DNA of 64,000 nt, taken from Hysterangium stoloniferum. Its lineage: Eukaryota; Basidiomycota; Agaricomycetes; Hysterangiales; Hysterangiaceae. Positions within the stretch are counted from its first letter, which is position 1. Each line of letters begins with the position of its first letter. A program made the position numbers and the translations under genes. The stretch is from NCBI GenBank assembly GCA_015178975.1, contig WHVD01000092.1:124001-188000 (forward strand), read 5' to 3'. This document shows positions 1 to 64,000 of this stretch, in pieces. The notes beneath the pieces were generated by a model, which saw nothing but the letters and a program-made list of their open reading frames with translations, was not told where the DNA came from and did no database searches.

Positions 1-358
1 AGGTTGTTTCTCCTTGACACTGAAATGCACCACATGTGACACAGATCACATGGAAATAGCATTATACTTTACTCACCCACTCATCAACCCAAATCTCTAT
101 ATGGTTTTCAGACAGATGTATGTGCTGCTCATCATTGGGGGCCCGATAACATAAATCATCACCAGGTTCGTTACATCCCCATTGTTCTCGAAGCTTCTCC
201 CTGAATATCTCTCTCATCCCAGTCTTAATGATCTGGTCCCGTCGCTCTGAACTCCATACACCTGGGGGGGTGAAGGGTGGTAGCTCAATGCCTTCAAGGC
301 AGGTCTGAACCATTACCTCATGGTGATTCCCCAGGACTATCTCATTGAAAGCAGACAT
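1..358 (-). CDS. Family A gene, 5' part, cut by the window edge
   Basis: This is the first exon (77-358) of a family A copy, with the first bases of exon 2 at 1-19. The 57-bp intron between them has a GTGAGT donor and a TTTCAG acceptor. The exon is open from its ATG and keeps the family landmarks WGCNEPG, CYRAP and HIEIWVDEW. The family function is unknown; see 58868-60761 for the complete copy. Whether the rest is intact lies outside the window. Confidence 0.6.
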
Positions 359-743
359 TTGGGTGTAGCAGTCGTACTTACACTAGAAGAAAGTGCCAGG
401 CTTTTATAGTGCAGTCAGTTTGAGTGTTCTACAGACTCATGGCTGTGCTTACACAAGATTCACAGCATGTCACCCCTACCTTTGCAAGCAAAATCCCCTC
501 ACCTTTGAACTATATAGGCTGGACTTAATTACTTTACTACTTTTTCATGCCTTCCGCTGAAGGCTCACACAGCATCTAATAATAGTTTTGATAATTATCA
601 CCCCATAAGTTAGCATTTAGGGAATTATTGAATGTCACAGTTGCAATGCGGCTTTGCTGACATTGGTGCTGTCAACCTCAGAATTTATCTGGCAAGATTG
701 TGCACTTCCTATTTAATTTTATCAAAACTTTCAATAAGAAGAA
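359..743 (-). other. Family A upstream block and tail of a family C copy
   Basis: About 240 bp next to the A start codon matches the upstream block of the other A copies, including a TATA-like CTATATAG (about 510-517 on this strand). The next 140 bp matches the 3' end of family C. Similarity to C stops abruptly near 743, where an insertion block begins. Confidence 0.5.
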
Positions 744-1029
744 ACCTGTGGGGTGTGCTTAAAACCTCTGACCGAAGGCCAGTGCCTATCATGTAAGAAG
801 TTCATATGAGTCGTTAAGTTACCGGAGGGCTGTTGGCTGGTGTCATTCTCACTGGCCCTATTATGTAGAAAGTTCACACGAGTCGTGGAGTTTGCACAGT
901 TCTAAATATAACTCTCAGTGAGTGATAAACCTCGACTCAGAGGCTACAGGATCAGTTTCAATCCCATATATAGTATCCATAAGCATAGTGCAACTATACA
1001 GTTGCCCTGCAGTATGTTTCAGCTTACCA
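744..1029. other. Flank of a Copia remnant, unassigned
   Basis: This lies between a truncated C copy and a Copia coding remnant. Bases 808-845 recur in inverted orientation at 2750-2784, so both sides of the Copia block carry the same sequence. It may be LTR or untranslated sequence of that or another element. No gene is visible. Confidence 0.3.
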
Positions 1030-2620
1030 AAGGTCCCTTACGTAATGCTGTTGGGAGAATGTTTTGACCTTCGGTCTGGCTAACGACTTTGTTAGCATGT
1101 CGGCAGGATTATCGTCCGTGGATACCTAGTGGATCAACACCAGCCTGCTTATTGGCAACTGCACAAATAAAGTGGTATCGAATATCAATGTGTTTGGTAC
1201 ATGTGTGGAACTCATCATTTTTGACAATTGGTATGGCAGATTGATTATTGCAATAGATCATGATGAGGCGAGTAAGCAGCCGAGCGATTTTGGCTATAAA
1301 TGCTCGTATCCATAGAGCCTCCTGTTAAGTAGAAGACAAGATTTCGGAAGGGTAGAGCCTGTTTGTGAAGCTCAGTGAGTGAGTGAGTAAACTTCACTAT
1401 ATATTATAGTACCTGTTTGCGAAGCTACAAGATGTTTATAAGTAATAGAATGATAATAAATGATTGTGCATATACCTCAGTGAGTGAGTGAGTAAACTTC
1501 ACTGAGGTATATGGCGAAACATCATGACTTTTTATCTACTTTCTAATTATTTTAGGAGAGTTATTAGGGGAGTAAATAGGGGAAATTTAGATACTTGAAG
1601 TTTCTAGTCCATTGCATCATTAAGGAGAAATTCGTAATTAGGAGTTACTTCCCCCCTTAATGGCACTTCAATATATGTGCATATATGCGCATATACTCGT
1701 CATTGTAGGTTCGATTCCGATTTCAGTTTATGCGAAGACTTGATTACTAACACATCCTTCATAGCATGAGTTGCAGCTATATATTCCACCTCCATCGTTG
1801 ATACCACAACGATAGGTTGTTTTTTCGAGCTCCATGAGACGGCGCCTCCATCTATGGCAAAGATATACCCCAAGATTGAGTGCCTATGTTCTTGTGAGCC
1901 CCAATCTGCATGTGCGTTCTGTGAGTCATTTTTTCTATCTCCGAATACCAACCACTGATCTATTGTTCCTTTCAGGTATCTGGGAAGAGAACTCTTTTTA
2001 CAGCTTCCCAGTGCGACTGACCTGGGTTCTGCATCAATTGCGCAAGGAAGGATATGGTGAATGTTATGTCTGGGCTTGTACCGAGTGCTGTATACATAAG
2101 GGATCTTATCACCTTGTGATATGGAACGTTGCACATTTCTTCGAGCCGATGGGGTCTGCTGGGTGATTGTGAGGAGGAAAGGTGGTGATGAGGGTCAAGG
2201 GGGGTTGATAATGGCTTCGCCTCTTGTAGGCCGAATTAGAGACGTTTGAGTACTAAATACATATAATGAGTTTTTACTATGGAATGAGACAACAATCAAA
2301 TCACTTACTCTCAGCGATAAAACATTCACCGAGAGATTTGTTAACTATACTACACGTATATACATTCGAGAGGAGATGGAATACTAATGACCCTTTGGAT
2401 TTTGTCAATATACGAGCATTGCAAAAGTGATATCGTTTGAGCTGCCTGATCACGTTTGACTTCAATCCCCAAGAGCCACTTGAGTTCCCTGAGGTCTTTA
2501 ATTTTGAACTCTTGTCGAAGTTCGTTCTTAAACTCCAAGATAATAATAGCCTTAGAGAGCGACTTCTTACTGCAACAGATGCGCTAAAACAAGATTTTGC
2601 TACACAGAGTTAATTCATTT
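1030..2620 (-). mobile_element. Copia-type retrotransposon fossil, RT to RNase H
   Basis: Fragments on the minus strand match the C-terminal half of Copia polyproteins. The reverse-transcriptase stretch is at about 2350-2540 (LKWLLGIEVKRD), and the RNase H stretch runs through about 1750-2130 (STMEVEYIAATHAMKD) and resumes at about 1130-1320 (CNNQSAIPI, HIDIRYHF). It is broken, with several breaks, and is interrupted by a solo LTR at 1323-1752. No gag or integrase part is present here. Confidence 0.85.
1323..1752 (+). mobile_element. Solo LTR, type S, inside the Copia fossil
   Basis: The block starts TGTTAAGTAG and ends TTACTAACA, and splits the RNase H part of the Copia remnant. The flanking 5-mers are CCTCC and CATCC, an imperfect target duplication. 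The reverse complement closely matches the LTR at 44854-45263. It contains a palindrome at about 1470-1512 with arms TATACCTCAGT and ACTGAGGTATA. No second LTR or internal region is attached, so it is a solo LTR. Confidence 0.8.
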
Positions 2621-2790
2621 GCTAATTATCCCTCTTTAATATCCAGATTCAATTAATTGTAATTAGTTGTTACCTTCCTGGTCTAAAAATATTAATCTCA
2701 AAATCTGGGCATCTAAACCAAAACCGACGCTCATGCCTTAGAAGAATGGTGTCAGCCAACAGCCTTCCGGTAACTTAACGACTCGTGTGT
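2621..2790. other. Right flank of the Copia block
   Basis: AT-rich sequence with no open frame of note. Bases 2750-2784 are an inverted copy of 808-845. Family A upstream sequence begins near 2790 (GTGGAGCCTATAAGG). Confidence 0.3.
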
Positions 2791-3027
2791 CATTACAGTG
2801 GAGCCTATAAGGTTCAAGGAAGGTGTGGGAACCTTGTGTACAGGAATGAGTGTAAGTACGGCCATAATGCTGTACCTTTAACTCTCCGACTGGTGGCGGC
2901 ACAAAAGCAAGGCACCCTTCTAGTGTAGGTGAGACTGCTACCCACCAATGTCTACTTCCAACAGGATGACTCAGGGGAATCACGATTCGGCAACGGCTGA
3001 GATCAACCTTGAAGACATTGAGGAACT

Positions 3028-3156
3028 TGTTAGATGTTGAGGTGTAACGAAAAAGTTAAGTTTTTATGACTAAGTTACTGTAAAGTACAACTTAGCCGAG
3101 TGTCGAAATAAACTACATGGAACATAGAACGGCTTGCAATACAACTAGTTCTAACA
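3028..3156. mobile_element. Small LTR-like insertion in exon 1
   Basis: 129 bp starting TGTTAGA and ending TCTAACA (7-bp perfect inverted ends) interrupts exon 1 between the codons for EEL and the downstream LVSP-equivalent. Other A copies run straight through this point. I see no clear target duplication. It could be a short solo LTR or a deleted element end. Confidence 0.5.
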
Positions 3157-4161
3157 AAAATCCCACTCTTAGTTTCCCCTTGGTGTATTGAGTTCAGAGC
3201 AAAGGGACGAGATCGTTAAAGGGATGAGAGAGAGATATTCAGGGAGAGGTTCAAGAACAATGGGTTGTAATGAACCCGGCCATGATTTACATTATCGGGT
3301 CCTGGATGGTAGGCAACACATACAGCTGTCTGCAAACCATATAGAGATTTGGGTTGACGAGTGGGTGAGTGAAGTATAATGCTATTTCCATGTGATGTGT
3401 CACATGCTGCGCATTTCAGTTTCAAGGAGAAATGGGCTACCATGACCCACTGAATGTTTTTAAGATATCCACCAACACGACATCCAACCTCAGCCACTAC
3501 TGCAGTCATGCCGATCACTGGGGAATGATCTCACAAAGTCAGGGGACAATGTCAAGTATTGACATTGGCCCCGGGTAATACTGTGGAGTCGGTTTGGAAA
3601 GGGTTGGGATGAAAGTCCTTCACAGTGCTAAGACAGCTTCGCTGATCACAAAGCTGACAACATACTGGGAAATCGCCCATTTGTTACAAGACGATGGTGC
3701 CTTTGGCAAGTTTCTACACAAGCTTCTCATGCTGCCAAGACTAGGAAGACTAGTTCAAGACAGTGCCGATTTAGCGAAGTAGGGATACCTCAATCATTGA
3801 ATACACTGGAAATACTCATATCTGAGTTGTAGACCTATCTACCCACCTCAAATTCGGAGAAGAGTGACAGAAGTTTTAAAGACTTTCCTGATATTCCCAC
3901 ACATGGGACTGATTATTTCTTAATTAAAATTTTTAATTCTTAAACAAACTAAAGTCTTTTTAATAAAACTACACGAAGTCTGAGAATGGGAGCAGAAAAG
4001 GTCACAATACCCAGCTTATGATATTCTTGGCTTTGGTCTTCTTTTTCTGCCCCGGCATTTATTGGTCAGATAGAGACACGTCAAATGCGATTATGTCATC
4101 ACGTTTTAGTCAAGTCACCACTGCACACCAACTTTGATGAGGTTGCATCAACATTTATCAT

Positions 4162-4562
4162 TGTTTATAACAAATATACTCAGTCGACACGTAAGGGTGA
4201 TTCGACTATATTTGTTATCTATAACAAATATACTATGACATGTTCTTGTTAAGCTATTGTGACTGTAATCAGGAAGATAATAACATACCTCAGTCAACAT
4301 GTAAGGGTGATTTGACTGAGGTATGGGTGTGTAACTGTCATAGTTAAATACTCTTCGGTTAACGTGCGGCTGAGATGGTAATACATGTGTTCTAAGGTAC
4401 AGTATGGCTGGGTACTGTCATATAAGCTTGATACGGGGTGGGACAGTGTTATTTGGTGACATTGTGTTAGTTTAAACTTAAGCTTGGGCGCAACTTAAGC
4501 TTGGACGATACATGTATTGTAGTCCTTATCTGTTGTAACGAGACTCACTTCGTATTCCAACA
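4162..4562 (+). mobile_element. Solo LTR, type H, TSD ATCAT
   Basis: Starts TGTTTATAACAAATATA and ends TATTCCAACA. ATCAT is present on both sides (4157-4161 and 4563-4567), a perfect 5-bp target duplication within family A exon 3. It contains the hairpin CATACCTCAGTC...GACTGAGGTATG at about 4284-4325. Related copies are at 29569-29856 and 49896-50134. Confidence 0.85.
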
Positions 4563-4762
4563 ATCATAAACATCGCCCGTTCTCTATCAGAATTTCATTT
4601 TGTAATAAGCGAAGATAAGGCATCGGCCACCGCCGTGGCACTCCACGTTCGGAATTTCAGGCCCTCCGCCGGAGTAGTCCTAAGATGGCTTCAAACGGTC
4701 TATAAAACGCACCTTCGACATCTCCTACAGTCCAACAACGACAGCGAATTTCATTTACCTCT

Positions 4763-5104
4763 GTGTCAAGCTCGTTGTACAAGAAGGTCAGCAAGTCGTT
4801 GCCCACTTCTATACTTCACGTAGAATCAACGCTGGTACAAGACTATCCTGTATCATCTTCGACTTCCAATTACTGCTGCCCACCATCTATACCTGCTGGT
4901 ATCCAAAATGTCATTTTAAAAGTCACCTGGAAATCGATCGGCTCTATCGGCAAAGGCCAGTCAACTCCAGGCTGCGAAGACTCTACTCAAGACCTTCCCC
5001 GTGGTGCCTCCCCGTCTCCAACCTTACCAAAGGATTTTGATTCATCCAAACATATCTCGTGTGAAATACCAACAATATTTCCTGAAACACCTCTCGGTAT
5101 GTAG
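4763..5104 (+). CDS. Hypothetical protein fragment
   Basis: Open for 114 codons and rich in Ser, Thr and Pro, ending with ETPLGM and TAG. It follows the TATA-like CTATAAAA by about 60 bp, but the frame opens with GTG, so the true start or an upstream exon is uncertain. I recognise no domain. The Ser/Pro composition suggests a disordered segment if it is coding at all. Confidence 0.3.
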   Translation: MSSSLYKKVSKSLPTSILHVESTLVQDYPVSSSTSNYCCPPSIPAGIQNVILKVTWKSIGSIGKGQSTPGCEDSTQDLPRGASPSPTLPKDFDSSKHISCEIPTIFPETPLGM

Positions 5105-5120
5105 TGTAATGTCTTTTTCA

Positions 5121-5773
5121 TTACGATGATTTTGTGGAGTCACCGCTAACATGCGAGACAGATGAGTCCATTACCCCCCCAGCACCACTATACGACGACA
5201 AGGGAAGCTCAGGAGCAATGTATGCTATTTGGCTCGCCAATCGGGACGTTGCGCACGAGTGATGAGAGGATGCACCTAATTCCAATTGACGACTTCTAAG
5301 TTGTATCTCAAGGGGAGGTATGAAGGACTCACCGGGAACCGTTGAAGAATTATCGTCAGGGTTATTCACAATTTGCAGGGGAGTATCTTCATTCGTTCCA
5401 TCTAGGAACTTGGCATGGCCATGATCAACATCCAATGACAACATATCAATTAATGGAACCAATAGTAGACTTAGTCACTCATGAGAAATTGTCGATAAAT
5501 GATCCGCTGCGCCGTCAAGAGGTGGTAAGGATAGGTCTCAAGAATATAGCAGCAAGTCAGTGGTTGACCCAGAATTGAAAGTATGTCTATGTGCACCACT
5601 CCGTGCAAATAAAAGGGGATTGACGCCTTCCGTCCCGTGTCACCGACCCTATTGTCCGAATCATCCCTTGATTCTTCGGACCGGTTATTGGAGGATTTTA
5701 TTGATACGTCGTACCATAAACGAGGTGGAGATGATTCGATATATTTCTGGAGTGAGTCATTCAAATCTTGCAT
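5121..5773 (-). CDS. Hypothetical protein, two open segments
   Basis: Two minus-strand open segments (5773-5471 and 5462-5121) are separated by a few bases in different frames. An intron or a frameshift may separate them. The first is rich in Ser, Asp and Asn (NNRSEESRDDSDNRVGD); the second is Ser-rich. It converges on the plus-strand frame at 4763-5104. No family is recognised. Confidence 0.3.
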
Positions 5774-5934
5774 TGTCTATAACTATGTCAAGGTGTGTAA
5801 CTAGGCCACTTGACCTTTTGTGGAACAGAGTCACCAGGGACACTTTTAAACGTTCCCTACTCCAATATCGTTGAGATTACACTATGGCTCTCAGAATTTC
5901 AGTAAGCACCGCAATTGAGTGCGTTCAGTTGACT

Positions 5935-6545
5935 GGATTCCATTCCAATTGCCATGTTTGAATTATTTCAGTTAGAGGAGTAACGAAACAATCATTTGAG
6001 TCGATCTAATATTAAGGGACTCTTCTACAAGATACGTTGGACTCTTGAACATTAATTGTCGTCACCTGTTCCTTCCTATGCGTAGTCGCCACACCTTTCA
6101 CTGATGTGTCGGTAGCATTGACGAATTCGACTTATGTCTCCATTTTCTGGAAGAAAAAGCCCCGGAACATAACTATGAGGGTTCCAGGCCGTTTTATCAA
6201 AAACAATACTGATGAGTTAGTCACCGCAATCATGCTAGCCAAGGAGAAACCGCTAGATGTCACCTTTAACATTGGCGAGGACTCACAGTACCTCACAATC
6301 CTCAATCTGCTTTGCCATCGCCTCATCACATCGAACAGAGTTGCTGCATTATGCGCCGAAGAAATAATCGGGGTTACTCTGATCCTGATAGCTGGATCTT
6401 CCGACCATGGTCTCGCGTGTCCCACGGTGCGCAGCTTCAATACCATCGCCATTCTCGTTTCTCTCCTTGTACATTGGGACGTGATCCGCGGCTCAATCAA
6501 CGAAACATCCATGATCGACTATGAAGGTCTAGTCCTCGCTGTAAT
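5935..6545 (+). pseudogene. Family M module
   Basis: Best-preserved M copy: open from about 6106 to 6600 in one frame. It begins with a CVVATP-like stretch, then NITMRVPGRFIKNN, then AEEIIGVTLILIAGSS and TVRSFNTIAILVSLL. The last two motifs recur in family A exon 5, so M is a diverged relative of the A C-terminus. Near 6541 it fuses to a short B-like piece, so its natural end is lost. The frame opens at GTG, so the true start is probably an upstream exon junction. Confidence 0.55.
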
Positions 6546-7282
6546 AATACACTATCTTCACCATCTTTTCTCTTGCATATTGTCTTTCATTTGTGCATGA
6601 CATTACCTCACCAGTCCATTTCTTAACTTTTATGAGTCTCCTATCCAGCTTCTATTGTGTCGCATTCACCAAGATGCATGGTTCCGAGATATTGCCGGCG
6701 CTGTATTGAGGGTTTCATTGGGCGACATACCCATGCATATAGCCTCATTTACACTTCATCTTGATTGGTACACGTCGAACTCACTGTCTCGGAGTATTGG
6801 CTCCTTGGAAACCTTCTTCAACGACAGCACCCTTCTCACCGATCACATCAACCAGCTGAATGTGGTTTCTTCGTTCATTGGGCCCATCGTACGGTACGTT
6901 CGCTATATTTTGTCTTCCAGCACCGTCTTACATCCACCCACGAAACTGTCCTACCAGTCTCATTCTGACCCACACGAGCCCAGATTGGGTTATCCTAGTG
7001 TCTGGCGAAAAGTAAATCGAGTTGACTCTGAAGCTGATAGCTGGATCTTCCGAGCCAGAATCTGCGTGTACCACAGTGCGCAGCGTCAATACCATCGCCA
7101 TTCTCGTTTCCCTCCTTCCACATTGTGAGATTATGCGCGGCACGGCCAACGACAAATTCTTCAATTCCTTGCTTAAAACTTTAGATTTCACCGCGTGTTC
7201 CTTCCTTTGCGTGGTCGCCACACCTTCCACTCGTGTGTCGGTACGGTCATTAGACCCCCCTATCAGTGTTGAAGGCACATAG
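6546..7282 (+). pseudogene. Family A exons 4-5, 5'-truncated
   Basis: Exon 4 (to about 6894, HQDAWFRDIAGAVL, FFNDSTLLTDHINQLN) is joined upstream to M/B sequence instead of exons 1-3. Intron 4 keeps GTACGTTC and TACCAG. Exon 5 (6957-7282) keeps LTLKLIAGSS and TVRSVNTIAILVSLL but has an in-frame stop near its start. A fusion left by deletion or recombination between units. Confidence 0.65.
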
Positions 7283-7289
7283 TTGCCCT

Positions 7290-8241
7290 GACAAAGGTCT
7301 TACACCATCGATTGGACACACTTTCTAATCATTTCTCTTCGATGATGGCGACACATCTCAACCAAACCAGGATTGCAGCCGGGGTTGCAGATGTTATAAG
7401 TCTATATGGTTTGAACCTATGTAAGAATTATATAGTCACTTTTCATTATCGCCGCGAGCTCCTCAGTTGTCCCCATAAATGTGTTGAATACATTTGCACT
7501 AGCCGTGATTAGACTAACATTCGCATTTTAAAGTAAGGTATCACTGGAGGTCTGAAAAAGGTCTCCCCACCCCCAATTCGACGCATGTCTCGTTCAGGCT
7601 CATCATACCTTCAGGGTAATAATGTTCAATCGACAAGATCCATAATCTTCCCACCAAGGGCCTCCACACCGTGCGAGTCATTGTGCTGGGCGAATTCCTT
7701 AAACTAATTCTCTTCCACTGAAAACTTGACAATAAAGCTGCCATAGGCCGAGGAAATATAAGAGCCCATACAGTCACTTTTCGCCGCCGCCGCGCGCTCT
7801 GCATGTTGCAGGCGTTGATGTTATACATGCCTTGAATACACGTGCGGCCACCACCAGCGGCTAGACTGATATCCTATTTATCAATGACAATCATTTCAAA
7901 CAGGACGCAGACTTGAGAGTTGTATGACGCTACATAATTTGATACAATTTAGAAGCGAAGATTGTCACTTGAAATAGTCACTGCGAGGTTCTCTACACAG
8001 GTATTGAATATACCCCAATGACTACTCGCTGAAATCGCATCGCATATACTAGCAGTAAAAATGTCAATCGAATACCATTACGACGTCTCAAAGAAGGCCT
8101 TCCCACCATCCTTCTTGTGTCCTTTGTTTGGGAGACCAGGAAGCCGGGGCCAAACCAATGAACACCATGATCAGGACACCGACATTTCTTCACATGTCGT
8201 AAGCTTTCGCCTTGTATAAGAGAAAGATAGCTCGTGGTCAT
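7290..8241 (-). pseudogene. Family D copy, convergent with A
   Basis: The minus strand starts at an ATG (MTTSYLSLIQGES) and stays open for 82 codons (8241-7993). Further D motifs follow towards 7541 (IYGI-like, MQSARRRRKVTV). The copy is tail to tail with the A fragment at 6546-7282. Later segments fall in different frames, from introns or decay. Function unknown. Confidence 0.5.
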
Positions 8242-8574
8242 GTCAGGCGGAATCCCATATCAACTAAGAGCTGAAGAATACCCACGACCCGCCGCGTGGA
8301 GCAGTCATTCCGGTTTATGGTCTGTTTCAATATTTCAGTCGTTATCGTCAAACTACAAGCCACGGCGATTTATTTTACTCCCTTTCCCGACAGTTCCCCT
8401 GCTGCTTCCATGTCAATTGACTGGAGTTCATTCCACCAATTATCATGTTTGAATTATATCATTGCGAGTAGTAGCGAAAAAAATTCATTCGATTCAATCT
8501 AATATTAAAGGACTATTCGACTAGATCCGTGGCCTTCTTGAACGTTAGTTGTTGTCCCCTGTTCCTTCCTATGC

Positions 8575-8776
8575 GTTAGTCTCTACACCTTTCACTGGTC
8601 TGTCGACACCGTTGACGAATTCGAATTACGACTTCGTTTTCCGGAAAATACCCCCCGGAACATAATTATGTGGCTTCCAGACTGTTTTATCAAAACAATG
8701 CTAGTGAGTTCATTGCCATAAAGGCGCTCACCAAGGAGACACAGCTAGATGTCAGCTTTGACATTGACAAGGACGT
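8575..8776 (+). pseudogene. Family M, 5' fragment
   Basis: Matches the start of M (ENIPPEHNYVA-equivalent region, then NASEF and ETQLDVSFDIDKDV) and stops abruptly at 8776, where Copia sequence begins. The remainder of this M copy is not found on the other side of the Copia block, so flanking sequence was lost. Confidence 0.5.
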
Positions 8777-9122
8777 AAGGTTACTTGTGAGATGGGGAAC
8801 ATGGAGAACCCTTTCAAACTCTATTATTACATTTCCATTCCCTTTAGGCTTAAACCGCACTGCTCCTATCCCTGCAGACATAACTATTTGTCCATTTGCA
8901 ACTTGGATAGGTGTTTGAAATGGTGTATAACTTGAAAACCAATGACAATGGGGAGTCATGTGTGAAGAAGCACCTGTGCCAGCAGTCCAGTCAGAACTAG
9001 CATTGACAAGGAGAGCACAAGATGGATCGGTAGAGTCAGGGATAGAAACACTTGCATTTCCAGCACTCTCTGGTTTCTTTTTCTTTGATACCTTGTCAGA
9101 CGCATTAGCTTTGTCAGCCTTA

Positions 9123-10022
9123 TGTTACGACCCGTTCCCGGATGTTTCAATATCCGATTTCCGATCCCTGACTTCCGACTTCCAATCCCTGACTTCCGAC
9201 TTCCAATCCCCGACTTCCGACTTCCAATCCCCGACTTCCGACTTCCAATCCCCGACTTCCGACTTCCAATCCCCGACTTCCGACTTCCAATCCCCGACTT
9301 CCGACTTCCAATCCCCGACTTCCGACTTCCAATCCCCGACTTCCGACTTCCAATCCCCGACTTCCGACTTCCAATCCCCGACTTCCGACTTCCAATCCCC
9401 GACTTCCGACTTCCAATCCCCGACTTCCAACTTCCAATCCCCGACTTCCGACTTCCAATCCCCGACTTCCGACTTCCAATCCCCGACTTCCGACTTCCAA
9501 TCCCCGACTTCCGACTTCCAATCCCCAACTACGGAACATCATAGTTACCGTATCATCTGCATTCTTCCTTGTTCCGCATTTGGTAATTTGTCTGTTGACA
9601 AGTATTCACTCATTTGTTTGTTGTATTCCCGTTTTGGAATACTGTCTCCCTAATATGTCTTATTGTATTTCTGTTTTAAGAACATTTCCGTTTCCGTCTT
9701 ATTATGGTCTTAGTTTGTAGTACAATAACAAGTAGACTTATATTAGTTTCCACGAATTTGTACTTTACCTTAGATCTGATATCGACTTAGTTTCTTATTC
9801 CTCCTCCCGTCTTTCTGTATGCTCAATATTCGGAACTCTTCAGAACTCTGAATATCCATATCTTCTGTTGTAAGTTTTACTTCCAAAATTAAGGACATTG
9901 AGCGTTTGTGTAGAGGTGCAGCACATAAGCTGAAGCCGACGTCCTGACCCTATCCACGAGTTTCCAACTTCCCGGTGACTTTCCGATAGTTCCAGAATAA
10001 GTTCCCGACACGGCACTTAACA
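9123..10022 (+). mobile_element. Solo LTR with internal minisatellite, TSD CCTTA
   Basis: 900 bp from TGTTACGACC to CACTTAACA, flanked by CCTTA at 9118-9122 and 10023-10027. It sits between the gag and protease parts of the Copia remnant. The TGTTACG start and 5-bp duplication suggest Gypsy. Its 3' part (GCAGCACATAAGCTGAAGCC) recurs at 13071-13866 (inverted) and 28941-29566, so these three form one LTR family (type G). Confidence 0.88.
9165..9527 (+). repeat. 21-bp minisatellite inside the LTR
   Basis: About 17 head-to-tail copies of a 21-bp unit with core GACTTCCGACTTCCAATC, nearly identical except at the edges. Because 21 is a multiple of three, several frames on both strands stay open (7-residue periods such as SDFQSPT). 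These are a by-product of the repeat and not evidence of a protein. Confidence 0.95.
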
Positions 10023-10741
10023 CCTTAGTAGCCTTTCTTTCTTTATATTCCTTTTTCTTCTGCTCAACTCTGGCCTTTGCCTGTTTCTCTGCATTTGCAT
10101 ACTTGTAACAATTGTCTTGGGTATGGCTGGAACCATTGCAGAATGTGCAAGGAACTTTACCAGAAGTGTTGGAAGTCTTTGACACAATCTTGTTCACCAT
10201 CTCTAAACTTCTGGCAGACTGCAGACTCTCTTGTGATGCAAAGTGAGTTTTGACATCAGAGAATGTGATAGCAGTATTCATCATTAAAGATGAAGTCCAC
10301 ACAAAGTCAGATTCAAGCAGAGAATGAAGTAAAGTGAGAGCAGCAAGCTCATCATCCAACATGGCAAGAGTGTACCCCTTTGGACGCAAGTTCTGGACAT
10401 GTACACAAACCTTGTCAACACAACTCATTAATGAAGTCAGAGATTCATCGGGTTCCTTCTGAATATTAAAGAGGTCATTGTAGGCACTAAAATGAACTGC
10501 AGGGAGTTGTTTATTATGTGCATTTTCAATTTTAGACCACATATCATCAGGACCATCATCAATGTCAACATGGGTACACTGTGTAGGTCCAAGAGAGTGC
10601 CATATGATACCAGCTACTTTATTGGAGTGTTCCAACCAGGCAGACTGTAAACTAGTATCACTAGGTTGTTTTTCTTTACCAGTGGCAATAGAGAGACAGT
10701 TCTCCATACGCAAAAGACCAATTACGTCATGTCTCCAATCC

Positions 10742-11073
10742 TGTAAGGGGACAAGTCATTCACACTTTATTTTCCCCAGATTAGTACCCCCCAGATTATG
10801 CCTTATTGTCTATTCCATTTTATTACCTCCCCATAACAGGACACCTTATTCTTTATAGGGTACATTGAACTGATGTAAGAGGGCACTTAAGGCATGGGAA
10901 AATACACTGCGTGCTGTATAGCTGACGTGTCACACCTGGTAGAGTTTCCTTAGACTTTTCTCTTTGGATTTCCTCTACTAGGTAAGTAGATAGTTATCTT
11001 GTATTTCGTCATTTATATATATCTTTGGATTTCCTCTACTAGTGTGATATCCACTATTAGGGTTGCCCTTACA
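10742..11073. mobile_element. Solo LTR, TSD AATCC, in Copia gag
   Basis: 332 bp bounded by TGTAAGGG and CCCTTACA, with AATCC at 10737-10741 and 11074-11078. It interrupts the N-terminal gag region of the Copia remnant. Inside are two copies of CTTTGGATTTCCTCTACTAG about 65 bp apart. An alternative reading as an intron is possible on the minus strand (GTAAGG...TTACAG), but the perfect 5-bp duplication favours an LTR. Confidence 0.75.
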
Positions 11074-11971
11074 AATCCTCATAATTATTTTCTCCCAATA
11101 TGACACTACATTTGTAAGTATCACTGGATGCCATGACATGTCAATATCCACCAAGAATTTAACTTAAAAAGAACTAAGTAATTGGACAAGCAGTTGTAAC
11201 ACCGCCTTGCTCAACAGGGTTACCGTGATATTGCAAGGAAGGTAAAAACAAAGGCCCACTGAAGAGCACAATGCCAACAGTTCAAGTTCAATGTATCTAA
11301 AAGACTGTGTTAAAAGGTAAAATGACGTGGCACAGACCCAGATGATACTGTGAAGTGCTTGAGATGTGAGGGAAGAGTGTGACTGGAGAGAGAGGTGGCA
11401 GGGTGTGACAGGGTGAGTCACAAGGGTGATAAAAATGAAGTTGCCCAAAAATTGAGCGATGACAAGCAATTTGGAGTGTGAGAATATATTTCCTTTTATA
11501 GAAACGGGCACCTAAATAGGTGAAAAATGCCCACAATCACAGATGTGAGATGTGAGTCCAAAAAGCGACCAAATCACGCTAAAATCCAAGGAGATATAAC
11601 CAAAATAAAATCCAAATGCAATGTAGAGTGTTTTGGACAAGTAGAAGTTGTCAGAAAAGATGTGCAAAGTGATGGATTGTGCAGATGACAACTGGATATA
11701 CCGGTTTAGAAGCTGGGATAACCTGTTGAAACAGTTGAATAACTCTTGACAAACACCCTGTGAGTGTGAGGAAAGTAAACACTAAGGAGACTTTCCCACA
11801 CCCACAGCAGAGTATGCTACAGGGTGCTTACCTAAGCACCTACACATCAGTTACCTTACTAGGTAACTCACTCAATACTGCACCTACAGTGCTGGGAAAA
11901 ATACTACAAATATCAGAAAAATATAGGGAACATCATAGACTATGTGAGAGCTGTAATATCATACTCTAACA

Positions 11972-12224
11972 GGAAATTCCTGTCCCTCTCAGTCTGATAC
12001 TAGGATACAGAAGTTTTATTGTTATCGGGAGTGATCTGAATGGTTTTCTATTTTGTTCCTGCTGCACTGAAGACTTTCCCCAGAGTTATTACATTATGAT
12101 CCATGACCCCAGCAAGCATCATATCTTCTGCCCACGTCATGATGACAATAGCCGATGATCAACTTGGAGATTCATATCAACTCACAGTATCTCATTAATT
12201 CCCTAAATGACAATCATTCAAAAT
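11972..12224 (-). pseudogene. Family X remnant
   Basis: Matches the X region of other units (TTATCGGGAGTGATCTGAATGG and the stretch ending AATAGCCGATGATCA). Frames are broken. It lies head to head with the following C copy, as X and C do elsewhere. Confidence 0.4.
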
Positions 12225-12910
12225 GAAGGATGGTTTGGGGCTTCAAACTCAGAGCTGGGATGAATGCCCATCATGTAGGACAGAAGAGGGCCTGTCATAG
12301 CCACCTTTGTGAACCTCAAAGGGCACAGTGGAGTAGCAACAAAAGGGCCAGTAAGAAAGCAGAAAAAGGGGACATATAAGAATTCACAGCATGGTGAATC
12401 TGTACGTACCAGACAAACTCTGCCTGTGATAGGTCAAGGTGTGTCAGTCACAATCATGGATCTACATTGTCATCGTCACATTGAAGAGCCATGTTCACGC
12501 ATCAAGAGTGTGAGCCTGGGGCAAAACATTCCACTCAGCAAGACAGAAAATAATGAGGTTGGAGTAAGCATGTATTACCTGACATGGGGTTATGGGTACA
12601 GTTTATTAATACAAATTCTGATGGACATGCCACAATCAAAGATATTCCAAGTTTGACCCATATGTACGTCAATAAAATCTACCTTGAAAACTCTGGTCTT
12701 ACTTTACTCTTTGTCTTGTTCAGACATTTTACAAAATTCAAGCCGTTTGAAGTGGCAAGAGTGCCTGAATAAACTGTATTGCTTACCATCAACCTGACTA
12801 GATTGACTCAGGTTTCTTCTGATTGAAAATTTTTATAAAATTAAACAGGAAGTGCACAATCTCACCGGATAAAATCTGAGGTCATTTGACAGTGACAACG
12901 TCAGCAAAGC
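12225..12910 (+). pseudogene. Family C copy
   Basis: Keeps the C landmarks HCHRHIEEPC (about 12465-12500) and FINTNSDGHATIKDI (about 12597-12650). A short intron probably separates them (GTAAGC donor, CTGAC branch-like site, TACAG acceptor), as in other C copies. Function unknown. The next element in the unit is the A upstream block. Confidence 0.5.
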
Positions 12911-13070
12911 CGTATTGCAACCGTGACGTTCAATAATTCCCTAAATACTAAATTATGGGGTGAAAAATATCAAAACTATTATTAGTAAGAAAGTTGTAAA
13001 GTAACTAAGTCCACTGGAGCCTATATAGTTCAAAGCAGGTGAGGGCATTTTGCTTACGAAGGTAGGGATG
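12911..13070 (+). promoter_or_regulatory. Family A upstream block, gene lost
   Basis: Matches the 5' flank of A copies, including CTATATAG near 13021-13028, but an LTR begins at 13071 and no A exon follows. The normal A start would lie about 150 bp further on. Confidence 0.5.
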
Positions 13071-13866
13071 TGTTAGAATACGTACAGGGCGGGTCTCCGG
13101 AGAAACCCGCAGAATATTCAGTAGGACTTGGCTTCAGCTTATAGGCTGCACCCTCGCTAGATCGTGTTGTCCAATTTCAGACGGACGGATGGGAATCCTG
13201 GGGAGTCCAGGCGGGGGTCGTGGGTCGAGGGGTCATAGGTTGGAGGTTGTGGGTTGTGAGTCGAGATTGGTGAGAGAGATAGATGTGCCGGAGCCCATGG
13301 GCTCCGACTAGTGTGTGGTGTAATTCAAATAGGGTTTAGAGTGGAAAATGTATTAGATTACTGGGGGGAATCTAAGCCGATTTTCTGACTGGATTGTATG
13401 TACAACATCTGCCAGTTTAAATAGACCGTAGAGTGAATGTCATACCGAATCCAGTAATGATGAAACAAAATGAGCAAAACATAAAACAGGAATAGTAAAC
13501 ACCAAATTGGTGTTAGGAACGGGACGGAACGGAGCGGAGTCCGAATAGTGACAAATCATAAACCATAACGGGAAACAGAGTGGGAGTGGAGTCCAAATCG
13601 TGACAGGTCATTTGACTAAAATGGGAATGGGGCTCTGTTAGAGAGGTGACGGGTTTTACTGAGTGGGGTCCGGTGACTGATGGGTGGGATGAGGTCAGAA
13701 ATAGACAGAGACGGAGTCCGGTGAGTATTCTGGTGACTGAAACACAACATAACGAAGTTGAACGTAGACGAATCTGATGTACGGAGTCCAGTGGGAATTT
13801 TGGTGAACTGATAATGGGTGTGTATAAGTTAGTGCCTGGAGTCTGGCGGGATTTCTGGTCGTAACA
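13071..13866 (-). mobile_element. Type G LTR, inverted orientation
   Basis: On the minus strand it starts TGTTACGACC and ends ATTCTAACA, matching the LTR at 9123-10022 at both ends. Immediately upstream on that strand is AAAGGGAGGGTAC, a polypurine-tract-like run, as expected for a 3' LTR. It lacks the 21-bp minisatellite. No target duplication links its two sides; the flanks belong to different units. Confidence 0.7.
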
Positions 13867-14411
13867 GTACCCTCCCTTTATGCCGAAGTCCCAAAAAGGC
13901 TCTAGACCTCAATAAGGTTCTTGTCAGCTATGTGACGTGTATGTGACAAAAGTCATGTTGGTTACACGTACGTGTCAAGGAGTCATGTGATTTGGAAGGT
14001 AAGGTTCAAACACGACGAGCCTATATATAAATTTGAAAAAATAGAAATTCTTCTTCTTTATTACCCCCATCTTCGACAAAATGGGACCAAAGCCAACACC
14101 GCAAAGGGCAATGCCAACTGCCAGGTCCTCCACAGGCACTCCACATCAGGCGCCTTGGAGCGTGGCCCAACTTTTGGCGTGGTGAGAAGAGCAGCACCGA
14201 CTTCATGAAGAAGCAGAGAAGGAGGCCAGGGTGGCCGAGAAGGCCTTGGACAGAGAGTACATGGAGGCATTGGCCGCAGAGGAAGAGGCCGCGAGGCAGA
14301 AGGAATGAGAAGAGGAGGAGGCTGCACGGGTGGCCATGGAGAAAGTGTGGGTGGCTGCAGACAGAGCTGCGGTTGTCGCAGGAAAAGTAAGTCCCAGTTT
14401 CAACTTGTGCC
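13867..14411. mobile_element. Internal fragment next to the type G LTR
   Basis: Adjoins the LTR through a polypurine-like run. Read on the plus strand (antisense to the LTR) it has a TATA box (TATATATAAAT, about 14025) and, from the ATG at about 14082, a Glu/Ala-rich coiled-coil-like reading frame (EEAEKEARVAEKALDREYM) that is broken. Such an antisense frame near a 3' LTR may be an accessory frame of the element or a captured gene. It ends near 14411, where family A resumes. Confidence 0.45.
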
Positions 14412-16146
14412 CGAGCCGCGCATTACGTCACAATGTGGAAGGAGAAAAACGAGAATATAGATGGCATCAAGGCTGCGCACTGTGGTACATGCGGATTCGG
14501 GTTCGGAGGATCCAGCTATCATCTTCAGAGTAACCGATATGATTTTCTCGGCACAATCCAAGAGCGGGTAATTTGGACTCGCTTCCATCAAAACCAGACT
14601 GGTAGGACAATTTCATGGGTGGATGTAAGACAGTGCTGTAGGGTGGTGTGAACGTACCTTACGACGGGCACAATGATCGAAGAAACCACATTGAGCTGGT
14701 TGATGTGATCGGTGAGAAGCGTGCTGTCATCGAAGAAGGTTTGCAAGGAGCGCATACTCCAATACAGTGAACGTGATGCCTCCGAATCAATATGTTGTGT
14801 CAATGACACTATAAGAATGTTTATGTCATCCAGTATAATGTTCAATACAGCTCTACCAGAATCTCGAAACCATGCATCTTGGTGTATGCAATATACGAGA
14901 AGTGTAGGATATTGATACAAATAAAGTCGTTGTGAGTGTTTTTGTCTGTTAAGGTTTTGGTGGGCAGGATGAAATGCTATGATGTCGCGACGCACGATTG
15001 TAACCAGCATTCAATGTACCCTCTGATCGCCATGAGCTCCTCTACAGATAGTTGATGCACCTGGCAGATCGCTTCCACGATATACACAAGGCCGATCATG
15101 GTTGAGAAATCATGATAACGGGCGATTTGTATGATAAATGTTGATGCAACCTCATCCAAGTTGGTGTGCAGCGGTGACTTGACTAAAGCGTTGTAAAGTG
15201 ATGACGTCATCGCAGTTGACGCGTCTCTACCTGCCCAATCGACGCCGGGACAATGCTGGAAGGTCCAAGCCAAATATGTCATAAGCTGGGCGTGACCTTT
15301 GCTACTCGACGACACGTCAAATGAAGACATCGAGAAATCATCTAAAACCCTCATCGCTCTTCTCCGAATTTGAAGTGGATATGTGGGTCTACAAAGACGT
15401 TGGTATTTTGAGTGCATGCAACGTTGACGCTGAGTTATCCCTACCTCATTAAATCAACACTCTCTTGAACTAGTCTTCCCAATCTTGGCAGGGTGAGATG
15501 CTTGCGTAGAATCTTGCTAAAGGCACCGTTGTCTTGAGACAATTGATTCGTTATTTGGCCGTATATTGTCAGCTTTGTCATCAGCGAAGCTTTCTTTACA
15601 CTGTGCAGGACTTTCATCCCAACCCTTTCCAAACCGACTCCACAGTAATACCCAGGGCTAATTTCAATGCTTGATGATGTCTCAAGAATCCGTGAGAGCA
15701 TTCCCCAGTCATCTTCATGACTGCGATACGGGCTGAGGTTGGATGTCGTGTTGGTGGATATCTTAACAACATTCGGTGGGTCATGGTAGCCGTTTTTCCT
15801 TGACACTAACATGCCCAGCATGTGACCCAGATCACAGGAAATAGCATTATACTTTACTCACCCACTCGTCAACCCAAATCTCTATTTGGTTTACAGACAG
15901 TTGCATGTGCTGCTCGCCATCGGGGGCCCGATAACATAAAGCATGGCCGGGTTCGCTACAACCCCATCGTTCTTGAAGCTTCTCCCTGAATATCTCTCTC
16001 ATCCCAGTCTGAATTATCTGGTCCCGTTGCTCTGAACTCAATACATCTGGGGAAACTAAAGGTGGTAGTTCCTCAACGTCTTCAATGTAGGACTCAGCCG
16101 TTGCTAAATCGTGATTCCCCAGAGTCATCTCGTTGAAAGTAGACAT
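14412..16146 (-). pseudogene. Family A copy, 3'-truncated
   Basis: Exon 1 15862-16146, exon 2 15445-15805, exon 3 14996-15388, exon 4 14658-14945, and exon 5 from 14598 down to the break near 14412. All four introns keep recognisable ends (GTGAGT/TAG, GTAGGG/GTAG, GTGCGT/AACAG, GTACGT/ACCAG). Exon 2 has lost a base near its start, and exon 5 is cut by the retroelement fragment. The exon 1 and exon 3 translations remain close to the intact copy (WGCSEPG, HTNLDEVASTFI). Confidence 0.8.
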
Positions 16147-16548
16147 TGGTGGGTAGCAGTCGTACTTACATTAGACAGGGGTGCTGAGCGTTTATGGTGC
16201 AGTCAGTCGGAGTTAATTCCACCAAGGTACAGCCTTGCGGCCTTGCTTACACAGGACTCACAGCCTGTCACCCTTGCCTTTGTAAATAGCATGCCCTCAC
16301 CCCTCATACAGGCCCCAGGGCACTAAGTTACCTCACTACTTTCTTACGCCTTCTGATGAAGGTTCACACAGCAGTTAATAATAGTTTAGTCAATTGTCAC
16401 CCCATAGTATAATATTTCTGGCATTATTGAGCGTCAGAGTTGCAATGCGGCTTTTCTGACCTTCCAGAAGTGGCATCGACAAGGAATATATGAATGCACT
16501 CCAGAGCGATGCTCACTGGGTGCTGCATTTAAGTTGGCGCTGTCAACC
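16147..16548 (-). promoter_or_regulatory. Family A 5' flank and C-to-A spacer
   Basis: Shared by all A copies. It separates the end of C from the A start codon. The TATA-like box seen elsewhere is altered here. No open frame. Confidence 0.4.
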
Positions 16549-17109
16549 TCAGACTTTCTCCGGCGAGATTGCGCTCTTCCCGTTTAAGTTTTTCAAAACT
16601 TTCAATGAGAAGAAACACGGATCAATGATAGTCTTCAGGTTAATGGTCACATGAAACGGGTGGAATTTTGTAGAATGTCTGAAGAATACAAAGAGTAAGG
16701 TAAGACCAGAGTAGATTTTATTGAGGTACGTAACGGTCGAACTTGGAATATCTTCAATTGTGGCGTGTCCATCAAATTTTGTATTAATAAACTGCATATA
16801 TAATCCCATGCCAGGCAATAGTTGCTTACACCTAGCTTTATCATTACCTGTGTTGCCGAGTGGACTATTTCGCCTCAGGCTCATACTCTTGATCCGTGGA
16901 CATGGCTCTTCAATGCGACGATGACAATGTAATCCATTACTGCGACTCACGCAGCTTGACCGATCGCAGGCGGAGTTCGTCTGGTCCGTACAGATCCACC
17001 ATGCCGGGAATGCATGTCTGTCCCCTTTTTCTGCTTTCTTACCGGCTCCATTGGGGCTGGCCATGATAGTCCCTCTTCTGTCCCTGATACAAATTTCCAA
17101 GTTGATCAT
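16549..17109 (-). CDS. Family C, longest open copy (186 codons)
   Basis: One continuous frame from ATG at 17109. Landmarks are AWWICTDQTNSACDRSSC, LHCHRRIEEPCPRIKS, FINTKFDGHATIEDI and a hydrophobic stretch LTLLFVFFRHSTKF. Cys and His are frequent in the first half. The apparent read-through may cross a short intron, since other C copies have GTGAGT...CTGAG...CAG there. C always precedes A on the same strand and is head to head with X. I do not recognise the family. Confidence 0.5.
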   Translation of the reverse strand: MINLEICIRDRRGTIMASPNGAGKKAEKGDRHAFPAWWICTDQTNSACDRSSCVSRSNGLHCHRRIEEPCPRIKSMSLRRNSPLGNTGNDKARCKQLLPGMGLYMQFINTKFDGHATIEDIPSSTVTYLNKIYSGLTLLFVFFRHSTKFHPFHVTINLKTIIDPCFFSLKVLKNLNGKSAISPEKV

Positions 17110-17120
17110 CGGCTATTCTT

Positions 17121-17384
17121 ATGACAAAGTGGGCAGAAGATATGATTCGGGGTAATGCATCATCATGTAATGACTCCGGGGAAAGTGTTCAGTGCAGCAG
17201 AAAAAATAGAATACGACTTGCATTACTCTTGACGACAATACAACTTCGGTATGCTAGTACCAGTCCGAAAAGGGTAGGAATTCCCTTCAAAGACAGTGTG
17301 GCAAAGGCCGCACGTGTTCTTGGACTGGTTCAAGAATTCCTAATGAAGTCGTCACGGTTCGGGTCAAGAATGGTCCGGGAATAA
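17121..17384 (+). CDS. Family X, open copy (87 codons)
   Basis: Starts 11 bp from the C start on the other strand, so the two are divergent. Features include MTKWAEDMIRGNASSC and TSPKRVGIPFKDS. Other X copies are open in up to three frames, so the coding frame is not settled. An AT-rich stretch with TATATATAT follows. Function unknown. Confidence 0.4.
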   Translation: MTKWAEDMIRGNASSCNDSGESVQCSRKNRIRLALLLTTIQLRYASTSPKRVGIPFKDSVAKAARVLGLVQEFLMKSSRFGSRMVRE

Positions 17385-17448
17385 CCATTGCCTGTGAGAT
17401 ACATATATATATTGAATTATTAGTCAAAAAAACGAGCCCTACAAATTC

Positions 17449-18470
17449 TTAGGTATGATCGATCTCACGGACTCGGCACAGAGCTGCATCAATATTAAGA
17501 AGTGATTTTATGCGCTCTGAAATTGCTTCACAGGATAATCTTGAATACAGCTCCAGCGACATGTCGAAACCATAAATCTTAGTGGATGCAACCCACGAAT
17601 AGCTGAATAGGATCTTGGTTAACTGAACGTCGTGACTGGCTATTCTGGCGACAATGGTTTTCGTTAGCAGGATGAGGTGTGATGGCGCGATGCACTGTGA
17701 TAACAAGAATTCAAGTAACCTCTGATCACAGGGACTTCGTCTACACACTGCTGATGCATTTGGTAGATGGTTTCCATGAAATACGCAAGCCCACCAATGA
17801 GTAATGTAATTGCAATCAGGTTATTATTTTATAATAGTTCCGCCAAACCAGCACTAAACACCAACTTTGATGATGTTGTATCGACATTTATCATACAAAT
17901 TGCCCAAAGTGTATCAACATTTGATCGTCAGGATGATCGACACCGGGGCACCATATGAAGGTAAAACCCAAAGATGTCAGGAGCTTGGCAGTGTGATCTC
18001 TCCGCTGTCTATAGCATAGAGTGAACACCACCAGAACAGGGATAAAATAATCGACGCTTCCTCCGGAATTTCGTGGGTCTACGAAGACGTGAGTATTTCG
18101 AGTGTATTTAATGATTGACACTGAGCTATCCCTACCTCCTTCAATCAACGCTCTGTTGAATTAGTCTGCCAAGTCTTGCCAGAGTGTAATTCTGGGTCAG
18201 GAACCCGTCAATCCAGGATGCTGTGAGACCATTCCCCAGTCCGCGGTATGACTGAGATACCGGGTGAGGCAGGATGTGGCGTTCGTGGACTCCCTAGCAT
18301 CCCAACCATAGTCGGGGGGCCATGGTAATTTGTCTCTCCTTGGCAGTGAAACATCCAGTTTGACAACAGTCGTGCAGCGAGAATTAAACTCAAGCCGTCT
18401 GTTGCTTGAATAATGGCCATCCGTATTCAATTCTATCATCATCCCACCACAAGATTTCTAGTTTAAACAA
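17449..18470 (-). pseudogene. Old family A remnant, exons 2-4
   Basis: Recognisable but more diverged than other copies. Exon 2 remnant about 18140-18430, exon 3 about 17720-18110 (WCPGVDHPDDQ, NTNFDDVVSTFI on the shadow strand), exon 4 start about 17560-17640 (STKIYGFDMSLELY). It ends in sequence like B. Exons 1 and 5 are missing. The greater divergence suggests an earlier duplication. Confidence 0.55.
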
Positions 18471-18597
18471 CCTTTTTTCGCCTCAATGAGGGTGGTATTC
18501 CTCGTGTGCCCTTGCCATATCATGGGGCTTGCATCTTCCCAAATGTCTGAGAGAAAGATGACTAATTGAAACGTCTGCTGCAATATGCAAGAGGAGT

Positions 18598-19040
18598 TCA
18601 GAGCAATTTGTCAGGAGGTGGCTGACCGTCGAACATGAATATACTTTGTTCTCTGTCTTGTTCAGTGAACTGTTCGCCGCGACGCCCCAGGCTCATATAA
18701 TCCAAACATTGCTGTGGCTGTTCGATGTGACGATTGCAAGGTAGATTCAAGATTGTGAAGTACTGTACGTCCTTGCTAATGTCAAAGCTGACATCTAGCT
18801 GTGTCTCCTTGTCGAGCACCTTTGTGGCGACGAACTCACTAGCATTGTTTTGATGAAACAGTTTGAAAGCCACATAATTATGTTTCGGGGGTATTTTCCG
18901 GAAAACGAAGACGTAATTCGAATTCTCAACGGTGTCGACACAGCAGTGAAAGGTGTAGAGAATAACGCATGGGAAGGAACAGGGGTCGACAACTAATGTT
19001 CAAGGCACACGGATCTAGTCAAAATGGTTTTTTAATATTG
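18598..19040 (-). pseudogene. Family M copy
   Basis: Contains STPFTAVST, YPRNIIMW, NASEFVATKVL and ETQLDVSFDISKDVQYFTILNLPC in two overlapping open segments. The latter half, equivalent to LILIAGSS, has been replaced by unrelated sequence. It is head to head with the following D copy. Confidence 0.5.
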
Positions 19041-19306
19041 GATTGAATCAAATGAATTTTTCCCTACTATTCGCAATGAAATAAGTCAAACATACCAATT
19101 GGTGGAATGAAGGCCAGTCAACTGGCATGGAAGCAGCAGGGAACTGTCGGGATGGGGAGTAAAAAAATCGTCGTGGCGTGTAGTTTGACGCTAACGACTG
19201 AAAGATTGCAACAGACCATAAATCAGAAAATCTCGGGGAATGACTGATCCACGCGGCGGGTCGTGGGTATTCTTCAGCTCGTCGTTGATATGGGATTCCG
19301 GCTGAC

Positions 19307-20205
19307 ATGACCACGAGCTACCTTTCTCTTATACAAGGTGAAAGCTCACAACATGTGAAGAAATGTCGGTGTCTTTATCATGGTGTTGTCCATTGGTTTG
19401 GCCCCGGCTTCCTGTTCTCCCAAACAAAGGACACGAGAAGAATGGTGCGACCGCCTTCTTTGAGACCCCGTAATGGTATTCCATTCACATTGTTACTGCT
19501 AGTATATGCGATGTGATCTCACAGAGTAGTCATTGGAGTATATTAAACCCAGTGTAGAGAACCTCGCAGCGACTATTACAAGTGACTATCTTCGCTTTAA
19601 AATTGTATCAAATTATGTACCTTCATATAACTCTCAAGTTCGCGTCCTGTTTGAAATGATTGTCATTGATAAATCGGATATCACTTTAGCCGCTGGTGGT
19701 GGCCGCGAGTGTATTCAATGCATATATGGCATCAACGCGTGGAACCTGCAGAGCGCGCGGCGGTGGCGAAAAGTGACTGTATGCGCTCTTATATTTGCCC
19801 GGCCTATGGCGGCTTTATTGTCAAGTTTTCAATGGAAGAGAATTAGTTTAAGGAATTCGCCCAGTATATTGACTCGCACGGTATGGAGGCCCTTGGTGGG
19901 AAGATCATGGATCTTGTCGATTGAACATTACCCTGAAGGTATGATGAACCTGAACGAAACATGCATCGAATTAGGGATGGGGAGACCTTTTTCACACCTC
20001 CAGTGATATCTTACTTTAAACAAGTGTCGTTCATGATGCGGCTGTTGGTCTAATCACGGCTAGTGCCCCCACATGTATTCAACATATTGATGGGGACAAT
20101 TGAGGAGCTCGCGGCGATAATGAAAAGTCACTACATAGTTCTTACATAAGTTCAAACCTTATAGATTTATAACATCTACAACCCGGCTGCAATCCTTGTT
20201 TGGGT
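19307..20205 (+). pseudogene. Family D copy with long open frames
   Basis: The first open segment is 19307-19516 (ATG, MTTSYLSLIQGESSQHVKK). The second is 19533-20006, open for 157 codons, including SVENLAATITSDYLRF, VRVLFEMIVIDKSDITLAAG and ECIQCIYGIN. A short intron or a disruption separates them around GATGTGATCTCACAG. The motif LAA(T/I)IxSDY recurs in D. The copy is cut near 20205, where A exon 1 sequence begins. No function can be assigned. Confidence 0.5.
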
Positions 20206-20843
20206 GACGTTGAGCTACCACCCCTCAGCCCCCCAGGTGTATGGAGTTAAGAGCAATGGGACCAGATCATTCAGACTGGGATGAGAGATATATTCAGGGA
20301 GAAGCTTCGAGAACGATGGAGATGTAATGAACCCAGCCATGATTTATGTTTTCGGACCCCCAATGATGGGCAGCACATACAACTCTCTGCAAACTATATC
20401 GAGATTTGGGTTGACGAGTGGGTGAGTAAAGTATAATGCTATTTCCATGTGATATGTGTCACATGCTGTGCATTTCAGTGTCAAGGAGCAACGACCTGCC
20501 ATCACTCACCCACTATTGTCAAGATATCCACCAACACGACATCCAACCTCAGCCCGTATCGCAGGCATGCAGAGGACCGGGGAATGGACTCGGAGTATGC
20601 TGGGACATCTTCGAGTATTGAAATTGGCCCCGGGTATTACTGTGGAGTCGGTTTGGAAAGGGTTGAGATCAAAGTCCTTCACAGTGCGAAGACAGGTTTG
20701 CTGAGGGCAAAGTTGACAATATACGAGCAAATCTTAGATCGATTGTCTGAAGACGAAGGGGTGTTCAGCGAGTTTCTGCACAAGCATCTCACACTGTCAA
20801 GACTTGGAAGACTACTTTAAGAGTGTGTTGATTTAATGAGGTA
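20206..20843 (+). pseudogene. Family A exons 1-2 fragment
   Basis: Exon 1 lacks its first third (starts near the ELPPL-equivalent), ends at GAGTGG before GTGAGT (about 20430), and is followed by intron 1 and exon 2 (to about 20840, before GTAGGG). Exon 2 keeps the VKISTNTTSNLSPYR and ISVEIGPGYYCGVGLERV-like regions. Next comes B sequence in the opposite orientation, a fusion between units. Confidence 0.65.
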
Positions 20844-20854
20844 GGGATAACTCA

Positions 20855-21560
20855 GCCCTACAAAGCCAAAGGTATCATTGATACAATTCTCGTCAGCAAT
20901 CAATTCCAGAGTTGCAGTGAGCATAAGAAGTGATTGTATGAGCTTTCAATCCCACTCAAGTGATGTAGGTTTATGCAACTATAAATGCCTCCAAAGCGAG
21001 CTGGAAAAAAAGGAAAAAGGAAGGATATTATCCTCTTCCTTGCTTGCTTTCAATATACCAGTGAAAGGTGTAGCCAGGAGGGAATGACGGGTGGAAACTA
21101 AATTCCCAAGATACTCAAGCCTCAACTGGTTCGTTGATGAGATGGGCATTGTCCCTTAATGTGTAAGAAGACAAACAAGAATGGTGAAGGGAGTCAATAT
21201 AACCGCAATTATTCCTTTGAGAGCCAATGCCTGTGGTCAATGTGGTCTCCAAGTCATTTGCATCAGAAATGGACTGGTGAGGTAATGTCATGCACAAAAT
21301 GATAAATAATACTGGAAGAGAAAAGATAGTGAACATAATAATGTATTAAGGGCTCCACGAGCGAAGAAACTACCCAAGTTGATGTGAGTGGAGAGCAGCA
21401 CCGTGTTATCATTGAAGAAGGTTGGCAAGGTGACAAATTTCCAATACAGTGATTACTACGTCGAAAAATGAATACGACCCCTGAAAGATGTCATGGTTAT
21501 GTTTATTCCATCCACCACAATATTGAATACGGGTTAAAGGCCCTTGTTTATTGCGAGGTT
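20855..21560 (-). pseudogene. Family B copy
   Basis: Minus-strand matches to B: an exon-4-like end, LCMTLPHQSISDANDLETTL, and a 3' part with SRVESSYNHFLCSLQL-like residues. B corresponds to the last two exons of A, strongly diverged. Frames are interrupted. Confidence 0.45.
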
Positions 21561-21779
21561 TTGCGCTATAAGATCACCGACCCTGGAGATTGAAAATGGA
21601 TTTTGAAGATAAGATTCGCGTGAACAAGAGAAATGTTGTCATGGATCAGTGATTATTCCTACTGTTCTTTGTCGTTCTTCAATGACTTCCTTCGTGTGAT
21701 CCTAGGTAAGTGATGTGGGAACCGAGGTGGCGGGGCTTTGTCGAGATTTGGTAGCGGTATTCTACATGATGGGATGGTC

Positions 21780-22105
21780 ATTAATGAATTCGATGTGGTT
21801 CTAGCCACAACTAGCACTTAATGTATTCAATATGTGTGTGGGAAAGAGCTGTAGAGCATGCTGCGAGGGAAATAGTAGCTGTATGCGCTCTTAAATTGGA
21901 TCATACTACTATGTGGCTTGAAAATACGGTTACAAAGCGAGTTAAGAAAAGATCAATAGGACTGCTCCTGGCGGTGTGGTTGAAATGTGAAGAGAGAGGG
22001 TTGAAAATCGAGGGGAATTGATTGAGAAAGACCTTCCCCTGGGCATCCATATTAAATCAAAACTGAGGCCATGTTAAAATTAGACGACACGGACGCACCG
22101 GTGAG
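21780..22105 (+). pseudogene. Family D' copy
   Basis: Plus-strand frame with NEFDVVLATT-like, QYVC and YALL motifs that align with the DxSLATxxxxxCIQxMxG core of D. Open from 21821 to 22021. It lies head to head with B and tail to tail with the M copy at 24703. A DNA transposon was later inserted just beyond it. Confidence 0.4.
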
Positions 22106-22108
22106 TGG

Positions 22109-24699
22109 CACTGGAGGCACCCCAAGATTTTTGGAGTTGCAAAACCTTCAGAAAATCTTGCTATTTGGCCAAATTTGCTAAGCATTCTTTGAACTGAAAA
22201 ACTGTTCGAAAATCTTGAGTTTTAGTAGGTTTTTCTGAGGACAAAAATTGTATCTGAAAACCCTAAAAATGTTGATCAGGAAATTCTAAGGAAACATTGT
22301 TGGAAATAGCCTATTTTCTGTGGATTTTCTAAATAGGAAAATTCTTAAAAAACCCTGGGTTTTGTTAGGGTTTTGCCACCCAACAGAATTCTATGAAAAC
22401 TGTAATAATTTGCCTAGAGAAATCAATTGAAAACCACATATTTCTACTCAATTTTTCTGCTCAGGGAATTGGGTGAAAACTATAATTTTTTACCAGGAAA
22501 ATCTTGTGCCAAGACAATGTTTTGTTAATGTTTTGTCAAGGGGAAAACCCATAATGAGATTGACAATTTAATTATATGGGAAATCATTGAATAATTATAG
22601 ATTTTAATAAGATTTTCCTTGGCCACAAACATTATGGAAATTGAAAAAATGTGTTGGTGAAATCTTGAAGAAATTAACCTTTTCGCATGAGTGTCTTAAA
22701 GGTTTTTCAAGATGAGAAACCTTGAACTGATTTTTCCTGATTGAGCATGATTCACAATTGTTTGGAATGGTACAGTGGGATTTACAAATATTTAAGAGGA
22801 TTGTTTTAGATTCAGGTAGATTCTTTTAGATTCAGATAGATTCTTTGAGATTCAGATAGATTCTCTTAGATTCAGATAGATTCTTTTAGATTCAGATAGA
22901 TTCTTTTAGATTCAGATAGATGCTTTTAGATTCAGATAGATTCTTTTAGATTCAGATAGATGCTCTTAGATTCAGATAGATTCTTTTAGATTCACATAGA
23001 TTCTTTTAGATTCAGATAGATTCAGATAGATTCAGATAGATGCTTTTAGATTCACATAGATTCAGATAGATTCAGATAGATTCTTTTAGATTGACTAGAT
23101 GCAGATAGATTATTTTAGATTCAGGTAGATTCTTGTAGATTCAGATAGATTCTTTTAGATTCAGGTAGATTCTTTTAGATTCACATAGATTCAGATAGAT
23201 TCTTTGAGATTTTTTTAGATTCAGATAGATTATTTTAGATTCAGGTAGATTCTTGTAGATTTAGGTAGATTCTTTTAGATTCAGATAGATTCTTTTGGAT
23301 TCAGATAGATTCTTTTAGGTTCAGATAGATTCTTTTAGCTTCACATAGATTCACATAGATTCTTTTAGATTCAGATAGATTCTTTTAGATTCAGATAGAT
23401 GCTTTTAGATTCAGATAGATGCTTTTAGATTCAGATAGATGCTTTTAGATTCAGATAGATGCTTTTAGATTCAGATAGATGCTTTTAGATTCAGATAGAT
23501 GCTTTTAGATTCAGATAGATGCTTTTAGATTCAGATAGATTCTTTTAGATTCAGGTAGATTCTTTTAGATTCACATAGATTCAGATAGATTCTGTTAGAT
23601 TGACATAGATGCAGATAGATTATTTTAGATTCAGATAGATTCTTGTAGATTCAGATAGATTCTTGTAGATTCAGATAGATTCTTTTAGATTCAGATAGAT
23701 TCTTTTAGATTCAGATAGATTCTGTTAGATTGACATAGATGCAGATAGATTATTTTAGATTCAGGTAGATTCTTGTAGATTCAGATAGATTCTTTTAGAT
23801 TCAGGTAGATTCTTTTAGATTCCCATAGATTCAGATAGATTCTTTGAGATTCTTTTAGATTCAGATAGATTATTTTAGATTCAGGTAGATTCTTGTAGAT
23901 TCAGGTAGATTCTTTTAGATTCAGATAGATTCTTTTGGATTCAGAGAATCTATCTGAATCTCAAAGAATCTATCTGAATCTAAAAGAATCTACCTGAATC
24001 TAAAACAATCCTCTTAAATATTTGTAAATCCCACTGTACCATTCCAAACAATTGTGAATCATGCTCAATCAGGAAAAATCAGTTCAAGGTTTCTCATCTT
24101 GAAAAACCTTTAAGAAACTCATGTGAAATTGTTAATTTCTTCAAGATTTCACCAACACATTTTTTGAATTTCCATAGTGTTTGTGGCCAAGGAAAACGTT
24201 ATTGAAATCTATCATTATTCAATGATTTCCCATATAATTAAATTGTCAATTTCATTATGGGTGTTCCCCTTGACAAAACATTAACAAAACATTGTCTTGG
24301 CCCAAGATTTTCCTGGTAAAAAATTATAGTTTTCACCCAATTCCCTGAGCAGAAAAATTGAGCAGAAATATGTTGTTTTCAATTGATTTCTCTAGGCAAA
24401 TTATTACAGTTTTTATAGAAATCTGTTGGGTGGAAAAACCTAACAAAACCCAGGGTTTTTTAAGAATTTCCCCATTTAGAAAATCCACAGAAAATAGGCT
24501 ATTTCCAACAATGTTTCCTTAGAATTTCCTGATCAACATCTTTAGGGTTTTCAGATACAATTTTTGTCCTCAGAAAAACCTACTAAAACTCAAGATTTTC
24601 AAACAGTTTTTCAGTTCAAAGAATGCTTAGCAAATTTGGCCAAATAGCAAGATTTTTTGAAGGTTTTGCAACTCCAAAAATCTTGGGGTGCCTCCAGTG
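22109..24699. mobile_element. CACTA-like fold-back element, TSD TGG
   Basis: 2591 bp. Ends are CACTGGAGGCACCCCAAG and its inverse, flanked by TGG at 22106-22108 and 24700-24702. The two arms (about 22109-22865 and 23943-24699, about 757 bp each) are near-identical inverted copies. The core is a satellite, listed separately. The empty site is visible in related units (CAGTGAAAGGTGTCGCC near 37890), which confirms the borders. CACTA/CMC elements have CACTR ends and 3-bp duplications, so that class is favoured. No transposase is seen, so it is non-autonomous. Confidence 0.85.
22800..24005. repeat. 20-bp satellite core of the fold-back element
   Basis: About 60 units of TTCAGATAGATTCTTTTAGA, itself two related 10-mers, with variants (TGCTTTTAGA, TTCAGGTAGA, TTCACATAGA). 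A homogeneous run of TGCTTTTAGA units lies at about 23400-23530, and a longer composite block (GATTGACATAGATGCAGA) recurs. The array keeps one orientation until about 23942, then flips for the last few units, so the element's centre of symmetry is far from mid-core. Confidence 0.95.
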
Positions 24700-24702
24700 T
24701 GG

Positions 24703-25215
24703 TGTGGCGACGATGCATCAGAAGGCATTGACAGCGAGGACTAGACCTTCATAGTCGATCATAGATGCTTCGTTGATTGAGCCGCGGATCACGTCCCAAT
24801 GTACAAGGAGAGAAACGAGAATGGCGATGGTATTGAAGCTGCGCACCGTGGGACACGCGAGACCATGGTCGGAAGATCCAGCTATCAGGATCAGAGTAAC
24901 CCCATTATTTCTTCGGCGCATAATGCAGCAACTCTGATCGATGTGATGAGACGATGGCAAAGTATATTGAGGATTTTGAAGTACTGTGAGTCCTCGCCAA
25001 TGTTAAAGCTGACATCTGGCGGTTTCTGCTTGGCTAGCATGATTGCCATGATTGCGGTGACTAACTCACCAGTATTATTTTTGATAACACGGCCTGGAAC
25101 CCTCATAGTTATGTTCCGCGGTTTTTTTTCCAGAAAATGGAGACGTAAGTCGAATTCGTCAATGCTACCGACACATCAGTGACAGGTGTGGCGACTACAC
25201 ATAGGAAGGAACAGG
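24703..25215 (-). pseudogene. Family M copy
   Basis: Open segments 25106-24891 (MRVPGRVIKNNTGELVTAI, EKPPDVSFNIGEDSQYF-like) and 24960-24718 (VTLILIAGSSDHGL, TVRSFNTIAILVSLL). The CACTA-like element sits at its 3' end. Closely similar to the M copies at 5935 and 31815. Confidence 0.55.
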
Positions 25216-26522
25216 TGACGACAACTAATATTCAAGAGACCCACGGATCTCGTCCATGAGTTCTTTAATATTAGATCAAATCAAATGGCTTTTTTGCTAC
25301 TACTCGAAATAAAACAATTCAAACATGACAATTGGTGGGATAAACTCCAGTGAACATAAATGGAAGCAGTAGGGGAAATGTTAGGATAGAGAGTACAATA
25401 AATTGTCGTGGCGCGTAGTGTCACGCTAGCGACTGAAACATTGAAACACAGAGATTTTTCGGGGGCTTAGCTTCTGCACGCGGCGGGTCGTCATGAGTAT
25501 TGTATTCTTCAGCTCTGAGTTGATAAGGGATCCCATCTGAAATGACCACGAGCTACTTTTCTCTTAATCAAAGTGAAAGCTCACGACATGTGTAGAAATG
25601 TCGGTGTCTTTATCATGGTGTTGTCCATTGGTTTGTTCCCGGCTTCCTGTTCTCCTAAACAAAGGACACGGCGCCCTAGTGGTGTTCGATTGACACTCTT
25701 ACTGCTAGCATATGCGATGTCATTTCAGCGACGGGTAGTCCTCGGAATCTATTCAACATCAATCTAGAGAACCTCGCAGCGATCATTCCAAGTGACTATC
25801 TTCGCTTTTAAATTGTGTGAAATTATCTAGCTTCATACAACTCTCAAGTCCGGGTTCTGTTTCAAATGATTGTCATTTATAAATAGGGTGTCAGTCTAGT
25901 CACGGGTGCCCGCAAGTGTATTCAATGCATATATGGCATCAACGTGTGCAACATGCAGAGCTCACCGCAAAGGTGAAACGTGACTGTATGCGCTCTTATA
26001 TTTGCTTGACTTTTGGCAGCTGTATTGTCAAGTTTTCAATGGAAGAGCATTAGTTTAAGGAATTCCCCCACCCTCGGTTTTAAGATCATGGATCTTGTTG
26101 ATTGAACACTGGCGACGATATGGTGAGCCTGAACGAGACATACAGCAAAGCGGCGACGGGGGAGGACCTTTCAGACGTTCAGTAATATCTTATTTAAAAC
26201 ATATCTTGTTCATGATTCGAATGTTAGTCTAGGTACGGCTGGTGGCACGAAATTTATTCAACACATGGATGGGTACAACTGCAGAGCTCGCGGCGATAAT
26301 ACAAAACGGCTATATGCGTTCTTACATTGGCCCCAATCATATAGCTTTATAAGATCTGCAACCCCAGATGCAAGGTGACTTGAATAAAGGGCGAGGCTAT
26401 TGGGCTCCTCCTGGTTTAATTGATGTGTCGGCATTATCGGCGAGAAATGAGTAGCAAGTGTGTCCATTTGCTGGTGCAAAACCTTTCAGGGGAACCATGT
26501 TTTCCAACATTGATATGGAGTT
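25216..26522 (+). pseudogene. M-D spacer and family D copy
   Basis: 25216-25540 is the conserved spacer between divergent M and D. D starts at ATG 25541 and includes a 64-codon frame (25573-25767), then the ECIQ-like, CALIF and EHWRRYGEP-like segments to about 26350. It converges on A exon 5 at 26523. Frames are fragmented. Confidence 0.45.
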
Positions 26523-28685
26523 CTAATTATACCCTACCAAGACACAAGTGGAAGGAGTGGCGACCATGCAAAGGAAAGAACGGGCCGTGAAATCTAAGCG
26601 CTGAAGCCTGTAACTGACGGATTGGACATTGCTCGAGCTACGCATTACGTCACAATGTCGAAGGAGAGAAACAAGAATGGCGATGCAATCGAGGCTACGC
26701 ACTGTGGTACACGCGGATTCGGACTCGGAAGATCCAGCTATCAGCTTCAGAGTCAACTTGATTATTCCTTCGCCAGACCACAGGAGATCCCAATCTGGAA
26801 TTGGGTGCGTCAGAATCAGACTGGTAGGAAAGGTTCACAGGCGGATGTAAGCAAGAGGGTGCTGGAAGGTAAAATATAGTGAACGTACCTTACGATGGAA
26901 CCCAATGAGCGAAGAAACCACATTCAGCTCATTGATGTGATCGGTGAGAAGCGTGCTGTCGTTGAAGAAGGTTTCCAAGGAACAAATACTCCGATACAGT
27001 AAGTACGACGTGTACCAATCAAGATGAAGTGTAAATGACGCTATATGCATGTTTGTGTCGTCCAATAAAACCCTCAATACAGCTCCAGCGATATCTCGAA
27101 ACCATGCATCTTGGTGAACGCAACACAATAGAAGCCGGATAGAAGACTCATAAAAGTTAAGTCGTTGTGTCTGATATTCTCTGTTATGGTTTTGGTGGGA
27201 AGGATGAAATGGTGCGATGACACGACGCACGGTTGTAACCAGAATTCAATGTAACCTCTGATCGCCGTGAGCTCCTCTACAGATAGTGGACGCATGTGGC
27301 AGATCGCTTTCACGATGTAAATAAGGCCGAAAAGGGGTAAGGGTAAGGGCGGATCAAATCCTGAGTCATAATGAGATTCTGAGAAATGACGGGCGATGTG
27401 TATGATAAATGATGATGCAACCTCATCAAAGTTGGTGTGCAGCGGTGACTTGACTAAAACGTTGTAAAGTGATGATGTAATCGCAGATGACGCGTCTCTA
27501 TCGAACCAATGAACGCCGGGGCAGTGAAAGAAGGCCCAAGCCAAGAATGTCATAAGCCGGGTAGTGTGACCCCTTCCGCTCCGTCGGGTGTGACGTGAAA
27601 ATATCGGGAAAATCTCTAAAACCTCCGTCGCTCTTCTCCGAATTTGAGGCGGGTATATAGGTCTTGTAATCCTGGCCGACTTACCACACATGCAGAGCCG
27701 CATCATTGACCACTGGCCACCCCTGGCCGACTTACCAATTGCCCGTGTCACCGAGTCCCAACCCGATATTGGGCTCGATCAACAGCATTCCCCTAGTGAC
27801 ACATATGCCTGGTGGAACCAGATCAGGATCTCGAATCTCTTCTCATCTCCTTGACTCTATATAAAACCCCCATATCCTATAGTGATAGAATATCATCTTC
27901 TCTTCGACCATTAATCCTTTTCCCACTCTTCCCTAGGGAACCTCGCATTCACCTTGTATCCTACTGACATGTAAAAATAAAGAAAACTTAGTCCTGTCCG
28001 TGTTGACCGAGTGAGGCTGATACCGACAGCCTTACAGGTCTACAGCTCAGACATGAGTATTTCCAGCGTATGATTGAGATATCCCTACCTCGCTAAATCA
28101 GCACTGTCTTGAACTAGTCTTCCCAGTCTTGGCAGCGTAAGATGCTTGTGTAGAAACTTGCTAAAGGCACCATCGTCTCGTAACAAACGGGTGATTTCCC
28201 GGTATATTGTCAGCTTTGGGATCAGCGAAGCTGTCTTAGCACTGTGAAGGACTTTCATCCCAACCCTTTCCAAACCGACTCCACAGTAATACCCGGGGCC
28301 AATGTCAATACTTGACATTGTCCCCTGACTCCGCGAGATCATTCCCCAGTCATCGGTATGACTGCAATAGGGGCTGAGGTTGGATGTCGTGTTGGTGGAT
28401 ATCTTAACAACATTTGATGGGTCATGGTAGCCCGTTTCTCCTTGACACTGAATACGCAGCATGTGACACATATCACAAGGAAATAGCATTATACTTTACT
28501 CACCCACTCATCAACCCAAATCTCTATATGTTTCGCAGACAGCTGTATGTGTTGCCTATCATCCGGGCCCCGATAACATAAATCATGGCCGGGTTCGTTA
28601 CAACCCCATCGTTCTCGAAGCTTCTTCCTGAACATCTCTCTCATCCCTTTAACAGTCTCGTCCCGTTGCTCTGAACTCAATACAC
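26523..28685 (-). pseudogene. Family A copy with truncated exon 1
   Basis: Exon 5 26523-26820 (298 bp, as in the intact copy), exon 4 26889-27180, exon 3 27231-27662, exon 2 28089-28447 (359 bp), and exon 1 from 28504 to about 28685, where Copia gag sequence replaces its start. One extra base near the end of exon 4 shifts the frame. Intron 2 carries a solo LTR. Apart from these events the exons are open and very close to the intact gene. Confidence 0.8.
27665..28036. mobile_element. Solo LTR in intron 2, TSD GGTCT
   Basis: 372 bp from TGTAATCCTGG to CAGCCTTACA with GGTCT on both sides (27660-27664 and 28037-28041). It includes a TATA box (CTATATAAAACCCC, about 27857) and AATAAAG (about 27975), consistent with a plus-strand LTR. 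Empty sites are visible in the other A copies (TATAGGTCTACGACTCAG). Confidence 0.85.
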
Positions 28686-28940
28686 TTGTGTGAGAGTTGT
28701 GTCATATAGGGTGAGATTCACAATTACTTCTTTTGAAGTTTTTAGTGAGAAGAGGGTACCAATTACTAAGTCCCATTCCTTAGGCATTGATGCAATCACA
28801 ATTGTGCAGAAAATACGGTCATCCATTTGTCCCCCTTGAGCATTGACCTTCGCCCATCCCTCACGCAACTGTGAAAAATAAGATATAATGTCTGTGCCAT
28901 TGATATGCTTAATAGCATGAAGATTGTTGTTGGCATTCAG
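28686..28940 (-). mobile_element. Copia gag fragment
   Basis: Minus-strand residues such as LREGWAKVNAQGG and IASMPKEWDLVIGTL resemble the UBN2-type gag region of fungal Copia elements. It abuts A exon 1 at 28685 and a type G LTR at 28941. A short, broken fossil of a different Copia lineage from that at 8777-11971. Confidence 0.65.
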
Positions 28941-29566
28941 CAGGCCTATGTGGGAAGCTCATATATAAGACCCACTGTAATGTAACTACTAGACAATCAG
29001 AATATTGACTTAGAATATTGACTTAGATCGACTTAGATACCCCTCTAATTTCCGACTCCATTATCTATTCACGACCACCACATTCCGACTCCATCCGATT
29101 TACGATTCAACCTACATTTACGACTTCAACCTCTAATCTCCAACTCTCAGTCTCTGACCGTCTCAGTCTCTGACCGTCTCAGTCTCTGACCGTCTCAGTC
29201 TCTGACCGTCTCAGTCTCTGACCGTCTCAGTCTCGGACTGTCTCAGTCTCCAACTCTCCCAGTCTCCAACTGTCTCTGTCTCCAACTCTCTGTCTCTGAC
29301 TCTCTCAGTCTCTGACTCTCTCAGTCTCCAACTCTCAGTCTCCAACTCCCCTCAGTCTCCGACTCTCCAACCCAACCCTCAACTTATCCTTCAGTTTCTG
29401 ATCGGTAGTTTACCGAGAGGTTTACTCAACAGGACTAGTTTCCGCCTGCCCGAAATTTAAGGACACCCGATGGTAACTTGCGAGGGCGCAGCACATAAGC
29501 TGAAGCCAAGTCCTTCCGTTTGGTCCCTGTCAGCCAGCCGACATCCATCAGTTTCTGCTCTTAACA
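28941..29566 (+). mobile_element. Type G LTR with a different minisatellite
   Basis: Its right part (AAGGACACCC, GCAGCACATAAGCTGAAGCC) and terminal CTCTTAACA match the LTR at 9123-10022. The left end is not TGTTACG and may be truncated; a TATA box (CATATATAAG) lies at about 28970. In place of the 21-bp repeat it has CTCAGTCTCTGACCGT-type units at about 29140-29390. Confidence 0.65.
29140..29390 (+). repeat. Short tandem repeats of about 15-16 bp in an LTR
   Basis: About five near-perfect CTCAGTCTCTGACCGT units followed by looser CTCAGTCTCCAACT variants. Not related in unit sequence to the 21-bp repeat of the sister LTR at 9123-10022. Confidence 0.85.
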
Positions 29567-29568
29567 CC

Positions 29569-29856
29569 TGTAACAAATATGCTATGTTACATTAGGTAAG
29601 AAAACGTGAAACAACAATAAGTAGTGATAACATACCTCAGTCGACACAAAGTAGTGACTCGACTGAGGTATGAGTCTTGAGTGTCTGGGATTAAATAGTA
29701 TATGATTATATTGCATGGAAACGATGGTAGTAAGACCGTATATTGGGCAGGAATGATGCAGCTTCGTGTATCCGTGTACGGTGTGGTATAACCGGGTACG
29801 GTGTGGTGTAGCCGTCTGGGCTTGGTAATGTGGAGTGCGTGAGCCTAAATTCAACA
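29569..29856 (+). mobile_element. Type H LTR
   Basis: Starts TGTAACAAATATGC and ends AAATTCAACA. It contains the hairpin CATACCTCAGTCGA...TCGACTGAGGTATG at 29631-29672. It abuts the type G LTR on the left. No target duplication is visible, perhaps because of nesting or later rearrangement. Confidence 0.65.
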
Positions 29857-30110
29857 AAATGGGCGGAATATGTGACGCTTGCCACGGCAATGCATCATAG
29901 TGTCCTGGCTCTCAGATAATCTCAAGTGCAGCAAGATAGCAACAAAATTATGTCTTGGGAATACCATTTGGATCACTCTTGGTGACAATTATACTTCAGT
30001 ATGCTGGTACCGGACCAAAAACAACAGCAATTCCTTTCAAAGACAGTGGCAATGGTTGAACCCGGTCTCAGACTGGTTCAGAAACAGTGCCAGGAATATT
30101 TGCTGCCATG
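29857..30110 (+). pseudogene. Family X copy
   Basis: Starts at ATG (MGGICDACHGNAS), but that frame closes quickly. A second frame (NTIWITLGDNYTSVCWYRTK) and a third (GTGPKTTAIPFKDSGNG) are also open, so the coding frame is unresolved. Very similar to 36388-36655. Confidence 0.4.
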
Positions 30111-30990
30111 AGACATATATATATAGTTTTACAATATATTTAATTATTAGACAAAAAACACAAAGTCCTACAAAGCCAAAGGTATCATTGATACAATTCT
30201 CGTCAGCAATGAATTCTAGAGTTGCAGTGAGCATATGAAGTGATTGTATGAGCTTTCAATCTCACTCAAGTGATGTAGGTTTATGCAACTATTAATGCCT
30301 CCAAAGCGAGCTGAAAAAAAAGGAAAAAGGAAGGATATTATCCTCTTCCTTGCTTGCTTTCAATATAAAAGGTGTAGCCAACGTGCAAAGGAGGGAATAA
30401 GGGGTGGAAACTAAATTCCCAAGATACTCAAGCCTCAACTGGTTCATTGATGAGATGCCGGTTTTCCCTTTCCCTTAATGTGTAAGGAGACAAACAAGCA
30501 TGGTGAGGGGAGAGAGCCCTGGTACATGCAGATTCACAGTCCAGGAATACTTGCTGCCATGAGACGTATATATAGTCTTACAATATATTTAATTATTATT
30601 CACAAAACACAAGGTCCTACAAAGCCAAAGGTATTATTGATACAATTCTCGTCAGCAATGAATTCCAGAGTTGCAGTGAGCATAAGAAGTGATTGTATGA
30701 GCTTTCAACCCGACTCAAATGATGTAGGTTTATGCAACTATTAATACCGTCAAAGCGAGCTGAAAAAAAGGAAAAAGGAAAGATATTATCCTCTTCTTCG
30801 CTTGCTTTCAATATATCAGTGAAAGGTGTGGCCACCGTGAAAAGGAAGGAACGAGGGGTGGAAACTAAATCCCAACACATTCAAGGTTGCACCGGTTCGT
30901 TGATGAGCTGCGCATTGACCCTTAATGTGTGATGACATAAACAGGAATGGTGAGGGGAGAGAGCTTGACAGGTCAGACGATCCAGCTATT
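30088..30990. repeat. Tandem duplication, 452-bp period
   Basis: The stretch from CCAGGAATATTTGCTGCC at 30088 repeats from about 30540. It covers the X/B junction and part of B. The two copies differ by scattered substitutions and small indels. Confidence 0.75.
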
Positions 30991-31300
30991 AGTTCAGTAT
31001 AACCGCAATTATTCCGTTGAGAGCCAACACCCGTAGTCAATGTAGTCTCCGAGTGATCTGCGTCAGAAATGGACTGAGGAGGAGATCTCATGCACGAATG
31101 AAAAACAATACTGGAAGAGAAAAGATGGTGAACATAGTGTATTAAGGACTCCACAAGCAAGGACTCCACAAGCAAGGAAACCACCCAAGTTGATGTGAAT
31201 GGAGAACAGCACTGTGTTATCATTGAAGAAGAAGGTTAGCAAGGCGAAACATTTCCACGACAGTGATTGCTATGTCTAAAAATGAATATGACCCCCCAAG
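30150..31300 (-). pseudogene. Family B copy with a duplicated 3' part
   Basis: The main open segment is 31223-30816, with STWVVSLLVESLIHYVHHLFS, QSISDADHSETTLTTG and SQRNNCGYTELIAGSSD. 30880-30617 has TVATPFTDIL and HLSRVESSYNHFLCSLQL. A second, partial 3' part lies at 30150-30480. The ELIAGSS motif aligns with LKLIAGSS in A exon 5. Confidence 0.5.
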
Positions 31301-31559
31301 ATGTCATATTTATGTTTATTCCATGCACCATGATGTTGAACGGTTAAGGCCCTTGTTTATTGGGAGGTTTTGGGCTATAAAATCGCTGACCATGGAGATT
31401 GAACATGGATTTTGAAGATAAGATTCGCGTGAACAAGAGAAATGTTGTCATGGATCAGTGATTATTCCTACTGTTCTTTGTTATTCTTCAATGGATTCCT
31501 TCGTGTGAGCCTAGGTAAGTGACGTGGGAACTGAGGTGGCGGGGCATCTTCGAGATTTG

Positions 31560-31812
31560 GTAGCGGTATTCCATATGATGGGATGGTCATTAATGAATTG
31601 GATGTGGTTTGAGTCACGACTAGCACTTAATATATTCAATATATGTGTGAGAAAGAGCTGTAGAGCATCCTGCGAGGAAAAAAGTGGCTGTATGCGCTCT
31701 TAAATTGGATCATACTACTATGTGGCTTGAAAGTACGGTTACAAAGCGAGTTAATAAAAGATCAATAGGACTATGCTTCTGCAGGTCTGGTTGAAATGTG
31801 AAGAGAGAGGGT
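31560..31812 (+). pseudogene. Family D' copy
   Basis: Plus-strand sequence almost identical to 21780-22021 in its first part (GGATGGTCATTAATGAATT, then the CALK-like stretch). It is shortened at its 3' end and meets M at about 31815. Frames are broken. Confidence 0.4.
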
Positions 31813-31814
31813 TG

Positions 31815-32300
31815 AGGTGTGGCGACGATGCATCAGAAGGCATAGACAGCGAGGACTAGACCATCATAGTCGATCATGGATGCTTCGTTGATCGAGCCGC
31901 GGATCATGTCCCAATGTACAATGAGAGAAACGAGAATGGCGATGACATTGAAGCTGCGCACCGTGGAACACGCGAGACCATCCAGCTATTAGGATCAGAG
32001 TAACCCCGATTATTTCTTCGGCGCATAATGCAGCGACTCCGTTGGATGTGATGAGACGATGGCAAGGTATTTTGAGGATTGTGAAGTACTGTGAGTCCTC
32101 CCTAATGTTAAAGCTGACATCTGGGGGTTTCTCCTTGGCTAGCATGATTGCGGTGACTAATTCACCAGTATTATTTTTGATAACACGGCCTGGGCCCCTC
32201 ATAGTTATGTTCCGGGGATTCTTTCCCGCAAAATGGAGACGTAAGTCGATTTCGTCAATGCTACTGACACATCAGTGAAATGTGTGGCGACTGCGCATAG
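31815..32300 (-). pseudogene. Family M copy
   Basis: Open 32202-31864 (GRVIKNNTGELVTAIML, PPDVSFNIREDSQYFTIL, AEEIIGVTLILIAG). A small deletion after LIAG shifts the tail. Otherwise one of the best M copies. Confidence 0.55.
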
Positions 32301-33422
32301 GAAGGAACAGATGACAACAATTGACGACGTTCAAGAGTCCGACGTATCTTGTCAAAGACTTCTTTAATATTAAGTTGAATGAAATGATTGTTTTGTCACT
32401 ACTCTAAATGAAATACAGTCAACCGAAATGGAAGGAGTAGGGGAAATGTCGGGATAGCGAGTAAAATAAGTTATCGTGGCGTGTGGTGTGGTGGTACCTA
32501 CTGAAACATTGAAACACAACACAAACAGGATTTGTCGTGGATTGGCTGCTACACGCGGCGGGTTGTGGGTATTCTTCAGCTCCTAGTCAATATGTCATTC
32601 CACCTTACATGACCACGAGCTACGTTTCTCTTATCCAAGGTGAAAGTTCACGACAATGTGAAGAAGTGTGGGTATGGTATTGTACAATGGCTTGGCTCGG
32701 GTTCCTGTTCTCCCAAACAATGACACGAGAATAACGGTGGGACCGCCTTCTTTCAGATGTCCTAGTGGTATTCGATTGAAATTGTGATCGCTAGTATAGG
32801 CGATGTGATTTCAGCGACGGGTAGTCCTTGGAATATATTCGACACCAGTCTAGAGAACCTCGCAGCGATTATTACATGTGACTATCTTTGCTGTTAAATT
32901 ATGGCAATTGTAGCTTCATAGGACTCTCAAGTCCGCGTTCTGTTTGAAATGATTGTCGTTTATAAATAGGATGTCAATCTAGCCACGGGTGGTGCCCGCG
33001 AGTGTATTTAATGGATGTATGGCATCAACGTGTGCAACATGCATAACTTGCGGCAATGGTGAAAAGTGACGATATGCGCTCTGATATTTGCTCGACCTAT
33101 GGCAGCTGTATTGTCAAAGTTTCAATGAAAGAGAATTAGTTTAAGGAAATCGCCCAACACATTAACTCGCACGGTATCAAGGCCCTCGGTTTAAGATTTA
33201 TGGATCTTGTCGATTGAACTAGCCTGAAGGTATGATGATCCTGAACGAGACATGCATTGAACTGGCGACAAGGGAGACCTTTTTCAGACCTTCAATGATA
33301 TCTTATTTAAAACATGTACCGTTCATGATTCGTATTTTAGTCTACGCACGGCTAGTGCCCCAAAATGTATTCAACACCTGTATGGGGACAACTGCAGAGC
33401 TCGCGAAGATAATACAAATTGA
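32301..33422 (+). pseudogene. M-D spacer and family D copy
   Basis: Spacer to about 32610, then the D start (MTTSYVSLIQGESS) and degraded D sequence including NETCIELAT and the LVPQNVFNTCMG stretch up to 33422. It converges on A exon 5. Frames are interrupted several times. Confidence 0.45.
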
Positions 33423-35415
33423 CTATATGCGGACGCTATTGGGCTCCTCCTGGTTTGGTTGAGATCTGTCGACATTATCAAAAGAAAAAAGATTAGTAAT
33501 TGTGTCCAATTGATGCAAGACCTTTGTCAGGGTAGCCATGTTCCTCCAACAATGATATGGGGGACTAATTAGACCTACCGACACACGAGTGGAAGGAGTG
33601 GCGACCACGCAAAGGAAAGAACGTGCTGTCAAATCTAAACCCTCAAACAGCTCCCTGATGAATTGGTCATGGGTCGAGCCGCGCATGGCGTTACAATGTG
33701 GAAGGAGGGAAACGAAAATGGCGATGGTATTGCTGCGCACTGTGGTACACGCAGATTCGGGCTCGGAAGATCCAGCTATCAGTTTCAGAGTCAATGTGAT
33801 TATGCGCTTACCACACACAAGGAGAGCCCAACTAGGACTCGTGTGGGTCAGAATGAGACTGGTAGGACAGTTTCATGGGTGGATGTAAGATGGTGCTATG
33901 AGGTAAAATGTTGTGACCGTACCTTGTGATGGGCCCAATGAGCGAAGAAACCACATTCAGCCGGTTGATGTGATCAGCGAGAAGCGTGCTGCTGTCGAAG
34001 AAGATTTTCAAGGAGTAAATACTCCAATACAGTGAGTCCAACGTGTCGAAATCAAGATGAAGTGTCAATGACGCTATATGCATGGGTATGTCGTCCAATA
34101 CAACCCTCAATACAGCGCCAGCGATATCTCGAAACCATGCATCTTGTTGGATGCAACACACGAGAAGCTCTATAGGATATTCATAAAATCTAACTCGTTG
34201 TGTCTGATATTCTCTGTTATGATTTTGGTGGGAAGGATGAAATGGTGTGATGGCACGACGCACGGTTGTAACCAGAATTCAAGGCAACCTCTGATCGCCG
34301 TGAGCTCCTTTACAGATAGTGGACGCATGTGGCAGATCCCTTCCACGATGTGAATAAGGCGGAAAAGGGGGAAGCGCTGATCAAATCCTGAGACATATTG
34401 AAATTCTGATGAATAACGGGCGATGTGTATGATGAATGTTGATGCAACCTCATCCAAGTTGGTGTGCAGCGGTGACTTGACTAAAACGTTGTAAAGTGAT
34501 GACGTAATCGCAGGTGACGCGTCTCTATCTACCCGGGGCAGTAAAAGAAGGCCGCAGCCAAGAATGTCATAAGCTTCATAGTGCCTTTGCCGCTCCCGTA
34601 AGAAAATATCGGGAAACTCTCTAAAACCACTGTCGCTCTTCTCCGAATTTGAGGCGGGTATATAGGTCTACGACTCAGATGTGAGTCTTTCCAGTGTATT
34701 CAATGATTGAGGTATCCCTACCTCGCTAAATCAGCACTGTCTTGAACTAGTCTTCCCAGTTTTGGCAGCGTAAGATGCTTGTGTAGAAACTTGCCCAAGG
34801 CACCACCGTCTCGTACCAAACGGGTGATTTCCCGGTATATTGTCAGCTTTGCGACCAGCGAAGCTGTCTTAGCACTGTGAAGGACTTTCATCCCAACCCT
34901 TTCCAAACCGACTCCACAGTAATACCCGGGGCCAATGTCAATACTTGACATTGTCCCCTGACTCCGTGAGATCATTCCCCAGTCATCGGCATGACTGCAA
35001 TAGGGGCTGAGGTTGGATGTCGTGTTGGTGGATATCTTAATAACATTCGGTGGGTCATGGTAACACGTTTCTCCTTGACACTGAATACGCAGCATGTGAC
35101 ACATCACATGGAAATAGCATTATACTTTACTCACCCACTCGTCAACCCAAATCTCTATATGGTTTCAGACAGCTGTATGTGTTGCCTACCATCCGGGCCC
35201 CGATAACATAAATCATCGCCGGGTTCGTTACAACCCCATCGTTCTCGAAGCTTCTTCCTGAACATCTCTCTCATCCCTTTAACAGTCTCATCCCGTTGCT
35301 CTGAACTCAATACACCAGGGGAAACTAAGGGTGGGAGTTCCTCAATGCCTTCAAGGTCGATCTCAGCCGTTGCCGAATCGTGATTCCCCTGAGCCGTCTC
35401 GTTGGAAGTAGACAT
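33423..35415 (-). pseudogene. Family A copy, nearly complete
   Basis: Exon 1 35135-35415 (one base short near its end, shifting the frame after HIQLS), exon 2 34722-35080 (359 bp, open), exon 3 34264-34673 (about 34 bp shorter than the intact copy, in the WLDRDAS region), exon 4 33923-34213 (291 bp, open), and exon 5 from 33858. Exon 5 lacks the usual stop and runs on to 33423 through D-side sequence. Splice sites are conserved. Confidence 0.8.
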
Positions 35416-35617
35416 TGGTGGGTAGCAGTCTCACCTACACTAGAAGGGGGTGCCTTGCTTTTATGCCGCCATCAGTCGGAGAGTTAATTCCATGAAGGTA
35501 CAGCGTTATGGCCGTACTTACACGGGATACACAGCATTACGCCTTCCACTGAAGGCTCACACAGCATATAATAATAGTTTAGTCGATTGTCACCTCATAG
35601 TATAGCATTTCTCAGCG
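35416..35617 (-). promoter_or_regulatory. Family A 5' flank
   Basis: The conserved block between the C end and the A start. It is shorter than in other copies because about 100 bp around the TATA-like box is missing (CACAGCAT joins directly to TACGCC). Confidence 0.4.
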
Positions 35618-36345
35618 TCAGAGTTGGAAGCAAAACGGTTTTTCTGATATCGAGAAGTAACATTGCCATGTGCCATATAAATGCAGTCCAGAGCGATGCC
35701 CAATGGTTGCTGCCATCAAGTTGCGGCTGTCAGCCTCAGGCTTTGTCCAGAGAGATCGCACACTTCCTGTTTTAATTTTGCAAAGTTTCACCGAGGAGAA
35801 ACCCGGTGCCAGTGATGGCCTAGTCGCATCAATGGTAAGCAATGTGATTTTTTCATTCGCCCTCGCCATTTCCTTGATTGTGACGAATCCATCCGGGTGT
35901 GTATTAACTCATTCTGAATATAATCTCGTCTCATGCGACACTGACAGCTAGCCTTATCATTGTCTGTCTCTCTGAGTGGAATGGTTCCCCCCCGGCTCAC
36001 ACGATTGATGCGTGGACATTGCTCTTCAAGGCGACGATGACAAGGTAGATCAAGCATTGTGACCCACTCGTAGTTTGACCCATTGCAGGCAGAGCTCTTC
36101 CGGTACGTAAAAATTCACCACGCTGGCTATGCTAATACATTCCCCTTTGCTACCATCTTTCTGCCCCCTTCGGTGCTGCCAATTCCACTGTGCCCTGTAA
36201 GCTCCACATGGGTCGCTGTACCATCCCTCTTCGTTCCCACAAGATGGCCATTCATTGCAGCCCTGCGTCTGTCACCACAATCGATCCTTCATTTTCTCGC
36301 TTTGGCTAATTTGTCAGTCAAGGAATGGACGAGGGAGCCTTAATC
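35618..36345 (-). pseudogene. Family C copy
   Basis: LPCHRRLEEQCPRINRVS (36057-36010) and, in another frame across a short intron-like gap (GTCAGT...ATTCAG), NTHPDGFVTIKEMARANEKITLLTI and FSSVKLCKIK (about 35860-35740). The upstream part with VGTKRD and THVELTGHSG lies at about 36250-36150. Intron-like spacing is the same in the copies at 51190 and 57890. Confidence 0.5.
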
Positions 36346-36387
36346 TTAACATACTTCCGAGATGATAATCGGTTGTTGTCGTCAAAA

Positions 36388-36655
36388 AATGGGCGGAATA
36401 TGCGACGCTTGCCACGGCAATGCATCACAGTGTCTGGCTCTCAAATACTCCCAAGTTCAGCAGGATAACAACAGAATTATGTCTTGGGAATACAATTTGG
36501 ATCACTCTTGGCGACAATTATACTTCGGTATGCTGGTATCGGACCAAAAACGACAGCAATTTCTTTCAAAGACAGTGGCAATGGTCGAACCCGGTCTCAG
36601 ACTGGTTCAGAAACCGTCCAGGAATATTTGCTGCCATGAGACGTATATATATAGT
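36388..36655 (+). CDS. Family X copy, open
   Basis: From ATG at 36388: MGGICDACHGNAS, QDNNRIMSWEYNLDHSW, LVSDQKRQQFLSKTV. The frame runs on to 36781 across the X/B boundary. Two other frames are also partly open. It is divergent from C and convergent with B. Unrecognised. Confidence 0.4.
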
Positions 36656-36699
36656 CTTACAATATATTTAATTATTAGTCACAAAACACAAAGCCCTAC

Positions 36700-37440
36700 A
36701 AAGCCAAAGGTATCGAGCATAAGAAGTGATTGTATGAGCTTTCAACTCGACTCAAATGATGTAGGTTTATGCAACTATTAATGCTGCCAAAGCGACCTGA
36801 AAACAAAATGAAAAAGGAAAGATATTATCCTCTTCCTTGCTTGCTTTCAATATACCAGTGAAAGGTGTCCACCGTGCAAAGGAAGGAACACGGATAGAAA
36901 CTAAATTCCCAAGAGGTTCAAGGTTGAACCAGGTCGTTGAGATGCGCATTGTCCCTTAATGTGCAAGGAGAGAAACAAGAATGGTGAGGGGAGAGAGCCC
37001 TGGTACACAGATTCGGGGTCAGATGGTCCAGCTATTAGTTCAGTATAGCCCCAATTATTCCTTTGAGAGCTGACGCCCATGGCCAATGTGGTCTCCAAGT
37101 CATTTACATCAGAAATGGACTGGTGAGGTAATGTCATGCACAAATGAAAGACAATACTGCAAGAGAAAAGATGGTGAACATAGTGTATTAAGGACTTCAC
37201 AAGCAAGGAACCCACCCAAGTTGATGTGAATGGAGACCAGCACCGTGTTATCATTGAAGAAGGTTAGCAGGGCGAAACGTTTCCACGACAGTGATTGCTA
37301 TGTTGAAAAATGAATATGACCCCCCGAGGATGTCATATTTATGTTTATTCCATCCACCACGATATTGAATATGGGTTAAAGGCCCTTGTTTATTGCAAGG
37401 GTTTGGGGTATAAGATCGCCGACCTGGAGATTGAACATGG
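36700..37440 (-). pseudogene. Family B copy
   Basis: Open 37254-36901: STWVGSLLVKSLIHYVHHLFS, QSISDVNDLETTLAMG, ELIAGPSDPES. Upstream, ETFRPANLL-like residues correspond to the exon 4 NDSTLLTDHIN region of A. It is the counterpart of 31223-30816. Confidence 0.5.
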
Positions 37441-37598
37441 ATTTTGAAGATAAGCGTGAACGAGAGAAATGTTGTCATGGATCAGTGATTATTCCTACTG
37501 TTATCTGTTATTCTTTAATGACTTCCTTCGTGTAATCCTAGGTAAGTGACGTGGGAACCGAGGTGGCGGGGCTTCTTCGAGATTTGGTAGTGGTATTC

Positions 37599-37865
37599 AA
37601 TATAATGGGATGGTCGTTAATGAATCCGATGTGGTTCTAGCAACGACCATAACTTGCCGATATATTCAACATGTGTGTGAGAGAGAGTTGTGGAGCATGC
37701 TGCGAGGTAAAAAGTGGCTGTATGCGCTCTTAAAATGGATCAAACCTCTATGTGGCTTGAAAATACGGTTACAGATATCAAGAGAACTCATTAAAATCGA
37801 GTCAAATTGATCGAGAAAGACTTTCCCCTGGGCAACCATATTTCTTCAAAACTGAGACCATGTTA
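37599..37865 (+). pseudogene. Family D' copy
   Basis: Open 37610-37810: MVVNESDVVLATT, YIQHVC, KKWLYALLKWIKPLCGLK. It matches the core of the D repeats (DxSLATxxxxxCIQxM). Head to head with B, tail to tail with M. Confidence 0.45.
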
Positions 37866-37894
37866 GAATTAGACGATATGGACGCACCAGTGAA

Positions 37895-38360
37895 AGGTGT
37901 CGCCACGACGCATCAGAAGCCATTGGCGGTGAGAACTAGACCTTCATAGTCAATCATGGATCCTTCGTTGATTGAGTTGCGGATCGCGTCCCAATGGATT
38001 AGGCTAGAAATGAGAATGGCGGTGGTATTGAAGCTGCGCACCGTGGTACACGTGAGTCCAGGTCGAACACCGATTATTTCTTCGGCGCATACATAATGTA
38101 GCAACTCTGTGTTCGATGTGACGATGGCAACTAGATTGATGATTGTGAAGTACTGTGAGTCTTTTTCAATGTTAAAGCTGACATCTGGCAGTGTCTCCTT
38201 GGCTAGCACCATTATAGCGACTAACTCACCAGCATTATTTTTGATAAACCTGCCTGGAACCCTCATAGTTATATTCCGGGGGTTATTTTCCGAAAAATGG
38301 AGATGTAAGTCGAATTCGTTAATGCTATCGACACATTAATGAAAGGTGTGGCGACTACGC
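37895..38360 (-). pseudogene. Family M copy
   Basis: Open 38266-37913: MRVPGRFIKNNAGELVAIM, LPDVSFNIEKDSQYFTI, CAEEIIGV. A gap removes the LILIAGSS segment, then TVRSFNTTAILISSLIHW follows in frame. Confidence 0.5.
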
Positions 38361-39704
38361 ACAGGAAAGAACAGGCAACGATAACCAACGTTCAAGAGTC
38401 CGACGAATCTTGTCTTTCATATTAGATTGAATCAAATGTCTTTTTAGATACTACTCGAAATGAAACAATTCAAAACATAAAAATCGGTAGAATGAACAAA
38501 AATGAACAAAAATGAAAGCAGCACGTGAAATGTCAGGATAGCCAGTAAAATACATCGTCGTGGCGTGTAGTGTGACCCTAGCGACTGAAACATTCAAACA
38601 CAGCACAAACGAGATGTCTTGGCTTGGCTTGTGCACGTGGCGGGTCGCTGTGGGTCCTCTTCAGCTGATTCCCTCTAACATCACCACGAGTTACCTTTCC
38701 CTTATCTAAGGTGAATGCTCACGACAATGTGAAGATGTGTCTTGATCATGGTGTTGTCCAATGGCTCGACCCGGCTATTTCACGAGAATAGCGGTGGGAC
38801 GGCCTTCTTTGAGACGTCCTAGTGGTATTCGATTGACATTGTTATCACTACTATATGCGATGTGATTTCACCGAGTAGTCCTCGGAATATTTTCAACACC
38901 AGTCTAGAGAACCTCAGCGATCATTACAAGTGAATATCTTCGCTATTAAATCGCGTCAAATTATGTAGTTTCATACAACTCTCAAGTCCGCAGTCTGTTT
39001 GAAATGATTGTCATTTATAAATAGGATCTCCGTCTAGCCACGGGTGGTCACCGCAAGTGTATTCGACTCACGTATGGCATCAACGCGTCCAAGCTGCAGC
39101 GCTCGTGGCAATGGTGAAAAATGACTATATGCGCTCTTATATTTTCTCGACCTATGGGAGCTTGATTGTCAAATGATCAATGGAAGAAAAGTAGTTTAAG
39201 GAATTCGCTCAACACATTCCCCCGCATGGTGTGGAGGCCCTTGGTCTGAAGATAATGGATCTTGTCGATTGAACACTGGCCTGAATGTATGATGAGCCTG
39301 AACGCGACATGTATCTAAATGGCGACGGGGGAGGCCTTTTTCAGACCTTCAATGACATCGTATTTAAAACAAATGTAGTTCATGATTTAGATGTTAGTAT
39401 AGGGACGGTTAGTGCCCCAAAATGTATTCAACGCATGTGTGGGGACACTGCGGACCTCGCGGCTATAATACAAAGTGATTATATGCGTTCTTACATAGGT
39501 TCAAATAATATAGCTTTATACCATCTGCAACCCCAGCTGCAAAGTGAATTGAATGAAGGGCGACGCTATTTGTTTCCTCGTGGTTTGGTTGAGATGTATC
39601 AGCATTATCGAAGAGAAATGATTAGCGAGTGTGTCCAATTGATGGTGCAAGACCTTTGTCAGGGCAACCATGTTCCTCCACCACTGATATGGGGGTCTCG
39701 TTAG
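38361..39704 (+). pseudogene. M-D spacer and family D copy with open 3' part
   Basis: Spacer to about 38690 and a degraded first part. 39285-39704 is open for 139 codons from an ATG, with YDEPERDMYLNGDGG, DVSIGTVSAPKCIQRMCG, TADLAAIIQSDYMRSYIG, YLFPRGLVEMYQHYRRE and VQLMVQDLCQGNHVPPPLIW. This is the best D C-terminal part in the window. The frame depends on a single-base difference from other copies near GGGGACACTG, so it may be fortuitous. Confidence 0.5.
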
Positions 39705-39769
39705 ACCCTACTGACACACAAGTGGATGGTGTGGCGACCACGGAAAGGAAAGAACGTGCGGTCAAATAT

Positions 39770-41599
39770 AAACGCTCAAGCGGGTACGCGCATGATGTCA
39801 CAATGTGGAAGAAGAGAAACGAGCAGGACGATGATATCGACGCTTCGCACTGTGGTACACGCGTATTCGGGCCTGGAAGATCCAGCTATCAGTTTAAGAG
39901 TAACCACCATGATTATCTCGGCAGAATGCAAGAGCGCGGAATTTTGACTCGCTTCCATCAGAATCAGACTGGTAGGAAAGTTGCATAGGCGGATGTAAGA
40001 CGGTGTTACAAGGTCAAATATTGTGAACATACCGTACGATGGGCCCAATGAGCGAAGAAACCACATTCAGCTGGTTGATGTAATCGGTGAGAAGCGTGCA
40101 GACATCGAAGAAGGTTTGCAAGGACCGCATACTCCGATACAGTGAATATGATATCTCTGAATCAGTATGACGTGTCAATGACGCTGTATACATATTTATG
40201 TCGTCCACTAAAACCTTCAATGCAGCTCCAGCAATATCTCGAAACGATGCATCTTGGTGGATGCAACACAAGAAGCCGTGTAAGATAGTCATACGAGGTA
40301 AATCGGTATGGGTAATTTTTTCTATTATGGTTTTGGTGGGCGGATGAAATGATGTGATGTCACGACGCACGGTTGTATCCAGAATTCAATGCAAGCTCTG
40401 ATCGTCGTGAGCTCCTCTAACGTGGCAGATCGCTTCCACGATATACATATGAGGCGAAAAAGGGTAGGGGCCGGTCAAATTCTGAGACATGATGAGATCA
40501 TGATAGATAACCGGCGATTTGTAAGATAAATGTTGACGCAACCTCATCAAAGTTGGTGTGCAGCGGTGACTTGACTAAAACGTTGTAAAGTGATGACGTA
40601 ATCGCAGGTGCCGCGATGGCAGGTGGCGCGTCTCTATCTAACCAATGGACGCCGGGACACCACTTGAAGGCCGAAGCCAAGGATGTCATAAGCTGGGTAG
40701 TGTGACCTTTGCTACTTCGCGCCGCATATAAAGTGAAGGGACCAAGTACTCATTTAAAACCATCCATTCTCGTTTCCGAATTTGAGGTGGGTATGTGGGC
40801 CTACAAAGGAACGTGAGTAATTCCAGTGTATTCAATGATTGACGCTAAGGTATCCCTACCTCGCTAAATCAACACTCTCTTGAACTAGTCTTCCCAATAT
40901 TGGCAGGGTGAGATGCTTGTGTAGAACCTTGCTACAGGCACTGTCTTGAGACAATTGACTTATGATTTACCCGTATATTGTCAGCTTTGCCATCAGTGAA
41001 GCATTCTTCGCACTGTGGAGGACTTTCATCCCAACCATTTCCAAACCGACTCCACAGTAATACCCGGGGCCAATTCCAATACTTGACGATGTTTCAAGAC
41101 TCCCTGAGATCATTCCCCAGTCCTCTGCATGACTGTGATGCGGGCTGAGATTGGATGTCGTGTTGGTGGATATCTTAACAACAGTGGTTGGCTCATGGTA
41201 GGTCGTTTCTCCTTGACACTGAAGTGTGCCTCATCTGACATAGATCATTCTGGAAATAGCATTATATTTTACTCACCAACTCGTCAACCCAGACCTCTAT
41301 ATGGTTTGCAGACAGTCGTATGTGCTGCCCATCATCGGGGGCCCGATACCACAAATAATGGCCAGGTTCGTTACAGCGCCATCGTTCTTGAAACTTCTCC
41401 CTGAATATCTCTCTCGTCCTGTCAATGATCTCGTCCTGTCAATGATCTCGTCCCGTCAATGATCTCGTCCCGTCCATGATCTCGTCCCGTTTCTCTGAGC
41501 TCAATACACCCAAGGGTGGTAGCTGCTCAATGTCTTCAAGTAAATCCCAGCCGTAGCCGAATCGTCATTCCCCAGAGTCGTCTCGTTGAAAGCAGACAT
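39770..41599 (-). pseudogene. Family A copy with repeat-expanded exon 1
   Basis: Exon 5 about 39776-39974, exon 4 about 40036-40328, exon 3 about 40386-40800, exon 2 about 40862-41220, and exon 1 about 41276-41599. Exon 1 contains four tandem copies of a 17-bp unit. Exon 2 lacks a few bases, exon 3 has a small in-frame insertion (AIAAPAIT) and a degraded 5' part, and exon 5 is truncated after CDIMR. Non-functional. Confidence 0.7.
41411..41490. repeat. 17-bp tandem repeat in exon 1
   Basis: Four to five copies of TGATCTCGTCCCGTCAA-like units, expanded from the single stretch that encodes RDEIV in other copies. Confidence 0.85.
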
Positions 41600-42185
41600 T
41601 GGTGGGTAGCAGTCTTACTTACACTAGAAGGGGGTACCTAGCATTTATGCCACCATCGGTCGGAGAGTTAATTCCACCAAGGGACGGCCTCATGACCGTG
41701 CTTACACAGGATACACAGCATTTCACTCCTAGGCCCTTGGTTTTAAGCTCACGGAACTTGTCGATTGAACACTGGTCTGAAGGGATGATGAGCCTGAACG
41801 AAAAAGGCATCGAAATGGCAACGGGGGAGGCGTTTTCAGACCTTTAATGATATCATATTTAAAACAAGTATTGTTCATGATTCGGATGTTGGTCTACCCA
41901 CGGCTAGTGCCCCCAACTGTTTTCAACACATGGATGGGGACAACTGCAGAGCTCGCGGCGATGATACAAAATGATTATATGCGTTCTTACATAGGTCCAA
42001 ATCATATAGCTTTATAACATCCCCAACCACCGCGGCAAAGAAAAAAGGGCGACGCTATTGGACTCCTCCTGGTTTGGTTGTGTTGTGTCGGCATTATCGA
42101 AGAGAAATAATTAGAAGGTGTGACCAATTGATGGGGCAAGACCGGTGTCGCGGGAACCATGTTTCTCCAACACTGATATGAGGCT
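41600..42185 (+). pseudogene. A upstream piece joined to a D fragment
   Basis: 41600-41735 is the minus-strand A 5' flank. From about 41742 the sequence is the last half of D on the plus strand (EHWSEGMMSLNEKGIEMAT, then the CIQ-like and RALLDSSWFGC-like parts), convergent on the next A fragment. C, X and B are missing from this unit. Confidence 0.5.
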
Positions 42186-43020
42186 CTAATTAGAGCCTAT
42201 CGATACATGAGTGGAAGGTGTGGCGACCACGCAAAGGAAGGAACGTGCGGTCAAATCCAAACACTTGGGAGGGTAACTGATGGAGTGGTCATTGCTCGAG
42301 CTGTGCATTATGTCACAATGTGGAAGAAGAGAAGCGAGCAGGGGGATGATATCGAGGCTGCGCACTGTGGTACATGTAAATTCGGGCTCGGAAGATCCAA
42401 CTATCAGTTTCAGAGTCAATGCGATTATTCGATTACCACACATAAGGAGACGCCAATTAGGACTCGTGTGGGTCAGAACGAGACTGGTAGGACAGTTTCA
42501 TGGGCGGATGTAAGACGGTGCTATAAGGTAACATATTGTGAACATACCGTAGGGTAGACCCAACGAGCGAAGAAACCACATTCAGCTGGCAGACGTGATC
42601 GGTACGAAGCGTGCTGTAGTTGAAGAAGGTTTACAATGAGTAAATACTCCCCCACAATAAATCTAATGTCTCCAAATCAAGATGAAGTGTCAATGACGCT
42701 ATATGCACGTTTATGTCGTCCAATATAACCCTCAATGCCGCTGCAGAAAAATCTCGAAACCATGCATCTTGGTGGATGCAGCACACGAGAAGCCGTATAG
42801 GATGTTCAGATGAGGAAATTAGCGGCCGGTGACTTTGTCTGTTATGCTTTTGGTGGGATGAAATGATGTGATGTGGGGACGCACGGTTGTAACCAGAATT
42901 CAATGTACCCTCTGATCGCTGTGAGCTCCTCTACAGATAGTTGACGTGGCAGATCACTTCCACGATATACACAAGGCCAAAAATTGGCGAGAGATGATGA
43001 AATTCTATGAGATAACGGGT
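42186..43020 (-). pseudogene. Family A exons 3-5, 5'-truncated
   Basis: Exon 5 42186-42480 (IIALTLKLIVGSSEPEF, TVRSLDIIPLLASLLPHCD), exon 4 about 42548-42840 (HQDAWFRDFSAAALRV), and the last 150 bp of exon 3 to about 43020, where M/D-side sequence begins. Intron 3 is partly deleted. Confidence 0.65.
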
Positions 43021-44186
43021 AATATGTTCAAGAGGCCCACGGATCTTGTCGAATAGTCCTTTGATATTAGATTGAATCAAATGAATCTTTCGCTACTACT
43101 CGCAATGAAATAATTCAAAGATGTCAATTGGTGGAATGAACTCCAGTCAACTGAACTGGAAGCAGCAGGGGAATTGTTGGGATAGGGAGTGAAATAAATT
43201 GTCGTGACGTAGTATGACGCTAACGACTGAAACATTGAAACAGACCGCAAACCAGAAAATCTCGGGGAATGACTGCTCCACGTGTCGGGTCGTGGATGTT
43301 CTTCACCTCTTAGTTAATATGGGATTCCGCTTGACATTACCACGAGCTACATTTCTCTTATACAAGGTGAAAACTCACGACATGTGAAGAAATGTCGGTG
43401 TCTTGATCCTGGTGTTTTCCATTGGTTTGGGCCCGGCTTCCTGTTCTCCCAAATAAAGGACACGAGAAGAATGGTGGGACCACCTTCTTTGCGAGCCCGT
43501 AGTGGTATTCTATTGACATTGTTACTGCTAGTATATGCGATTTCAGCGAGTAGTCATTGGAGTATATTCAACACCAGTGTAGAGAACCTCGCAGCGACTA
43601 TTACAAACGACTATCTTCGCTTTAAAATTGTATGAAATTATGTAGCTTCATACAACTATCAAGTTCGCGTGCTGTTTGAAATGATTGTCATTGATAAAAA
43701 GGATCTCAGTCTAGCCGCTGGTGGTGACCGCGAGTGTATTCAATGCATGTATGGCATCAACGCGTGCAACATGCAGAGCGCGCGGCGGCGGCGAAAAGTG
43801 ACTGTATGCGCTCTTATATTTGCTCGGCCTATGGCAGCTTTATTGCCAAGTGTTCAATGAAAGTGAATTAGTTTAACGAATTCGCCCAGCACATTGACTC
43901 GCACGGTGTGGAGGCCCTTGGTGGGAAGATCATGGATCTTGTCGATTGAACATTACCCTGAAGGCATGACGAGCCTGAACGACACATGTATCAAATTTGG
44001 GATGGGGGAGACCTTTTTCAGACCTCCAGTGATATCTTTAAAATGCGGATATTAGTCTAGTCACGGCTAGTGGAAATGTATTCAACACACTTATGGGGAC
44101 AACTGAGGAGCTCGCGGCGATAATGAAAAGTGACTATATAGTTCTTACATAGGTTCAAACTATATAGATTCATATCATCTGCAACC
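43021..44186 (+). pseudogene. M-D spacer and family D copy
   Basis: Spacer 43021-43340. D follows: open 43384-43635 (CRCLDPGVFHWFGPGFLFSQ, then NTSVENLAATITNDYLRF in the same frame) and 43669-43860 (MLFEMIVIDKKDLSLAAGG, ECIQCMYGINACNMQSARR). Two consecutive open segments support the D reading frame seen at 19307. It continues degraded to 44186. Confidence 0.5.
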
Positions 44187-44455
44187 CCCGGAGAATCCGC
44201 GAAGGTAAAACGTAGCAATATATGCTCTTACATTGACTAAAAATATGTAGCTTTATACCACTTGGAAATCAAGGTACGAAGCGCAGAAATTAAAAGTGAA
44301 ATAGCACTATCCTCCTAGTGAGATGTGTCGGCATTATCGAAGAGAGACGATTATAAATCGGGCGAAATAGATCGAGCAAGACCTTCCCCAGGCTAACGAT
44401 GTTTCTTCACCACTGAGACCACGTTTGAATTATATGATACGGATGCGCCAGTGAA
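44187..44455 (+). pseudogene. D' fragment, left palindrome arm
   Basis: Short stretch matching the D'/D tail (GAGATGTGTCGGCATTATCG and ATCGAGCAAGACCTTCCCC). No long frame. Its mirror copy is at about 49100-49384. Confidence 0.35.
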
Positions 44456-45400
44456 AAGTGTGGTGTCGATACATAAGAAGGAATTGGCGGTGAGAACTAG
44501 ACCTTCATAGTCGATCATGGATCCTTCTTTGATTGAACCGCGGATCGCGTCCCAATGTATATGGAGTAAAACTAGAATGGCGATGGTATTGAAGCTGCGT
44601 CCCGTGGTACACGCGGGTCCGGGGTCGAGAGATCCACAGCTATCAGGATCAGACTAACCCCGATTATTTCTTCGCCCCATAATGTAGCAACTCTGTTCGA
44701 TGTGACAATGGCAAGGTAGATTAAAGATGACGAAGTAGTGTGAGTCCTTTCCAATGTTAAGGCCGACATCTGGGAGTGTCTCCTTGGTTAGCACCATTAT
44801 GGCGACTAACTCACCAGCATTATTTTTGATAAAACGGCCTGGAAGCCTCATAGTGTTAGTAATCAAGTCTTCGCATAAATCGAAATCGGAATCAAACCTA
44901 CAATGACGAATGTATGCGCATATATGCGCATATATTGTAGTGCCGTTAAGGGGAGAGTAACTCCTAATCGCGAATTTTTCCTTAATGATGTAATGGACTA
45001 GAAGCTTCGAGTATCTAGATTTCTCCTTTTTACTCCCCTAATAACTCTCCTAAAATAATTAGAAAGTAAATAAAAAGTCGTGATATTTCGCCATATACCT
45101 CAGTGAAGTTTACTCACTCACTCACTGAGGTATATGCGCAATCATCTATTATTATTCTATTACTTACAAAACCTCTTATAGCTTCGAATTTAGGTACTAT
45201 AATATATAGTGAAGTTTACTCACTCACTCACTGTCCTTCCGAATTATTGTCTCCTATTCAACACATAGTTATGTTTCGGGGGTTATTTTCCGGAAAATGG
45301 ACACGTAAGTCGAATTCGTCAATGCTACCGACACATCAGTGAAAGGTGTGGCGACTGCGCATAGGAAGGAACAGGTGACGACAACTAACATTCAAGAGGC
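44456..45400 (-). pseudogene. Family M copy split by an LTR
   Basis: 3' part 44456-44853 (MRLPGRFIKNNAGELVAIM, LPDVGLNIGKDSHYF) and 5' part 45264-45400, separated by the LTR 44854-45263. The mirror copy at 48600-49100 is not split. Confidence 0.55.
44854..45263 (-). mobile_element. Solo LTR, type S, TSD CATAG
   Basis: 410 bp from TGTTAGTAATCAAGTC to CCTATTCAACA, with CATAG at 44849-44853 and 45264-45268. Reverse complement of 1323-1752 with moderate divergence. Contains the palindrome TATACCTCAGTG...CACTGAGGTATA at about 45093-45135 and repeated GTGAGTGAGTGAG tracts. Confidence 0.9.
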
Positions 45401-46708
45401 CCACGGATCTAGCCAATGAGTTTTTTTAATATTAAATCAAATGAAATGGCTTTTTCCCTACTGCTCGAAATGAAACAATTCAAACATGACAATTGGTGGA
45501 ATAAAATCCAGTGAACATAAATGGAAGCAATAGGGGAAATGTCGGGATAGCGAGTAAAATAAACTGCCGTGGGGCGAAGTGCCACGCTAGCGACTGAAAC
45601 ATTGAAACACAGAGATTTCTCAGGGGCTTAGCTTCTGCACGCGGCGGGTCGTCATGGGTATTGTATTCTTCAGCTCTGATTTGATAAGTGATCCCACCAC
45701 ATGACCACGAGCTACGTTTCTCTTATCCAAGGTGAAAGCTCACGACAATGTGAAGAGGTATCGGTGTTTTGATGATGGTGTTTTCCAATGACTTGGCCCA
45801 GCTTCCTGTTCTCCCAAACAAGTGACACGAGAATAACGGTGGGACGGCCTTCTTCGAGTACCCCTAGTGGTATTCGATTGACCTTATTACCGCTAGTATA
45901 TACGATGTGATTTCAGTGAGTAGTCCACGGAATATATTCAACACCAGTATAGAGAACCTCGCAGCGATTAATACAAGTGAATATCTTCACTTTTAAATTG
46001 CGTCAAATTATGTAGTTTCATACAACTTTCAAGTCCGCGGTCTGTTTGCAATGATTGTCATTTATAAATAGGATGTCAGTTTATCCACGGGTGGGTGCCC
46101 GCAAGGATATTCAACTCAGGTATGGCATCAACGCGTACAAGCTGCAGAGCTCGGGGCCATGGTGAAAAGTGATTGTATGTGCTCTTAGATTTGCTCGACC
46201 TATGGCAGGTTTATTGTCAAGTTGTCAATGGAAGAAACTCAGTTTAAGGAATTCGGCCAATGCATTGCCTCGCACGGTGTGAAGGCACTCGGTTTGCAGA
46301 TCATGGATCTTGTCAGTTGAACACTGGCCTGAACGTATGATGAGCCTGAAGGAGACATGCATCGAAATGGCGACAAAGGGGGGGGGGCAATTTGAGGCAT
46401 ACAGGGACATCTTATTTAAAACAAGTGTCGTTCATGGTTCGGATGTTAGTGTAGGCACGGCTAGTGCCTCCAAATGTATTCAACATGTATGGGGACAACT
46501 GCAGAGCTCACGGCGATAATACAAAGCGACTATGTGCGTTGTTACATCGGCTCAAATAATATAGCTTATACCATCTGCAACCCCGGCTGCAAAGTGAGTT
46601 GAATAAAGGGCGCTATTGGGCTCTTCGTGGTTTGGTTGAGATGTGTCGGCATTATCGAAGAGGAATGGTCAGCGAGTGTATCCAAATGATGGTGCAAGAC
46701 CTTTGTCA
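45401..46708 (+). pseudogene. Spacer and family D copy, left arm
   Basis: Spacer to about 45700, then D from its ATG-region (ATGACCACGAGCTACG) to VQMMVQDLCQ at 46708. Segments are open over 60-70 codons only. The poly-G tract at 46380 interrupts the region equivalent to the GDGGG residues of the 39285 copy. Confidence 0.45.
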
Positions 46709-47282
46709 GGGCAACAATGTTCATCCACCACCGATATGGGGGTCTGTCTACTGATACACGAGTGGAAGGTGTGGCGACCACGGAAAGGAAAAAAAGTATG
46801 TTCAACTCTAAATGCTCGATCGGGTAATTGATGGATTGGTCATCTCTCCAACCGCGCATGATGTCACAATGTGGAAAAAGAGAAACGAGCACGGCGATGG
46901 TGTCGAGGCTGCGCACTGTGGTACACGCAGATTTGGGCTCGGATGATCGAGTTGTCAGCTTCAGAGTGATCAACATTATTTTCTCGGCAGACATCCAGAG
47001 CGAGTAATCTGGACTCGCGCCCATCAAAATCAGACTGGTGGGACAGTTTCATTGGCGGATGTAAGATGGTGCGATAAGGTAAAATCTTATCAACGTACCT
47101 TGCGATGGGCCCAATGAGTGAAGAAACCACATTCAGCTGGTTGATGTGATCGGTGAGAAGCGTGCTGTCGTCGAAGAAGATTTGCAAGGAGTAAATACTC
47201 CAGTACAGTGGATGTGATGTCCACAAATCAAGATGAAGTGCCAATGACGCTATATGCACGTTTATGTCGTGCACTATAGCCT
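46709..47282 (-). pseudogene. Family A exons 4-5 in the palindrome spacer
   Basis: Exon 5 (47027 down to about 46740: MLITLKLTTRSSEPKSACTTV, LDTIAVLVSLFPHCDIMRG) and most of exon 4 (47282 to 47097: HINQLNVVSSLIGPI). The start of exon 4 is cut off where the right arm begins. Confidence 0.65.
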
Positions 47283-48600
47283 TGACAAAGGTCTTGCACC
47301 ATCATTTGGATACACTCGCTGACCATTCCTCTTCGATAATGCCGACACATCTCAACCAAACCACGAAGAGCCCAATAGCGCCCTTTATTCAACTCACTTT
47401 GCAGCCGGGGTTGCAGATGGTATAAGCTATATTATTTGAGCCGATGTAACAACGCACATAGTCGCTTTGTATTATCGCCGTGAGCTCTGCAGTTGTCCCC
47501 ATACATGTTGAATACATTTGGAGGCACTAGCCGTGCCTACACTAACCGAACCATGAACGACACTTGTTTTAAATAAGATGTCACTGCATGGCTCAAATTG
47601 CCCCCCCCCCTTGTTGCCATTTCGATGCATGTCTCCTTCAGGCTCATCATACGTTCAGGCCAGTGTTCAACTGACAAGATCCATGATCTGCAAACCGAGT
47701 GCCTTCACACCGTGCGAGGCAATGCATTGGCCGAATTCCTTAAACTGAGTTTCTTCCATTGACAACTTGACAATAAACCTGCCATAGGTCGAGCAAATCT
47801 AAGAGCGCATACAGTCACTTTTCACCATGGCCCCGAGCTCTGCAACTTGTACGCGTTGATGCCATACCTGAGTTGAATATCCTTGCGGGCACCACCCGTG
47901 GATAAACTGACATCCTATTTATAAATGACAATCATTTCAAACAGACCGCGGACTTGAAAGTTGTATGAAACTACATAATTTGACGCAATTTAAAAGTGAA
48001 GATATTCACTTGTAATGATCGCTGCGAGGTTCTCTAGACTGGTGTTGAATATATTCCGTGGACTACTCGCTGAAATCACATCGTATATACTAGCGGTAAT
48101 AAGGTCAATCGAATACCACTAGGGGTACTCGAAGAAGGCCGCCCCACCGTTATTCTCGTGTCACTTGTTTGGGAGAACAGGAAGCTGGGCCAAGTCATTG
48201 GAAAACACCATCATTAAAACACCCATACCTCTTCACATTGTCGTGAGCTTTCACCTTGGATAAGAGAAACGTAGCTCGTGGTCATGGGGTGGGATCACTT
48301 ATCAACTCAGAGCTGAAGAATACAATACCCATGACGACCCGCCGCGTGCAGAAGCTAAGTCCCCGATAAATCTCTGTGTTTCAATGTTTCAGTCGCTAGC
48401 GTGGCACTTCGCCCCACGGCAGTTTATTTTACTCGCTATCCCGACATTTCCCCTATTGCTTCCATTTATGTTCACTGGATTTTATTCCACCAATTGTCAT
48501 GTTTGAATTGTTTCATTTCGAGTGGTAGCGAAAAACCCATTTGATTTGATCTAATATTAAAAAACTCATTGACTAGATCCGTGGGCCTCTTGAATGTTAG
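47283..48600 (-). pseudogene. Family D copy and spacer, right arm
   Basis: Mirror image of 45401-46708 with few differences. Runs from ATG near 48285 to 47283; spacer to 48600. No open segment longer than about 60 codons. Confidence 0.45.
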
Positions 48601-49099
48601 TTGTCGTCACCTGTTCCTTCCTATGCGCAGTCGCCACACCTTTCACTGATGTGTCGGTAGCATTGACGAATTCGACTTACGTGTCCATTTTCCGGAAAAT
48701 AACCCCCGAAACATAACTATGAGGCTTTCAGGCCGTTTTATCAAAACTAATGCTGGTGAGTTAGTCGCCATAATGGTGCTACCAAGGAGACACTCCCACA
48801 TGTCAGCCTTAACATTGGAAAGGACTCACACTACTCCATCATCTTTAATCTACCTTGCCATTGTCACATCGAACAGAGTTGCTACATTATGGGCGAAGAA
48901 ATAATTGGGGTTAGTTTGATCCTGATAGCTGTGGATCTCTCGACCCCGGGCCCGCGTGTACCACGGTACGCAGCTTCAATACCATCGCCATTCAAGTTTT
49001 ACCCCATATACATTGAGACGCGATCCACGGCTCAATCAAAGAAGGCTCCATGATCGACTATGAAGGTCTAGTTCTCACAGCCAATTCCTTCTTATGTAT
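48601..49099 (+). pseudogene. Family M copy, right arm
   Basis: MRLSGRFIKTNAGELVAIMVLPRR at 48719 onward, then NRVATL and a degraded LILIA region; ends near CACCACACTTTTCACTGGCG. It keeps the uninterrupted site (CATAACTATGAGG) where the left arm holds the LTR. Confidence 0.55.
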
Positions 49100-49384
49100 C
49101 GACACCACACTTTTCACTGGCGCATCTGTATCATATAATTCAAACGTGGTCTCAGTGGTGAAGAAACATCGTTAGCCTGGGGAAGGTCTTGCTCGATCTA
49201 TTTCGCCCGATTTATAATCGTCTCTCTTCGATAATGCCGACACATCTCACTAGGAGGATACTGCTATTTCACTTTTAATTTCTGCGCTTCGTACCTGGAT
49301 TTCCAAATGGTATAAAGCTACATATTTCTAGTCAATGTAAGACCATATATTGCTACTTTTTGCCTTCGCGGATTCTCCGCACCT
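49100..49384 (-). pseudogene. D' fragment, right palindrome arm
   Basis: Mirror of 44187-44455. Ends at the outer palindrome border near GCGGATTCTCCGC. Confidence 0.35.
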
Positions 49385-49895
49385 CCTATTCGTTGATGGC
49401 AAGCGTATACGTATACGTTGAATATATTGGCAGGTCAGGTGGCTAGAATGACATCCGATTTATGAACGACAATCACTTCAATTAGAATACTGCTGGAAAG
49501 TGTCAAAGAAATATTAAAAATAGTATGAGTTGACTCTATTGCAATACACAATATACAAGGGTTTAATAAGCTTGTAATAAAAGTACTTGTTTCTCAATAT
49601 CTTGTGTCAGTTAGTATAGCACCTCCTGACAATATAGGTTTGGTGCTCTGGGAGGTGTATAGTGGTTCTGACACACATTAGCCTCCAAATGCATGGTCCA
49701 CAATTAGCATCTTCATATGAAAAGTTGCAATAATTGGTGGACTCCCCCTATGAAAAGGTGTGTTTCATCATCAAATTTAACAAGAAAGCCCCGCGATTGT
49801 TATTCTCAGGTCAATTGGGATGGCACAAAGCAAGCCATTGAAGAACAACAAAGAACACTGCAACTGACCAATCCACTGGTGCCAATATTTGTATC
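49385..49895. other. Unassigned stretch, possible LTR remnant
   Basis: 49385-49480 resembles the D' side of a unit. 49490-49700 has LTR-like traits: ACACAATATACAAGGG, and GTGTCAGAACCACTATACACC on the minus strand, which loosely resembles the TATCAGAGC primer-binding context of Copia elements. 49717-49941(+) is open for 74 codons (NWWTPPMKRC, AIEEQQRTLQLTNPLVP) and runs into the LTR, so it is probably not a gene. Confidence 0.3.
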
Positions 49896-50134
49896 TGTTG
49901 AGATAGACTCGAGCACCCAAGTCTACGTCAAGTCAATATGACAACGCTAAGTAGTATCGCCTTACTCTATGTCAAGTTAACACGACCATACCAAGCCGTT
50001 ACGCGCCTTGGACACGTATACCACTATTGTAGTTCTTTTCCATCGCATATCCGAAACATATTTAGCTAGCACAGTAGCAGCATCATACCTCAGTCGAACC
50101 ACTCTTACGTGTCGACTGAGCATACTTTGTTACA
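49896..50134 (-). mobile_element. Solo LTR, type H, TSD GTATC
   Basis: Minus-strand ends TGTAACAAAGTATG and TCTATCTCAACA. GTATC lies at 49891-49895 and 50135-50139. Hairpin CATACCTCAGTCGA...TCGACTGAGCATAC at 50083-50124. Confidence 0.85.
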
Positions 50135-50139
50135 GTATC

Positions 50140-50950
50140 GGTCAAGCTGATCTTTTCTTCAAAACGCATGTCCTATCTCCAGAAGCAGCGATGCCGTCGG
50201 CGGACTGGGGAATGGTCTCAAAGCATCTTGGCTTGACAGGTTCCTGCGCAAGAAGTTAACTGTGGCAAGGCTAGGCAGACTAGTTCACGAGAGCATTAAA
50301 CAATGTTCCTCGCTCATGGAGTCCATTTTATGCTATATTCACTACGTCTTCTCTTCCACCGTTGTCTTACATTTGCCCATTGAATTACCTCTCCAGTCTA
50401 ATTCTGACTGAAACGAGCCCATATAATTGTTAACTGGGGAAAAACTAGTTGCTGTCATGCTGGGGGCGGTAACTGGATCTTCTGACAAAGGAATTCACGT
50501 GGACCACAGCTCAGATCTCAATGGAATCCCAATTCCTGTTTGTCTCCTTACAGAATGACACAATGCGCAGCCCATCAAGAAGTGGTTCAGGCTTGGGTGT
50601 CTCGAAGATTTAGTTCCCACCACTCATTCCTTCCTTTCTGTGGTGGCGACACGTTTCTCTGGTGTGGCAGTAGCATCTTTGTCGAACTCCTTATCAGCCT
50701 TGGAAAGACGTTGTTTGACCTGGCGAAGGTGCTGCTCCATAACTCGATACGATTTTTACTCAGATAACGCCAACATACCAGGAACAAACTAACAGGAGGG
50801 TTGCATCATTCCCCTTGTTTAACTCGCTTTGGAGGGCGAATAAAAGTTAAATAAACCTGCGTAGTAGTTTGGGGCAATTTCAGAGCACATACAATCATTT
50901 CTTAATTTGTAGGATTTGTGGTTGTGACTAATAGTTATATATATTGTATA
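50140..50950 (+). pseudogene. A exon 2 remnant fused to a B copy
   Basis: 50190-50305 matches the later part of A exon 2 (ADWGMVSKHLGLTG, ARLGRLVHESI). From about 50310 B follows with an intron-4-like segment (CTATATTCACTACGTCTTC...TCTCCAG) and an exon-5-like part (TGEKLVAVMLGAVTGSSDKG, SFLSVVATRFSGVAVAS, LERRCLTWRRCCSI). This B version is shared with 62570-62945 and differs from that at 36700. Confidence 0.5.
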
Positions 50951-51189
50951 TATTGTAGGACGACTACATGTCTACATCTCACCGGGAACAATTATTCCTG
51001 GTCCGTTGTTGAACCGAACGGAGATGACTTGATCACAAATGTTTAAACCAATCCAAGACCGGGTGTGGCAATTGTCACTGTCTTTAAAGGGAATTCCTAT
51101 CATTTTTGGTCTGGCCCCAGGATACTGAAGTTTAACTGTCGTCGCGTAATCCCAACTGTATTCTGAAGGAATATTTTTGTTGTCATCCT
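50951..51189 (-). pseudogene. Family X copy
   Basis: Minus-strand GPKMIGIPFKDSDN-like and TTVKLQYPG-like residues correspond to the third X frame. The 5' part is shortened, so the ATG region is missing. Confidence 0.4.
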
Positions 51190-51665
51190 ACCACAATGCT
51201 TGATATACCTTGTCATCGTCGCTTTGAAGAACAATGTCCACGCATCAATCGTGTGAGCGTGGGGCGAAACATTCCACTCAGACAGAGAGATAATAATAAG
51301 GCTAGCTGTCAGTGTCGCCTGAGACGAGATTATATTTAGAATGTGTTAATACACATCCGGATGGATTCGTCACAACCAAGGATATGGCGAGGGCGAATGA
51401 AAAAATCACATTGGTTACCATTAATGGGACTAGGTCATCACTGGCCCCGGGTTCCTCCTTGGTGAAAGTTTGCAAAATTAAAAACGGGAAGTGTGAAATC
51501 TCTCTGGACAAACCCTGAGGCTGACAGCGGCAACTTGAAGGCAGCAACCATTGGGTATCGCTTTGGACTGCATTTATAAGGTACATGGCAATGTCACTTC
51601 TCGACATCAGAAAAGCCGTTTCGCTTTCAACTCTGACGTTGAGACATGGTATACTATGTGACAAT
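51190..51665 (+). pseudogene. Family C copy
   Basis: MLDIPCHRRFEEQCPRINRVS-like residues at 51195-51255. A short intron-like gap (GTCAGTGTCGCCTGAGACG...TTTAG) precedes CVNTHPDGFVTTKDMARANEK (51336 onward), LAPGSSLVKVCKIKNGK and a stop at 51518. The N-terminal part present in other C copies is missing. Confidence 0.5.
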
Positions 51666-51915
51666 CGACTGAACCATTATTATATGCTGTGTGAACCTTC
51701 AGTGGAAGGTGTAAGAAGTAGTGACCTCATTACGGTGGAGCCTATAAGGTTCAAGGAAGGTGAGGGAACCTTATGGATGAAGGCAGGAATGAAATGCTGT
51801 GTATCCCGTGTAAGTACAGCCATAACGCTGTACCTTCATGGAATTAGCTCTCCGACTGGTGGCGGCACAAAAGTAAGGCACCCCCTTCTAGTGTAGGTGA
51901 GACTGCTACCCACTA
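51666..51915 (+). promoter_or_regulatory. Family A 5' flank
   Basis: Conserved upstream block with CCTATAAGGTTC in place of CTATATAGG at about 51740 and a conserved run CCCCCTTCTAGTGTAGGTGA just before the ATG. Confidence 0.4.
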
Positions 51916-53795
51916 ATGTCTACTTTCAACGAGACGACTCTGGGGAATGATGATTCGGCAACGGCTGGGATCTACCGTGAAGACATTGAAGAGCTACAAC
52001 CCTTAGTTTCCCCTGGTGTATTGACTTCAGAGAAACAGGATGAGATCGTTCAAGGGATGAGAGAGATATTCAGGGAGAAGCTTCAAGAATGATGGCGCTG
52101 TAACGAACCAGGCCATGATTTATGTTTTCGGGACCTCAATGATGAGCAGCACATACAGCTGTCTGCAAACCATATAGAGGTCTGGGTTGACGGGTTGGTG
52201 AGTAAGGTTAATGCTATTTTCATGTGATCTGTGTTACATGCGGCAGATCTCAGTGTCAAGGAGAAACGACCTGCCATGACCCACCCACTGTTGTTAATAT
52301 ATCCATCAACACGACATCCAACCTTAGCCCATATCGCAGTTATACCGATGACTGGGGAATGATCTCGCGGAGTCAGGGGACAATGTCAAGTATTGACATT
52401 GGCCCTGGGTATTGCTGTGCAGTCGGTTTGGAATGGGTTGGGATGAAAGTCCTTCACAGGGCTAAGACAGCTTCGCTGATCGCAAAGCTGACAATATACC
52501 GGGAAATCACCCGTTTGTTACGAGACGATGGTGCCTTTAGCAAGTTGCTACAGAAGCATCTTACGCTGCCAAAACTGGGAAGACTAGTTCAAGACAGTGC
52601 TGATTTAGCGAGGTAGGGATTCCGCGACCGTTGAATACACTGGAAATACTCATATCTGAGTCGTAGACCTATATACCCGCCTCAAATTCGGAGAAGAGCG
52701 ACGGAAGTTTTAAAGAGTTTCCCGATATTTTCACAGATGTGGGGGAGCGGGAAAGGTCGCACTAGCCAGCTTATGGCATATTTGGCTTGGACCTTCTTGT
52801 GCTGTCCCGGCGTTTATTGGTTAGATGGAGCCGCGTCACCTGCCATCACGTCAACTGCGATTACGTCATCACTATACAACGTTTTAGTCAAGTCACCGCT
52901 GCACACCAACTTTGATGAGGTCGCATCAACATTTATCATATACATGGCCGGTTATTTCTCAGAATCTCACTGTGTCTCAGGATTTGATCGGCCCTTACCC
53001 CTTTTCCGCCTTGTGTATATCGTGGAAGCGATCTGCCACATGCGTCCACTATCTGTAAAGGAGCTCACGGCGATCAGAGGTTGCATTGAATTCTGGTTAC
53101 AACCGTGCGTCGTGCCATCACACCATTTCATCCTTCCCACCAAAACCATAACAGAGAATATCAGACACAACGACTTAGATTTTATGAATATCCTATAAAT
53201 CTTCTCGTGTGTTGCATGCACCAAGATGCATGGTTTCGAGATATCGCTGGAGCTGTATTGAGGGTTTTATTGGACGACATAAACATGCATATAGCATCAT
53301 TGACACTTCATCTTGATTGGTACACGTCGTACTTACTGTATCGGAGTATTGGCTCCTTGGAAACCTTCTTCAACGACAGCACCCTTCTCACCGATCACAT
53401 CAACCAGCTGAAAGTGCTTTCTTCGTTCATTGGGCCCATCATACGTTACGTTCACTATATGTTATCTTCCAGCACCGTCTTACATCCGCCCATACAATTG
53501 TCCTACCAGTCTCATTCTGACACACACGAGCCCAGATTTGGTTCTCCTAATTTCTGGCGAAAAAATAAGCGACTTGACTCTGAAGCTGATAGCTGGATCT
53601 TCCGAGCCAGAATCTGCGTGTACCACAGTGCGCAGCGTCAATATCATCGCCATTCTCCTTTCCCTCCTTCCACATTGTAACGCCATGCGCGGCTCGACCC
53701 ATGACCAGATCATCAGGGAGCTGTTTGAGAATTTGGATTTGACTGCAAACTCCCTCCTTCGCGTGGTCGCCACCCTTCCACTCGTTTGTCGATAG
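51916..53795 (+). pseudogene. Family A copy, full-length but damaged
   Basis: Exon 1 51916-52197, exon 2 52254-52612, exon 3 52661-53104, exon 4 53155-53445, exon 5 53510-53795. The lengths of exons 1-4 are identical to the intact copy. Exon 1 has an in-frame TGA (after REKLQE), and the exon 4 donor is CGTTACGT in place of GGTACGT. All other exons are open. Exon 5 keeps LTLKLIAGSSEPES but ends early after VVATLPLVCR. The second-best copy. Confidence 0.85.
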
Positions 53796-54795
53796 GGTCT
53801 AATTAGACCCCTCTATCAGTGTCGAAGGCACATGGTTGCCCTAACAAAGGTCTTACACCACCGATTGGACACACTTTCTAATCATTTCTCTTCGATTATA
53901 CCGAAACATCTCAACCAGACCAGGATTGCAGGCGTGGTTGCAGATGTTATAAATCCATATGGTGTGAACCTATGTAAGAACTATATAGTCACTTTTCATT
54001 ATCGCCGCGAGATCCTCAGTTGTCCCCATAAATGTGTTGAATACATTTGGGGGCACTAGCCGTGATTAGACTATCATCCTCATTTTAAAGTGAGATATCA
54101 CTGGAGGTCTGAAAAAGGTCTCCCCCCCCCAATTCGATACATGTCTCGTTCAGGCTCATCATACCTTCAAGATAATGTTCAATCGACAAGATCCATGACC
54201 TTCCCACCAAGGGCCTCCACACCGCCGTGCGAGTCAATGTGCTGGGCGAATTCCTTAAACTAATTCTCTTTCATTGAAAACTTGACAATAAAGCTGCCAT
54301 AGCCCGAGCAAATATAAGAGCGCATACAGTCACTTTATGCCCCGCCGCACGCTCTGCATGTTGCACGCGTTGATGCCATACATGCATTGAATACACTCGC
54401 GGCCACCACCAGCGGCTAGACTGACATCCTATTTATCAATGACAATCATTTCAAACAGGACACGAACTTGAGAGTTGCGAACCTACATAATTTGATGCAA
54501 TGTAAAAGCGGAGATAGTCACTTGTAATTGTCCTGCGAGGTTCTCTACACTGGTGTTGAATATACTCCAATGACTACTCTCTTAAATCATATCGCATATA
54601 CTAGCAGTAACAACGTCAATCGAATACCACTACGGCGTCTCAAAGCAGGCGGTCCCACCATTCTTCTCGTGTCCTTTGTTTGAGAGAACAGGAAGCCCGG
54701 GGCAGAACCAATGGAAAAGACCATGATCAAGACACCGACATTTCTTCACATGTCGTGAGCTTTCACGGTGTATAAGAGAAAGATAGCTCGTGGTC
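53796..54795 (-). pseudogene. Family D copy
   Basis: Tail to tail with the preceding A copy. Sequence is close to 7290-8241 throughout, with a start region at about 54795 (ATGACCACGAGC). No segment is open for 60 codons or more on this strand, so it is decayed. Confidence 0.45.
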
Positions 54796-55187
54796 ATGTC
54801 AGGCGGAAGCCCACATCAACTAAGAGCTGAAGAATACCCACGACCCGCCACGTGGAGCAGTCATTCCCCGAGATTTTCTGGTTTATGGTCTGTTTCAATG
54901 TTTCAGTCGTTAGCGTCAAACTACACGCCACGACAGTTTACTTTACTCCCTATCCCAGTTCCCCTGCTGCTTCCATCTCAGTTGACTCGAGTTCATTCCA
55001 CCAATTGTCATATTTGTATTATGTCATTGTCAGTCCTTAATACACTATGTTCACCATCTTTTCTCTTGCAGTGTTGTCTTTCATTCGTGCATGACACTAC
55101 CTCACCAGTCCATTTCTGACGCAAATGACTGGGAGACCATATTGACCACCGGTGTTGGCTCTCAAAGGAATAATTGCGGTTATACTG
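54796..55187 (+). pseudogene. M upstream spacer fused to a B fragment
   Basis: 54796-55020 is the spacer normally found between D and M. At about 55022 it joins B sequence (LNTLCSPSFLL, QSISDANDWETILTTG), which then meets a DNA transposon at 55188. M itself is missing. Confidence 0.5.
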
Positions 55188-55525
55188 CATCAGTAACATG
55201 GTATTGGCGCCTGGATGGTCTTGGACGCTCCATGAGCGCTGGAGGCGTGGGAGGAGGTCGCCCATTCTGGCAGCATCGTGGAGTGTCTGGGATACGTCGG
55301 AATGCCTTTGGATGTCCCGGATGACGCTGGATCATACTGCCTCCTGTGTCATCCACATCCTCCCATGTCATCCACAGACTTCCAGTGTTGTCCACAGACT
55401 TCCAGCATCATCCACATGTCTTGTATATTGTTTATATATTAATAAATTTTTCTTTTAATTGCCCCGCTGTCCCAGTCAAATGGCTTTGAAAACTAATATT
55501 ATTTAACTTTTTAAAAAGGTTGATT

Positions 55526-55726
55526 TTAAGTAATTCTAGATGCTGCCAGCAGTAATGAACTAATCACTAGTACAATTTCACCGATTTGAAACCTAGACAT
55601 AGACATACTAAGCATCCAAGTCCTGTCATCACCCGAGTCCATGTCACTGGTGGATGATTCGCAATGCTCCAAATCGGATTGGTCGCCATTATCCTGTGGC
55701 TGCATTCCCGTTGTTATAAACATCAA
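55526..55726 (-). CDS. Small protein with C-terminal hydrophobic segment
   Basis: 66 codons from an ATG that overlaps the preceding stop (TGATG). An acidic Ser-rich N-terminal half (LEHCESSTSDMDSGDD) is followed by IGEIVLVISSLLLAA, long enough for a membrane or tail anchor. It could be a separate frame or a downstream exon of the coiled-coil gene. Confidence 0.35.
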   Translation of the reverse strand: MMFITTGMQPQDNGDQSDLEHCESSTSDMDSGDDRTWMLSMSMSRFQIGEIVLVISSLLLAASRIT

Positions 55727-56255
55727 CTGATCTGTTCTACGAAAATAGTGTAGGCGTGCTTGAGTGCCTGGGTAAGTTGTCGGTTTTCTTCATAGAGGGC
55801 TGCAGTCGCCTCTATGAAGTGCTGACTGATATTCTCAGCTAACCGGTGGGAGATGTCGGCCTCCTGGGCTTCCTTCCGTACAATACTCAAATCATACTCC
55901 ATCTCTGTGCTGTGCTCTTGCAGAAACTTGACACACTCTTGAAGCTGGTCTTGCTGCGAGCAAATTTTTGCGAACACCTCCCTCGCCTCTGTTATGGCAC
56001 GGACGTCCCTCATGCTGGCAAGACTTGAATACTATGAAGTAAGGTGAATAACGAAGATATTGCAATGCCATTACTCAGAGCACTCACATTATTCATGGAT
56101 GGATCTATCATAGATGGATCTTCCCCTCCTTGCAGCTTGGTGTGTAGTGCAGAATCACCGCTGCTGAACCCATCTGTGTTCGACACAGCCAACTCCACAA
56201 GTTGCCTTTCAGTTGTGTACCAGACTATGTCGTCATCGTTTGGTAATGATCGCAA
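55723..56255 (-). CDS. Coiled-coil protein gene inside the transposon (partial)
   Basis: Exon 56255-56088 (VWYTTERQLVELAVSNTDG, ending PSMIDPSMNN), a 56-bp intron (56087-56032; GTGAGT donor, TTCATAG acceptor, phase 0), then exon 56031-55723 (MRDVRAITEAREVFAKICSQ, AQEADISHRLAENISQHFIE, ENRQLTQALKHAYTIFVEQ). The second exon has a heptad-like pattern typical of a coiled coil. An upstream exon is likely: 56590-56225 includes a Ser/Thr/Ala-rich stretch in another frame. No known transposase domain is visible. It may be a passenger gene or an accessory protein. Confidence 0.5.
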
Positions 56256-56639
56256 TACTCTGGAAGGCCAGTCCCAGCACTAAGGCTGAGACTCAACTCA
56301 TGAGATATAGTAGTGGATGTGGAGGCTGAGCCTAAAGTAGAGGCCAAGGCAGAAGTGGAGGTCAAGGTGGAGATGGAGGCAGAAACTGGGGCAGAGGCAG
56401 AGATGGGGGCAGAACAAGGAGCAGAGGTGGTGGTGGAGATGGTGACAAACCTGTGAATGGCATTATGTAAATATAAAGAAAGGCAAAGAAAATTGAACAT
56501 ACTTGGGCTAACACTAGCTTGATTCATTTGGTGATCAGAAAAACAATGACAAAATAAAATGTAAGGATGGGTGAATCGAGAAAAGTACAAAAAAGATTTT
56601 CAATCGGAGTTTGAATGTGTTTGCAGTTAAGCTCTAAGT

Positions 56640-57050
56640 GCTGGAGTGTGCCGAAAGTATGTACAGGTATTTGTGGACATGTTGTGGGAGCAGTTGTCAT
56701 GTCTGCTAATAGCTTTGTGAGTACATAGGAATATGTGAGGGAAAATAATTTTTTTTATCCAAGACAGAATTATAAAACGGTATTATTTCTGGGAGAGGGA
56801 GACAACAGCTATCCTATCTAACTATAAGGCGAGCAGCGCTACCTAACTAGATATGGGTGTGTGGGTACTACAGGTGCACCCATGTGTCGCTTCCACGTGT
56901 GCAGGAGGAGTTGGGACATAAGCACTACTCATGGAATATGCTGGAGCTGCCTGGATGCACATTTACCACTTCTGGAGAGTGCTGGAAGCGCCCGGACGCT
57001 CTTGGTGGAGGTCTAGACTAGTAAGCGTTCCTGACGGCTCTCAAGCTATT
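56640..57050. other. Transposon right part, no gene seen
   Basis: AT-rich then GC-rich sequence with subterminal motifs (CTGGAAGCGCCCGGACGCTC) similar to those near the left end (CCTGGATGGTCTTGGACGC). No supported reading frame. Confidence 0.4.
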
Positions 57051-57076
57051 TAGCGCCCAATACCATTTTACTGATG

Positions 57077-57500
57077 TGAGCTAATAAGTGATTATCTGAC
57101 CCGGAATCTGCGTGTACCACAGCTCTCAAGCACTCACCCCTCACCATTCTTGTTTGTCTCCTTACATAGTAAGGGACAATGCGCAGCTCATCAACCAACT
57201 GGTTCAACCTTGAATCTGTTGGGAATTTAGTTTTTATCCCTCGTTCCTTCCTTTGCACGGTGGCCACACCTTTCACTCGTATATTGAAAGCAAGCAAGGG
57301 AGAGGATAGTATCTTTCCTTTTTCCTGTTTCCTTTTTCCTTTTTCCTTTTTTCCCGCTCACTTTGGCGGCATTAATAGTTGCATAAGCTTACATCATTTG
57401 AGTCGGGTTGAAAGCTCATACAATCACTTCTTATGCTCACTGCAACTCCAGAATTCATTGCTGATGGGGATTGTGTCCATGATACCTTTGCCTTTGTAGG
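57077..57500 (+). pseudogene. Family B copy, 3' part
   Basis: Open 57179-57499: SFLCTVATPFTRILKASKGED, a TTTTCC-repeat-derived FPFSFF stretch, HLSRVESSYNHFLCSLQLQNS. The SFLCxVATPxTR motif matches the end of A exon 5 (SFLCMVATPSTRV). Counterpart of 30880-30617 on the other strand. Confidence 0.5.
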
Positions 57501-57889
57501 GCTTTGTGTTTTGTGACTAATAATTAAATATATTGTAAGACTATATATATACGTCTCATGATAGTAAATATTCCTGGACTGTTTTTGAACCGGTCTGAGA
57601 CTGGGTTAGACCATCGCCACCGTCTCTGAAAGGAATTCCTGTCGTTTTCGGTCCGGTATCAGTATACCGATGTATAATTGTCGCCAGAAGTGATCTTAAT
57701 GGTGTTCCCAAGAAACAATTTTGTTGTTATCCTGCTGCACTTGAGATCATCTGAGAGCTCGGACACTATGATGCATTGTCGTGGCAAGTGTCGCATATGC
57801 GGCCCATTTTTTGACGACAATAGCCGATTATCAGCTCGGAAGTATGTTAAGACTCAGGGTACCTCGTTCATTCCTTGACTGACAAATTA
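57501..57889 (-). pseudogene. Family X copy
   Basis: Minus strand from ATG at about 57806 (MGRICDTCHDNAS, then closed) and the third-frame GPKTTGIPFRDGGDG stretch near 57620. The AT-rich tail TATATATACG is shared with other X copies. Confidence 0.4.
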
Positions 57890-58559
57890 GCCAAAAGGAG
57901 AGAATGAAGGATCGATCGTGGTGACAAACGAAAGGCTGCGATGATTGGCCATCGTGTGGGAACGAAGAGGGATTGTTACAGCAACCCATGTGGAGCTCAC
58001 AGGGCACAGTGGAATTGGCAGCACCGAAGGGGGCAGAAAGGTGGCAGAAAAGGGGAATATATTAGCATAGCCAGCGTTGTGAATCTTTACATACCAGAAG
58101 AGCTCTGCCTGCAATGGGTCAAACTACGGGTGGGTCACAATGGTTGATCTACCTTGTCACCGTCGCTTTGAAGAGCAATGTCCACGCATTAATCGTGTGA
58201 GAAACATGCCACTCAGACAGACAGACAATAATAAGGCTAGCTGTGAGTGTCGCCTGAGACGAGATCATGTTAAGAATCTGTTAATACACACCCGGATGGA
58301 TTCGCCACAAACAAGGCTTTGGCGAGGGCGAATGAAGAAATCACATTGCTTACCATTAATGCGACTAGACCATCACTAGCCCTGGGTTTCTGCTCGTTGG
58401 AGGTTTTGATAAAATTGAACAGCCAGCCCGCACTCTCGCAAGAAAAGTTTCAGGTTAACAACGACAACTTGGAAGCGGCAGCGGATCAGCATAGCTCTGG
58501 ACTGCATTTATATTATTCAAGGTAATGCCACTTCTCGGATAAGAGAAAAGCCGTTTTAC
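57890..58559 (+). pseudogene. Family C copy
   Basis: HRVGTKRD and HRAQWNW regions from 57941, VDLPCHRRFEEQCPRINRV (58142-58200), an intron-like gap GTGAGTGTCGCCTGAGACG... near 58227, then ARANEEITLLTINATRPSLA (58319 onward) and a tail shared with other C copies. In-frame interruptions exist in the first half. It lies immediately upstream of the intact A gene. Confidence 0.5.
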
Positions 58560-58867
58560 TTTCAACCCTGACGCTCAATAACACCCTTAAATACTATATC
58601 ATGGGGTCACAATTGCCTAAACTATTATTAGATACTGTGTGAGCCTTCAGCAGAAGGCGTAAGAACGTAGTAAAGTAACTACGTCCACTGGAATCTATAT
58701 AGGCCAAGGAAGGTGAAGGGATTTTGCTTCCGATGGCAGGGAGGACATGCTGTGAATCCTGTGTAAACACGGCCATAAGGCTGTACCTTGGTGGAATTAA
58801 CTCTCCGACCGATGGGGCATAAAGGCGAGGCGCCCCCTTCTAGTGTAAGTCAGACTGCTACCCACTA
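58560..58867 (+). promoter_or_regulatory. Upstream region of the intact A gene
   Basis: Contains CTATATAGG at 58695-58703, about 165 bp before the ATG, as a candidate TATA box, and the conserved CCCCCTTCTAGTGTAAGT run near 58840. The GTAAGT there could be a 5' UTR intron donor, but no acceptor is obvious. The block is conserved upstream of every A copy. Confidence 0.45.
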
Positions 58868-60761
58868 ATGTCTACTTTCAACGAGACGACTCTGGGGAAT
58901 GATGATTCGGCAACGGCTGGGATCTACCTTGAAGACATTGACGAGCTACCACCCTTAGTTTCCCCGGGTGTATTGAGTTCAGAGCAACGGGACGAGATCG
59001 TTAAAGAGATGAGAGAGAGATTCAGGGAGAAGCTTCGAGAACGATGGGGTTGTAACGAACCCGGCCATGATTTATGTTATCGGGCCCCGGATGGTAGGCA
59101 ACACATACAGCTGTCTGCAAACCATATAGAGATTTGGGTTGACGAATGGGTGAGTAAAGTATAATGCTATTTCCATGTGATATGTGCCACATGCTGCGTA
59201 TTCAGTGTCAAGGAGAAACGGGCTACCATGACCCACCGAATGTCGTTAAGATATCCACCAACACGACATCCAACCTCAGTCCCTATTGCAGTCATACCGA
59301 TGACTGGGGAATGATCTCACAGAGTCTTGGGACATCATCAAGTATTGAAATTAGCCCTGGGTATTACTGTGGAGTCGGTTTGGAAAGGGTTGGGATGAAA
59401 GTCCTGCACAGTGCAAAGAAAGCTTCACTGATCGCAAAGTTGACAATATACCGGGAAATCACCCGTTTGTTACAAGACGATGGTGTCTTTGGCAAGTTTC
59501 TACACAAGCATCTTGCGCTGCCAAAACTGGGAAGACTAGTTCAAGACAGTGCTGATTTAGCGAGGTAGGGATACGTCAATCATTGAACACACTGGAAATA
59601 CTCATATCTGAGTCGTAAACCTATATACCCGCCTCAAATTCGGAGAAGAGCGACGGAAGTTTTAAAGAGTTCCCCGATATTTTCACACAGGCGAGGGAGC
59701 GGCAAAGGTCACACTACCCAGCTTATGACATTCTTGGCTTCGGCCTTCTTTTTCTGCCCCGGCGTTTATTGGTTAGATGGAGCCGCGTCACCTGCCGACG
59801 CGTCAACTGCGATGACGTCGTCACTATACAACGTTTTAGTCAAGTCACCCCTGCACACCAACTTGGATGAGGTTGCATCAACATTTATCATACACATCGC
59901 CTGTTATGCTTCAGAATCTCATTATATCTCAAGATTTGATCGGCGATTACCCCTTTTCGGCCTTATGAATATCGTGGAAGCGATCTGCGACATGCGTCCA
60001 CTATCTGTAAAGGAGCTCACGGCGATCAGAGGCTGCATTGGATTCTGGTTACAACCGTGCGTCGCGATATGACAGCATTTCATCCTTCCCACCAAAACAT
60101 AACAGAGAATATCAGACACAACGACTTCACTTTTATGAATATCCTATAGAGCTTCTCGTGTGTTGCATCCAACAAGATGCATGGTTTCGAGATATCGCTG
60201 GAACTGTATTGACGGTTGTATTGGACGACATAAACATGCATATAGCGTCATTGACACTTCATCTTGATTTCGACACGTCGGACTCACTGTATTGGAGTAT
60301 TCACTCCTTGGAAATCTTCTTCAACGACAGCACGCTTCTCACCGATCATATCAATGAGCTGAATGTGGTTTCTTCGCTCATTGGGTCCATCGTAAGGTAC
60401 GTTCACTATATTTTACCTTCCAGCACCCTCTTGCTTACATCCGCCTATGAACCTTTCCTACAGTCTGATTCTGACGCACCCAATTCCAGATTGGTATCTC
60501 CTGTTGTCTGGCGAAGGAATAATCAAGTTGACTCTGAAGCTGATAGCTGGATCTTCCGAGTCCGAATCCGCGTGTACCACAGTGCGTAGCCTCGATTGCA
60601 TCGCCATTCTTGTTTCTCTCCTTCGACTTTGTGACGTAATGCGTGGCTCGAGCAATGTCCAATCCATCAGTTACAGGCTTGAGCGCTTAGATTTCACGGC
60701 CCGTTCTTTCCTTTGCATGGTCGCCACTCCTTCAACTCGTGTCTTGGTAGAGTATAATTAG
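58868..60761 (+). CDS. Family A gene, intact five-exon copy (557 residues)
   Basis: Exons are 58868-59149, 59206-59564, 59613-60056, 60106-60396 and 60464-60761. Introns have donors GTGAGT, GTAGGG, GTGCGT and GTACGT and lengths of 56, 48, 49 and 67 bp; 1674 coding nt are open to TAG. Residues 1-60 are acidic and charged. A Cys/Trp motif follows: W60-G-C62, C70-Y71, H79-I-Q-L82, W90, W94-C95, P104-P105. From memory this layout resembles a motif in many uncharacterised agaricomycete proteins. The rest is mixed hydrophobic/polar, with SPLHTNLDEVASTF (exon 3), DSTLLTDHINELN (exon 4) and LTLKLIAGSS (exon 5). No signal peptide or obvious membrane segment. Intron 2 can use ATCTGAG; the TAG acceptor seen in other copies is TAA here, and both would be in frame. 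The function is unknown. Confidence 0.8.
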
Positions 60762-61940
60762 AACTCCATATCAATGTTGGAAAACATGGTAGGTTTCGCA
60801 CCAGCAAATGGACACACTTGCTACTCATTTCTCGCCGATAATGCCGACACATCAATTAAACCAGGAGGAGCCGAATAGCCTCGCCCTTTATTCAAGTCAC
60901 TTTGCATCTGGGGTTGCAGATCTTATAAAGCTATATGATTTGGGCCAATGTAAGAACGCATATAGCCATTTTATATTATCGCCGCGAGCTCTGCAGTTGT
61001 ACCCATCCATATGTTGAGTACATTTGGTGCCACCTAGACTAACATTCGAATCATGAACAAGATATGTTTTAAATAAGATATTACTGAACGTCTGAAAAGT
61101 CCTCCCCCGTCGCCGCTTTGCTGTATGTCTCGTTCAGGCTCACCATATCGTCGCCAGTGTTCAATCAACAAGATCCATGATCTTAAAACCGAGGGCCTTC
61201 ACACTGTGCGAGTCAATGTGTTGGGGGAATTCCTTAAACTAATGCTCTTCCATTGAAAACCTGACAATACCGCTGCCAAAAGTCAAGCAAATATAAGAGC
61301 GCATACAGTCACTTTTCACCTTTGCGGTGAGCTCTGCATGTTGCACACGTTGATGCCATATATGCATTGAATACACTTGCCGGCACCACCCGTGACTAGA
61401 CTGACATCCTATTTATAAATGACAATCATTTGAAACAGAACGCGGACTTGAGAGTTGTATGAAGCTACATAATTTTACACAATTTAAAAGCGAAGATAGT
61501 CACTTGTAATGATTGCTGCGAGGTTCTCTAGATTGATGTTGAATAGATTCCGAGGACTACCCGTCGCTGAAATGACATCGCATCTAGCAGTAACAGTGTC
61601 AATCGAACACCACTAGGGCGTCTCAAGTGCTAACATTATTGTCGTGTCCTTTGTTTGGGAGAACAAGAAGCCGGGAACAAACCAATGGACAACACCATGA
61701 TAAAGACACCGACATTTCTACACATGTCGTGAGCTTTCACTTTGGTTAAGAGAAAAGTAGCTCGTGGTCATTTCAGATGGGATAACTTATCAACTCAGAG
61801 CTGAAGAATACAATACTCATGACGACCCGCCGCGTGCAGAAGCTAAGCCCCCGAAAAATCTCTGTGTTTCAATGTTTCAGTCGCTAGCGTGACACTACGC
61901 GCCACGACAATTTATTGTACTCTCTATCCCAACATTTCCC
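60762..61940 (-). pseudogene. Family D copy, convergent with the intact A gene
   Basis: Matches D from the start region near 61770 to VQDLC-side sequence at about 60800. Many differences from 7290-8241; no long minus-strand frame. A plus-strand frame here (60808-61017) is a shadow. The D partner of the intact A gene is therefore decayed. Confidence 0.45.
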
Positions 61941-62440
61941 CTATTACTTCCATTTATGTTCACTGGAGTTTATCCCACCAATTGTCATGTTTGAATTGTT
62001 TTATTTTGAGTAGTACCGAAAAAGCCATTTGATTTTATCTAATATTAAAGAACTCATGGACTAGATCCGTGGGTCTCTTGAATATTAGTTGTCGTCACCT
62101 GTTCCTTCCTATGCGTAGTCGCCACACCTGTCACTGATGTGTCGGTAGCATTGACGAATTCGACTTACGTCTCCATTTTCCGTAAAATAACCCCCGGAAC
62201 ATAACTATGAGGCTTCCAGGCCGTCTTATCAAAGAATAATGCTGGTGAGTTAGTCGCCATAATGGTGCTAGCCAAGGAGACACTCACATTGGCAAGGACT
62301 CACAGTACTTCATAATCCTTAATATACCTTGCCATCGTCATATCGAACAGAGTTGCTACATTCTACGGCGAAGAAATAATCGGGGTCACTCTGACCTTGA
62401 TAGCTGGATCTTTCCACCCTGGACTCGCGTGTACCACTGT
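61941..62440 (+). pseudogene. Spacer and family M copy
   Basis: The D-M spacer to about 62090, then M (SFLCVVATPVTDVSVALT-like, NNAGELVAIMVLA, AEEIIGV). A deletion removes the PDVSFNI segment. It ends after the LIAGSF-equivalent and fuses to a C-like tail. Confidence 0.5.
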
Positions 62441-62945
62441 GAACTTGAAGGCAGCAACCGGTCGGCATCGCTCTGGACTTCATTTATAATATACATAGGC
62501 AATGTCACTTCCCGAGATCAGAAAAGCCATCTTGATTTCAATGTCCAAGAATGCTAGAAATACTATACTACGCGGTCCCAATTTTTGTTTGTCTCCTTGC
62601 AGATTAAGACATCAAGACATAATGTATAGCCCATCAACAAGCGGTTCAGCCATGAGTGTCTTGAAAATTTAGTTTCCACCACTCTTTCCTTTCTTTCTGT
62701 GGTGGCCACACGTTTCCCTGGTGTAGCAGCGACATCTTCTTCGAACTCCATATCAGCCTTGGAAAGACGTTGTTTGACCTGGCGAATGTCCTGTTCCATA
62801 GCTTGACACGGTTTCTACTCAGATAACGCCTACATAGTTGGAATAAACTAACAGGAAGATCACATAATTCCCTCTTTTTAAATTTGCTTTGGAGGGCGAA
62901 TAAACGTTGAATAAACCTGCGTAGTTTGTGGCAATTTCAGAGCAC
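62441..62945 (+). pseudogene. C tail joined to a B copy
   Basis: 62441-62555 matches the 3' end of C (CGGCAACTTGAAGGCAGC type). 62570-62945 is a B copy of the 50310 type (SFLSVVATRFPGVAATSS, LERRCLTWRMSCSIA). The join between modules is a recombination scar. Confidence 0.45.
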
Positions 62946-63175
62946 GAGTCCGTGACGTTAAAATCGGTTAAGCATCTAATATATGATTGCAGGGTTTAGA
63001 ATTCAACGATCTTTTGGATCCTGAGAAGATCCCTAACCAATTTTAACTCTTAGAAGGATTCAATGTATGATTGTTGAAGTTTATATGAAATAAGGTTCTA
63101 CTAAGGGTCCTAATTCTTTTTTGGAGAGGGGGTTATCCCCGTGTCTACTGATACTGAAGATCCTAAAATATTTTG
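62946..63175. other. Unassigned insertion-like stretch
   Basis: B sequence stops at TTTCAGAGCAC and C-side sequence resumes near 63180. Between them is an AT-rich segment with several GATC-containing near-repeats (AACGATCTTTTGGATCCTGAGAAGATCC) that could fold. No frame or clear element end. Confidence 0.35.
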
Positions 63176-63880
63176 GAGCTAGGACTTTTCTCGGCGAATG
63201 AAGGATGGATTGGGGGCGACAAACTGAGACCTACGATGAATGACCATCATGTGGGAGAGAAGAGGGACCGATACGGCCATGTTTGTGAAGCTCAAAGTGG
63301 AGTGGGCAGAACGAAGGGGCAGGTGCGATCGCAGAAAAGGGCACGTGTAAGCGCAACCGAACAGGGTGAATCTTTACAGATTGGAAGAACTCCCCCTACA
63401 ATAGTACCCCAGAATCATTGACCTATGTTGTCATCGTAGCATCAAAGAATCAATTCCATTTGGCCATACTGGAAATAATACAGCTAGTTGTAAGTATGTA
63501 TGACATGACACGCGATTATATACACAACTTGTCAATACAAATTCTGATAGACACGCCACAATCAAAATAATTCCAAGTCAGACCCTGATCCTCAATAAAA
63601 TCTACAATGAGAAATTTGGTCTTACCTCACTATTTGTCTTGCTTAGACGTTGCACAGAAGTCAAGCTGATTGATATGGCATGGATGACGGAAGAAATCAC
63701 GCTGCTTACCATTAACTCGTTGAAAGTTTGATAAAATTAAACAGGCAGCGCGCACTCCCGCCAGAAAAGGTTTGAGGTTGACAACGAACGCTAACTTGAA
63801 ATTAGCAGCCGGAAAGCATATCTCTGAACTGCATTTATATTATCCATGGCAATGCCACACCTCGAATGAAGGGCCGGCTT
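63176..63880 (+). pseudogene. Family C copy
   Basis: First part open 63173-63421 (HHVGEKRDRYGHVCEAQSG, GQVRSQKRARVS), then a degraded CHRSIKE-like stretch and YTTCQYKF-type residues. The copy is about as diverged as that at 12225. It is followed by the A upstream block. Confidence 0.45.
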
Positions 63881-64000
63881 GCTTTCAACTCTGATGCTCA
63901 ATAATGTCCAAATACTATATTATGGGGTGACAATTGTCTAAACTATTATTAAATGCTGTGTAAGCCTTCAGCGGCAGGCGTAAGAAAGTAGCAAGGTAAC
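63881..64000 (+). promoter_or_regulatory. Start of another A upstream block
   Basis: Matches the region about 300-180 bp before the A start codon in other units (AATACTATATTATGGGGTGACAATTGTC, AAGCCTTCAGCGG...). A further A copy probably begins just beyond the window. Confidence 0.5.

Follow-up and report, generated by a model that had tools for sequence, protein, structure and literature searches.

The gene at positions 58868-60761 (plus strand) of the window, the 64,000-nucleotide stretch of Hysterangium stoloniferum DNA analysed here, most likely represents the member that has survived, or that arose last, in a cluster of orphan genes undergoing birth and death. Orphan clusters of this kind are ordinary in fungi. 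Within the window this gene, referred to as R, is the only copy seen with a start, a stop, every splice site and an open frame.

R encodes 557 amino acids followed by a stop in five exons of 282, 359, 444, 291 and 298 nt (58868-59149, 59206-59564, 59613-60056, 60106-60396 and 60464-60761), which are spliced in frame across introns of 56, 48, 49 and 67 nt, all four with GT-AG ends. Exon 1 comprises 94 codons, contains a C-x(7)-C and an H-x-x-L-S stretch and has counterparts in copies A-G and J. In R, J, F and B, unspliced reading of exon 2 runs directly into an in-frame TAG past its end. The stop of the gene is included in exon 5. The longest spliced frame was determined by allowing at most four GT-AG introns of 45-80 nt each and was compared with 100 dinucleotide shuffles as the null. 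The stretch 58800-60800 yields 567 codons, compared to a mean of 222, a 95% mark of 291 and a maximum of 332 for the shuffles. Stretches taken as controls from the window reached 182 (antisense), 203, 317 and 168 codons, the 317-codon frame (56800-58800) lying above the 95% mark of the shuffles. The gene model of R is thus far beyond chance, and the first-pass annotation, which had joined five exons in frame to 557 residues, is borne out with the same exons, four GT-AG introns and a frame longer than that of any shuffle. The 567-codon reading differs from the 557-residue model in a later intron 1 donor and in an intron 4 placed at 60494-60539; we kept the latter model because its intron ends, including those of intron 4, are retained in the relatives. 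Among copies with both ends aligned, GT..AG is kept in 8 of 8 for intron 1, 4 of 4 for intron 2 (a count omitting C and G, where the acceptor falls inside an alignment gap, and D, which stops short of it), 6 of 6 for intron 3 and 7 of 8 for intron 4, the exception being copy J with TT.

Translated searches of the window revealed ten further copies or fragments (A-J), i.e. eleven members including R, with a common exon-intron plan where present. Based on pairwise alignments to R, from which the breaks were read, nine of the ten (B-J) are broken relative to the R model by truncation, interruption, frameshift, stop or splice mutation. The proposal of about ten broken relatives thus holds for nine of them; copy A (1-646, minus strand) is not callable as broken, because the window start cuts it off. 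Its 5' flank, exon 1 and the beginning of exon 2 are present, the exon parts in frame, and this portion shows no break. Five exons are present in copy F (33419-35537, minus), with three frameshifting gaps in exons 1, 3 and 5, and every exon is found in copy J (51786-53795, plus), whose exon 1 contains one stop, whose donor of intron 4 is changed from GT to TT and whose exon 5 has lost 1 nt, as well as in copy G (39700-41729, minus), with numerous frameshifts and stops. Copy C (14412-16271, minus) spans exons 1-5 with a 1-nt deletion in exon 2 and an exon 5 truncated at 14412. Copy E (26526-28685, minus) lacks the first 34 codons; ~0.4 kb of extra sequence separates its exons 2 and 3, and 1 nt has been inserted into exon 4. 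On the plus strand, copy B is split over ~2.5 kb into exons 1-3 (2850-4162) and exons 4-5 (6622-7246) and is frameshifted and contains stops, and copy D (20212-20856) is a fragment of exons 1-2 with two stops inside exons. Copies H (42189-42983; exons 3-5, one stop) and I (46746-47276; partial exon 4 and exon 5) lie on the minus strand and are truncated.

Decay of these copies spans a range, since long spliced frames can still be read in F, C, E and J: 454-512 codons if at most four introns are permitted and 508-568 codons if a fifth is added. These long readings rely on introns and frame changes that are absent from the rest of the family; the longest spliced frame of copy G, 223 codons, is shuffle-like. 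Between the copies there are 12 more distant pieces of exons 2 to 5 with 40-60% amino-acid identity, and a diverged exon-5-like piece with 47% amino-acid identity and two stops lies upstream of R (57095-57286, plus).

Similarity between the copies extends past the gene and defines a unit of ~6.2 kb, which is arranged in tandem on the minus strand, with more copies on both strands and inverted blocks. The best preserved tandem unit (35538-41729, minus, 6,192 nt) consists of copy G, a spacer, an RNase H-like remnant with an exon-5-like piece, exon-4/5-like pieces and the upstream region of the next copy, in this order. Unit breakpoints vary from copy to copy, and units join head to tail. From these comparisons we concluded that the region is best read as a segmental tandem duplication with rearrangement. 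The arrangement of the copies in a rearranged tandem array is the basis for regarding them as a birth-and-death cluster.

Several other features were observed in this repeat-rich region, among them Copia remnants and minisatellites. A large palindrome (45264-48967) places overlapping unit parts head to head (47276-45264, minus, and 47289-48967, plus), with arms 97% alike over 673 nt. An insertion of ~2.6 kb at 22109-24699 has a 20-bp satellite flanked by inverted arms of 758 nt, which are 97% alike and have the ends CACTGGAGGCACCCC; the insertion looks like a foldback-type element, and its counterparts at ~31813-31815 and 37893-37896 are without interruption. A Copia gag is found at 9892-10755 (PF14223, E 1.2e-10), and the minus-strand reading of 646-2850 contains a Copia-type reverse transcriptase fragment at ~1703-2194 (PF07727, E 3.4e-6, below cut-off); the 164-residue open frame 1703-2194 on its own had no Pfam match. 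An open frame antisense to the unit spacer is similar in two copies (19530-20003 and 7544-7873), the former without a Pfam match. Minisatellites are located at 9153-9530 (21-bp unit, 18 copies) and 29145-29328 (16-bp unit).

R itself is a mosaic. Its exon 5 is 97% identical to that of copy E (other copies 76-81%) and the adjoining 3' flank 98%, while the other copies reach 76-84% across this region. Exons 1-4 are 90-92% identical to F and 89-93% to E, the closest copies being F, E and J at 89-93%. The match to E across exon 5 and the 3' flank points to a recent exchange, and exchange between array members would account for the mosaic.

To judge whether the frame of R has been under constraint we consider insertions and deletions as well as substitutions. 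Of the indels common to at least two copies, 5 of 6 inside exons but only 1 of 7 in non-coding sequence have a length divisible by three (Fisher p = 0.029; joint alignment), whereas among indels seen in a single copy the proportions are 10 of 27 in exons and 6 of 24 elsewhere (p = 0.38). The reading frame thus seems to have mattered in the past, before the copies separated, and not clearly so afterwards. R has four private indels, all of them outside exons.

The neutral ratio of amino-acid to silent changes (N/S) obtained from intron and flank changes is ~2.4 (2.46 pairwise; 2.36-2.43 in the joint alignment). Shared changes give 154/58 = 2.66, not significantly higher than the neutral 2.46, and private changes pooled over the ten other copies give 247/86 = 2.87, not significantly above neutral (p ~0.2). 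Substitutions in the ten other copies look neutral-like. For R the private coding changes amount to an N/S of 6/7 (13 changes, pairwise alignments) or 9/7 (16 changes, joint alignment), corresponding to 0.86 to 1.29, the lowest among the eleven copies on both alignments. Compared with the other copies, this yields p = 0.049 pairwise and 0.145 jointly; the joint value becomes 0.066 when only sites covered by six or more copies are counted. The two alignments of R disagree not only in these coding counts but also in private non-coding changes (9 pairwise vs 18-25 jointly). Purifying selection on R is therefore suggested, not shown, by a test with 13-16 events only on a gene that was chosen for being intact.

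When the protein is divided into 18 bins, the distribution of amino-acid changes is uneven (p = 1e-5), with no such unevenness for synonymous changes (p = 0.32). The bin with the fewest amino-acid changes, codons 280-310 in exon 3, is spared, with 9 N and 9 S. However, N and S do not differ significantly in their distribution when compared directly (p = 0.23). Between copies, exons are conserved to about the same degree as introns, and this speaks against strong constraint over the long term. Pairwise dN/dS values (NG86/YN00) are 0.78/1.05 for R against J, 0.56/0.78 against F and 0.74/0.98 against E. The first-pass annotation had taken a ratio near 1 against J and F to speak against its reading of the gene, and the values come near it; they are weak evidence, as broken partners make the ratio a mixture of neutral and possibly constrained branches. 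As the partners are pseudogenes and NG86 ignores transition bias, pairwise dN/dS was set aside as the main test.

These data bear on the choice between a very recent copy and selection on the protein, the two options that had been offered at first for an intact member among broken relatives. Both find partial support and are not cleanly separated: recency from the few private substitutions and the close match to E, selection from the low private N/S of R against ~2.4 and from its indels, in small tests on a preselected intact copy. If R were a young unselected copy, a recent duplication or gene conversion would have delivered an intact frame with too little time to break. In agreement with this, R is one of the copies with the lowest density of private substitutions (13 coding pairwise, 16 jointly; E and F have 16-17), its identity to E runs on beyond the coding region, the ten other copies are jointly neutral, and private densities in R do not differ significantly between coding and non-coding sites (13 of 1659 vs 9 of 511, p = 0.073). 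However, when the nine non-coding changes are scaled, ~29 neutral coding changes and one stop are expected, compared to 13 changes and no stop seen. The joint alignment predicts 68-74 coding changes vs 14-16 seen, although this expectation is probably inflated by misalignment around intron 4 and the 3' flank. Avoidance of exons by all four private indels and an N/S leaning towards silent changes also speak against a young unselected copy, which we regard as a tenable but rather unlikely explanation.

A further reading assumes an undescribed all-helical fungal family with a short Cys/His N-terminal region, in which one mosaic copy would be selected and renewed from its dead neighbours, so that the pseudogene array would serve as a sequence reservoir. 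We consider this quite improbable.

R might also be the gene of a mobile element, the array being a nest of element copies. This idea derives from a degenerate RNase H-like remnant that lies downstream of the gene in the same orientation in several units and that would be part of the element. RNase H-like stretches are located within units at 6106-6600, 24894-25175, 31867-32271, 37916-38335 and 44657-45037, in places continuing into an exon-5-like piece. Of eight members aligned, four match Pfam RNase_H, the best E of 0.006 falling short of the curated cut-off. The counterpart of the stretch at 61958-62441 (plus) marks the end of R's unit, which breaks off after it. The RNase H-like stretch had no match in the PDB, and RNase H is absent from the whole-frame Pfam scans of 35538-39729 and 60700-64000, so the remnant itself is weakly supported. 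Copies in both orientations and the Copia pieces within the window would fit a mobile element. In contrast, breakpoints differ per copy such that element ends common to all copies were not found, units continue head to tail, and six-frame scans of 35538-39729 and 60700-64000 detected no reverse transcriptase, transposase or integrase with E<=0.5. We therefore see only a slim chance for this explanation. A recognition or immunity-type family that evolves fast, with selection acting on mosaic exchange and on the turnover of copies as such, would be in line with shared indels that keep the frame at near-neutral N/S and with the mosaic structure of R, but is very improbable given that neither the pooled private changes of the other copies nor the shared changes exceed neutral N/S significantly, and a single window is unable to separate it from plain pseudogene decay.

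We then characterized the predicted protein. The R product has a molecular weight of 62 kDa and a pI of 5.7, and its N-terminus contains no hydrophobic stretch (best 19-residue mean within the first 40 residues 0.57). The Cys/His stretch of exon 1 (CNEPGHDLCYR..GRQHIQLS) is, as we presume, reminiscent of mushroom hypothetical proteins. With the whole R product Pfam-A returned no family, the sole match being HAAS below threshold (E 0.2), and a sequence search of the PDB gave none at E<=10. Exon fragments of R and the copies (sets of 12 and 16) yielded few sub-threshold Pfam-A matches and no repeat family. The gene family was likewise without a Pfam-A match in ten open frames of the window and in the whole-frame stretches, which covered part of the window (55000-57100 on the minus strand only, 2850-4161 on the plus strand only). 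Using a query of exons 2-3 plus 16 residues read from intron 2, we obtained 10 pattern stretches in viral contigs and 17 in prokaryote genomes, none of them relatives, and no match in plasmids. None of the titles listed by literature searches deals with the R family, a result of little weight. In agreement with the first-pass annotation, the family is thus unrecognised in Pfam-A and the PDB; it may be known elsewhere.

Structural information comes from a model of exons 4-5 of copy E, with intron 4 read through and its stop taken as a residue. The model is all-helical (mean pLDDT 58, pTM 0.45), and the intron-derived part is among the residues of lowest confidence. The C-terminal part of R, including the region encoded by exon 4, is accordingly modelled as all-helical at low confidence. 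Foldseek with this model gave 268 matches at E<=10, none of them at E<=0.001, with designed helical repeat proteins at the top; these were rejected as an identity for R, being generic helical bundles. A model of exons 2-3 (pLDDT 37) was left unused. With mean pLDDT values of 58 and 37, a function as a helical-repeat scaffold is a guess.

Taken together, we think it probable that the array is a birth-and-death cluster of a lineage-restricted helical-protein gene, with R as an intact, partly exchanged member that is working or was recently inactivated. The ancestral gene, presumably lineage-restricted and probably of basidiomycete origin, would encode an intracellular, mostly α-helical protein. 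It would have multiplied within the ~6.2 kb unit, which duplicates in tandem, recombines and inverts, and most copies would be cut or frameshifted after they arise. Part of R would have been acquired through exchange, the partner being copy E or one of its close relatives. R would then be a working gene, presumably expressed, or one inactivated only recently, and could be the source gene or one of several. The predicted helices might assemble into a repeat scaffold for the binding of other proteins.

If R is expressed, the locus provides an unnamed fungal protein family and, in compact form, a natural comparison between one living gene and its nine or ten dead neighbours. Otherwise it is a decaying cluster of the ordinary sort. 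In either case pairwise dN/dS against pseudogenes tests function poorly, and private changes and indel phase are more informative.

In comparison with known systems, the two C-terminal exons resemble Armadillo/HEAT-type repeat proteins in being modelled as consecutive helices, but differ from them in lacking a Pfam repeat and a Foldseek match at E<=0.001 and in the low confidence of the model. R shares short introns, a repeat-rich setting and the absence of a Pfam match with lineage-specific multigene families of mushroom-forming fungi that lack a known function. In contrast to tandem birth-and-death clusters in general, the R family has neither name nor function in the libraries searched. The R array agrees with the general model of such tandem clusters in its tandem and inverted copies, most of which are pseudogenes, in the exchange between copies and in the mixture of intact and inactivated members, with one intact, nine broken and one cut by the window edge.
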